Part shown: positions 1 to 44,591 of the stretch, piece by piece | How the letters are laid out: every line of letters begins with the position of its first letter | Position numbering within the stretch: the stretch's first letter is position 1 | Source of the DNA: Gemmataceae bacterium | GTDB taxonomy: Bacteria > Planctomycetota > Planctomycetia > Gemmatales > Gemmataceae | Length of the DNA stretch: 44,591 nucleotides | NCBI GenBank assembly: GCA_019694755.1 | Contig: JAIBBI010000028.1 | Coordinates: 1-44,591, forward strand | Reading direction: 5' to 3' | Translations under genes and position numbers: made by a program | Notes under the pieces: generated by a model | Databases searched by the model: none | Told to the model about the DNA's origin: nothing | The model's input: only the letters and a program-made list of their open reading frames with translations

Positions 1-2005
1 CGGCGTCGGCCATCACGGCGAGCACCCGCTCGCCCTCGGCCACCGTCCGGCAGAACGGCACCATGAGCTTCAGATTGGTTAGGCCGATTTCCTCGCGGAC
101 TTTCCGCATCGCACGGCATTCGAGCAGGAATCCTTCGCGGTACCGGTCGTCGTAGTACCGGCTCGCACCGCGGAATCCAATCATGGGATTCTCTTCGACC
201 GGCTCAAACGGTTTGCCGCCGAGCAGCCCTGCATACTCGTTGGTCTTGAAGTCGGAGAGACGCATGATGACGTCTTTGGGATAGAACGCGGCAGCGATCC
301 GGCCGACACCCTCGGCCAACCTGTCGACGAAATAGTCGGGCCGGGAGGCATAGTTCCGGGTCCGCCGGGCGATCTCTTCCTTCTCCGGGCCGTCGGGCAG
401 CTTGTCGAAATGGATCAGCGCGAGTGGGTGAATCCCGATCGAGGACGAGATGATGAATTCCTCGCGGGCCAGTCCAACGCCGTCGTTCGGCAGGGCAGAC
501 AAGGTAAATGCCTTGTTCGGATCGCCGACGTTCATCATCACTTTCGTCCGCGGCCGGGGCAGGTCCGTCATGTTGATCTTTTCATGGTGAAACGGCACAC
601 GGCCCGCAAACACCTGGCCAGTCTCCCCACCCGCACAGCAGGCCGTGACCTCTTCGCCGTCCTGAAGCAATGCCGTCGCGCGCTCTGTTCCCACGATGCA
701 CGGTACGCCGATCTCCCGGCTGACGATCGCTGCGTGGCAGGTGCGACCGCCGCGGTTGGTGATGACGGCAGCCGCCATCTTCATCATCGGTTCCCAGTCG
801 GGATCCGTCATGTCGGCCACCAGTACTTCGCCGGGCCGGAATGCCGAGATGTCTTCGACTCGGCGGACGACCCTCACTGGCCCCGCACCGATCCGCGTGC
901 CGACGCTCTTACCCTCGAGCAGAACACGGCCGGTACCCTTGAGCTGGAAAACGTCAATCTCCGACTTCCGGGTCATCGAGTGAACCGTCTCCGGTCGGGC
1001 CTGCACAATGGCCAACTCGCCGGTCACTCCGTCCTTGGCCCATTCGATATCCATGGGTGTCGGATGACCGGACTTGCTCGAGTAGTGTCTTTCGATCAGG
1101 CAACCCCACCGTGCCAGCAGGAGTACTTCGTCGTCGCTGAGGCTGAGCCGGTTTCGCATCTCTTCGGGCACCGCCACTATGCGCGTACTTCGGCCACCGC
1201 GGCTGGCATAGACGAGTTGCTCCTGTTTGGACCCGAGACTGCGTTTGATGATCGGCCTGTATGGCCGGCTCCCGTCGAGGAGGGGCTTGAAGACCGCAAA
1301 CTCGTCGGGGTCCACCCGACCTTTGACCACGCTTTCCCCAAGTCCGTACGCGCTGCTGATCATCACGACGTCCGGAAATCCGGACTCGGTGTCGAGCGTA
1401 AAGAGGACGCCCGCACAAGCCAGGTCGGACCGGACCATCTTCTGCACGGCTATCGAAAGAGCAACGGCGAAATGGTCGAAGCCCTTGTCGACGCGGTACG
1501 AGATGGCGCGATCTGTGAAGAGCGACGCAAAGCACTCCCGGCAGGAATCGAGAAGGGCCCGCTCGCCGCGAACATTGAGGAACGACTCCTGCTGGCCCGC
1601 AAAGCTCGCCCCCGGGAGGTCCTCGGCAGTCGCGCTCGATCGCACGGCCACGGCGGCCTCGGACCCCAACTCGCGGTAAGCCGCCATGATCTCCGCGGCC
1701 AGGTCGGTCGGGAACGGGGTATTGAGAATCGCTTCGCGGATGTTTCTGCCACGAGTCGCCAGCGAAGCGAGGTCGGAGGTGTTCAGCCCGGAAAGTTGTT
1801 CGCGAATCACGGCATCAAGTCGGCCGGCCGCGAGCAGGTGCCGGTACGCGCTCGCGGTGACGGCGAAGCCGTCCGGCACGCGGATGCCGAGCGAGGTCAG
1901 ATTGTTGAACATTTCACCGAGCGATGACGTTTTACCGCCCACTTCCGCAACATCGCCGATGTCAATATCGCGAAACCATCGGACGAATCGGTTTGTGAAC
2001 GGCAT
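1..2005 (-). CDS. ppsA: Phosphoenolpyruvate synthase (pyruvate, water dikinase), C-terminus cut by window edge
   Basis: Makes PEP from pyruvate, ATP and water, the entry to gluconeogenesis in the cytoplasm. Translation of the minus strand is open from ATG 2005 to the left edge (668 residues; the family is about 800). The N-terminal ATP-binding domain opens with GDVAEVGGKTSSLGEM and contains AVRSSATAEDLPGASFAGQ. The swivelling phosphohistidine domain carries GGRTCHAAIVSREIGVPC; its His is residue 424, matching the catalytic His421 known in E. coli PpsA. The start of the PEP/pyruvate-binding barrel follows (VGLAREEFIISSSIGIHPLA, and later IGFRGASRYYDDRYREGF). The missing part is the end of that barrel. 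AGGG lies 6 nt before the start codon, and a sigma-54 promoter lies about 40 bp upstream. It is divergent from the hydrogenase operon. The identification is secure; long open frames on the opposite strand here are shadows. Confidence 0.95.
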   Translation of the reverse strand, partial: MPFTNRFVRWFRDIDIGDVAEVGGKTSSLGEMFNNLTSLGIRVPDGFAVTASAYRHLLAAGRLDAVIREQLSGLNTSDLASLATRGRNIREAILNTPFPTDLAAEIMAAYRELGSEAAVAVRSSATAEDLPGASFAGQQESFLNVRGERALLDSCRECFASLFTDRAISYRVDKGFDHFAVALSIAVQKMVRSDLACAGVLFTLDTESGFPDVVMISSAYGLGESVVKGRVDPDEFAVFKPLLDGSRPYRPIIKRSLGSKQEQLVYASRGGRSTRIVAVPEEMRNRLSLSDDEVLLLARWGCLIERHYSSKSGHPTPMDIEWAKDGVTGELAIVQARPETVHSMTRKSEIDVFQLKGTGRVLLEGKSVGTRIGAGPVRVVRRVEDISAFRPGEVLVADMTDPDWEPMMKMAAAVITNRGGRTCHAAIVSREIGVPCIVGTERATALLQDGEEVTACCAGGETGQVFAGRVPFHHEKINMTDLPRPRTKVMMNVGDPNKAFTLSALPNDGVGLAREEFIISSSIGIHPLALIHFDKLPDGPEKEEIARRTRNYASRPDYFVDRLAEGVGRIAAAFYPKDVIMRLSDFKTNEYAGLLGGKPFEPVEENPMIGFRGASRYYDDRYREGFLLECRAMRKVREEIGLTNLKLMVPFCRTVAEGERVLAVMADA

Positions 2006-2044
2006 GTGGCACCCTGTGGTGATTCGGAGTCGTTAACTGAGATT

Positions 2045-2060
2045 TGCAAAACTCGCGCCA
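2045..2060 (-). promoter_or_regulatory. Sigma-54 (-24/-12) promoter for ppsA
   Basis: On the minus strand the sequence reads TGGCGCGAGTTTTGCA. It matches the known consensus TGGCACGN4TTGCW at every fixed position except one (A to G in the -24 box). The invariant GG and GC pairs are separated by exactly 10 bp. The predicted start of transcription near 2034 leaves a leader of about 29 nt that contains the ppsA ribosome-binding site. I saw no clear activator site upstream, so the controlling enhancer-binding protein is unknown. Confidence 0.7.
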
Positions 2061-2166
2061 CTGGTATCGAATATGCTATGTGCATCCTTGGCCGTCCCCC
2101 AAGCCTGCGAGGCGGGTGCAGCAACCTCGGAGATTGCCGGCCGGACTGCCGATGGGTGGCAAAAGA

Positions 2167-2183
2167 TTATCCAAACCGGATAA
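2167..2183. promoter_or_regulatory. Perfect inverted repeat (possible operator) before hoxE
   Basis: TTATCC and GGATAA form a perfect 6-bp inverted repeat around a 5-nt spacer, ending 12 nt before the hoxE start codon. Its geometry suits a dimeric repressor or activator. Its position over the likely ribosome-binding region suggests repression or a translational hairpin. No regulator is encoded nearby, and a chance palindrome is not excluded. A -10-like AT-rich stretch lies around 2065-2079, but I cannot place the hox promoter with confidence. Confidence 0.35.
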
Positions 2184-2195
2184 ACAGGTGCCCGC

Positions 2196-2690
2196 ATGAC
2201 GGACTCCATCACCAACCAGAGCGTCGCACTCGACTTGGGCGAAGTGGACGCGCGGTTTGGCTCAATAGGCGAGTGGATCGCCAGCCAGGGGTTGTCCAAC
2301 GGTGATTTGATGGCCGTCCTGCACCGGACCCAGGCGGAATTCGGATATCTGGATCGCGGGGCGCTGGGTTTCGTGGCCCGGGCGCTTCGGCTGCCGCTCA
2401 GTCGCGTGTACGGAGTCGCCAGCTTTTACCACAACTTCCGTTTGACGCCGCACGGGCGGCACGAGATCATCGTCTGCACAGGTACCGCCTGTCACATTGC
2501 CGGCGCGACGCGACTCCTCGAGGAAGCACATTGCCGTGCGGTCGGGCTCAAGTCTGTGACGGTCGGGTCGACGCGCTGCCTCGGGCCGTGCGGCGCCGCG
2601 CCGGTGGTCGTGGCCGACGGCGAGTTACTGGGTGGGCAAACTGCCGAGTCAGTCTCGGAGATCGTCGCGAGGGCCCGGCATGAGTCCTGA
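2196..2690 (+). CDS. hoxE: NAD-reducing hydrogenase diaphorase subunit HoxE (NuoE-like)
   Basis: 164 residues, a thioredoxin-like [2Fe-2S] protein of the NuoE/24-kDa family. It transfers electrons within the diaphorase part of the bidirectional hydrogenase, in the cytoplasm. The cluster ligands are visible: Cys94 and Cys99 (CTGTAC) and Cys128 and Cys132 (CLGPC). The N-terminal helical part contains AEFGYLDRGALGFVARAL and YGVASFYHNF, both typical of the family. AGGTG lies 5 nt before ATG 2196. It is the first gene of the hox-hyp operon, and its stop overlaps the hoxF start by 11 nt. Presence of HoxE next to F, U, Y and H marks the pentameric group 3d enzyme rather than a NuoE of complex I. Confidence 0.93.
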   Translation: MTDSITNQSVALDLGEVDARFGSIGEWIASQGLSNGDLMAVLHRTQAEFGYLDRGALGFVARALRLPLSRVYGVASFYHNFRLTPHGRHEIIVCTGTACHIAGATRLLEEAHCRAVGLKSVTVGSTRCLGPCGAAPVVVADGELLGGQTAESVSEIVARARHES

Positions 2691-4272
2691 CGACCTCGAC
2701 GGCATTGCTGCGCGGGAAAATGCCAGCCGCAAGCCGATTCAGATCCGCTGCTGTACGGCGGCCGGTTGCCTGGCGGTCGGCGCAGAAAGCGTCAGACGCG
2801 AATTGCAGGGCGTACTCGAGCAGCACCCGCTGCGAGACCAAACCGAAGTCATCGGCGTCGGTTGCATGAGGCTGTGCGGGTTCGGCCCGCTCGTGCGCCG
2901 CGATCCCGACGGGACGACCTTTGCCGGCGTGCGCCCGGCGGACGCGCCCGCCATTATTGCCGGTCAGGGGCCCGAACTGACCCCGCTGGACATGCACCAG
3001 CCGTTCTTCCGCAATCAGAAATCGGTCGTGCTGGCCAACTGCGGCATTGTCGACCCCGAGCGCATCGAGTCGACCATCGCGGCCGGCGGGTATCGAGGAC
3101 TCCGAGACGCGCTGACACTCCACTCGCCGGCAGAGATCGTCCAGTTCGTGACCCGCAGTGGTTTGCGCGGTCGGGGTGGGGCCGGCTACCCGACCGGCGT
3201 GAAGTGGTCGATCGTTGCCGGATCGACCGATCCAAACAAACACGTGATCTGCAACGCCGACGAAGGCGATCCCGGCGCCTTCAAGGACCGGACGATCCTC
3301 GAGAGCGACCCCCATCGGGTGATGGAGGGCATGGTCATTGCCGGGTACGCAACCGGCGCGCGGACGGGGTACGTGTACGTCCGGGGCGAGCACCCGCTGG
3401 TCACTGATCGGCTTCAGAAAGCCATCGATCAGGCTCGCGAATTCGGTCTGTTGGGAACCGACATTCTGGGCCGGGGCTTGATCTTCGACATCGAAATTCG
3501 CGTCGGTGCGGGCGCGTACGTGTGCGGCGAAGAGACCGCACTGATCGCATCCATCGAGGGCGGGCGGGGCATTCCGCATCCCCGGCCGCCGTACCCGGGC
3601 AAGGTCGGCCTCTGGGGTGCGCCGACATTGATTAACAATGTCGAGACGTATGCGAATATCGGAGCGATCGTCGAAAACGGCCCGGACTGGTACTCGGCCA
3701 TCGGGACGCCCACGAGTCGGGGTACCAAGGTCTTTTCCGTGGCCGGGCGCGTCGTCCGGACCGGACTGGTAGAGGTGCCGATGGGCACGCCGCTCCGCGA
3801 GATCGTGGAAGTGATGTGTGGTGGCGCGCCGAAGGGAGCGCGGATCAAGGCCGTGCAGACCGGCGGCCCGGCCGGCGGTTTTGTGCCGGAACCGTTGCTC
3901 GACACGCCAGTGGACTACGAGGCAATGGCCGCCATTGGCTCCATCGTCGGGTCCGGCGGAATGATCGTCCTCGATGAAACGACCGATATGGTGGAGATGG
4001 CTCGGTTCTTCATGGACTTCTGCCGCGACGAGTCGTGCGGCAAGTGCATTCCTTGCCGGACGGGCACGGTGCAGATGCACGGCCTGCTCGAACGCATAGG
4101 CCGGCGCGAGGGGACCCGGGCAGATGTCCTCCGCCTGGAACTCCTCGCCGACGTGGTCAGGCACACCAGCTTGTGCGGGCTGGGCCGGTCGGCCCCCAAC
4201 CCGGTGACCAGCAGTCTCCGCCACTTTCGCGGCGACTACGAAGAAAAACTCCGCGGAGGGCCGAAATCATGA
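2680..4272 (+). CDS. hoxF: NAD-reducing hydrogenase diaphorase subunit HoxF (NAD/FMN site)
   Basis: 530 residues, matching the usual HoxF length (about 530-600). An N-terminal [2Fe-2S] thioredoxin-like part has Cys25, Cys30, Cys62 and Cys66. The NuoF-like core has the NAD/FMN glycine-rich stretch [13 protein letters not shown] (164-176), [14 protein letters not shown] (191-204) and [17 protein letters not shown] (278-294). The [4Fe-4S] ligands are CGKCIPC (453-459) plus Cys499. It oxidises or reduces NAD(H) using FMN and passes electrons to HoxU/HoxY. An upstream in-frame ATG at 2632 exists, but starting at 2680 gives a normal N-terminus and an 11-nt overlap with hoxE, as elsewhere in this operon. 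The 25-nt gap before hoxU is the largest in the operon apart from the intergenic ends. Confidence 0.95.
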
Positions 4273-4297
4273 AGCATACCCGCGAGGTGATCGCGAC

Positions 4298-5017
4298 ATG
4301 ACGGCGGAGCGCAAGATGCGGATCAACGACGTTCAGGTGAAGTTCGAGGAGGGCGAAACGGTCCTCGCCTGCGCCCGGCGCGCTGGGGTGCGCATCCCCA
4401 CTCTGTGCCATTTCGACGGATTGAGCGATATCGGCGCGTGCCGACTTTGCCTGGTCGAGGTCGAGGGTTCGGCCCAACTCGCCGCCTCATGTGTCACGCG
4501 GGCCGAACCGGGTATGGTGATCCGATGTCATACCACGCGACTCGCGGAGTATCGCAAGGTCATCCTCGAATTGTTGCTTGCCGAGCGGAATCACGTTTGC
4601 TCGGTGTGTGTGGCGAACGGAAACTGTGAACTCCAGGACTTGGCGACCGAGCACCAGATTGACCATGTCCGCTTCGATTATCAATTCCCCGCGCTGGGCG
4701 TCGACCTGAGTCATGGCCAGTTCGGCGTCGACCACAACCGGTGTATCCTGTGTACCCGGTGCGTCCGGGTCTGCGACGAGATTGAAGGGGCCCATACCTG
4801 GGACGTGGCCGGGCGGGGCGGCACGTCGCGGGTGATTACCGATCTCGCCCAGCCGTGGGGCGAATCGCAGACCTGCACTTCTTGCGGCAAGTGCGTCGAA
4901 CTGTGCCCGACGGGCGCGCTGTTTCCCCGCGGTACATCGGTCGGTGGACTGGTCCGCGACCGAGGCCGGATCGAGCTGGCGATGGCCCATCGGAGACACG
5001 AATCATGTCACGGTTGA
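4298..5017 (+). CDS. hoxU: NAD-reducing hydrogenase diaphorase subunit HoxU
   Basis: 239 residues, the short NuoG-like Fe-S subunit that wires the diaphorase to the hydrogenase module. The order is a plant-type [2Fe-2S] ferredoxin domain (Cys37, Cys48, Cys51, Cys65), the HoxU-type cluster segment [16 protein letters not shown] (98-113), then two [4Fe-4S] ferredoxin motifs: [11 protein letters not shown] (149-159) and [12 protein letters not shown] (193-204). The length is that of HoxU; NuoG would carry a further large molybdopterin-like domain, which is absent. GAGGTG is placed about 8 nt before ATG 4298. Its stop overlaps the hoxY start by 13 nt. Confidence 0.95.
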
Positions 5018-5541
5018 GATTTGCAACGGCCTGGCTGGCCGGCTGCTCCGGCTGTCACATGTCGTTTCTCGATCTCGATGAATGGCTCGCGGACCTCGGG
5101 CGTCTGGTCGAAATCGTGTATTGCCCGATCATCGACGTCAAGGAATACCCTGACCATGTCGATGTCGCTCTCGTCGAAGGCGCGGTGGCCAACGAGGACA
5201 ACCGCGAGATGGCCCGGCGTATCCGCGACCGGACCCGCGTGGTCGTCGCGTTTGGCGACTGCGCGGTGACGGGCAACGTCACGGCCATGCGGAACCCGCT
5301 CGGCTCGGCCCGGACTGTGCTCGAGCGAAGTTATCTGGAGTTGCCGACGCTCGCGCCGGCGATTCCCGCGGCCCCGGGGATACTTCCGGTCCTGGAAGAC
5401 CGCGTCCGCCCGCTGCAGGAAGTCATCGCCGTGGACGGTTTTCTGCCCGGCTGCCCGCCCCCGGCCGGGATGATTCGTGAGTTTCTGGAAGGAGTGATTG
5501 CCGGGGGGCCACCCGTTGCACGCCGGCCGCGATTCGGATGA
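5005..5541 (+). CDS. hoxY: [NiFe]-hydrogenase small subunit HoxY
   Basis: 178 residues, the short small subunit typical of cytoplasmic group 3d enzymes. It has no Tat signal and only the proximal [4Fe-4S] cluster. The four ligands are Cys14 and Cys17 (GCSGCHMSF), Cys86 (GDCAVTGN) and Cys150 (PGCPPP). The open frame extends 150 nt further upstream, but ATG 5005 gives the canonical N-terminus just before the first Cys pair and overlaps hoxU by 13 nt. The protein pairs with HoxH, which lies 9 nt downstream. Confidence 0.95.
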
Positions 5542-5550
5542 CATGAGCCA

Positions 5551-6972
5551 ATGACACGAACGATCACGATCGATCCCGTGACCAGGATCGAAGGCCATGC
5601 GAAAGTCACGATCCACCTCGATGACCGGGGGCAGGTGGCCGACGCGCGGTTTCACGTGGCTGAATTCCGGGGCTTCGAGAAGTTCTGCGAGGGCCGGCCG
5701 TTCTGGGAGATGCCCGCGCTCACCTCACGAGTTTGCGGCATCTGCCCGGTGAGTCACCTGCTCGCTTCAGCGAAGGCCGGCGACTCCATTCTGGGCGTGG
5801 CGGTGCCACCCTCGGCAAGCAAGCTGCGCCGGCTCATCAACCTCGCGCAAATTGTGCAGTCGCACGCGCTCAGCGTGTTTCACATGAGCGCACCGGACCT
5901 TTTGCTGGGTTTCGACAGCGACCCGCTGAATCGCAACCTGTTCGGCCTGCTCGCGTCCGAACCCGAGTTGGCCCGTGGAGGCATCCGACTACGGCAATTC
6001 GGCCAAGCGATCATCGAGGCACTGGGTGGACGAAAGATCCACCCTTCGTGGGCGGTGCCCGGCGGCGTGAAATCGCACCTATCACGGGAGTCCGCACAGC
6101 TCATTCAGAGTCAACTTCCCGAGCTTCGGCGATTCGTTCGCGGGGTGCTTGATCGACTGAAGGCGATGTTGGATTCGTTTGCCAAGGAGGTGGCGAGCTT
6201 CGGCTCGTTCCCGAGTCTGTTTGTCGGGCTGGTGGGGCCGGGCAGAGCTTGGGAACATTACGACGGCCTCGTTCGAGTCGTCGACGAGTTCGGCCGCGTC
6301 GCGGCGGAGTTCGAGTCCGGCCGGTTTGAAGAGTACCTCGGCGAAACCGTCCAGAACGATTCGTATCTGAAGTCGCCGTACTTCAAACCGCTCGGCTTTC
6401 CGCAGGGGATGTACCGGGTCGGCCCTCTGGCTCGCCTCAACATCTGTGACCGCATTGGCTCGCCGCTGGGAGACGTCGAACTGGCCGAGTTCCGCGACCG
6501 GGCGGGCCGGCCGGCCCACAGCTCCTTTCACTTTCACTACGCACGGATGGTCGAGATTTTGATCGCGCTCGAAAAGACGGAAGAGATGCTCGGAGATGAG
6601 GACCTTTACTCGGGGCGGTTGCAAGTCGAGGCGGGCGTCAACAACCTCTCCGGATTCGGCTGCAGCGAAGCGCCCCGCGGCACGCTTTTTCATCACTACA
6701 CGGTCGACGGCGATGGAGTGTTGCAAAAAGTCAATCTGGTAATCGCGACTGGGCAGAACAACCTCGCCATGAACCGCACGATCCAGCAAATTGCCCGGGA
6801 ATACGTGGCCGACGGGGCGTTTACCGAGGGCGCGTTGAATCGTGTCGAGGCCGGCATCCGGGCCTATGATCCGTGTCTGAGTTGTTCGACGCATGCTCTG
6901 GGCCAGATGGCGCTGCGGTTGCAACTCCTGGACGCCGCGGGACGGGTGATCGACGAGCGAAGCCGTGCATGA
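5551..6972 (+). CDS. hoxH: [NiFe]-hydrogenase large subunit HoxH (catalytic)
   Basis: 473 residues. It carries the Ni-Fe(CN)2CO active site that splits or forms H2. The nickel ligands are visible: the N-terminal motif [10 protein letters not shown] (Cys62, Cys65) and the C-terminal DPCLSCSTH (Cys442, Cys445, His448). The start [16 protein letters not shown] is the conserved large-subunit opening. After His448 there are 25 further residues, the pro-peptide that a maturation endopeptidase removes after nickel insertion; such a protease is encoded at the end of this operon. Only 9 nt separate it from hoxY, and its stop overlaps the hypA start by 8 nt. Confidence 0.96.
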
Positions 6973-7225
6973 GGTCGGGCTGATGCAATCGGCTTTGGAC
7001 CTCGCCGTTGCCGCGGCCGGGGAGGGCAGGGCGCGACGTATCGTGGGCATCCGGCTTCGCCTCGGCGAGTTTGCCGGGGTCGATGTCGACGCGCTGCGGT
7101 TCGCTTTCGAGGCCCTGCGGCCGGGCACGATGGCCGAGTCGGCATACCTCGATATCGAGTCGGTGCCGGCAGGCCGCGACGCCGGCTGCATCGAACTGAC
7201 AGCCGTGGAGGTGGAGGACTCGTGA
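6965..7225 (+). CDS. hypA: HypA-like nickel-insertion factor lacking the zinc domain
   Basis: 86 residues against the usual 110-120. It starts at GTG 6965, which restores the obligatory Met-His-Glu N-terminus; His2 is the known nickel ligand of HypA. The N-terminal alpha/beta half is normal ([14 protein letters not shown], then [20 protein letters not shown], then FEALRPGTM and YLDIESVP). The two CxxC pairs of the zinc domain that should follow are absent. IESVP runs almost directly into [13 protein letters not shown], which resembles the normal C-terminal end (G-x-E-L-x-I-x-x-I-E-V-E). Only one Cys (in AGCIEL) remains. It looks like an in-frame internal deletion rather than truncation, and the frame is intact and coupled to hypB (GTGA overlap). 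Known role: delivers nickel to the large subunit with HypB. Whether this form is active is unknown. Confidence 0.85.
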
Positions 7226-7920
7226 ACGGGGCGATACCGACAATCCCAGCGGGGCGGCACCGCACGATCCAGTTGCAAAAGTCGCTGCTCGACCGGAACG
7301 CGACCCTGGCGGCCGATAATCGGGAGTTGTTCCAGCGGCACCGCGTATTCGCCGTCAACTTCGTCTCGGGGCCTGGTGCGGGGAAGACGGCGATCATCGG
7401 TCGCCTGCTCGATGAACTAGGCCAACGGCTGCGGATCGGAGTCATCGTCGGCGATCTCGCCACGGATAACGATGCCCAGCGACTGGCCGGTCGGTCGGCC
7501 CCGGTCCTCCAGATCACGACGGGGACGCTGTGCCATCTCGATGCGGGAATGGTTCGAAAATCGCTCGAACAGTTCCGATTGGAAGACCTCGACTTGCTCA
7601 TAATCGAAAACGTCGGGAATCTGGTCTGCCCGGCCGGATTCGAACTCGGCGAATCGTTGCGGGTCGTTGTCACGGCAACGACGGAAGGGGAAGACAAGCC
7701 GGTCAAATACCCCGTCATGTTTCGTACCGCGGACGTGGTGCTTTTGAACAAAATGGATCTGGCCGAAGTCGCGGGCTTCGATCTTCATCAGGCCCGCCGG
7801 TGGATAGAACTGGCTGCTCCGCACGCCCTCCGATTCGAAATGTCCGCGCGGACAGGAGCCGGGGTCGCGGAATGGCACGAATACCTCGAGCGGCGGATTC
7901 ATGACAGCGTCGCCGGTTGA
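7222..7920 (+). CDS. hypB: Hydrogenase nickel-insertion GTPase HypB
   Basis: 232 residues, a SIMIBI-class GTPase that drives nickel transfer into the large subunit. The P-loop is SGPGAGKT (49-56), followed by VGDLATDNDAQRL and the guanine-specificity motif NKMD (176-179). The metal site of the G domain is intact: Cys104-His105 (GTLCHLDAG) and Cys136 (NLVCPAGF). The N-terminal CxxCxC nickel site and the His-rich stretch found in some HypB are absent. The start is GTG 7222, overlapping the hypA stop; the 3' end overlaps hypF by 20 nt. Because its partner HypA lacks the zinc domain, the HypA-HypB interaction may differ from that in model organisms. Confidence 0.94.
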   Translation: MNGAIPTIPAGRHRTIQLQKSLLDRNATLAADNRELFQRHRVFAVNFVSGPGAGKTAIIGRLLDELGQRLRIGVIVGDLATDNDAQRLAGRSAPVLQITTGTLCHLDAGMVRKSLEQFRLEDLDLLIIENVGNLVCPAGFELGESLRVVVTATTEGEDKPVKYPVMFRTADVVLLNKMDLAEVAGFDLHQARRWIELAAPHALRFEMSARTGAGVAEWHEYLERRIHDSVAG

Positions 7921-10198
7921 AGCCAGGCGCATTCAGCTTCGCGGCCGGGTGCAGGGCGTAGGGTTTCGGCCGTTCGTGTTTCGACTCGCTACCGGGCATG
8001 GCCTCGCGGGAGCCGTGTCCAACTCCGGTGACGGCGTCATCATCGAAGTTCAAGGGTCGAGTGAATCGATCGAGTCGTTTCTGATCGCGCTGCAATCGGA
8101 TTTTCCGCCGGGGGCGAGCATCGAGGCATGCAACAACGAGTTGATCCCGGTGCGGGCCGTCGCCGGATTCAACATCGAGCCAAGTCGCGACGCGGATGTT
8201 CGACACGCTCGTATCCCGGTCGACTCGGCCCCATGCGCAGCCTGTCGGGCGGAGGTCGCCGACTCGGCCGATCGTCGGTCCGGGTATCCGTTCAATGCCT
8301 GCTCGGACTGTGGGCCACGCTACAGCGTGATCGAGCGGTTGCCCTACGATCGGTCGGCCACTACGATGCGGCACTTTGCGTTGTGCCCGGCGTGCCGCGC
8401 GGAATACACGACGCCCTCGGATCGGCGGTTTCACGCTCAGGCGATCGCGTGCCCGGAATGCGGGCCTCGCGTCACCGTCCGCACGGCGTCGGCTTCGTCG
8501 CCATCGCTGGACTTGGCGGTCCAATTGCTGCTCGCCGGCAAGATCGTCGCGGTCAAAGGACTGGGCGGGTATCAGCTTTGGGTGCGGGCAGACAGCGAGT
8601 CGGCGGTCGCTGATTTACGGCGGCGAAAGCACAGGCCGACCAAGCCGTTCGCGGTGATGGTCGCCGATCTTGCCGTTGCGGAACAAATGGCCGTTCTGAC
8701 TGACCTGGAACGCGCTGCCTTGCGATCGCCGGCCAACCCGATTGTGCTCGTCCAGCGTCGGGCAGGTACGTGTCTCGCGTCCGCAGTCGCGCCGCTTTCG
8801 CCCCTGATCGGCCTCTTTCTGTCGTCGACGCCGATGACGGCAATCCTGCTGGCGAATCTCGGCACACCGGCCGTCGTGACAAGTGGGAACGCGACCGACG
8901 AGCCCCCGGCCATCTGCGAGCAGGACGCGCACGAGCGCCTGGCCGGCATCGCCGACGCATTCGCGGACCACGACCGCGACATTGTCCGCCGGCTGGACGA
9001 TTCGGTGGTCCGGGTGATGGCGGGCCGGGCCGTTTCACTGCGGGTCGGTCGGGGATACGCTCCACTTCCTTTGCCAATGCCCTGGCCGGGTAGGTCGCCG
9101 GCCATTCTCGCGGTCGGCGGCCACATGAAGTCTGCAATCGCTGTGTCGAACGGCGATCAGTGCGTCCTGTCGCAGCACCTCGGTGACCTCGACGATCCCC
9201 TGAGCCGGGCCGGCTTCGAGTCGACGGCCGTCGACCTGTCGACGTTGCTCGATTCTCGCCCGGAGATGATCGCGACAGACCGTCATCCGGATTACTTTCC
9301 GACACGATGGGCCTTGGGGCGAAGCCTGCCGGTCGAGGCCGTCCAACATCACCATGCGCACGCGGCCGCCGTGCAACTGGAACACGGAATCCTCGACCGC
9401 CCCGCGTTGGCCGTCACTTGGGACGGCACCGGCCTGGGCGACGACGGCACCCTGTGGGGCGGCGAGTTCCTGCTCACGTCGCCGACGGGTGCCTTTGAGC
9501 GGGTCGAGTCGCTCCGCCTGATCCCCCTGTTGGGAGGTGAGGCGGCCATTCGACAGCCGGCGCGGATCGCATTCGCAATGCTCCGCGAAGCGTTTGGCAG
9601 CGACTTTTCCCAGCAGGAACTTCTGTTGTCGCGGCTGGCGATCTTGCCACAGGAGGCGGACATGTGGTCCGCCGTGCTCGAGCGCGGAATTCAGGTTGTC
9701 ATGTCGTCGGCCGTGGGGCGGATGCTTGATGGCCTCGGGGCAATCGTGCTCGGGATTAACCGGGTCACCTTTGATGGCGAGATTCCGCTGCGGCTAGAGG
9801 GGGTCGCCCAGCCCGGCGAGCGACCGTACCCGTGGCTGCGGGAGCGAGAAAACGGGATGGTTCGCGTCGACTGGCGGAGTCTGGTCCGCGATGTGGTCGG
9901 TGATCTCGCGGGTGGTGTTGCGCAGAAGGTGATTGCCGGGCGGATACACTCAACTCTGGCGACATGGGTCGCGAGCGTGGCACGGGATCACCCGCGGCTA
10001 CCGCTCGTCCTGGCTGGCGGCTGCTTTCAAAATCGCTTGCTGACGGAACAGACCCGGGCGGCGGTGACCGGCTGCGTGTTTTCTCCGGCGACCATACCGC
10101 CGGGCGATGGTGGCTTGGCGGCCGGGCAGTGGGCTGTTGCGATGCAACGGCTCAGGAGCGGAAGTCATGTGTCTCGGAATTCCGGGCCTGCTTGTTGA
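7901..10198 (+). CDS. hypF: Carbamoyltransferase HypF
   Basis: 765 residues, normal for the family. It makes the thiocarboxamide on HypE from carbamoyl phosphate, the precursor of the active-site cyanide ligands. Domains in order: acylphosphatase-like (RGRVQGVGFRPFVFRLA, about 1-92); two zinc-finger units (Cys112, 115, 134, 137 and Cys162, 165, 184, 187); a YrdC-like domain (VKGLGGYQLW, about 205-390); and a Kae1/HypF C-terminal domain with QHHHAHAAAVQ, TWDGTGLGDDGTLWGGEF and LAGGCFQNRLL. The start codon lies inside the end of hypB (20-nt overlap), and the end overlaps hypC by 32 nt. Confidence 0.96.
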   Translation: MTASPVEARRIQLRGRVQGVGFRPFVFRLATGHGLAGAVSNSGDGVIIEVQGSSESIESFLIALQSDFPPGASIEACNNELIPVRAVAGFNIEPSRDADVRHARIPVDSAPCAACRAEVADSADRRSGYPFNACSDCGPRYSVIERLPYDRSATTMRHFALCPACRAEYTTPSDRRFHAQAIACPECGPRVTVRTASASSPSLDLAVQLLLAGKIVAVKGLGGYQLWVRADSESAVADLRRRKHRPTKPFAVMVADLAVAEQMAVLTDLERAALRSPANPIVLVQRRAGTCLASAVAPLSPLIGLFLSSTPMTAILLANLGTPAVVTSGNATDEPPAICEQDAHERLAGIADAFADHDRDIVRRLDDSVVRVMAGRAVSLRVGRGYAPLPLPMPWPGRSPAILAVGGHMKSAIAVSNGDQCVLSQHLGDLDDPLSRAGFESTAVDLSTLLDSRPEMIATDRHPDYFPTRWALGRSLPVEAVQHHHAHAAAVQLEHGILDRPALAVTWDGTGLGDDGTLWGGEFLLTSPTGAFERVESLRLIPLLGGEAAIRQPARIAFAMLREAFGSDFSQQELLLSRLAILPQEADMWSAVLERGIQVVMSSAVGRMLDGLGAIVLGINRVTFDGEIPLRLEGVAQPGERPYPWLRERENGMVRVDWRSLVRDVVGDLAGGVAQKVIAGRIHSTLATWVASVARDHPRLPLVLAGGCFQNRLLTEQTRAAVTGCVFSPATIPPGDGGLAAGQWAVAMQRLRSGSHVSRNSGPAC

Positions 10199-10412
10199 AG
10201 TTGACCCGCCGACGGAGTTCGCCACGGGTCTGGTCGAGTTCGCCGGCGTCCGGCGGCGGGTCAGCCTCGCCTGCGTGCCTGAGGCCGTGCCGGGTGACTA
10301 CGTTCTCATCCATGCGGGACTCGCTTTGAGCAGGATCGACGAGGAAGAAGCCGGGCGGGTATTCGAGATGATCCGGGCGCTGGATCCGGGGGCCCTCGAT
10401 GAAGTTCGTTGA
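10167..10412 (+). CDS. hypC: Hydrogenase maturation chaperone HypC
   Basis: 81 residues, a small chaperone that carries the Fe(CN)2CO group with HypD to the large subunit. The N-terminus MCLGIPG with the essential Cys2 fixes the start at ATG 10167, although the open frame extends 60 nt further upstream. AGGAG lies 8 nt before this ATG, inside hypF. The central beta-barrel pattern (GLVEFAGVRRRVSLACVPE, then GDYVLIHAGLALSRIDEEEA) is typical of HypC. It overlaps hypF by 32 nt and hypD by 14 nt. Confidence 0.95.
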   Translation: MCLGIPGLLVEVDPPTEFATGLVEFAGVRRRVSLACVPEAVPGDYVLIHAGLALSRIDEEEAGRVFEMIRALDPGALDEVR

Positions 10413-11508
10413 CGAGTACCGCGACGCGGAAGGTGCGCGTGCGCTGGCCGAGGGTATTCGCCGGGCGGTCACGCGTCCTTGGACCATCATGGAGGTGTGT
10501 GGCGGGCAGACGCATGCCATCATGAAATTCGGTATTGACCAGATGCTGCCGGGCGAGATCCGCGTGATCCACGGCCCGGGCTGTCCGGTCTGCGTGACCC
10601 CGCAGGAGTACATCGACTCGGCCATCGACCTTGCCTGTCGGCGCAAAGTCATGCTGTGTTCGTTCGGCGACATGCTCCGCGTGCCGGGAAGTGCCGGCAG
10701 CCTGTTGCAGGCACCCTCGCGAGGCGCGGACGTTCGCACTGTGTATTCACCGCTGGATGCCGTCGAAATTGCCGCGTTGAATCCTGCCCGCGAAGTCGTG
10801 TTTTTCGCCGTGGGCTTTGAAACGACCGCCCCGGTGACCGCACTGGCCGTCACGCAGGCACGAGCCCGAGGGTTAAACAACTTCTCCTTACTCGTGGCTC
10901 ATGTCACTGTGCCGGGGGCGTTGCGGGCATTGCTCGGAATGCCGGGCAACACCGTGCAGGGGATTCTGGCAGCGGGGCACGTCTGCACGGTGATGGGTTG
11001 GCACGAGTACGTCAGCCTGGCGGACGGGTTTCGTGTCCCGATCGTCGTGACCGGATTCGAGCCGGTCGATCTACTCGAGGGCATTCTTCGCACCGTCCGG
11101 CAACTGGAAGCGGGCCGGCACGTGGTTGAGAACCAGTATTCCCGAGCCGTCAGAGAGTTCGGAAATGAGTCCGCCCGCCGACTGATCGACTCCGTTTATC
11201 GGGTGGCCGACTGTTCGTGGCGTGGCCTGGGAATCATCCCGCAGGGCGGGTTACGGCTCCGACCCGAATGGTGCGACTATGACGCGGAAGTCAGATTCGG
11301 GCGGTGCGAGAATGGTCTGGAGCCGGAGTCCGAATGCCGGGCGGGTGATGTCTTGCGCGGGCTAATCCGCCCCGACCAATGTCCGGCCTTCGGTACGCGC
11401 TGTCACCCCGAGAACCCACTGGGCGCACCCATGGTATCATCCGAAGGGGCGTGCGCCGCTTATTGGAAGTACGGTCGGCGATCCGACCTTGGTAGTCCCG
11501 CGTCATGA
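10399..11508 (+). CDS. hypD: Hydrogenase maturation Fe-S protein HypD
   Basis: 369 residues, the scaffold on which the Fe(CN)2CO unit is assembled. Conserved family motifs are all present: MEVCGGQTH (31-39, Cys34), HGPGCPVCVTP (58-68, Cys62 and Cys65), VGFETTAP, GHVCTVMG, GFEPVDLLEGI, the Fe-S binding C-terminal part (WRGLGIIPQGGLRL, CPAFGTRCHPENPLGAPM) and SEGACAAYWKYGR. Cys62 and Cys65 correspond to the redox-active pair of the family. It is coupled to hypC upstream and to hypE downstream (4-nt overlap). Confidence 0.96.
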   Translation: MKFVDEYRDAEGARALAEGIRRAVTRPWTIMEVCGGQTHAIMKFGIDQMLPGEIRVIHGPGCPVCVTPQEYIDSAIDLACRRKVMLCSFGDMLRVPGSAGSLLQAPSRGADVRTVYSPLDAVEIAALNPAREVVFFAVGFETTAPVTALAVTQARARGLNNFSLLVAHVTVPGALRALLGMPGNTVQGILAAGHVCTVMGWHEYVSLADGFRVPIVVTGFEPVDLLEGILRTVRQLEAGRHVVENQYSRAVREFGNESARRLIDSVYRVADCSWRGLGIIPQGGLRLRPEWCDYDAEVRFGRCENGLEPESECRAGDVLRGLIRPDQCPAFGTRCHPENPLGAPMVSSEGACAAYWKYGRRSDLGSPAS

Positions 11509-12551
11509 GCCAGTTGCCGATCGAATGCCCGGTAGAGTACGCGAATTCGGATGTCGTCCTGCTCGCGCACGGTGAAGGAGCACGTGCGACGCGACGCCTG
11601 ATTCAGTCGGTTATTCTTCCGTATTTCGCGAACGACAGGATTGCGCCCCTCGGCGACTCGGCCGTGCTGCCGTCGGTGGATGGCCGACTGGCCATAACGA
11701 CGGACGGCTTTGTCGTGACACCTCTGAACTTCCCGGGCGGCGACATCGGACGGCTGGCGGTCTGCGGCACGGTCAATGATCTCGTCGTCGCGGGCGCGGA
11801 TCCGCTTTACCTCACGCTGGGGCTGATCCTGGAAGAAGGGCTGCCGCTGGCGACTCTACACTGCATTCTTGCTTCGGTCCGCGATGCGGCCCGGGAGGCC
11901 GACGTGTTGGTCGTCGCCGGCGACACCAAGGTCGTCCCGCGAGGCGCCGCCGACGGCGCGTTCATCACCTCGGCCGGTATCGGGCGCATCAGGACCGACC
12001 TCGATCTGAGTCCGGACAATGTGCGGCCCGGCGATGCCGTGATTGTCTCGGGAACGCTGGGCGATCACGGGATCACGGTGTTGGCCGAGCGCGAGGGGTT
12101 CCAGTTCCAGGGGGCGTTGCAGTCCGACTGTGGCAGCATTCGTCCGATCGTCCTTCGGATGATCGAGGCCGGCGTGTCGCCACGATGGATGCGCGACCCG
12201 ACTCGGGGTGGTCTCGCGTCCGTGCTGCACGAACTGGCTGAGACGGCCCGGCTCACATTGGAAGTGGACGAGTCCGCTTTGCCCGTCTCGCCTGTCGTGC
12301 GAGGCGCATGCGAGTTGCTCGGGCTCGACCCGATCTACGTCGCTAACGAAGGAAAACTCGTCGCCCTGGTCCCGGGCGAACAGGCGGACGCTACCGTGGC
12401 CGCGATGCGGCGGGACGCTCTGGGCCGCGAAGCCAGAGTCGTGGGTCGAGTGATGGCGCGGGGAACGCCGGGCGTCATCATGCGTACCGCTCTGGGAAGT
12501 CGCCGGGTGCTGGATGAGCCCCAAGGCTCGCCCCTGCCGCGAATCTGTTGA
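11505..12551 (+). CDS. hypE: Carbamoyl-dehydratase HypE
   Basis: 348 residues, an ATP-dependent enzyme of the PurM/ThiL fold. It dehydrates its own C-terminal thiocarboxamide to thiocyanate, the cyanide donor. The C-terminus is PRIC, the universally required ending; Cys348 is the carbamoylated residue. The ATP-binding pattern LGDSAVLPSVDGRLAITTDGFVV and the motif DPTRGGLASVLHELAE support it. The start ATG 11505 lies in the 4-nt overlap with the hypD stop. The hydrogenase protease gene follows. Confidence 0.96.
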   Translation: MSQLPIECPVEYANSDVVLLAHGEGARATRRLIQSVILPYFANDRIAPLGDSAVLPSVDGRLAITTDGFVVTPLNFPGGDIGRLAVCGTVNDLVVAGADPLYLTLGLILEEGLPLATLHCILASVRDAAREADVLVVAGDTKVVPRGAADGAFITSAGIGRIRTDLDLSPDNVRPGDAVIVSGTLGDHGITVLAEREGFQFQGALQSDCGSIRPIVLRMIEAGVSPRWMRDPTRGGLASVLHELAETARLTLEVDESALPVSPVVRGACELLGLDPIYVANEGKLVALVPGEQADATVAAMRRDALGREARVVGRVMARGTPGVIMRTALGSRRVLDEPQGSPLPRIC

Positions 12552-12559
12552 GGCTCACC

Positions 12560-13048
12560 GTGAATCCAGTCAGGTGGCTCATCGTTGGAATTGGCAACGA
12601 ATCGCGGGGCGACGATGGCGTCGGCAAGGCGGTGTGCGAACAACTGCGCGCGAAGGCGATTGCCGCACTCGAAACGTTGACTGTACACCAGTTAACGCCC
12701 GAACTCGCGGAGCCGATCTCCCGCGCGGCCGGCGTGATCTTTGTCGATGCCGACATATCTTCAACGGATTTCGCGTCGATTCGCCCGGTCGGCCCGGAAT
12801 CGCCCCGGTCCGGAATGACACATGCCGTGTCGCCAGAATCGGTGATCATGCTGGTGAAGACGGCGTTCGGCCGGAGTCCGCCGGCCTGGCTTCTGTCGAT
12901 CCCGATCGATGACATCGCGATTCACGTTGGCCTGAGTCTCCGGGCTCGAGCGGGGGTCGATCAGGCCGTTGCAATTATCCTCGGAGTCTTGATGGCGGGT
13001 GCTGTTACAAGTGAGACACGAGACGGCGAAGAACGTCTTTCATGCTGA
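12560..13048 (+). CDS. hoxW: [NiFe]-hydrogenase maturation endopeptidase (HoxW/HycI type)
   Basis: 162 residues from GTG 12560. A TTG at 12548, overlapping the hypE stop, is an alternative; GAGG before the GTG decides for the later start. The family removes the C-terminal tail of the nickel-loaded large subunit. Nickel-sensing residues are visible: the acidic pair in GIGNESRGDDGVG, Asp in VIFVDADI, and His in MTHAVSPES, equivalent to the Glu/Asp/His ligands known in HybD. The substrate should be the 25-residue tail of HoxH from the same operon. Its last 44 nt overlap, tail to tail, the end of the CBS-domain gene on the other strand, so transcription of the two converges. Assignment to HoxW rather than another HycI/HyaD-type protease rests on operon context. 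Confidence 0.85.
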   Translation: MNPVRWLIVGIGNESRGDDGVGKAVCEQLRAKAIAALETLTVHQLTPELAEPISRAAGVIFVDADISSTDFASIRPVGPESPRSGMTHAVSPESVIMLVKTAFGRSPPAWLLSIPIDDIAIHVGLSLRARAGVDQAVAIILGVLMAGAVTSETRDGEERLSC

Positions 13049-13490
13049 CGACGCCGATCAACCGTCCGTCGGTGTCGCGAACGAACACGCGATGGACGTT
13101 CAGGTCGAGCATCTTTCGAACGCAATCTTTCAGTGAATCGGTCCGGGCTACAGCGAACACTCCCGGAGTCATGATCGATTCGACGGCCGGCGCGTCGGGC
13201 TCAGGCGTCACGCTGCGCTCGGGGCGGGGTCGGCCCCCGGTGCCGACCCTCGCCTCCGAGGCCCCAGCCGCGTCGATCCGACGCGACTGATCCCGCTCAA
13301 ACTGAACGATGTCGAATTGGCTCACGGTCCCGACAAGTCGGCCGGCAGCGTCGATGACCGGGAGCGCACTCACACCCTGAGCCGCCATGATGCTGATCGC
13401 GTCTGAAACCGCGGCCGTGGCCACCACCGCAAGCGGGTTGGAGGTCATGATGTCACCGGCAGACAGACCAGCGGCCGCGGAAATAGACAT
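13005..13490 (-). CDS. Double CBS-domain protein
   Basis: 161 residues: two CBS domains (about 14-66 and 105-160) joined by a Pro/Arg-rich linker (about 70-100). The first holds MTSNPLAVVATAAV and SALPVIDAAGRLVGTVSQFD; the second MTPGVFAVARTDSLKD and HRVFVRDTDGRLIGVVSMKD. Such pairs form a Bateman module that binds adenine nucleotides. There is no effector domain, so it probably senses energy state for a partner. The frame extends to ATG 13523, but ATG 13490 has GGAG at 7-nt spacing and a more normal N-terminus. It lies 41 nt downstream of hsp20 and is probably co-transcribed from the sigma-54 promoter. Confidence 0.85.
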   Translation of the reverse strand: MSISAAAGLSAGDIMTSNPLAVVATAAVSDAISIMAAQGVSALPVIDAAGRLVGTVSQFDIVQFERDQSRRIDAAGASEARVGTGGRPRPERSVTPEPDAPAVESIMTPGVFAVARTDSLKDCVRKMLDLNVHRVFVRDTDGRLIGVVSMKDVLRRLVSHL

Positions 13491-13531
13491 GGTGACTCCA
13501 GTCGTTTTCGAGAAACAAATCAAATGCGCCG

Positions 13532-13981
13532 TCAGGACTTTTCACTGACCTGGACTTTTGTCGCTGTAGCCCCCGATTTCTTCGGTATGGCAATCATGAA
13601 GACGCCCTTATCGCAGGTCGCTTTGATTTTCTGGACGTCCGCTTCCGCGGGAAGCGGGATGGATCGGTAAAACTGACCGAAGAATCGCTCGGATCGGTGA
13701 TACTGCTTTTGCTTGTCGTCGTGCTGTTCTTTCTTTTCGCCGCGAATGACGAGATTTATGTTGTCGATTGTAATGTCGACATCCTGTACGGCGACGCCCG
13801 GGAGTTCGGCCTTCACTGTCATGGATTCCGGCGTTTCCTCGACATCGACGTGGGGCGACCATTTCTGGAATGCCGACTCAAATGTGCTAGTTCCGACCAT
13901 TCGCTGCAACGCCTGATCCATTTCGCCGCGGAGAGCCTCAAAGAAGCTCGGGAATTGTCGGAACGGTGTGATCTGGGACAT
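13532..13981 (-). CDS. Small heat-shock protein, Hsp20/alpha-crystallin family
   Basis: 149 residues, an ATP-independent holdase chaperone. The alpha-crystallin domain runs from about residue 44 (HVDVEETPESMTVKAELPGV) to about 137, with FFGQFYRSIPLP and the end GVFMIAIPKK. The first 40 residues are the variable N-terminal arm. The ribosome-binding site is very strong: AAGGAGGTG at 13997-13989, 7 nt before the start. A perfect sigma-54 promoter lies 38 bp upstream of the start codon. The CBS-domain gene follows in the same direction. The family assignment is secure. Confidence 0.95.
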   Translation of the reverse strand: MSQITPFRQFPSFFEALRGEMDQALQRMVGTSTFESAFQKWSPHVDVEETPESMTVKAELPGVAVQDVDITIDNINLVIRGEKKEQHDDKQKQYHRSERFFGQFYRSIPLPAEADVQKIKATCDKGVFMIAIPKKSGATATKVQVSEKS

Positions 13982-14018
13982 ATCGGGACACCTCCTTGAA
14001 CGCGTGGCATGATAGACC

Positions 14019-14034
14019 GCAACTAGTGTGCCAA
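14019..14034 (-). promoter_or_regulatory. Sigma-54 (-24/-12) promoter for hsp20
   Basis: The minus strand reads TTGGCAC-ACTAG-TTGC, an exact match to the core TGGCAC-N5-TTGC. The GG and GC pairs have the required spacing. Initiation near 14007 would give a leader of about 25 nt that just includes the strong Shine-Dalgarno at 13997-13989. Site, leader and ribosome-binding site fit each other well. A sigma-54 promoter for hsp20 implies activation by an enhancer-binding protein rather than a sigma-32 or CIRCE type of control. Confidence 0.8.
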
Positions 14035-14206
14035 TTGCCGTGTAACGAAGACCGCCAGTGGAGGCAGTCAGAAATACACCGTGTGAGACTCAGGGGAAAT
14101 CAGGAATGGAAAGAGAATGACCACAGTATCAACGGATTTTCCACCTGATGGCTCATGCGCTTCCACTGATCGGACAGTACAATCTGCAGCAAGACGGGAG
14201 ATTGAA

Positions 14207-14944
14207 ATGCAAAATAGGCACTGGGTTTCTTGTTTCGCAGTTTTTTCCATCGTAGCCCTCTCTGTCTCCGGCATGACGCCGCCGACCCGATGCGTGCAAG
14301 ACAAGAGCGTAAGGCCAGGCATAAATGATCCGTTCCGCGACCCGGACGTGAAAGAGTGGGTGACCCGATTCGAAGGCGAGAGCCGGGAGACTTACGACAA
14401 ACGAAAGGAGATCGTGAAGGCGTGCGGCCTCAAGGCCGGGATGGCCGTGGCCGATGTCGGGGCCGGCACAGGCCTGTTCACCCGCCTGTTCGCGCAGGAG
14501 GTGGGCCGCGACGGCACGGTGTATGCCGTGGAGATCTCGCAGAAGTTCCTCGACCACATCGCCCAGTCGGCGAAAGCAATGGGAGTCACCAACGTCCGGA
14601 CCGTGCTGGGCAAGGACCTGTCCGTCGAATTGCCGGCTAACTCGGTCGACCTCGTGTTCATCTGTGATACTTACCACCACTTCGAATATCCCCACCGCAT
14701 GATGACCTCGATACACAAAGCGCTTAAGCCGGGCGGTCGGGTCGTCGTTGTCGACTTCATCCGGATCGCGGGCCAGAGTTCGGATTGGGTGATGAATCAC
14801 GTGCGGGCCGGCCAGGACGTCGTCGAGCGGGAAGTTGCCGAATGTGGATTCAAGAAAACCGGCGAGAAGGCCGGGATTCTGAAAGACAACTACATCGTTG
14901 TGTTTGAGAAGAAAGACCAGATGCCGGCCGCTGGCGGGAAATAG
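14207..14944 (+). CDS. Class I SAM-dependent methyltransferase with signal peptide
   Basis: 245 residues from ATG 14207. Earlier in-frame ATGs from 14117 exist, but GGGAG stands 8 nt before 14207, and starting there gives a signal peptide (MQNRHW, then the hydrophobic stretch VSCFAVFSIVALSVSG). The mature part is a Rossmann methyltransferase: motif I VADVGAGTGLFT (81-92), VYAVEIS (motif II), VDLVFICDTYHHF (post-II/motif IV region) and ALKPGGRVVVVDF (motif III region). The family methylates unknown substrates; export would put it where SAM is normally not available. It ends 3 nt from the end of crcB on the other strand. The upstream stretch 13982-14206 holds the hsp20 promoter; I found no clear promoter for this gene. 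Confidence 0.8.
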   Translation: MQNRHWVSCFAVFSIVALSVSGMTPPTRCVQDKSVRPGINDPFRDPDVKEWVTRFEGESRETYDKRKEIVKACGLKAGMAVADVGAGTGLFTRLFAQEVGRDGTVYAVEISQKFLDHIAQSAKAMGVTNVRTVLGKDLSVELPANSVDLVFICDTYHHFEYPHRMMTSIHKALKPGGRVVVVDFIRIAGQSSDWVMNHVRAGQDVVEREVAECGFKKTGEKAGILKDNYIVVFEKKDQMPAAGGK

Positions 14945-14947
14945 CCG

Positions 14948-15358
14948 CTAGGCGTGTCCCGTGCCGGCGAGCAGGACGCCGACCCGAACGGCTAGCAATC
15001 CGAGAAAGACGCTGCCCGCGAGGTAGGCAGCGCCAAGGATGCCGGATCCGTCTTTGAGGAGCAGGTAGGACTCGAATTCGTACGTGGAAAAGGTCGTGTA
15101 GGCTCCCGTGAATCCGACGGCGAGGGCCAGCCTCAGATCCTGTGCCTGAATCCACGAGTTTGCTGGGCCGGACAGCCTGTTGCCGATCAGAGTCATCAGC
15201 CAGCCGAGAAACATGCTTCCCGAAACGTTGATGAACAGTGTACCCCACGGGAATGCCGTGCCGCACCATCGGCCCATCACGACGGTGACAATCCACCGGG
15301 TCAGCCCGCCGACCGCGGACCCCGCCGCCACGAGCAGACACTGAAACAGGATTGTCAT
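14948..15358 (-). CDS. crcB: Fluoride channel CrcB/FluC
   Basis: 136 residues with four hydrophobic segments, a dual-topology fluoride-specific channel of the inner membrane. Family signatures are GGLTRW near the start, GTLFINVSGSMFLGW (the conserved Asn/Ser region) and GFTGAYTTFSTYEFE (Phe-box and central sodium-site region). The open frame continues upstream to 15403, but ATG 15358 has GGGAG at normal spacing and a typical N-terminus (MTILFQCLLVAAGSAVGG). It is the last gene of the leftward operon, 41 nt after the permease. I saw no fluoride riboswitch in front of it. Confidence 0.92.
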   Translation of the reverse strand: MTILFQCLLVAAGSAVGGLTRWIVTVVMGRWCGTAFPWGTLFINVSGSMFLGWLMTLIGNRLSGPANSWIQAQDLRLALAVGFTGAYTTFSTYEFESYLLLKDGSGILGAAYLAGSVFLGLLAVRVGVLLAGTGHA

Positions 15359-15399
15359 GTCCCGATCTCCCGAGTGGTATCGACCGTCGACCGGCCAAG

Positions 15400-16812
15400 T
15401 CACTTTGCCGATGCCTTAGCTCGACTCTCCGTCGATCGCGTCCAGTAAACGCCGAGGCCAACGGCGAAAGTCAGCACGGCCAGCCCCGTCACCTTGGCAA
15501 GGTACAAGGTAGTGTCCGGTTCCTCCGGCGGCGGAACGAGCGAGAGAATCATGGCCAGTATCGTTGTGACCAGGCCCGACACGGCGAGTATCTGAATCGC
15601 CAGTCGACGGCTAAACCTGTCCGGTCGGCCCGGCCCGGGATTACCGTGTTGCAACCGGATCGCGGCCGCGAAGACGAACAGGAACGGGATGAACGTCGGA
15701 ATCAGAGTCATGCTCTGAAAAACGTCGAACGCACCCTTTGTGGTCGTGCCCCATTGCCCGAGGACGATCAGGCCGGCGACAATCCCGGCCTGAAAGAGCA
15801 GGGCGACGTACGGAGTGCCCCAGCGGGGATGAAGTCGGCCGAACACCGCGGGGACGCAATGGGCGACTCCACCGACGAACGGCAACCGAGCGCTCGTCGC
15901 ACTCCAGGCGCCGACTTTGCCCAATTGCCCTACGACGACCAGAAAGGCTGCGAGCGGCAGCAATCCCGACACGCCGGCCCGGGTCGACGCGGTCTTGAAT
16001 GCCTGCATGAACCCTAGCGAGCCGGTCAGTTGATCCGCGGGGATCAGCACGACTACTGCCAGGGTCGCGACGATATTGGTCACGAGAACGAGGACGGCCG
16101 CGGCTACCAGAGCGGGGCCGATTCTCCGCCTCAGGTCCTGAATCTCGTCGCCGAGGATCGATGCGGCTTCCAGCCCCGTGAGACTCATGACGAGAACGGA
16201 CCACAGCAGCGCGTTTTTCATGTCGAGCTCTGGGACGAAGCTGGACGTGGTCATGGGGGTGACCGGTCCGTGGCGGGTCCACGCGACGACTGCGAGGACA
16301 ACGAGTCCGACCGCAGGCAGCCAGATCCCGGCCGCGCCGACATTGTGCAGCCATTTGCCGATATCCAACCCGACGATGTGAAGGGCCGTGACCAGAGCGA
16401 GGCACGCGAGCGAGACAGTCATGAAATAGGTCGGACTCTCCTGCAGGCTGACCCACGGATCGCCTCCGAGCGACAGGGCCGTCCCGGCAATGTAGTACAA
16501 CACGACGGTTAGAAATGGCAGATTGCAGAACCAGTAAAACCAGCCGGTGATGAAGCCTGCGAGATCGCCGAACGACTCCCGGCTCCAGACGTAAAGGCCA
16601 CCTTCACCGGGAAACCGCGCCGTCAGCGCGAGCACGCTGACGGCAAGAGGGAGAAAGAACATCATGCCGCTGACGCACCAGAATGTGACGCCGGCCGGGC
16701 CGGCCTCGGCCGCCCGCACGAACCAGATCACATTGAAGTTGGCGATGACGAAGAACAGGACGAGGTCGGCGAACCCCATGACGCGACGGAGTTCCGGAGT
16801 TCGCTGGTCCAT
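15400..16812 (-). CDS. APC-superfamily amino acid permease
   Basis: 470 residues, with about 12 predicted membrane helices by eye. It is a secondary transporter of amino acids or related amines. The first helix contains the unwound segment typical of the fold (FADLVLFFVIANFNVIWFV), followed by GEGGLYVWSRESFGDLAGFI, a recognised APC pattern in helix 3. Helix 6 has LTGLEAASILGDEIQD. GGGAG lies 7 nt before ATG 16812. It sits 38 nt downstream of the D-aminoacylase gene, so import of D-amino acids or their products is a reasonable guess. Substrate cannot be read from the sequence. Confidence 0.85.
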   Translation of the reverse strand: MDQRTPELRRVMGFADLVLFFVIANFNVIWFVRAAEAGPAGVTFWCVSGMMFFLPLAVSVLALTARFPGEGGLYVWSRESFGDLAGFITGWFYWFCNLPFLTVVLYYIAGTALSLGGDPWVSLQESPTYFMTVSLACLALVTALHIVGLDIGKWLHNVGAAGIWLPAVGLVVLAVVAWTRHGPVTPMTTSSFVPELDMKNALLWSVLVMSLTGLEAASILGDEIQDLRRRIGPALVAAAVLVLVTNIVATLAVVVLIPADQLTGSLGFMQAFKTASTRAGVSGLLPLAAFLVVVGQLGKVGAWSATSARLPFVGGVAHCVPAVFGRLHPRWGTPYVALLFQAGIVAGLIVLGQWGTTTKGAFDVFQSMTLIPTFIPFLFVFAAAIRLQHGNPGPGRPDRFSRRLAIQILAVSGLVTTILAMILSLVPPPEEPDTTLYLAKVTGLAVLTFAVGLGVYWTRSTESRAKASAK

Positions 16813-16850
16813 GGTCGGGCTCCCATCCGCAAGGAGAGGCTCGGGGCCGA

Positions 16851-18410
16851 CTACCGGGCGTTGCCGTGGCGGATCGCCCGGCCCGGCAACGCCGTCGTGC
16901 GCTCACCGGCATCGATGGCCAGTACGCCATTGACGAACAGGTAACGCACGCCGGGCGAGTACTGGTGCGGCTTGTCAAACGTCGCCAGGTCGCGGTAGCT
17001 TTTCGCATCGAACACGACAATGTCGGCCATGTAGCCGGGCTTGATGGCGCCGCGGTCCTTCAGACCGATGATGTCCGCCGGCAAGCCCGTGGCGCTGTGA
17101 ATGGCCCGGGCCAGCGGCACGATCTTGTCGTCGAGCGAATAACGACCGATCTTTCGAGGAAACGTGCCGTAGGACCGCGGGTGTGGTACCTGTTCGGAGG
17201 GCACGACCGCCCCGCCGTCACTCGCGGTCGCTACATACGGCTCCTTCATGATCAGGCGGACGTCTTCCTCGTTCATCGTGAGTCCGACCACCGACGCGCC
17301 GCCGTTCCGCTCGATCTCCAGCACGATATCGACCGGCGACTTCTTTTCCCTCAAAGCAATCGTGCCGAGCGTCTTGCCCTGCCAATCCGGCCGTGCTTTG
17401 TAGCGGGCGATAAGGAACGTCGTCCCGGCATCGTACTTGGCGATCGCGTCGCCGATGGCTTGCCGGTAGAGCGGTTCCTGTTGTGGGTCCGAAAGGCGAG
17501 CGAGATACTCGGCCTCCGTGCCCCGACGCAAGTGCGGCGGCAATGCGACGGCCGCCAGACCGGTGCTCCAGCCGAGGTAGGGGTATTGATCCGCGGTTAC
17601 CCGCTGGCCGCGGTTCCGTGCCTGACGAATGAGCCCGACGGCATCTCCAGACTTGCCCCAGACCGATTTTGCGCCGGCCTTCAGATGGGAGATGTGAACC
17701 GGTAACCCGGCCTGCTGGCCGATGGTTAATGCCTCCTCGATGGAACCGAGCAGGCCGGCCTCCTCATCTCGCATGTGAGTCGCATAAAGGCCGCCGTGCC
17801 CCGCCACGACACCGGCCAGCGCGATCAATTCGTCGGTCTTCGAATACGCCCCCGGCGTGTACTCCAGCCCCGACGACAAACCCCACGCGCCCTCGCGCAT
17901 GGCTTTGTCGACCAGTTGCTTCATGGCCGACAGTTCGTCGGCAGTTGGAGGCCGATCGGCGTTTCCGAGGACTTTTTCGCGGATGGAGTTGTGCGGCGCG
18001 AGATGCAAGACGTTGCAGCCGACACGGCCTTCGTCAAGTTTCTTCAGGTATTCGCCGGTGTCTACCGGCCCGCTGCCGCAGTTGCCGGTCACGACCGTGG
18101 TCACTCCCTGAGTCAGGTAGTTCAGCAGGGCCCGGCGTTCCGGTGTCGTAATGCCCGTGTTGTCGCAGTGCGTGTGCAGGTCGATGAAGCCGGGTGCGAG
18201 AATCAGGCCGGTGCCGTCGATGACTCTCGGAGTGCCGGCAACGGCAAACGCCCCGACCGCAGCGATTCGGTCGCCTTGGACGGCGACGTCCGCGATTCTC
18301 CCGGGATTGTCACTGCCGTCGAAGACCGTTGCGCCGCGGATCACGAAGTCGGCCTGCACCGGTACGTCCGGTGAGCCGAGCAGCACGATCAAAACAGCAA
18401 AGCAGTTCAT
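16851..18410 (-). CDS. Exported N-acyl-D-amino-acid deacylase (D-aminoacylase)
   Basis: 519 residues from ATG 18410, which has AAGGTGA upstream and opens a signal peptide (MNCFAVLIVLLGSPDVPVQA); the 72 nt of open frame before it are not convincing. It belongs to the amidohydrolase superfamily: small beta domain (DFVIRGATVFDGSDNPGRIADV), metal motif HTH (79-81), the D-aminoacylase Cys in VTGNCGSG (Cys111), HISHLKAG, ADQYPYLGWSTG, SDGGAV and the C-terminal GAIKPGYMADIVVFD. It removes acyl groups from N-acyl-D-amino acids; the signal peptide suggests a periplasmic location. It is placed 13 nt after the epimerase gene in the same operon. The exact acyl/amino-acid specificity is not visible. Confidence 0.87.
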   Translation of the reverse strand: MNCFAVLIVLLGSPDVPVQADFVIRGATVFDGSDNPGRIADVAVQGDRIAAVGAFAVAGTPRVIDGTGLILAPGFIDLHTHCDNTGITTPERRALLNYLTQGVTTVVTGNCGSGPVDTGEYLKKLDEGRVGCNVLHLAPHNSIREKVLGNADRPPTADELSAMKQLVDKAMREGAWGLSSGLEYTPGAYSKTDELIALAGVVAGHGGLYATHMRDEEAGLLGSIEEALTIGQQAGLPVHISHLKAGAKSVWGKSGDAVGLIRQARNRGQRVTADQYPYLGWSTGLAAVALPPHLRRGTEAEYLARLSDPQQEPLYRQAIGDAIAKYDAGTTFLIARYKARPDWQGKTLGTIALREKKSPVDIVLEIERNGGASVVGLTMNEEDVRLIMKEPYVATASDGGAVVPSEQVPHPRSYGTFPRKIGRYSLDDKIVPLARAIHSATGLPADIIGLKDRGAIKPGYMADIVVFDAKSYRDLATFDKPHQYSPGVRYLFVNGVLAIDAGERTTALPGRAIRHGNAR

Positions 18411-18423
18411 GGAGATTTCACCT

Positions 18424-19494
18424 TCAATTCCGGCGGGGCTCGATGCCGAGACCGGGCCCGGTCGGCGGATACAGCGTGCCATTCTCGAGCGGCAGGAGCG
18501 AGGCTGCGGGGTCGTTGATCAAGCCGAGATGCCCGTCGAGATCAGCGTATGTTGTCGAGGGGCAGGCGAGGGCCAAATGCAGCCCGGCCGCGATGCCCAG
18601 CGCCGATTCGTCCATGCAGCCGACCATGACTTCCAGGCCGGCCGCCCGGGCCACGGCTTCCACCTGCAATGCTTCCGCGATCCCGCCCGTCTTCATGAGC
18701 TTGACGTTGAGCATGTCGACCAGGCCGACTCGGGCCAACTGGAACGCGTCCTTCGCGTCAAACAGACACTCGTCGGCCATGACCGGCAGGAATCTCGCAC
18801 GTCGCACCTCGCCGAGCAACTCCGGCGCGTCGGCCGGCGTCGGTTGTTCGATGAATGCCACGCGGGCCGTAAGCGTCGCCCGGCCAAATCGCAGCGACTC
18901 TTCCACCGTGTAGCCCTGATTGGCATCGAAGCGTAACTCGATGCCGTCGCCGAACGTCTCGCGAACTCGATGCACCCGCTCGATATCCGAGTCGACATCG
19001 AGTCCGCCTTTCAACTTGAGGCAGTCGAACCCGCTCTTGATCCACCGCCCGGCCGATTCCAGCGTCTGGTCCAGAGGCAGAATGCCAATGGTGATACTGG
19101 TGCGGATTCGGTCACGGCTGCCGCCGAGCAACCTCCAAAGCGGTAGATCGACCAACTTGCCGATCAGGTCATAAATCGCCATGTCGATGCAGGCGAGGGC
19201 CGACGGTTGCCGACCCAGGGCACATCTCAGGTTACGGAGCAGCGAATTGCACTGCCTCGGATCGCCGCCTTGCAGCATGGGAACCGCGACGGAATCGATC
19301 GCGGAAATGACCATCTCGGCCGTCTCACCGGTGACCTCGTGGTCGCACCCCGCCGTGCCATAGCCGACCAGGCCGGTATCCGTCTCCAGGCGCAGTAATG
19401 CGAGTTCCGACTTGTCGTACTGCCCGTACGCGACGGCGTACGGCACTTCCTGCGATACCGGAACTGTCCAGGATTCGACGCGTGTGATTCTCAT
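18424..19494 (-). CDS. dgcA: Enolase-superfamily epimerase, DgcA-like N-acetyl-D-glutamate racemase or dipeptide epimerase
   Basis: 356 residues of the muconate-lactonizing/dipeptide-epimerase subgroup. Catalytic features: the KxK base in FDCLKLKGG, metal ligands Asp in LRFDANQGY, Glu in AFIEQPTP and Asp in VMADECLF, and the opposite-face Lys in NVKLMKTGG. By sequence alone it would be called an L-Ala-D/L-Glu epimerase. Its partner is a DUF1611 protein whose stop codon overlaps its start (ATGA, 4 nt). That pairing is known from the DgcN-DgcA route, in which DgcN acetylates D-glutamate and DgcA racemises N-acetyl-D-glutamate. The frame extends upstream to 19599, but ATG 19494 starts the family fold (MRITRVESWTVPV). 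The substrate is inferred from context. Confidence 0.8.
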   Translation of the reverse strand: MRITRVESWTVPVSQEVPYAVAYGQYDKSELALLRLETDTGLVGYGTAGCDHEVTGETAEMVISAIDSVAVPMLQGGDPRQCNSLLRNLRCALGRQPSALACIDMAIYDLIGKLVDLPLWRLLGGSRDRIRTSITIGILPLDQTLESAGRWIKSGFDCLKLKGGLDVDSDIERVHRVRETFGDGIELRFDANQGYTVEESLRFGRATLTARVAFIEQPTPADAPELLGEVRRARFLPVMADECLFDAKDAFQLARVGLVDMLNVKLMKTGGIAEALQVEAVARAAGLEVMVGCMDESALGIAAGLHLALACPSTTYADLDGHLGLINDPAASLLPLENGTLYPPTGPGLGIEPRRN

Positions 19495-20573
19495 TTCGGC
19501 GCCGGCCTGTTGGAAAGCAGCGCGGCCACGATTGGCTGTGGCCCGTGAATGAGCACATCGCAGGCCGGAAGTCCCGTCGCCGCCGAGATGGAAGTACATG
19601 CAGCGTCGACCGCGGCCCGATCCAGGTCTTCGTGGTTGATGGTGACGCCGACCACGCGACTGGTTGAAACAAGTTCGATCGCCTGAATCTGCTTTTCGAG
19701 CGGGGCCACCGGGCAGCCGGGGAAGCCATCGTACTCCCGGCGGGCCGGCGCGTGCTGCATGACGACCAGTTCAGGTCGGCACGCGGCCAGAATCTCGAAC
19801 CCGCCCGGATAGGCCGGGTGCATCAGGCTTCCCTGACCCTCGATGACGATGACGTCGGGCCGGCTCGCATTCCACGCCGACCAGACGGCATGTTCGAGTT
19901 CTCCTGCGACGAAATCGTTGATCAGCGAATCGAGAGTGATCGAATACTGAGCCCCCTGCAGCCACGCCGTCTGCCCGGTGCCGACCATCTCGGCGGTCAG
20001 CCCTGCCGCACGCAGTCCGTCGATGAGCGTCCAGGCCGTGGTCCGTTTCCCGACGGCTGAATCGGTTCCGAGTACGGCCACCTTCAGCGATGTGACGTCT
20101 TTGATCTTGCCCGAATAGAAATGGAGTTGGGAGCGGTCGGGGGGCTTGCGGACATCGCGAATGTTCACGTGGTGCCGTCGGGCCAACTCGGCGAGTTCGG
20201 GGTCATCGCTCAGGAACGAATGAAGGCCGGAATCGACGTGCAGCCCGAGCGCCATTGCCTGTCGGACTGCTGCTCGGGCGTTATCGTCCAGTTGGCCACC
20301 GTCGGGCGCAAGGCCAATGACAAAGTGCGTTGCCGGCCGGCCGGCGGATTCACAGACCCGGCACGCGTCCGTGAGGCTGGCGACGATGGGGATGCCATTT
20401 GCACGTCCGTCGAGTGCCTGCCCGGCATCGTCCCCGGCCCGCTTCGAGTCGATGACGGCCGCGACGTCGTAACGCCGTGTCCGCCGGACAAGGCCGTGAG
20501 CCGTCTTCCCGGTCGTCGTGCCGAACGCGGCTTCGCAGTACACCACGGCACGTCCGTCCGGTCGCTCCGGCAT
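19491..20573 (-). CDS. dgcN: DUF1611 family protein, DgcN-like D-glutamate N-acetyltransferase
   Basis: 360 residues from ATG 20573 (GGAG at 9 nt; a start at 20603 is possible). The N-terminal Rossmann-like half has VYCEAAFGTTTGKTAHGLVR and HVDSGLHSFLSDDPEL. The C-terminal P-loop-like half has LGTDSAVGKRTTAW (Walker A pattern), EMVGTGQTAWLQGAQ and VIEGQGSLMHPAYPG. These are the conserved blocks of DUF1611. A family member, DgcN, has been shown in other bacteria to N-acetylate D-glutamate and to be encoded next to an enolase-superfamily racemase, exactly as here. It is the first gene of the leftward operon. The enzymatic call is by family and context; the family also has members without assigned activity. 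Confidence 0.78.
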   Translation of the reverse strand: MPERPDGRAVVYCEAAFGTTTGKTAHGLVRRTRRYDVAAVIDSKRAGDDAGQALDGRANGIPIVASLTDACRVCESAGRPATHFVIGLAPDGGQLDDNARAAVRQAMALGLHVDSGLHSFLSDDPELAELARRHHVNIRDVRKPPDRSQLHFYSGKIKDVTSLKVAVLGTDSAVGKRTTAWTLIDGLRAAGLTAEMVGTGQTAWLQGAQYSITLDSLINDFVAGELEHAVWSAWNASRPDVIVIEGQGSLMHPAYPGGFEILAACRPELVVMQHAPARREYDGFPGCPVAPLEKQIQAIELVSTSRVVGVTINHEDLDRAAVDAACTSISAATGLPACDVLIHGPQPIVAALLSNRPAPK

Positions 20574-20921
20574 CTCGGATACTCCATTGTTGACTCGGCA
20601 CACGACAGTTCGACAGCGGGTGATACGCGCATTCTACGTCGAGTTATCGCCCGGGCTATCGCGATCGGGCAGTCGAGATTCGGCACTCCAGCGGCCGGCG
20701 CGATACAGTGTCCCCGAGCAATGAGCCGCCGGCCTTGTGCCGGCGGGACGGCCGCACCCCGAGCGAATGCGCCGCCACCCGGGCCATGACTGGCCCGGCT
20801 CGCCGTGTGTAGAGGACTGTCCGTTCCTGACACTATTGATCGCACGCGATCGGATACTTCGCCGCTCCCGGCAAATTGGGCGGTCGTGCGCGATGAGTCG
20901 GAGCTTCGCCCAGCGCGAATT
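20574..20921. other. Intergenic region before the D-glutamate operon
   Basis: 348 bp without a convincing gene. It must hold the promoter of the leftward dgcN operon; a TAGAAT hexamer on the minus strand (20636-20631) is the best -10 candidate, without a good -35. It also contains a GC-rich hairpin (listed separately). Several open frames here have atypical composition and no recognisable family. Confidence 0.5.
20726..20746. repeat. GC-rich hairpin, copy 1
   Basis: CCGCCGGC, loop CTTGT, GCCGGCGG: a perfect 8-bp stem. The inner 17 nt (GCCGGCCTTGTGCCGGC) recur with one change at 21708-21728 in the same orientation. The two copies bracket the small gene 20922-21332. It resembles the REP-type palindromes scattered in GC-rich genomes. 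No T-tract follows, so a simple intrinsic terminator is unlikely. Confidence 0.6.
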
Positions 20922-21332
20922 CTATACCTCCGCTTCAGGTCGCCATCCATCCTGAATGCGGTTGATCAGCAATGGCATGCTCCAAAACTCATACAGCGAC
21001 AGTTTCATGGACTCCTCGCTCAACTCGATTGGCTGAGCTTCCTGTCCGTCATAGATCAGAAGCCATTTATGAAAGTTCTCCGTGCCATGAAGGCCATGCC
21101 TGATGCGCATCGGAAGTGGAGCTTCAAGCCGTGCCGGCACCGTTACTGAACCGACGATTTTCGCGTCATTCGGTTCCACAAAGCCCCTTCGCCACACAAG
21201 ATACGTGAAGAACCGTTCGTTCATTTCGGTCAACGTATTTAGGGGTTCGGGACGTGCTTTGAAGACGCCATCAATGATCCTCACCAGTGGCCCCATGAGT
21301 GGGCTTCGATAGATGCACTGGGCATACGCCAA
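20922..21332 (-). CDS. Hypothetical protein, possibly 5'-truncated
   Basis: 136 residues with a TTG as the only usable start (21332). I do not recognise a function. The protein reads like a compact soluble domain (AYAQCIYRSPLMGPLVRIIDG, WLLIYDGQEAQPIELSEES, MPLLINRIQDGWRP), without signal peptide or membrane segment. Translation upstream of the TTG continues with family-like residues (VVEIKIRAG) until an in-frame TAA at 21371-21369 beside a T5 run. The true N-terminus may therefore have been lost by a frameshift, or the gene may use a rare start. There is no good Shine-Dalgarno. It stands alone, bracketed by the paired GC-rich hairpins, with lower GC than its neighbours. Confidence 0.5.
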   Translation of the reverse strand: MAYAQCIYRSPLMGPLVRIIDGVFKARPEPLNTLTEMNERFFTYLVWRRGFVEPNDAKIVGSVTVPARLEAPLPMRIRHGLHGTENFHKWLLIYDGQEAQPIELSEESMKLSLYEFWSMPLLINRIQDGWRPEAEV

Positions 21333-21754
21333 GCCTGCACGGATCTTGATCTCGACAACACGGCCTTTTTACAGCGGGCCGGAATGAGTGTCAGGAATCG
21401 TCTTTTTGCCCGTGCGTTTGATCGCTGCGCCCTCTTTTTTGCTCCAGCCCGACTTCAATCAATCGCAACAGTCGCCGGCGCCATCCTCGAATCGCGCCGA
21501 CACCTGTAGCCGGGCGTTTTCATGGGGCGCGGCCAATCGTGGCATTGAAGGCTTCCCTCTTGCTGCCGCATTCTACCCGGTCTTCGACCGGGATTGAACG
21601 GGTGTAGCATGGCGGGAAGCGTCACCTCAAGTCGAAATCGACACGGACTCGGAATCGCCCGTGTCACCGCGGAAAAAAAAGTCACGTCGAGACACGCGAG
21701 CAACAAGCTGCCGGCCTTGCGCCGGCAGGAACCGGTCACAAACTCACTCGCCCC
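21333..21754. other. Intergenic region with hairpins
   Basis: 422 bp with no gene I can support. It contains a 7-bp hairpin CCCGGTC-TTC-GACCGGG (21576-21592), an A8 run (21673-21680) and the second copy of the GC-rich hairpin. The A8 run lies on the minus strand as a T-tract about 28 nt beyond that hairpin, so the pair could act together as a transcription end for the large gene to the right. Confidence 0.5.
21708..21728. repeat. GC-rich hairpin, copy 2 / possible terminator
   Basis: CTGCCGGC, loop CTTGC, GCCGGCAG: a perfect 8-bp stem. It begins 26 nt beyond the stop codon of the leftward gene 21755-25528, a normal terminator position. The core is the same as in the hairpin at 20726-20746, in the same orientation, which argues for a dispersed repeat element that may also serve as a terminator. 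Confidence 0.6.
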
Positions 21755-22262
21755 CTAAATCGCTTGCAAAAACCGCAGCCGGAACTGCAGGAAGTCACTG
21801 GGTCCTACGATCCCGTCGCCGTCGAAGTCGAACGCCGGGTTGTTCAGGCCCAGGCCCAGCCGGAAAGCGAGGAAGTCGACCGAGTCGACGCGAGCGTCGC
21901 CGTTGCTGTCGCCGAAGAGGCGATGGAAGTTGGCGACGTAGTCCCCGCCGGCCAGACCGTCGGCATCGCCGTCGAGCGCCTCGATGCCCAGCACCTGATT
22001 GCTCAGCACCGTCAGAGAATACCGCCCATCGACGAGCGACCCGAACTGCGTCCCCGGCCCGGAAAACGTCAACGTCACGGTGGTCGCGGTGCCGGTCGTC
22101 ACCGCGGCCGACAGCGCGACCGTCTCGCTCCCGCGCCGCACCACAAACGCCCCGGCCGGGTCCCCCGCAAACATCACCGGCTGATCGAACGTCACGGTCA
22201 AAGTCCGCACCACCGACCGCTGCGCGGAGCCATCCGCCACCTTAATCGAGGTAATGGTCGGC
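21755..22262 (-). repeat. C-terminal surface cassette, copy 1
   Basis: Codes for the last ~170 residues of the propeller protein: an Ig-like strand region beginning TSIKVADGSAQRS, then L-x-D-G-R-Y-S-L-T-V, G-D-Y, R-L-F-G-D and two EF-like loops ending FLQFRLRFLQAI. The same cassette closes the genes at 25824, 34846 and 34967. It is the most diverged of the four copies in its first loop (LGLGLNNPAFDFDGDG). Confidence 0.75.
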
Positions 22263-25200
22263 GGAAGGGTGACGTATGCGAAGACGTCGGTATACCGGTT
22301 GAGATCATCGGTAACGAGGTTCGTCGCTTCGCTCGTATACGCGATCACCGTCCCGTTGTGGTTGATGGTCAGCGATCGGTGCGAGTCGTTGCTCCCAACA
22401 TTGAAATTGGAAACATCGAAGCTGGCGAGACGCGATTTCCCGTTGAGCCGGTCGTAGAGCATGACGTTGTAGGTGTTGCCGGTCGAAGGAAGCACGAGCC
22501 CGGACACGACGTCCGTCGCCGACGCCTGATAGGCAACGAACCGACCATCGCCGCTGATCGTCGGAAGTCGGCTGTCGCCGTTGCCGCCCGCCGTACTCGC
22601 GCTGACGGCGTGGCTTACCAGTACGTTGCTGCCGGTCACTCGATCGTAAAGTAAGACGTTTTCGTCGTCCGGGTTGCTGGTGCCGGCTGAGAAGCCGGCG
22701 ACGAGATTCTGCGCCAGGCTTGCGTAGACGATGAACCGCCCGTCGGCACTGACGTATCGTCCGCCGGAGTTGTCCAGGCTCCCCGCCCAGAAGGAACTGG
22801 CCAGGTTCCCCGCGGAATTGGCCGTGCCGGCCGCGTGGCTGACCAGCGTGACCGAGCCCGTTATGCAGTCGTAGACGAAAATGTCGTTGTCGGCATTGGT
22901 GTCGCTTTGTCCGGCCACGAGGTTGGTGGCCGCGCTCTGGAAGACGACGACGCTACCGTCCCGGCTGATCGAGGGATCGTTGCTGCCGCCGTTGCCGCCG
23001 GTAACGAGCGAAGCCGCGGAATGACTCACGAGCACGTTGGTATCGGTGTCCCGGTTGTACAGAATGACGTTGCGACCGCCGCCGACCATTCCGGGCACCA
23101 TGTTGGAAGAATTGGTCCAATAGGCCACGAACCGCCCGTCGCCACTCATGGAGCTCGCGAAGCTGGTGCTGTTGACCGTGGCCAGCGGTTGGCCGGGGAG
23201 GTGGCTCACAAGCCGATTGGTGCCCGACACGCGATCGTAAAGATAGACATCTGACCCGATGCCGTTTTCGACGATTGTCCCGTTGTTGTCGACCATGCCC
23301 GCCACGAGATCATTCGCAAGGCTCCGAAACGACACCCATCGGCCGTCGCTGCTGATGCTCAGGTACGCTCCCAGAATCGTGAAAAACGTTCCGCTGGTGT
23401 AGTTTCCGCCGACGTTGACCGTGCCGGCCTTCCGGCTGACCAGTTCGTTCACACCGGTCAGCCTGTCGTACAGGAAGATGTCGGTATTGGAGTAATAGTT
23501 CGCACTGAGCGGTCCGTTACTGTCCACGAAGCCGGGCACGAGGTCGGTTGCGTAGCTGCAATAGGCGACGTACCGCCCGTCGGCGCTGATCACCGCGAGG
23601 GTACTATCGGCATTCGCGGCCGTGGTCGGCGCGCCCGCGGCATGGCTCACCAGCACCGTCGTGCCCGCCGCCCGGTCGTGCAGAAAAACATCAAGGGTCC
23701 CTTTATCGCCGGTCACGGACCGGCCGGTGTCGATCTGGCCGGTCACGACATTCGCAGCGGAATCGGTGAAAACAACGAAACGACCGTCGGGAGTCTGATT
23801 GACCCAACCACTGTTGCCACCACCGGCAGTTTGCGATGGTCGTCCGAATCGCCGGGAAACGAGTGAGGTAGTGCCGGTGACGAGGTCCCTAAGGTACACA
23901 TCGGTAAACCCATTGGCGTCGCTTATCGTGGCCGACAGGTCGCTCGAATTGGATGCAATGGCGACGAATCTGCCGTCTCCACTCATCGCAGAAAACTGGG
24001 AGTTACCGTTGCCCCCGACGACATCGGACGCCATCCGTCCACTCAGTAGGCTCACCTGACCGGTAAGTCGATCGTAACGATATACGTCGTTTCCATTCAC
24101 ACCATTACGATCGACGAATCCTGCTACCAGGTCCGTACCGCAGCCAATGAACCGCACGAACCGGCCGTCCGCAGACAATTGGGGACCAGCCGCATCTTGG
24201 CCTCTATTGTCCGACATGGCGGCATTGCCAGCATTATGATTTACGAGTACGGTTTGCTCGCTCTCCCGGTCGTACAAGTAAAGATCACGGCTGGTTGCAG
24301 AATTTCCGTCGACAAATCCGGAGACTATGTTGTTCGCAAGACTCTGAAATACCACGAATCGCCCATCTGAGCTCATTGCTGTCGAATGCGACGTCCCATT
24401 ACCTCCAATCAAAGTGCTAGTCGCAGCGTGACTCACCAACCGCACCGCGCCAGTTTCACAATCGTACAACAATACCTGCAAGCCAGTCGACGTTGCCCCA
24501 GGGACAAGGTTGGTAGCGCGCGTCTGTACCCCAATCCACCTGCCGTCACCACTAATGTCAGTACCCAAGCTGCCACCATTCCCGCCAAATGGCACCGTAT
24601 TCCCCGACCGCGTAACAAGCACGTTTTTACCCGTCATTCGATCGTGGCGATACACGTCCGTTTTGCTCGTAGACGGGACGTTCGTCATGTCCGAGCCCGA
24701 ACTGGACACAACCACGAACCGCCCGTCATCAGACGCCCCGTAAACGAATGAAGAGCCGTTGCACGGGGCATTCGGATTGCCGTACTGATGATCCAATATT
24801 GCGACCTGACCCGAAACGACGTCATACGCATACGCATGCGTATTGACGGAGGAGGTCCCTCCGCCGGGATTGGGGAACGCGCCCACCAGGTCGACCGCGT
24901 TGCTCCGGAACACAATGAGGTTGCCACTTGCTGATATTATCGGTACCCCGGATTCTGCCGACGCGCTTGCAAATGGCGAATCGAACCGATGTGATATCAG
25001 CGAGCATTTGCTGATGACCCTGTCATAAATGTAAATGTTCAGGGGGTTGCCGGAAGCCGCGACAAATCCCGGAATCAGATTCGTTGCATTGCTTGTGAAC
25101 GCAATGAATCTCCCGTCGGCACTAATTGCCGGGAACCCCCCGCCAGCCGCCTGGCCAGGTGCAATCAATACTGTCCCGTTCGCCGTGACGTTGGTCGTCC

Positions 25201-25528
25201 CTTGGGCCGCGCTGACCAGGACGGTAGAGTTCTGTACGCGGTCATAAAGAAACAAGTCGCTTCCATTATTGGTATCGATCTGGCCGGCGATGACGTTGTC
25301 TGCGCTGCTCAGAAACGCTACATATCGTCCGTCGGCGCTCACGTTGGACGGGAGCCCGGTACCGAAACTGGGATCGAATTGCACGAAGGACTCGCCGTTG
25401 GCAGTGTCGGTCACCGTCGCCGGGTCGGCCCGGCTGATGGCGGCGTTGTAAGCGGCGGGCGCAATACGGCATTCAAGCCGTTGAAGGCCCAACGCCGAGC
25501 ATCGCCACCATTGCTTCCGCCTACCCAT
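21755..25528 (-). CDS. Surface protein with 16 PD40/TolB-like propeller repeats and dockerin-like C-terminus
   Basis: 1257 residues. After a basic N-terminus with LECRIAPA (about 18-25, the shared surface-protein motif) come 16 repeats of about 65 residues. Each has the pattern S-x-D-G-R-F/Y-V-x-F-x-S-x-A-x-N-L-V-x-G, then D-x-F-L-Y-D-R-x-T-G and L-V-S-x-x-x-G. Sixteen blades would make two eight-bladed beta-propellers. The C-terminal ~170 residues are an Ig-like domain (DGSAQRSVVRTLTVTFDQPV) and two calcium loops (DSNGDARVDSVDF and DFDGDGIVGPSDF), ending in FLQFRLRFLQAI. Presumably extracellular; there is no classical hydrophobic signal peptide. The start ATG 25528 has a -10-like box only 6 nt away, suggesting a leaderless mRNA. 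Ligand or enzymatic role unknown. Confidence 0.82.
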   Translation of the reverse strand: MGRRKQWWRCSALGLQRLECRIAPAAYNAAISRADPATVTDTANGESFVQFDPSFGTGLPSNVSADGRYVAFLSSADNVIAGQIDTNNGSDLFLYDRVQNSTVLVSAAQGTTNVTANGTVLIAPGQAAGGGFPAISADGRFIAFTSNATNLIPGFVAASGNPLNIYIYDRVISKCSLISHRFDSPFASASAESGVPIISASGNLIVFRSNAVDLVGAFPNPGGGTSSVNTHAYAYDVVSGQVAILDHQYGNPNAPCNGSSFVYGASDDGRFVVVSSSGSDMTNVPSTSKTDVYRHDRMTGKNVLVTRSGNTVPFGGNGGSLGTDISGDGRWIGVQTRATNLVPGATSTGLQVLLYDCETGAVRLVSHAATSTLIGGNGTSHSTAMSSDGRFVVFQSLANNIVSGFVDGNSATSRDLYLYDRESEQTVLVNHNAGNAAMSDNRGQDAAGPQLSADGRFVRFIGCGTDLVAGFVDRNGVNGNDVYRYDRLTGQVSLLSGRMASDVVGGNGNSQFSAMSGDGRFVAIASNSSDLSATISDANGFTDVYLRDLVTGTTSLVSRRFGRPSQTAGGGNSGWVNQTPDGRFVVFTDSAANVVTGQIDTGRSVTGDKGTLDVFLHDRAAGTTVLVSHAAGAPTTAANADSTLAVISADGRYVAYCSYATDLVPGFVDSNGPLSANYYSNTDIFLYDRLTGVNELVSRKAGTVNVGGNYTSGTFFTILGAYLSISSDGRWVSFRSLANDLVAGMVDNNGTIVENGIGSDVYLYDRVSGTNRLVSHLPGQPLATVNSTSFASSMSGDGRFVAYWTNSSNMVPGMVGGGRNVILYNRDTDTNVLVSHSAASLVTGGNGGSNDPSISRDGSVVVFQSAATNLVAGQSDTNADNDIFVYDCITGSVTLVSHAAGTANSAGNLASSFWAGSLDNSGGRYVSADGRFIVYASLAQNLVAGFSAGTSNPDDENVLLYDRVTGSNVLVSHAVSASTAGGNGDSRLPTISGDGRFVAYQASATDVVSGLVLPSTGNTYNVMLYDRLNGKSRLASFDVSNFNVGSNDSHRSLTINHNGTVIAYTSEATNLVTDDLNRYTDVFAYVTLPPTITSIKVADGSAQRSVVRTLTVTFDQPVMFAGDPAGAFVVRRGSETVALSAAVTTGTATTVTLTFSGPGTQFGSLVDGRYSLTVLSNQVLGIEALDGDADGLAGGDYVANFHRLFGDSNGDARVDSVDFLAFRLGLGLNNPAFDFDGDGIVGPSDFLQFRLRFLQAI

Positions 25529-25534
25529 GCTCTC

Positions 25535-25562
25535 ATTTTACATTAATGCTCAATCCCCGCAA
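25535..25562 (-). promoter_or_regulatory. Candidate leaderless promoter of the propeller-protein gene
   Basis: On the minus strand TTGCGG (25562-25557), a 16-bp spacer and TAAAAT (25540-25535) precede the ATG by 6 nt. Initiation would fall on or next to the start codon. No Shine-Dalgarno at workable spacing is present, which agrees with leaderless translation. The -35 box is weak. Confidence 0.4.
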
Positions 25563-25782
25563 GCCTCAACCCAACGCGCCAAACCACCCCGGCCATGACT
25601 GACCAGGCTCGCCAAAAAGAGCGACGCCTCCCGAGCCCCCGCTTTCCTCCATTCGTCCAGTTCGTTTGTTTCCTACCCAGTGGGGTGGGGCATATCGCGT
25701 AAACGAATTTGCGAAACACCGCTTCGGCGCGCAAGACCCGATTTTTTTGTCACTTGCGACCGATACCACGGCTGCCGCGTGA

Positions 25783-25806
25783 GAAATGCCTCCCTAGAGG
25801 CATTTC
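25783..25806 (-). terminator. Hairpin after the hydrolase gene
   Basis: GAAATGCCTC, loop CCTA, GAGGCATTTC: a perfect 10-bp stem starting 17 nt beyond the stop codon of the leftward hydrolase gene. Position favours a transcription end. No T-tract directly follows on the minus strand, so it may act with a factor or as an mRNA 3' stabiliser. The rest of the 295-bp gap to 25528 shows only the propeller-gene promoter. Confidence 0.5.
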
Positions 25807-25823
25807 GGGCGTGGCACGCCGGA

Positions 25824-26331
25824 TCACACCGACAGCAGGAACCGCAACCGGAATTGGAGGAAGTCTCCACTGTCCACCGTGCCGTTGCCGTCGGAGTCGA
25901 AGGGCGCACTGGAGCCCAGGAACGCCAGGCGGAAGGCGAGGAAGTCGACGCTGTTGACGGTGCCGTTGCCGTCGCTATCGCCGAACAGGCGGAACAGGCC
26001 GTTGGTGGGGGTGCCCGTGAGCACGTAGTCGTCGCCGGGGATGCCGTCGCTGTTGCCGTCGAACGCGCCGCCGTTGATCTGCGACGCCCGCAGCGTCAGC
26101 GTGTACCGTCCGTCGGCCAGCGAGCCCGCCGCCACAGGACCGGCCGCGAATGTCAGCGAGACCACGTTACCCGTCACTACCGCGTTCAGGGCCACCAGCG
26201 CGTTGTCCGATTGTCTCCGCAGTTGAAACGCGTCGGCCGGGTTGACGGGCAACGTCACGTTCTGGTTGAACCCGAGTTGCAGGCTCGTCACCCGCGACCG
26301 CTGGGCCGAGCCGTCGTTGACCGTGACTGCC
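25824..26331 (-). repeat. C-terminal surface cassette, copy 2
   Basis: Codes for the last ~169 residues of the hydrolase, in the same order as the other copies: DGSAQRSRVTSL, S-L-A-D-G-R-Y-T-L-T-L, G-D-D-Y-V-L, F-R-L-F-G-D, two EF-like loops and the end FLQFRLRFLLSV. It is nearly the same length as copy 1 (508 bp). Confidence 0.75.
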
Positions 26332-27773
26332 GGAGGCAACACATTCGGGCTCGCGATTCGCAGGTTATCCACCGCCAGCGACGTCGCAGACTGCGTCGTG
26401 TTCAGCGTCAAAGTGATCGACGCCATTCGGCCGAGCAGTTGACTCAGGTTGGGGAAGCTCGAAAAGTCCAGCGTGCGGGTGCCGCTGCCGGGCGCGTTCA
26501 GGATGCCGGGGTCCGTGAATGTGAAACTCTGGCCGTCGTCGCGCTGAAATGTCACCGAGAGCGCGTCCCCGGCCGGCGGCCCCGCGACAGTATAATCGAA
26601 GGCGAACTCCTTCGTGTGGGGCGGGAAGTAGACGGGCAGGTGCGTCAGGGTTTTGCCGGCGCTGTTGAGCAGCGCGGCCGGGTTCGCCGGCGCGCCGGTG
26701 ATCTGCGGCGATCCGGTGTAGCCGGCCAGCAGCCCTGACCCGGACACTGTGTTGAAGAAATCGCCGTTGTAGATCCGGCCCGGCGGATCCTTGCCCACGT
26801 CCAGCGCACTGTTGTCCGGTGGCGAAGCGGGATTCGTCCGCTGCGTGTAGCCGGCGAAATAGGCCGCGCGATCAGCCGCGGTCCCGCCGATCCGAGAGTA
26901 ACGGTAACCGTAGTTCGTGGAGGACCCGGCAAACCAGGTGCTGTGATCCAGCGACGGATCGAAGAGGTTGATCGCGGGGTCGATCGTCAGTGCGTAGTAT
27001 TCGTGGACGCGGGAGTGCGGCAGCGACCCGCTGACGTTGAAGCCGGCGAGGCTCGACAGGTTGACGTTCACGGCCGCCTGAGTCATCGCCCCGTCGAGCG
27101 CCCGGCCGTGCGGCAACGGCGAGAACAGGCTGCTCGTCCCAGCCGTGTTGTAATAGTTGTCCGCGTACGTCACGTTCGACCAGACGTGTACGTCCGGCTG
27201 CTTGACGTTGATCTCGTACGTCGGCGTCAGCGACCCGGTGAACACTTCGTAAAAGTCGTGGGGGTCGAGCGTCGTCAGCTGATCGACCGTCAGCCCGTCG
27301 AGATATCCCAGTCGCTGAATGACCTCGCTGTTGACGACGGTGCCGTAACTGTGCCCGATGAAGTGCAGCGGGTGGTTCGCGTCGGCGAGGCCGTATCGGC
27401 GCAGGGTGCCGTAGAGTCCCTCCGCGGCCGACTCGGCCCAGCCAGGCGTCGTCCGACTCGAGGCGGATTCCCAACTGACGTAGACGATGTACTCCTCGGA
27501 CCCGGTCCCCGCCTGGAACGTGGCCGGAACGGCCGCGCCGCCGTCGTACTTGAGGACGCCCGCGGCAAAATCGTACATCAGGAACACGTCGGAGCCGGGG
27601 CTGCGGCCGGCAATCGCGTTGCCCATCGCCCGCACCCATGAGTCGGACCCGAATTGCGAAGTGAGGCTGAGCCCGTGCGTGATTATGGTCGTTCCCGCGG
27701 GCACGGTACGGACTTCGAGACACTCGAGCCGCGGCCGAATGCCGAGGCGTTTTCGATTCCAAGGCACAATCAC
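25824..27773 (-). CDS. Secreted alpha/beta hydrolase (lipase-like) with dockerin-like C-terminus
   Basis: 649 residues from GTG 27773; a second GTG at 27767 with weak GAG spacing is an alternative. The N-terminus is basic and carries LEVRTVPA (about 19-26). The hydrolase domain has the nucleophile elbow HFIGHSYGTVV (Ser142), a likely acid in LTTLDPHDF (Asp170) and a likely catalytic His in LPHSRVHEYY (His257). Residues about 330-490 form a beta-rich region with NGDFF and VDNLRI, like a carbohydrate-binding-type jelly roll. The last ~170 residues are the common cassette (VNDGSAQRSRVTSLQLGF, then loops DSDGNGTVNSVDF and DSDGNGTVDSGDF, ending FLQFRLRFLLSV). Probably an extracellular ester hydrolase; substrate unknown. 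Divergent from the giant beta-helix gene. Confidence 0.82.
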   Translation of the reverse strand: MIVPWNRKRLGIRPRLECLEVRTVPAGTTIITHGLSLTSQFGSDSWVRAMGNAIAGRSPGSDVFLMYDFAAGVLKYDGGAAVPATFQAGTGSEEYIVYVSWESASSRTTPGWAESAAEGLYGTLRRYGLADANHPLHFIGHSYGTVVNSEVIQRLGYLDGLTVDQLTTLDPHDFYEVFTGSLTPTYEINVKQPDVHVWSNVTYADNYYNTAGTSSLFSPLPHGRALDGAMTQAAVNVNLSSLAGFNVSGSLPHSRVHEYYALTIDPAINLFDPSLDHSTWFAGSSTNYGYRYSRIGGTAADRAAYFAGYTQRTNPASPPDNSALDVGKDPPGRIYNGDFFNTVSGSGLLAGYTGSPQITGAPANPAALLNSAGKTLTHLPVYFPPHTKEFAFDYTVAGPPAGDALSVTFQRDDGQSFTFTDPGILNAPGSGTRTLDFSSFPNLSQLLGRMASITLTLNTTQSATSLAVDNLRIASPNVLPPAVTVNDGSAQRSRVTSLQLGFNQNVTLPVNPADAFQLRRQSDNALVALNAVVTGNVVSLTFAAGPVAAGSLADGRYTLTLRASQINGGAFDGNSDGIPGDDYVLTGTPTNGLFRLFGDSDGNGTVNSVDFLAFRLAFLGSSAPFDSDGNGTVDSGDFLQFRLRFLLSV

Positions 27774-28105
27774 ACTCGCAGTTCAACAGTACGGGACGCG
27801 AGCACATCCTACACCGGCCGTTCGCGCACGTCCAAACGACTGCGTCACCCTCGGAATATTCGCGAACCCTTTCCGTCTGGCCCGCGTATGGCGTGGGGGC
27901 TGTATCTGCGCTGGCGGGCGGTCCCGTTCAACCGCGGTTGAGCGAGTTTCGAGTCGCGATGGCGGCGAGCCGGCGACGAATTGTGCCAGTTTTGGGGAGA
28001 ATTGGCCGGGCTGCACCCGATCGGGGCAGACGATCCATTACGCCGCCAATAAATATGGCCGGTCGCCCGCCCCGGGCGCCAGCTAATCACCGTGTCGAGG
28101 AAACC
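27774..28105. other. Divergent intergenic region between two surface-protein genes
   Basis: 332 bp that must contain promoters for the leftward hydrolase gene and the rightward beta-helix gene. The only AT-rich spot is around 28047-28056 (CAATAAATAT). I found no sigma-54 motif and no strong sigma-70 pair. Open frames running through it are extensions of the flanking frames without family features. Confidence 0.4.
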
Positions 28106-31100
28106 ATGTCGAGTCCCACCGTGTTCTGGAAGAGCTTCCGTCGTGCCCAAGGCAACTCGCGAAACCGGGTTGCCATGCGACCGCGACTGACCATGCACTC
28201 GCTGGAGGATCGACTCGTTCCCGCGACGTTCGTTGTCAGCAACCTGCTCGACGGGGCCGTGACCACGGCGGGCGAAATTCCGGGCAGCCTGCGGCAGGCC
28301 ATCTTCGATGCCAACGCCCTGGCCGGGGCGGATGTCATCGACCTGTCGGGCGTGATGGGAAAGATTCCGCTCAGCGCGGGGCAGTTCAAAGTGACCGACA
28401 GCGTCTCGCTGATCGGACCCGGGGCCGGGAAACTCACCATCGACGCGGGCGGCACGAGCCGGCATTTCACGATCGACAACGGGGCGGTCAGCGTTCTCAA
28501 CGTCGGCCTGAGCGGGCTGACGCTGACGGGCGGTGTCGCGACCAACGAAAACGGCGGCTCGATCCTCTGCGGCAATGAAAGCCTCACCCTCAACGGCATG
28601 GTCATTACGGGTAACTCCCTCGCCGGCTTCTACGCCAACGGCGGCGGCATCGCCATGGGCATGGGCGGGCAGGGCGCGTCGCTGACCGTGAACAATTCCA
28701 CCATCTCCGACAACAACGCGGCCATCGGCTCCGGCGGCGGCATTCACTTCGAGTTCCCGTCGCCGGTCGGGAATCAGCTGAAGATTTCCAACTCGACGAT
28801 CTCCGGCAACATCGGGGGCCGGCGCGGCGGCGGCGTCTATTTCTCGGCCGGCACCTATGCCGCGTCGTCGTTCGACATGCGCAACACCACCGTCAGCGGC
28901 AACGTTTGCTACGAGGAGTTCGGCGGCGGCCTCATGATCAGCGGCACCACGAATGCGGCCCTGGCGATCCGCAACTCCACGATCACCGGCAACCGGGCGT
29001 TGACGACCCCGGGCGGCGCGGGCCTCGCCCTGAATTACGGCTATGGCCAGATCGACATCGAAAGCACCATCATTTCCGACAACAGCGGGCCTGCCTCCGC
29101 CCCCGACCTGATGTCCAATTCCAACACGATCATCAACTCGAAGAACAACCTGATCGGCAGCACGGTCGGCGTGAACAACCCGGTAGTACACTTCGTCGAC
29201 CTGGGCGGCACGGTCTTCGGCTCGGCCAAGCTCGCGCCGCTGGCCAACAACGGCGGCCCGACGCGGACGCACCTGCTCACCGCGCTCAGCCCGGCGATCA
29301 ATGCGGGTTCCGACCCCGCGGCCCTCGTCACTGACCAGCGCGGTGCGGGCTTCCCGCGGCAGGTGGGCGTGGCCGTCGACATCGGCGCGGTCGAGTACAA
29401 CCCGGCCGCCCCGGCCGCACTGGGGGCCGCGGCCAACGTTACCACCGGCGGCGGATCAGTCTACACGTTTACCGTCACCTATTCCGCCGCGCTCGGAATC
29501 AGCGTCGGCACCATCGACAACAACGACGTCCGGGTCCTCGGGCCGGGCGGGTACGATGCCGCGGCCACGCTCGTATCCGTGGACAATCCTTCCAACGGGT
29601 CGCCGCGCACGGCGACGTATCAGGTGACGGCCCCGGGCGGCGCGTGGGACTACAGCGACAACGGTGCGTACTCCGTCGTGCTGCAGCCGGGTCAGGTCAC
29701 GGACACGGCAGGTACACCGGTGGCGACCGACGTCGTGGCCGGGTTCCAGGTAGCGATCGGGCGCAATCTCGTCGTGACCAGCGCGGCCAATTCCGGGCCC
29801 GGCAGCTTCCGCGAAGCCGTGGATCTCGCCAACGCCAATGCGTTCGTCGGCGACACGATCACGTTCGACACCGTGCAGATGGGTACGGCCACGATCACCC
29901 TCGCGCCGGCTTCGCCGATTACGATTGCAGACGCCGTGAAGATCATTGCCTCGTCGCCCGTCACGGTCGACGGCGGCAAGGCGTCGCGCATCCTGTTCGT
30001 CAGCGGGCCGGGCGCGATCGACGTGGGCATTACGGGCATGACGTTCGCGAACGGATTCGAGGAGCTGGGGGCCGGCGGGGCCATCATGCTCGACAATGAA
30101 GCACTGACCGTGACCGACTGCCGATTCCTCAACAACGCCACCGGCGACGCCAGCACCATCGGCGGTGGCGCAGGCGGCGCGATCGGTGGAGTCGGGCTGT
30201 TCGGCGGCTCACTGACGATCGTGGGATGTTCGTTCGAGGGGAATGTCGCCGGGGCCGGCAACGTGTTCAACCGCGGCGGCGCGGTCGGCATGGTCGGCAT
30301 CCTGAGCAACTACGATGTCGTGATCCGCGATAGCAGTTTCGTCGGCAACTCGACCTTCGTCGGCCAGGGCGGCGCGTTCGCGTTCGAAGGCGGCAGCGTC
30401 CTGATCGAGAATTCGACATTCTCGGGCAATGTCGCGGCTCAGGGCGGTGGCGCGATCAGCGGCAACGGGTACGTCCGCGGCGTCACCATTCGCAATACCA
30501 CGATCTCCGGCAACAAGTCGTTCGGGTTCGGCGGTGGCGTGAGCCTGAGCAACCTGCCGGTGAGCGCAGATCTCGTGAACTGCACCATCGTCAACAACAC
30601 CAATGCCGACCCCAGCGGCCAGTTCCCCGGCGGCGGTGTCGCCTGGACCGGCTTCTCCGCGGGCACGCTCAACCTGACGAACACGGTGGTGGCCCGAAAC
30701 ACGAACAATGCCGCGGCCGATGTCTTCGCTTCGTCGACAGTGATGGCCAACAGCAGCCTGATCGGCGTCGGCGGAGGCGCGACATTTACCGGGACGGGAA
30801 ACATCATCGGCACCAAGGCGTCGCCGGTCGATCCGCTTCTGGCTCCGCTGGCCAACAACGGCGGCCCGACGCAGACGCACCGGCCCTATGCCGGAAGCCC
30901 GCTGGTGAATGCCGGCCCGGCCACATCGTCCCTCGCATTCGATCAGCGTGGCGCCGGGTTCCCCCGCGTGGCTGGCGGGTTCGTGGACATCGGTGCGGTC
31001 GAGGTCGATCCGAACATTCCGTCCGCGAAGGTCTCGCTCTCCAAAGTCACCACCTCGGGCGGCACGGTCTACTCCTTCCAGGTCACGTACTCCGACAACG

Positions 31101-34100
31101 TGGCCATCGACGTGTCGACGCTCGACAACAACGACATTCGCGTGACCGGCCCCAACGGGTTCGATGTGCTCGCGACGTTCAAGAGTGTAAACGTTCCGGG
31201 CAACGGCACGCCGCGGATCGCCACCTACGAGTTTACGCCGCCCGGCGGGTCGTGGAACGGCGACGACGTAGGCTTCTACACCGTGTCCGTCGAGCCCAAT
31301 CAGGTTTCGGATACTTCGGGCAATTTCGTCGAGGCGCATGCGTTCGGTCAATTCCAGTGCGGCATTCCGCTGAACATGGTGGTCACCAACGCCAACGACT
31401 CCGGCCCGGGCAGCCTGCGGGACGCGCTGACCCGTGCGAACACAAACCTCAATGTGCTCGACACCATCACGTTTGACACCAGCTTCTTTGCGACGCCGCG
31501 GACGATCACGCTCGACCTCGGCGAACTGCTGATCAGCGACCAGGTCATCATCAGCAATGCCACCGGTGCGGCCAACGTCACGCTCAAAGGCGTGAACTCC
31601 CGTATTTTCACGATCGATGCACCCTTTGATGACAATCTGGCCGTGTCGATCAGCGGCCTGACCATGACCAAGGGGACCGGTCAGGGGTCCGGCACATTCA
31701 GCTCGGCCGTTTCGGGCGGCGCGATTCTGAATCAGGACACCGCGCTGACTCTGGTCGGCTGCGTCATCACCGGCAACACCGCGCTGGACGACGCCGGCTA
31801 CTCCGTGCCGTCGGGCGGGGCGATCAGCCTTGTGACCGCGGCCGCTTCGCTCACCGTCACCGACTCCACTATCTCCGGCAACCGCGCCAAGTTCAGCGGT
31901 GGTGGCATCGCCGTCAGCTACGGTACCAGCGTATCGATCCTCAACTCCACGATCTCGGGCAATTCGGCCAACGAGGGTGGCGGTATCGCCATGAACCAGG
32001 GCGGTACGTTGACCGTCTCGGAGTCCACCATCTCCGGCAACTTCGGCGAGGGAGCGGGCGGCGGGTTGGTCATCTTCGGCGCGGTCACAGCGACGCTGAC
32101 CAATAGTACCGTCTCGGGCAACTACACTAACGGAACCGGCGGCGGCATCCAGCAGAGTGGCAACTCCTCCACCCTGAACGTTCGGAACAGCACCATCGTC
32201 TTCAACGCGGCACGTACCTCGGGCGGTGGCATTTTCCGCTCCGGCTATGCGGCCTACTCCGGCACGACCAATCTGGTCAGCACCATCATCGCGGGCAATA
32301 CCAACCGGTACACGCCGGACCTCGCCACTCCGTCGACCGCCGCATTCCTGGCGGACAACTGCCTGATCGGCGTGGCCGACACCGCGCCGATCACCGGCGC
32401 GAACAACAAAACCGGCTCACTTACCGCGCCGCTGAATCCACAGCTCGGCCTGTTAACCCTCAACGGGGGCTCCACGGCCACGCACCTGCCGCTCCCCGGC
32501 AGCCCGGCCCTGAATGCCGGCTCGAATCCGACCGCCCAGACTTCGGATCAACGCGGGCTGACCCGGACCCAGGGAATCTCCACGGACATTGGCGCGGTCG
32601 AAGTCAACCCGGCGACGCCGACGGCGACCGGGACGTTTGCCAAGGTCACCGCGTCAGGGGGCAGCAGTTACACCCTCACGATCACGTTCGCCGACGACAC
32701 GGCCATCAGCGTGGCGACGCTCGGCACCGGCGACGTGCGGGTCACCGGCCCGGGCGGCTTCAACGTGCTGGCGACCTTCACCGGCGTCGATGTCAATTCC
32801 GACGGTTCGCCGCGGATCGCGACCTACTCGTTCAGCGCGCCCGGCGGCACTTGGGATGCCGGCGATAATGGTGCGTACTCGGTAAGCATCGAGCCGAACC
32901 AGGTGGCCGACACCGGCGGCGCATTCGTCCCGGCAGCGACGATCGGCCAGGTCACCGTGGCCATCGCCCGAAATCTGGTCGTGACCAACGATCTGGACGC
33001 CGGCACTGGAAGCCTTCGCGACGCGATCGCACAGGCCAACGCCAACGTCGGGGTGTCCGACGCGATCACCTTCGACCCGGTGTTCTTCAGCACGCCGCGC
33101 ACCATCGCCCTGACCGGTACGCTGCACGTCACCGACCCGGTGACCATCACCGGGACGGGTGCCGCGCTCGTGACGATCGACGGCGGCGCGATCGACCGCG
33201 TCATGTCGCTTCAACTCCCCGCGCCCTGGTGGGGGCAGGCCGTTAGCCTGAAGGGCCTGACGCTGGCCAACGGCACGTCGGCGACCGGCATCGGCGCAGG
33301 CATCTACAACGACAGCGCGGCTCTGGTCATCGATTCGTGCGTGATCACCGGATGCAATAACCAGTTCTATTCCGGCGGCGCAATCGCCCTCGACTCCATT
33401 TATGCTCCGCTGACCCTGATCAACAGCACGCTCGACTCGAACTCCGCATTCGAAGGCGGGGCAATCTTTATCAACGGCGGTATCCCGTCCATCCCCGGGA
33501 GCCTCGTCGCGACGATTCAGAACAGTACCCTGACCGGCAATAAATCAAACTTCGGCGGAAACGGCGGAGCGATTCTCGTCGGGGCCGGCGGGTCGGCGGT
33601 CATCTCGGGAAGCACCCTCCAGGGCAACATCGCCGACGGTAACGGCGGCGCGATCGCCGTCAACCACGGCGGGCGACTCAGCGTCGAAAGCTCCGCGATC
33701 GTCGGCAATACGTCTTTGTCATTGTTCAACGGTGGCGGCGGCGTCTTCGTCACGGGTACGGCCCAGGCCACGATCTCCAACTCCACCCTGTCGGGAAACT
33801 CGGCATCCGAAAGCGGTGGCGGATTACTTGCCCTGTACTTTGAAGGATCGCTCACCGTCCGCAATAGCACGGTCGCGTTCAACAAGGTCGCCAGTACCGG
33901 CGGCGGAATCACGTTTTATGAGGGAGCGGGCGAAGTCCACCTCGTCAGCTCGATCGTCGCGGACAATGCCGCACCGACCGCGCCCGACCTCGAAAGCGGT
34001 ACGACAACCCAATTCTTTGCGACGGACCACAGCCTGATCGGCAAGACCGACGGCGCGACCGTCACCGGAAGCAACAACATCACCGGGACGGTAGCGGCCC

Positions 34101-34846
34101 CGGTCGACCCGCTGCTCGACGCCACGCTGTCGAACAACGGCGGCCCGACCAAGACGCACGCCCTGCTGGCGGGCAGCCCGGCCATCAACACCGGGGCCAA
34201 TCCCGCGAGCCTGGTCTTCGATCAGCGCGGCGTGGGCTTCGGCCGGGTCTCCGGCGGCTTGACCGACATCGGCGCGTACGAGAAGCAGAACGGGATCGCG
34301 CTCCCGACCGTCTCGTCGATCGTCGTCAACGGCGGGGCAGCCCAGCGGTCGATGGTCACGCAAATCGCCGTGACGTTTTCCGCCCCGGTCACGTTCCCGG
34401 CCGGGCTGTCGTCGGCGTTCACCCTGACCCGCACGGGCCCCGGTGGCCCGACCGGCGTGGTTAACCTGGCATTCTCCGTCTCAGGCAACACGGTGACGAT
34501 CACCTTCGTCAACGGCGGTGCGGTCGGAATTGCGCCGGCCGGTTCGCTTCTCGACGGCCGGTATTCGTTCACCATCAACGCCGCCAAAGTCCAAGGGACC
34601 GGTGGTGACACGCTCGACGGCAACGGCAACGGCAGCGCCCAGGGATCGCCCGCGGACGACGTCACGCAATCAGTGACCCGCTTGTTCGGCGATGCCGACG
34701 GGGACGGGACGGTGACTTCGTCCGACTTCCTTGCCTTCCGCCTGGCGTTCCTGAGTTCGAATCCGGCCTTCGACTACGACGGCAGCGGCACGGTCGACAG
34801 CGGTGACTTCCTGCAGTTCCGTCTGCGATTCCTGCAATCGGTCTGA
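28106..34846 (+). CDS. Giant parallel beta-helix surface protein with four tandem modules and dockerin-like C-terminus
   Basis: 2246 residues from ATG 28106, which has GAGG at 5 nt; the frame is open another 213 nt upstream without features. The basic N-terminus is followed by LEDRLVPA (about 33-40). Four modules of 440-535 residues follow. Each opens with L-V-V-T-N-x-x-D-S-G-P-G-S-L-R-D-A-x-x-x-A-N and I-T-F-D, continues with many N-S-T-I-S-G-N type beta-helix rungs, and closes with D-Q-R-G-x-G-F and D-I-G-A-V-E. Modules 1-3 also carry an Ig-like linker (Y-x-F-x-V-T-Y-S-D, L-D-N-N-D-x-R-V-x-G-P-x-G-F). This is the layout of choice-of-anchor-Q/Pmp-like proteins. The C-terminus is the common cassette ending FLQFRLRFLQSV. 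Probably a cell-surface adhesin or stalk/matrix protein; no enzymatic residues recognised. Confidence 0.85.
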   Translation: MSSPTVFWKSFRRAQGNSRNRVAMRPRLTMHSLEDRLVPATFVVSNLLDGAVTTAGEIPGSLRQAIFDANALAGADVIDLSGVMGKIPLSAGQFKVTDSVSLIGPGAGKLTIDAGGTSRHFTIDNGAVSVLNVGLSGLTLTGGVATNENGGSILCGNESLTLNGMVITGNSLAGFYANGGGIAMGMGGQGASLTVNNSTISDNNAAIGSGGGIHFEFPSPVGNQLKISNSTISGNIGGRRGGGVYFSAGTYAASSFDMRNTTVSGNVCYEEFGGGLMISGTTNAALAIRNSTITGNRALTTPGGAGLALNYGYGQIDIESTIISDNSGPASAPDLMSNSNTIINSKNNLIGSTVGVNNPVVHFVDLGGTVFGSAKLAPLANNGGPTRTHLLTALSPAINAGSDPAALVTDQRGAGFPRQVGVAVDIGAVEYNPAAPAALGAAANVTTGGGSVYTFTVTYSAALGISVGTIDNNDVRVLGPGGYDAAATLVSVDNPSNGSPRTATYQVTAPGGAWDYSDNGAYSVVLQPGQVTDTAGTPVATDVVAGFQVAIGRNLVVTSAANSGPGSFREAVDLANANAFVGDTITFDTVQMGTATITLAPASPITIADAVKIIASSPVTVDGGKASRILFVSGPGAIDVGITGMTFANGFEELGAGGAIMLDNEALTVTDCRFLNNATGDASTIGGGAGGAIGGVGLFGGSLTIVGCSFEGNVAGAGNVFNRGGAVGMVGILSNYDVVIRDSSFVGNSTFVGQGGAFAFEGGSVLIENSTFSGNVAAQGGGAISGNGYVRGVTIRNTTISGNKSFGFGGGVSLSNLPVSADLVNCTIVNNTNADPSGQFPGGGVAWTGFSAGTLNLTNTVVARNTNNAAADVFASSTVMANSSLIGVGGGATFTGTGNIIGTKASPVDPLLAPLANNGGPTQTHRPYAGSPLVNAGPATSSLAFDQRGAGFPRVAGGFVDIGAVEVDPNIPSAKVSLSKVTTSGGTVYSFQVTYSDNVAIDVSTLDNNDIRVTGPNGFDVLATFKSVNVPGNGTPRIATYEFTPPGGSWNGDDVGFYTVSVEPNQVSDTSGNFVEAHAFGQFQCGIPLNMVVTNANDSGPGSLRDALTRANTNLNVLDTITFDTSFFATPRTITLDLGELLISDQVIISNATGAANVTLKGVNSRIFTIDAPFDDNLAVSISGLTMTKGTGQGSGTFSSAVSGGAILNQDTALTLVGCVITGNTALDDAGYSVPSGGAISLVTAAASLTVTDSTISGNRAKFSGGGIAVSYGTSVSILNSTISGNSANEGGGIAMNQGGTLTVSESTISGNFGEGAGGGLVIFGAVTATLTNSTVSGNYTNGTGGGIQQSGNSSTLNVRNSTIVFNAARTSGGGIFRSGYAAYSGTTNLVSTIIAGNTNRYTPDLATPSTAAFLADNCLIGVADTAPITGANNKTGSLTAPLNPQLGLLTLNGGSTATHLPLPGSPALNAGSNPTAQTSDQRGLTRTQGISTDIGAVEVNPATPTATGTFAKVTASGGSSYTLTITFADDTAISVATLGTGDVRVTGPGGFNVLATFTGVDVNSDGSPRIATYSFSAPGGTWDAGDNGAYSVSIEPNQVADTGGAFVPAATIGQVTVAIARNLVVTNDLDAGTGSLRDAIAQANANVGVSDAITFDPVFFSTPRTIALTGTLHVTDPVTITGTGAALVTIDGGAIDRVMSLQLPAPWWGQAVSLKGLTLANGTSATGIGAGIYNDSAALVIDSCVITGCNNQFYSGGAIALDSIYAPLTLINSTLDSNSAFEGGAIFINGGIPSIPGSLVATIQNSTLTGNKSNFGGNGGAILVGAGGSAVISGSTLQGNIADGNGGAIAVNHGGRLSVESSAIVGNTSLSLFNGGGGVFVTGTAQATISNSTLSGNSASESGGGLLALYFEGSLTVRNSTVAFNKVASTGGGITFYEGAGEVHLVSSIVADNAAPTAPDLESGTTTQFFATDHSLIGKTDGATVTGSNNITGTVAAPVDPLLDATLSNNGGPTKTHALLAGSPAINTGANPASLVFDQRGVGFGRVSGGLTDIGAYEKQNGIALPTVSSIVVNGGAAQRSMVTQIAVTFSAPVTFPAGLSSAFTLTRTGPGGPTGVVNLAFSVSGNTVTITFVNGGAVGIAPAGSLLDGRYSFTINAAKVQGTGGDTLDGNGNGSAQGSPADDVTQSVTRLFGDADGDGTVTSSDFLAFRLAFLSSNPAFDYDGSGTVDSGDFLQFRLRFLQSV
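28229..34290 (+). repeat. Four tandem beta-helix modules
   Basis: Module boundaries by repeated protein motifs: about 28229-29766, 29767-31371, 31372-32970 and 32971-34290. Each begins with the S-G-P-G-S-L-R-D-A-like motif and ends after D-I-G-A-V-E plus, in modules 1-3, an Ig-like linker of about 125 residues. The linkers are the most similar parts, including near-identical DNA around ACGAC/GTG-CGG-GTC codons for N-D-x-R-V. The arrangement suggests growth by in-frame duplication. Confidence 0.75.
34303..34846 (+). repeat. C-terminal surface cassette, copy 3
   Basis: Begins PTVSSIVVNGGAAQRSMVTQ and ends with loops DADGDGTVTSSDF and DYDGSGTVDSGDF plus FLQFRLRFLQSV. The last ~170 bp are closely similar in DNA to copy 4, which lies in the opposite orientation 120 bp away; GACTTCCTGCAGTTCCG, for example, is identical in both. 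Confidence 0.78.
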
Positions 34847-34912
34847 ATGGGCTGTGATCCGCTTTCTGCTATCCGCCAGAAACCTGCGGACTCAGTCTTC
34901 TTCGACCTCGAT

Positions 34913-34957
34913 GTTCCAGTCCCGCGGCGGGTGGGCTATCCTCCGCGGGACTGGAAC
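34913..34957. terminator. Bidirectional hairpin between convergent surface-protein genes
   Basis: GTTCCAGTCCCGCGG and CCGCGGGACTGGAAC form a perfect 15-bp stem around a 15-nt loop (34928-34942). It sits in the 120-bp gap between two genes that end towards each other, 66 nt after one stop and 9 nt after the other. It has no T-tract on either side. The length and perfection of the stem point to a shared transcription end or a recombination-related structure. Confidence 0.65.
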
Positions 34958-34966
34958 CGACTGCTT

Positions 34967-35500
34967 CTACACCGACGCCAGGAACCGCAGGCGGAACTGC
35001 AGGAAGTCGCCGCTGTCGACCGTTCCGTTGCCGTCGAAATCGAAAGCGTCGTCGGACGAAAGAAACGCGAGGCGGAAGGCCAGGAAGTCGTTGGAGTTGA
35101 CCTGTCCGCTGCCGTCGGCATCGCCGAACAGGCGGAACAACCTGTTGCTCAAGTTGCCGATCAGAACATAGTTTCCTCCGGGCACGCCGTTGGCATCGCC
35201 GTCGAGAATTCCGTTTACGTTGCTTACAAGCGTGTCAAAAACGGTCAGGTTGTATCGGCCGTCGGCCAGGGAGCCGAACTCTACGGCATCACCGGGAAGA
35301 AACGTCAGTGTCACGATCGTGCCGCTGCCGGAGTTGTCGACCGTCGCATTCAGCGGTGGGTGCTTGCCATCGCTCTGTCGAACCAGATCGAATGCATCGG
35401 AAGGCGATGAAGGGAGGGTGACAATCTGATCGAAGACGATTGTCAGCGAAGTTACCCTAGACCGTTGGATACCGCCGTCGTTGAAGGTAATGCTCATAAT
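34967..35500 (-). repeat. C-terminal surface cassette, copy 4
   Basis: Begins IMSITFNDGGIQRSRVTSLT and ends FLQFRLRFLASV. It forms an inverted pair with copy 3, tail to tail around the 15-bp stem at 34913-34957. Its second half shares long identical DNA runs with copy 3. Confidence 0.78.
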
Positions 35501-38434
35501 CCTGGCCGGGCTTCGCGTTTCAAACGCCCCGATGTCGACGCCGCTGCCGGAGACTCGGGTGAACCCGGTGCCGCGTTGGTCGTAGACCAGCCCGAGTGGA
35601 TTCGAGCCTGCGTTGATCGCGGGGCTGCCAGCCAACAACGCGTGGGTTTTTGTCGGTCCACCGTTGCTGGCAAGCGGAGCCAGTTTGGCGTCGAGTGGGT
35701 TCATAGTCGTGCCGGTCATGCTGCCCGGTGCCAGGGTCGATTTGCCGATATTGCCGTCTCCGATCAGATTGTTCGCTCCGATGACCTGTACAGGGCCACG
35801 GTTGACATAGTTGAGGCAATAGATGTCTCGGCCGACGGGCGACGAGTTGCCGGCGACGATGGAACTATTGATCGCGGTTTCGCCGTAGACTATGCGGATT
35901 CCGCCGCCCTGGGATCCGCTGACGTTGCCGGTGATCGTGCTGTTCGACACGATGAAACTGCCCACCGAACCGTTCTGCAACGAGATCCCGCCGCCCACAC
36001 CTGCACCCGTCACGGATGCCGATACCGCAGAGTTGCCGGATATCGTGCTGTTGGTCACGATCAAAGAGCTTGCGGCTCCGGTCCAGGACGAGCGGAAGTA
36101 AATGCCCCCGCCACGCGGTACTCCGTCGTCGAAACTGTTGAGCCCGCTGCTCACTCCGGCACGGTTACCGGAGACGGTACTGTCGAGGAGGACTAGTCGG
36201 CGCACACCGTACGCATCGATGGCACCGCCCGTCGAGTTACTGCGATTGTCGGCCAAAGTGCTTCTCTCGATGTTGATGTCGTAGTTGCCGACAAAATGGA
36301 ATGCACCGCCAAAACTCCCACATTTGTTGTTGATGATGTTGCAGTCGCGGAAGATGAACGACGATGTAACGGTGCTAGTCATCGATGCCATGATCGCGCC
36401 ACCGCGGTCGGCGGCCTTGCAGTCAGCAATTGTCACGCGGTTCAACGTGATGTCTTGCGATGTCGCCAGAATGGCACCACCGTTTTGATCGCCGATGTTC
36501 GATGCGAACCCCCGGGTCAGCATCATGTCGGCGACGGAGATTTTCGCGTTGGCCGGTGCCGCTGTCGTATTGAAAATTCGCGAGGCGTAATTGCCGTCAA
36601 TGGTCAGTGGGGCGGCCGGGCCGTCGATGGTGATACCATCGGTGATGTTGAGTCCCGATCCGTTCAGCGTGATCGTCGTGGCCGCATTGAAGACCGAGGG
36701 GTCGAAGGTGATCGAGCTGGCGTCACCATCGGCATTCGCCAGCAACAATGCTTCGCGAAAGCTCAGGTGACCCGGCGAATAGTCCATGTCCGTCACATCG
36801 CTCACCTCGTCGACCGAATAGACGTTCGGGATGGCTACAACCAGGAATGTGAATGCGACCGTTTCACCGACTTGTGGCGGCGTATCCCGATCGAAGACCT
36901 CGTTGGGCAGGATGATCAGCGGATAAATGCCGTTGTCGGACTTGTCCCAGCCGGCCTGAAGGTTCACGGGCACGGGGATCTGGTAGGTGGCGACAATCGT
37001 CTGGGCATCGACGTTCGGCGTCGCGCTGACAAATTGAGGAGTCTCGTAGTAGGTCCCCGTCGGCCCGATGATCAACAGGTCACCGGTGCCCAACGTCGAG
37101 ACGTCTACCAGACCCGAACCACGATTGTCGACGTACGTTACCTGAAACTGAAATGTCGTCGCCGCACTTTCCTGTGTCACGTAAATGGTGTTGTTTTCCG
37201 CCATGGGTCGGAAGTAATAGGTCTCTACCGAGCCAATGTCGACGGCGTAACCTTCCAGTCGAGAGTAGCCTTTGCCTCTCTGGTCTTCGGTCAGAAGGTC
37301 GGGCGTGATGCCGGCTTCCCGGGCGGGGCTGTCGTCCATCGGCAAATGGGTCAAGGTCGGGCCGCCGTTGTTGGCCAGCGGGCCCAGTTTGGCGTCGACG
37401 GGCGCCATGTTTGTGCCTTTGAAGTTCCCGTTGCCCGCTATGGTTGCGGCATCAGTCGTGCCGAAGAGGCTGTAGGCGGCATTTATGTTCCCGCTGACAT
37501 CGGAGGTGTTGCTCGCGCCTCCGGAGTTTTGTGCCACGATCGTACTGTCGATCAAAACCGTTCCGCCGCTGCCACCCACGCTCACCCCGCGTCCCGTGCC
37601 CGTACCACTGGCGACCGAGTTCTGCGTAATCGTGGTGTTCTTGAGGTGGAGTTGGCCGGTGAATGCCGCAGAAGTACGGATGCCGCCGCCGTGTGAACCG
37701 GCGGTATTGCCCGAGATTGTGGAGTTGGAGATCTCGGCCGCGCTCGCGCTGAGCAGGACGACCGCACCCCCGGAGCCCGACAGGGCCGTGCTGTTGGCCG
37801 AGAGCGTTGAGCTACGAATCTTCAGCGTACCGGCAGAGTACACCGCGCCGCCACCAGTAGTACCGCTGTTACCGGAAAGTGTGCAGTAATTGATTTCCAC
37901 CGTGGATGAAGCAGTTCCGGCGACCGCACCGCCAGTTGTCGCGTGGCAGGCGTTGAATACGCAGTTGCCGAAAGTGGCGGTCGCGTTGTTGACCAGCACG
38001 GCGCCCCCGATGCCTGAAGCTTGGCCTTGCACGAATCGCAGGTCGCGAAAATCGACCTGTTTGCCGCCCCCAGTGTTGACTTGAAACAACCGATAGCTGA
38101 GTTGCCCGTCGACGGACAACAGTCCAGCCCCGGGACCGGTGATGACCAGATCGTCGTTGATCGTCGGCAGTTCACCATTGAGCAGAATAACGCCGGTGAC
38201 GCCGGTCGCGTCAATCAAGTCCGGCCCGGGATTCATGTTGGCCTGTGCGATGCAAAATCGCAGATCGCCGTCGGTCCCTGCCCCGGCCCCAGTGTCGGTC
38301 AACGCCGTCACGGTGTATGTGGCGGGCGCGGTCCGTGATTCGAGCCGACATAGCGTTGGCCGGCAGAAGCGGGCACGAGTTGTTCTCGGACTGGTTCCGC
38401 GGGTTCGACGCGCGTCATTGTCATTCCAGGACAT
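34967..38434 (-). CDS. Beta-helix surface protein with two modules and dockerin-like C-terminus
   Basis: 1155 residues from ATG 38434, which has a strong GGAGGT site 7 nt upstream; an open extension to 38620 is not used. The Arg-rich N-terminus carries LESRTAPA (about 31-38). Two beta-helix modules follow, each opening with a D-L-R-F-x-x-A-Q-A-N or L-S-F-R-E-A-L-L-L-A-N motif, with N-S-T-I-S-G-N rungs and closing with D-Q-R-G-x-G-x and V-D-I-G. They are separated by an Ig-like linker (FQFQVTYVDNRGSGLVDVS). The cassette at the end has loops DADGSGQVNSNDF and DFDGNGTVDSGDF and finishes FLQFRLRFLASV. Same architecture as the 2246-residue protein but half the modules. Divergent from the ECF sigma factor gene. 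Confidence 0.83.
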   Translation of the reverse strand: MSWNDNDARRTRGTSPRTTRARFCRPTLCRLESRTAPATYTVTALTDTGAGAGTDGDLRFCIAQANMNPGPDLIDATGVTGVILLNGELPTINDDLVITGPGAGLLSVDGQLSYRLFQVNTGGGKQVDFRDLRFVQGQASGIGGAVLVNNATATFGNCVFNACHATTGGAVAGTASSTVEINYCTLSGNSGTTGGGAVYSAGTLKIRSSTLSANSTALSGSGGAVVLLSASAAEISNSTISGNTAGSHGGGIRTSAAFTGQLHLKNTTITQNSVASGTGTGRGVSVGGSGGTVLIDSTIVAQNSGGASNTSDVSGNINAAYSLFGTTDAATIAGNGNFKGTNMAPVDAKLGPLANNGGPTLTHLPMDDSPAREAGITPDLLTEDQRGKGYSRLEGYAVDIGSVETYYFRPMAENNTIYVTQESAATTFQFQVTYVDNRGSGLVDVSTLGTGDLLIIGPTGTYYETPQFVSATPNVDAQTIVATYQIPVPVNLQAGWDKSDNGIYPLIILPNEVFDRDTPPQVGETVAFTFLVVAIPNVYSVDEVSDVTDMDYSPGHLSFREALLLANADGDASSITFDPSVFNAATTITLNGSGLNITDGITIDGPAAPLTIDGNYASRIFNTTAAPANAKISVADMMLTRGFASNIGDQNGGAILATSQDITLNRVTIADCKAADRGGAIMASMTSTVTSSFIFRDCNIINNKCGSFGGAFHFVGNYDINIERSTLADNRSNSTGGAIDAYGVRRLVLLDSTVSGNRAGVSSGLNSFDDGVPRGGGIYFRSSWTGAASSLIVTNSTISGNSAVSASVTGAGVGGGISLQNGSVGSFIVSNSTITGNVSGSQGGGIRIVYGETAINSSIVAGNSSPVGRDIYCLNYVNRGPVQVIGANNLIGDGNIGKSTLAPGSMTGTTMNPLDAKLAPLASNGGPTKTHALLAGSPAINAGSNPLGLVYDQRGTGFTRVSGSGVDIGAFETRSPARIMSITFNDGGIQRSRVTSLTIVFDQIVTLPSSPSDAFDLVRQSDGKHPPLNATVDNSGSGTIVTLTFLPGDAVEFGSLADGRYNLTVFDTLVSNVNGILDGDANGVPGGNYVLIGNLSNRLFRLFGDADGSGQVNSNDFLAFRLAFLSSDDAFDFDGNGTVDSGDFLQFRLRFLASV

Positions 38435-38527
38435 GGTGTGACCTCCGGAGCGATTGCCTCGATGGCGTCCGACACAACTACATGCGTCGGCGGAGTCGAG
38501 AACGCGCCAGGAATCTCGTCGGCGAAC

Positions 38528-38556
38528 TTCCTGAACCCGGGATTGCCGGCTATTCT
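38528..38556 (+). promoter_or_regulatory. Candidate leaderless promoter of the ECF sigma gene
   Basis: TTCCTG (38528-38533), a 17-bp spacer and TATTCT (38551-38556) end 8 nt before ATG 38565. Transcription would start at or within 2 nt of the start codon. No Shine-Dalgarno is present in the preceding 20 nt. The -35 match is only partial. Confidence 0.45.
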
Positions 38557-38564
38557 GACGTGCA

Positions 38565-39140
38565 ATGAGTGATGTCACGGCGATTCTGAACGCGATCGAT
38601 GCCGGCGACGCCTCGGCCACCCATCAACTACTTCCCGTTGTGTACGAGGAGTTGCGAAGCATGGCGGCCGCGCAGATGGTCCGCGAGTCGCCAGGGCAAA
38701 CGCTCCAGCCGACGGCGCTGGTCCACGAGGCTTATCTCCGACTGACCGGGGCGGCCGGGCAATCAACGTGGGGGAGTCGCGGCCACTTTTTCGCCGCCGC
38801 CGCCGAGGCTATGCGGCGCATCCTCATCGAATCTGCCCGCCGTCGCAACGCCATCAAGCGCGGCGGCGATCTGCAGCGGGCAGAGTTCGACCTCAACGAG
38901 TTCGCCGGGCGAGCCGTCTCCAACGAGATCCTTGCCGTCGACGAGGCCCTGGAACGATTTGCCCGCGTCGCTCCGGCCAAGGCCGAACTGGTCAAACTCC
39001 GCTACTTCGCCGGATTCACTCTCGTCGAGGCGGCGGATTTGCTGGGAATCTCGCCCCGCGAGGCGGACCGCTGGTGGGCCTACGCCAAATCTTGGCTGAA
39101 ATTAGCGTTGCAGGATCCCGACCCGTCCTGGCGGAAGTGA
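38565..39140 (+). CDS. ECF-type sigma-70 factor
   Basis: 191 residues, an alternative sigma factor of the planctomycete ECF group that is typically encoded with Ser/Thr kinases. Region 2 has LLPVVYEELRSMAAAQM, LQPTALVHEAYLRL (the mark of this subfamily) and GHFFAAAAEAMRRILIESARRR. Region 4 has LVKLRYFAGFTLVEAADLLGISPREADRWWAYAKSWL, a helix-turn-helix. No anti-sigma gene is present; control by phosphorylation or by the downstream kinase is plausible. It lies 59 nt before the kinase gene in the same direction and is divergent from a surface-protein gene, a possible target. Confidence 0.93.
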   Translation: MSDVTAILNAIDAGDASATHQLLPVVYEELRSMAAAQMVRESPGQTLQPTALVHEAYLRLTGAAGQSTWGSRGHFFAAAAEAMRRILIESARRRNAIKRGGDLQRAEFDLNEFAGRAVSNEILAVDEALERFARVAPAKAELVKLRYFAGFTLVEAADLLGISPREADRWWAYAKSWLKLALQDPDPSWRK

Positions 39141-39199
39141 TTTTTCCGGCGCGACCCGGACGGAAAATACGCCTGACTGAGGGGAGGCCATCCGACACA

Positions 39200-42100
39200 A
39201 TGGGGCCGTCGATGACGGAAGAGACACTTTTCGATATGGCTCTCGATCTTTCGCCGGAGAAGCGAGCAGCCTTTCTCGCCGCGGCATGCCCCGACGAGTC
39301 GCTACGCCGTCGGGTCGAGGCCCTGTTGGCCGCGAACGAGCCGGGGGATTCATTCCTGGAGCAACCGGCGGTGGTCGAGAATGTCACCCACAGTTTCCCG
39401 GGCATCGACCGCGTGGGCACAACAATCGGCCCGTACCGCCTGCTACAGCAGATCGGCGAGGGCGGCATGGGCGTTGTTTTCATGGCCGAACAGGACCACC
39501 CCGTCCGCCGGCGTGTCGCCCTCAAGATCGTGAAGCCGGGCATGGACACCGCGCTGGTCGTTGCGCGGTTTGAAGCCGAACGGCAAGCCTTGGCGCTAAT
39601 GAGCCACCCGAACATCGCCCAAGTGCTCGATGTCGGTACGACCGATCAGGGGCGGCCGTTTTTTGTCATGGAGCTGGTCAACGGCGTTTCGATCACCGAG
39701 TTTTGCGACCAGGAGAGGCTCACACCACGCGAACGGCTGGAGTTGTTCGTCCCGGTTTGCCTTGCCGTGCAGCACGCGCATCAAAAGGGCATTATCCACC
39801 GCGACCTCAAGCCGTCGAACGTGCTGGTCGCCTTGTACGACGGCGTGCCGGTGCCCAAAATCATCGACTTCGGCGTGGCCAAGGCCGTCAATCAACGCCT
39901 GACTGATCGCACTCTGTTCACCGAATTCGGACAGATCATCGGCACGCTCGAATACATGAGCCCCGAACAAGCCGAGCGGAACACTTTGGACATCGACACG
40001 CGCAGCGACATTTATTCGCTGGGGGTCCTCCTCTACGAACTGCTTACTGGCACCACGCCCATCGATCGATCCAAGCTCAGCAATGCCGCCTATAGCGAAA
40101 TGCTGCGAATGATCCGTGAGGATGAACCGGTCAAACCCAGTACCCGGCTCAGCCATTCCGGCGACGCCCTTCCCTCGATCTCGGCCCGGCGGAAGATGGA
40201 GCCAGCCAGCCTTTCCAAGTTCATTCGTGGTGAACTCGATTGGATCGTAATGCGGTGCCTCGAAAAGGACCGCGGCGCACGCTACCCGAGCGCAAGTGCG
40301 TTGGCCAGCGACATCCAGCGACAACTAAACGACGAACCCGTCGAAGCTTGCCCGCCCAGTCCGAGGTACCGCCTGAAGAAACTCGCCCGCAAGCACCGGG
40401 CCGCGCTGGCCACAGCGGCTGGACTGATCGGCGTCATTCTGGTCGGCGCGGCCGTCAGCATCGGCCAGGCGATTCGCGCTACCAACGCCCGGGCTGAGGC
40501 CGACACCGCCCGCGCCGCTGAGGCCCGCCGCGCCGACGGTGAAGCCGCCGCACGCGAGTCGGCTCAGAAGCGGCTCGTGCAGATCGAGAAAAACATCGCG
40601 ATTCTCGGCAGCATCTTCAGCGACCTCGACCCGCGGAACATCGAACAGGAACCGCTCTTCGCTCTGTTGGGAAAGCGATTGGAGAAGGCAGCCGACCAGG
40701 TGGCCGCCGGCGACATCGGCGATCCGCTGACGGTCGCTCGATTGCAAAAGACACTGGGCGACTCGCAACTCGGTCTGGGCGAAGCGACCAAGGCCGTCGA
40801 CACGTTAACCAGGGCCCGCGCCGGCCTCACTCAGGCCCTCGGGCCGGCGCACCCCGAAACGCTTCGCTGCATGGAATCCCAGGGCGAGGCGCTACGCGAG
40901 GTCGGCCAGGTGAAACGGGCCATCGCCGTCTTCGAAGAATCGCTTCAGTTGCAAAAACAAACGCTGGGCGAAGATCACCCCGACGCGCTCAGCACCCTGG
41001 GCAGCCTCGGCGACGCCTATCGCATCGACGGACAACTCGATCGGGCCATCGACGTCTTGGAGCGCACTCTGTCGCGCCGCCGCGCCGTGCTCGGCGAAAA
41101 CCACCAATCGACTTACACCAGCCTGCACAACCTGTCGCTAGCCTACCTCAAGGCCGGCCAATTGGAGAAAGCTCACCAACTCATGGTTGAGCTTTACGCC
41201 ATCGTTAAGGTCCATCTTGGCCCCGATCATCCGTTTTCGCTTTCGGCATTGAACAACCTGGCCATAAGCCACAAATCCGCGGGCCGTTTCGATCTGGCCG
41301 TCTCGCTCCTTCAAGACCAGTTGGAGGTCCGCAAAGCTCGATACGGCCTCAAGCATCTCAGCACTCTCAACAACGCCATCAATCTCGCCGCGTGTCTGTA
41401 CGCCGCTGGAAAAGCCGACGAAGCGATACCGGTGCTCGAGGACACGCGGCAACGCCTGCAAGCGGCCTACTCGATCGACCATCCACTGACGTTGAGCTGC
41501 ACCAATCAGCTCGCACTCTCCTTGCGGAAGATCGACCAGAACGCCAGGGCATTGACCCTTTTCGAGGAAACGGTCACCCTCCGCAGGGCAAAGTGCGGGC
41601 CCAATCACCCCGATACGCTGACGAGCGCGGACAACCTGGCCAACAGTTGGAAGCTCGCCGGTGAACTCGATAAAGCCATCGCCCTGATTGAGGACACGCT
41701 GACACGCCGGCGCAACACTCTGGGGCCGACCCACCCCGACACGCTGTTCAGCATGAACAGTCTGGCGATGGTCTGTATCGAACGTGGCGAACATCGCAGG
41801 GCGATCGCAATCCTCGACGAAGCATTTCCGACTTTTCAAAACACTTTCGGTCCGGAGCACCCGCACACCAATTCCGTAATGGCCAATCGTGCGCGGGCCT
41901 ACTTCGCGGCCGGTCAGGATGAAAAAGCTCTCGGCTTGTTGACGGAATTCGTCGATCGGCAACGATTACGACTGCGCGAACAACCCGCACTGTTTGCCGA
42001 CGCGGCGGACGCAATCGCCGGCGAAATGCTCCGCGCCAAGCATCCGGAGCCGGCCGAGAAATTGCTGCGGGAGTGTCTCGCAGTTCGTGAAATCCTTGAT

Positions 42101-42346
42101 GCAGTTGCCTGGAAAACCGCCGACACTCGATCCCGTTTGGGCCAATCGATGCTGGACCAGAAGAAGTTTGCCGAAGCCGAGTCACCGCTCCTGGCGGCCC
42201 ACGCCAGCCTGGTTCGGGAGGCCGACAAAATCCCCACAGCAAAGCGCAAATCGATCTTTGCTGACACTCGATCGCGACTCGTTCAACTCTACACCGCGCT
42301 CGGCAAGTCTGACGAGGCCGCAAAATGGCAGGAGAAGAAGCCATAG
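39200..42346 (+). CDS. Membrane Ser/Thr protein kinase with C-terminal TPR array
   Basis: 1048 residues from ATG 39200 (GGGGAGG 12 nt before it; ATG 39212 is an alternative). Kinase domain about 78-375: glycine loop IGEGGMGVVF (86-95), Lys109 in VALKIV, HRDLKPSN (200-207), DFG (223-225) and GTLEYMSPEQ (248-257). All catalytic residues are present, so it should be active. One membrane helix follows (about 401-421, ALATAAGLIGVILVGAAVSI), then an Ala/Arg-rich coiled coil (425-465). After that comes a long run of TPR repeats of the kinesin-light-chain type with L-G-x-x-H-P-x-T-L at 42-residue steps. The kinase would be cytoplasmic and the TPR part on the other side of the membrane. The sigma gene just upstream suggests a signalling pair. 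Confidence 0.92.
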   Translation: MGPSMTEETLFDMALDLSPEKRAAFLAAACPDESLRRRVEALLAANEPGDSFLEQPAVVENVTHSFPGIDRVGTTIGPYRLLQQIGEGGMGVVFMAEQDHPVRRRVALKIVKPGMDTALVVARFEAERQALALMSHPNIAQVLDVGTTDQGRPFFVMELVNGVSITEFCDQERLTPRERLELFVPVCLAVQHAHQKGIIHRDLKPSNVLVALYDGVPVPKIIDFGVAKAVNQRLTDRTLFTEFGQIIGTLEYMSPEQAERNTLDIDTRSDIYSLGVLLYELLTGTTPIDRSKLSNAAYSEMLRMIREDEPVKPSTRLSHSGDALPSISARRKMEPASLSKFIRGELDWIVMRCLEKDRGARYPSASALASDIQRQLNDEPVEACPPSPRYRLKKLARKHRAALATAAGLIGVILVGAAVSIGQAIRATNARAEADTARAAEARRADGEAAARESAQKRLVQIEKNIAILGSIFSDLDPRNIEQEPLFALLGKRLEKAADQVAAGDIGDPLTVARLQKTLGDSQLGLGEATKAVDTLTRARAGLTQALGPAHPETLRCMESQGEALREVGQVKRAIAVFEESLQLQKQTLGEDHPDALSTLGSLGDAYRIDGQLDRAIDVLERTLSRRRAVLGENHQSTYTSLHNLSLAYLKAGQLEKAHQLMVELYAIVKVHLGPDHPFSLSALNNLAISHKSAGRFDLAVSLLQDQLEVRKARYGLKHLSTLNNAINLAACLYAAGKADEAIPVLEDTRQRLQAAYSIDHPLTLSCTNQLALSLRKIDQNARALTLFEETVTLRRAKCGPNHPDTLTSADNLANSWKLAGELDKAIALIEDTLTRRRNTLGPTHPDTLFSMNSLAMVCIERGEHRRAIAILDEAFPTFQNTFGPEHPHTNSVMANRARAYFAAGQDEKALGLLTEFVDRQRLRLREQPALFADAADAIAGEMLRAKHPEPAEKLLRECLAVREILDAVAWKTADTRSRLGQSMLDQKKFAEAESPLLAAHASLVREADKIPTAKRKSIFADTRSRLVQLYTALGKSDEAAKWQEKKP

Positions 42347-42538
42347 CGACCTATCGGAGTGATTCACCAAACGAATCCCCATTCTGCTTCGTGAGGCGAC
42401 CTCACCGGTTCTTGCTCCAGTTACAGCGACGGATTTCCACACCCGGCCTAACGAGTGCGCATCGCTTCACACAGCAAGCCATCCCGTGATCGGGGCGGCG
42501 ATGCTGGGTTCTTACCTCGACTGTGGCCGTTTTTGTGT
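42347..42538. other. Spacer between kinase gene and IS21 remnant
   Basis: 192 bp. I see no gene, no clear terminator hairpin and no promoter. Its right border is the first terminal-type repeat of the IS21 remnant. Confidence 0.5.
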
Positions 42539-42584
42539 GCGGCGGAGTAAAAGTGCAGCGCGGGGCGGAGGAAAAGTGAAGCGC
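42539..42584. repeat. Two 23-bp tandem repeats, likely IS21 end repeats
   Basis: Copies 42539-42561 and 42562-42584 differ at 3 of 23 positions; the shared core is GGCGGAG-x-AAAAGTG-x-AGCGC. IS21-family elements are known to carry several short direct repeats inside each end. These lie just beyond the 3' end of the istB-like remnant, where the right end of an IS21 element is expected. Degenerate matches in the opposite orientation (TTTCTTTACCCTCCGC and GCCTTTGTTCCGCC, about 43325-43365) may be the other end. Confidence 0.55.
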
Positions 42585-42696
42585 TGATGGAATGAAGTTT
42601 ACACGGCGGCGGTGCCTCCGGGGTCGAGAAGTCGGGTTGGAATCAGGATTTTGGTTCGTTCCGTCATCGACGTTTCGGGTCATGCAAGCGGTATCA

Positions 42697-43013
42697 TTCA
42701 CCGGACGTACCGACGAGGACGCAGCGGTGGGTCAGCTGGTCGCGGGCGACGCCGGCGAGCCGTTCGGGTCCGAGGACTTCGGTCCGCTGTTCGAAGGCGA
42801 GGTTGTTGATGAGGACGACGCTTGCGCGTTCATAGGCGGTGGTGAAGATTTCGAAGAGCGGTTCGGCCCCGGTCTTGCTGGCGATGAAGTATCCGAACTC
42901 GTCGAGGACGAACAGGTCGAGTTTTGCGAGTCAGTGGCGGATGTGAAGTAGATGCCGGTCCTGCTCCAGGTAATGCACTGGCAGCAGGACGCTAAGCAGG
43001 TCATTGTTTTCGG
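42697..43013 (-). pseudogene. istB: istB remnant (IS21 helper ATPase)
   Basis: Minus-strand translation gives HYLEQDRHLLHIRH, a stop (42933-42931), then LAKLDLFVLDEFGYFIASKT, then GAEPLFEIFTTAYERASVVL, INNLAFEQRTEVLGPERLAG and ARDQLTHRC. This is the Walker B and sensor half of IstB (consensus LAKLDLLILDELGY, TSNLPF-x-W-x-E-V-F, D-R-L-x-H). The Walker A half is absent, and the C-terminus runs into unrelated sequence. Internal stop and missing half make it a pseudogene. Confidence 0.7.
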
Positions 43014-43059
43014 CGGCGCATCGGATCGACCCTGCCTGCCACAATATGTTCGTGTTGCC

Positions 43060-43224
43060 TGAGGCTGCTTGATCTTGAGTCTTCGGGTCAAAGCCGACGA
43101 AAGATACCCCGGCGGTACTTCATGGGGCAGGATTAAATGCGAACTTCTTCCCGCGAATCAGATACTGCTCGCACGCCTGCCACTTGCTGAGCCCGCCGGT
43201 CAGAACCCTGCGTCGGACTTCGCT
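43060..43224 (-). pseudogene. istA: istA 5' remnant (IS21 transposase)
   Basis: Minus strand reads EVRRRVLTGGLSKWQACEQY, the N-terminal helix-turn-helix of IstA. After a +1 shift near 43140 it continues ILPHEVPPGYLSSALTRRLK (family: K-I-L-x-H-x-x-P-P-G-Y). The DDE catalytic domain is missing. The frameshift and the loss of over 300 residues make it non-functional. Confidence 0.65.
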
Positions 43225-43225
43225 C

Positions 43226-43552
43226 CGAGGGGCTCGATTCGAGCACGCTCGGTGCCTCCTGTGGTTGGATGACGGGCTGTTTCCCATCGTCGCAGACCAT
43301 AGCAATGCGCGGTTGTGGGCTGCTTTCTTTACCCTCCGCTTCGCGGTGTGCCTTTGTTCCGCCGAACAGAATGGACAGATTCCTTCGGAACGAGGCCGAA
43401 GTGAGCGTATCCAACTACCTCGCGAGCGAGTTTTCATTCGCTATCTGATCACACCAGCCGCACGGCCTCAGACTTTTTTTCGGGGCTGCCTTAGGTTTTG
43501 CCGATCACCGCCGTATGTAGTATGCCCTCGCACCTTGACCACGAGAATGATC
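43226..43552. other. Intergenic region before the glycine-rich gene
   Basis: 327 bp. The left part may include the decayed IS21 left end. The right part must contain the promoter of the glycine-rich gene; nothing stands out except a T7 run at 43473-43479. Short open frames here show no recognisable family. Confidence 0.4.
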
Positions 43553-44591
43553 ATGAACACTTCACGCCGAAATCGCCTGATTCGCCGTCTATTCGTCCAA
43601 GCACTCGAAGACCGCACCGTTCCCGCGACGATTGTGGTCAACAGCACCGGCGGTTCGATGAACTATGCGGCGAACGTAACCATCGATCAGTTAAGCCCGT
43701 CGGTCTTGCCCGTGACGCTCCGCGACGCGGTCAATGCGGCGAATAACACGCCGGGCGCGGACACGATCGTCCTCACGAACGCGACCTATATGTTCGGCAG
43801 CGCCGACAACCGGTGGTATGGGCCCAATGCTTTGCCGGCGATTGCCAGTGACATCACCATTCAGGGCAATGGGGCGACGCTGCGGCGTAACCCCGGCATG
43901 CAGTTGTACGCGGCAAATGCTCTGCGATTCTTCTATATCTCGGGCGGCACGAGCGGGCTACCGGCCGGCAACCTGACTCTGCAAGACCTGACTCTTTCCG
44001 ACGGGGTTGCCTGGGGTGGCGACAGCGGTTGGGGCGGTGCCGGCCTGGGTGCCGGCGGAGCCGTCTTTAATCAAGGTTCGCTAAATCTCAACGGCGTGAC
44101 GCTCACTGGCAATCTCGCCCGCGGTGGGGCAGGCGGGGCGAGTTCGCGGGCCGGCGGCGGTGGCATCGGCGAAGACGGTGGTTCAAACAACGGCGGCGGT
44201 TTCGGCGGGTCATTCCCCGGTGCGTCAGGCGGCAACGGCGGCGCAGGATTCTCGGATCTCAACGTCAACGTCGCCTTCGGCGGTGGCGGCGGCGGGTTCC
44301 TTGCCAACGGTCAGTCCGCCAGCTCGGGCGGTGCCGGGACCGGCGGTGGAAATAGCGGCTTGGGCGGAGCAGGCGGCGGTGGAGGTAGTGCCGCCGCCGG
44401 AACCGGCGACGGCGGCGGCGGAGGTAAGTCGTTCTGGAACTCCAACAACAACGGCGGCGGCAACTTCGGATTCGGAGGCAACAGCTTCAGCGGCGGCGGC
44501 GGCGTCGGCGGCGGCGGCGCGGGCAACCGGGGTGGCGGCGGCGGGTTCGGAGGTGGCGGCGGCTTGGGCGGTGGTGGCGGCGGATTCGGAG
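43553..44591 (+). CDS. Glycine-rich surface protein, C-terminus beyond window
   Basis: 346 codons to the right edge with no stop. ATG 43553 has GAG 7 nt upstream; an in-frame ATG at 43547 would be too close to it. The N-terminus (MNTSRRNRLIRRLFVQ) is followed by ALEDRTVPATIVV, the shared surface-protein motif, here only about 20 residues from the start. Residues 30-150 resemble the opening of the beta-helix modules (VTLRDAVNAANNTPGADTIV, then ITIQGNGATLRR, then LTLQDLTLSDG). From about residue 153 the sequence is dominated by Gly-Gly-Gly runs with Asn, Ser, Ala and Phe, a low-complexity domain encoded largely by GGC/GGT repeats. Whether it ends in the dockerin-like cassette cannot be seen. 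Probably an extracellular structural or adhesive protein. Confidence 0.8.
   Translation, partial: MNTSRRNRLIRRLFVQALEDRTVPATIVVNSTGGSMNYAANVTIDQLSPSVLPVTLRDAVNAANNTPGADTIVLTNATYMFGSADNRWYGPNALPAIASDITIQGNGATLRRNPGMQLYAANALRFFYISGGTSGLPAGNLTLQDLTLSDGVAWGGDSGWGGAGLGAGGAVFNQGSLNLNGVTLTGNLARGGAGGASSRAGGGGIGEDGGSNNGGGFGGSFPGASGGNGGAGFSDLNVNVAFGGGGGGFLANGQSASSGGAGTGGGNSGLGGAGGGGGSAAAGTGDGGGGGKSFWNSNNNGGGNFGFGGNSFSGGGGVGGGGAGNRGGGGGFGGGGGLGGGGGGFG

Follow-up and report, generated by a model that had tools for sequence, protein, structure and literature searches.

The five leftward genes at positions 14948-20573 of the window, which is the whole stretch of 44,591 nucleotides that was analysed, form one tight unit, and the most likely reading, at about even odds, is that this unit serves D-amino-acid salvage via an N-acylated intermediate. 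An earlier sequence-only reading had proposed such a salvage operon with a DgcN-DgcA pair at its core. The salvage part was supported by the tight unit, the intact catalytic residues of the deacylase and the recurrence of deacylases and permeases beside the pair, but the identity of the pair with DgcN-DgcA was not. Because the pair belongs to another clade, D-glutamate is possibly a substrate, as one candidate only. The genes of the unit are as follows.

19491..20573, minus strand: DUF1611 protein, 360 aa (Pfam, AF2 model, fold matches, tree)
18424..19494, minus strand: enolase-superfamily epimerase of the dipeptide-epimerase/DgcA-like subgroup, 356 aa (Pfam, PDB relatives, motif table, tree)
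16851..18410, minus strand: D-aminoacylase-type amidohydrolase, probably exported, 519 aa (Pfam, PDB, alignment, tree)
15400..16812, minus strand: APC-superfamily amino acid permease (AA_permease_2), 470 aa (Pfam, NCBIfam)
14948..15358, minus strand: CrcB/Fluc-type fluoride channel, last in the unit, 136 aa (Pfam, NCBIfam, distribution)

The ORF list placed the five genes where the sequence-only reading had them, on the same strand, and its packing of 0-41 nt was matched by the coordinates. The spacings from DUF1611 to CrcB are -4, +13, +38 and +41 nt, the first being an overlap at ATGA between the DUF1611 and epimerase genes. The DUF1611 ORF has an alternative GTG start at 20603. All five families scored far over the cut-offs in the Pfam profile search (DUF1611_N, 92 bits; DUF1611_C, 218; MR_MLE_C, 181; Amidohydro_3, 100; AA_permease_2, 149; CRCB, 86). 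The GC content is uniform across the five genes (62-65%), and base composition therefore gives no signal either way on recent transfer. A convergent methyltransferase-like gene (14117-14944, plus strand) terminates 3 nt past CrcB, and upstream a gap of about 320 nt is followed by an ORF without a Pfam match (20922-21332, minus strand). A promoter scan detected zero sigma-70-like sites against 1.5 expected by chance, which is uninformative in this organism.

Elsewhere in the window, a [NiFe]-hydrogenase cluster with maturation genes was recognized by eye at 4298-13048 (large subunit at 5551, HypF at 7901, HypD at 10399, HypE at 11505 and protease at 12548). Two giant proteins with an LExR..P-type N-terminus, also noted by eye, are encoded at 21755-25528 and 25824-27773, and the former ends in a dockerin-like stretch. 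Proteins of this kind are consistent with a planctomycete origin of the window.

The DUF1611 protein combines a Rossmann-like N-terminal domain with a SIMIBI P-loop C-terminal domain, carrying the P-loop GTDSAVGKRT at aa 169-178 and IEGQG at aa 244-248. The Walker A Lys and EGQG are near-invariant across 157 DUF1611 sequences, DgcN included, and may mean that ATP is used beyond the needs of a simple acetyl transfer. The AF2 model (pLDDT 95) matched 2obn (Z 42.8), 2g0t (Z 38.4) and, over its whole length with 324 residues spanned, DgcN 7xrj (Z 33.7), and the domain architecture (DUF1611_N plus DUF1611_C) and fold are those of DgcN. This match favors the strict DgcN-DgcA pathway, in which D-glutamate would be converted to N-acetyl-D-glutamate and then to N-acetyl-L-glutamate, the deacylase and permease supplying the D-glutamate. 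The same pathway is favored by the presence of both families in an order identical to that of DgcN-DgcA, by the best NCBIfam matches of the permease, which are GadC-type glutamate/GABA antiporters although all under cut-off, and by the broad application of the dgcN label, which has been assigned to Bacteroidetes and Woeseiales genomes too (PMC12363236).

The scores and trees, however, point away from it. The DUF1611 protein reached 162.5 bits with the DgcN equivalog NF041892 (cut-off, 480 bits), and the epimerase reached 151 bits with the DgcA equivalog NF042940 (cut-off, 400 bits). Residues T24 and R30, kept in 97% of the 157 DUF1611 sequences including that of the window, differ in the DgcN of locus L231. 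In the DUF1611 tree, the window protein falls in a PALP-linked clade of 14 rows, 13 of which are PALP-operon members (SH-aLRT 99). DgcN lies beyond a long branch from it (1.28, SH-aLRT 99), alongside DUF1611 proteins of the same class, with its exact placement unsure, as DgcN was represented by the L231 sequence alone and this is itself long-branched. The window epimerase falls in a 17-row clade that matches the PALP-linked clade of DUF1611 (SH-aLRT 99); both trees were of a quick type without bootstrap. With scores this low, a different well-supported clade and other partner genes, the assignment of the two proteins as DgcN and DgcA was not upheld, and the strict pathway is unlikely. A literature text search for DUF1611 gave matches that concern Dickeya and its phages.

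The epimerase has the motifs KLK (from aa 160), DANQ (190), EQP (216), ADE (240), KLMK (265-268) and DLD (318-320). It contains the KxK and Lys acid/base pair, the Asp/Glu/Asp Mg ligands and the DxD of dipeptide epimerases, and, like DgcA, it is encoded directly beside DUF1611. The closest solved relatives in the PDB search were the dipeptide epimerases 3rit, 3jva and 1jpm. The DxD pair, which contacts the amino group of the dipeptide, is kept in the window epimerase and in the partner epimerases, the exceptions being L141, which is unrelated, and L182, which is truncated (motif table). These features would suit a route in which the substrates of the epimerase are L-X-D-Y dipeptides derived from peptidoglycan or from other peptides, with DUF1611 as an ATP-using ligase-like enzyme rather than an acetyltransferase; the P-loop half of the DUF1611 model resembles BioD and ApbC/Mrp ATPases (Z about 14). 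However, DxD was rejected as proof of dipeptide-epimerase function and cannot separate N-acetyl from dipeptide substrates, because the DgcA of L231, which passes the NCBIfam cut-off, also has it. Furthermore, this type of epimerase needs no ligase partner, and no recognized dipeptidase is encoded among the genes of the unit, making the dipeptide route quite improbable.

A search of named genomes for DUF1611 relatives gave a list with 34 of the PALP-linked clade (L151-L183, L194), and their operons were counted by reading the neighborhood table, in which some contigs end early. The relatives, from Bacteroidota, Thermodesulfobacteriota, Acidobacteriota, Gemmatimonadota, Spirochaetota and Phycisphaerales, share 55-64% identity with the window protein. 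A PALP gene (PRK06381 threonine-synthase type) adjoins DUF1611 in 33 of the 34, and an epimerase 43-57% identical to that of the window is present in 27. A protein of about 500 aa that carries the motif SGGKDS occurs in 22, mostly with a creatininase domain that is either part of the same protein or comes directly after it. Searches of Pfam (above cut-off) and of PDB sequences gave no match for this protein, but its AF2 model (pLDDT 92.8) is similar to QatC (Z 14.6) and QueC (Z 13.8), so that a PP-loop ATPase is very probable. As an idea only, it might be likened to MurL, an AMP-forming epimerase (PMC8788868).

The conserved operon of PALP, DUF1611, PP-loop ATPase, creatininase (as a fusion with the ATPase or as the next gene) and epimerase spans many bacterial phyla (L151-L169, L181, L183 and L194, around 10000-14600; L122, 4352-10161), and the literature search found no description of it. 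In archaea (Thermoplasmata, Thermococcus, Thermoproteota and relatives), PALP, DUF1611 and the PP-loop protein occur without epimerase or creatininase (L186-L193, L195, L196, L198, L200, L201; PALP was not detected in L200). A third DUF1611 group pairs with an Orr-like PLP racemase (Ala_racemase_N) and not with the enolase-superfamily epimerase (L032-L035, L197, L202-L207, L209, L211-L230).

The nesting of both window proteins in PALP-linked clades raises the question of whether the pair is a remnant that still performs the reaction of the PALP operon, the deacylase and permease being merely neighbors. PALP, so regular beside DUF1611 in the listed relatives, is absent from the window, and the search of the genome itself gave only a weak PALP match (26%) and a 27% match to the creatininase part alone. 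Against this, none of the five genes is disrupted and their catalytic residues are conserved; moreover, the order DUF1611-epimerase-deacylase recurs independently in planctomycete relatives. The remnant explanation is improbable. A further, tentative reading is that the pair and its clade constitute an undescribed stereo-inversion system, in which DUF1611, in most bacteria together with a PLP enzyme, a PP-loop ATPase of the AMP-forming type joined or next to a creatininase-like amide hydrolase, and an epimerase, would activate and invert an amino acid other than D-glutamate. In this genome, a reduced pair from that system would have been brought together with the native, exported deacylase and the rare permease to give a new salvage cassette.

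The neighborhoods of DUF1611 were sampled at 60 loci of the same class, and in most of them DUF1611 adjoins the epimerase. Because the two genes are adjacent there and in other phyla, their pairing is more than chance. Deacylases with HxH and NCG adjoin the pair in five same-class loci (L078, L080, L083, L087, L089; 49-50% identity), where the order is deacylase-DUF1611-epimerase. They also do so in L126, L130, L134 and L140, from other families of the phylum, where the order is DUF1611-epimerase-deacylase, as in the window. The pair thus has a deacylase with intact catalytic residues as its neighbor in three or more distinct lineages of planctomycetes. By a rough estimate for a genome of about 5000 genes, chance alone would bring a given deacylase to within three genes of DUF1611 in about 1 of 1000 cases. 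In the trees, the deacylases of these loci fall in separate clades and so do their DUF1611 proteins, indicating more than one assembly of the sets. The APC permease that follows the epimerase in L080 shares only 23% identity with the window permease in the best segment, which indicates independent recruitment. That the same parts apparently came together repeatedly and independently provides the strongest evidence for a shared pathway, and the recurrence of deacylase and APC permease beside DUF1611-epimerase pairs argues for D-amino-acid salvage. The same five-gene order, which the sequence-only reading would have sought in related genomes, was not found in the sampled class, phylum or named genomes.

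Several weaker matches were left out of the deacylase support, L067, L073, L137 and L184 being without the NCG cysteine and L074 and L081 without HxH. In the last two (L074, 11622-14417; L081, 11638-14445), an amidohydrolase is fused to a beta-lactamase domain and the metal-binding HxH is lost. Same-class pairs adjoin S66, M19, S11, M15 and M14 peptidases, kinds that act on peptidoglycan peptides. S66, M19, S11 and M14 peptidases are neighbors in L075 (3187-17795), beta-lactamase-fold/M15 proteins, as fusions, lie beside the pair in L042, L060, L067 and L074, and AraC/XylR-type regulators are also among the same-class neighbors.

The catalytic and anchor residues of the window deacylase are H79/H81, C111, H242, K244, D398 and R412. 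In the alignment, its subtype V ligands (HxH, Cys, His) and catalytic Asp are preserved, as are the anchors Tyr, Lys, Ser-Thr and Arg, which are common to D-aminoacylases (PMC12017989). Its conserved Ser is followed by Thr, as it is in D-aminoacylases but not in the GlcNAc1A deacetylase OngB, and this favors a D-aminoacylase. Activity on N-acyl-D-amino acids is predicted from these residues, the side-chain specificity not being readable from sequence. Characterized relatives also cleave some L-X-D-Y dipeptides, and such cleavage would allow the enzyme to act directly on peptidoglycan peptides. The export that the sequence-only reading had assumed is plausible rather than certain: visual inspection showed clear signals of the Sec, Tat or lipoprotein-like type in several homologues beside DUF1611, but the N-terminal signal of the window protein, MNCFAVLIVLLGSPDVPVQA, is short and without a basic n-region. 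The deacylase is common, being found in 130 of 198 class genomes with a second copy in the genome itself, and in its tree the window copy lies inside a clade of its own family and order (SH-aLRT 98), placing it as native to the family.

The distribution of the other genes differs. DUF1611 was found in 57 of 248 sampled class genomes, the window's own being the only one of its family. The permease was found in one other of 198 class genomes, at 28% identity, and in no other sampled genome of the family. The absence of these two from the other sampled genomes of the family, together with the native-type deacylase, indicates that the unit is a mosaic with a foreign-looking DUF1611, epimerase and permease, which is best read as an apparently acquired DUF1611-epimerase pair joined to a native deacylase and a rare permease. 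CrcB (CRCB domain, 85.6 bits against a Pfam cut-off of 32.9) is present in 113 of 198 class genomes, and the nearest homologues examined sit elsewhere; because of this it is best read as probably a passenger in the unit. An Rfam scan of the window gave no structured-RNA family, hence no fluoride riboswitch, which ruled out structured RNA as the reason for CrcB. Neither permease nor CrcB is a conserved partner in the loci compared.

Under the salvage reading, the exported deacylase would free D-amino acids outside the cytoplasm from N-acyl-D-amino acids and possibly from L-X-D-Y dipeptides, and the permease would import them. In the cytoplasm, the DUF1611 P-loop protein would N-acylate the D-amino acid and the epimerase would invert the alpha carbon of the acylated intermediate. 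The L-product would then be deacylated or, if it were N-acetyl-L-glutamate, enter arginine synthesis; ArgJ is encoded in the genome. The separate compartments of deacylation and acylation would prevent a futile cycle. Against the salvage reading, PALP, PP-loop ATPase and creatininase are not known enzymes of D-amino-acid salvage, the near-invariant Walker A Lys and EGQG of DUF1611 may point to such use of ATP, the signal peptide of the deacylase is weak, and the family-wide deacylase has a role of its own, since it mostly occurs without DUF1611.

These results indicate that DUF1611 beside an epimerase is insufficient for a DgcN-DgcA call. The DUF1611 family splits into at least three groups by partner (epimerase, Orr-like PLP racemase, and PALP with PP-loop protein), and D-glutamate catabolism may therefore be overestimated in surveys that treat DUF1611 homologues as dgcN. 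Deacylase, DUF1611, epimerase and permease, joined convergently, offer a concrete candidate route by which bound D-amino acids would be taken up, a process within organic-matter turnover that is poorly understood.

Compared with known systems, the window shares with DgcN-DgcA (EC 2.3.1.312 and EC 5.1.1.25; NF041892 and NF042940) the two families, their adjacency and the DgcN fold, but its proteins score far under the equivalog cut-offs and group in a different clade, and a deacylase, permease and CrcB are added. With the dipeptide (L-Ala-D/L-Glu) epimerases YcjG, YkfB, 3rit and 3jva, the window epimerase shares the catalytic Lys pair, Mg ligands and DxD. It differs in having a Gly at the position aligned with Arg24 of the Bacillus subtilis enzyme and DUF1611, not a peptidase, as partner. 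The deacylase has the subtype V ligands and substrate anchors in common with D-aminoacylase/N-acyl-D-glutamate deacylase (1m7j, 3gip) and OngB (9kb1), but it is probably exported and has a shorter loop after the Cys and a longer insertion region. The window DUF1611 and epimerase belong, by the identities given above, to the clades of the PALP operon; in place of its PALP, PP-loop protein and creatininase domain, the window unit has the deacylase, permease and CrcB.
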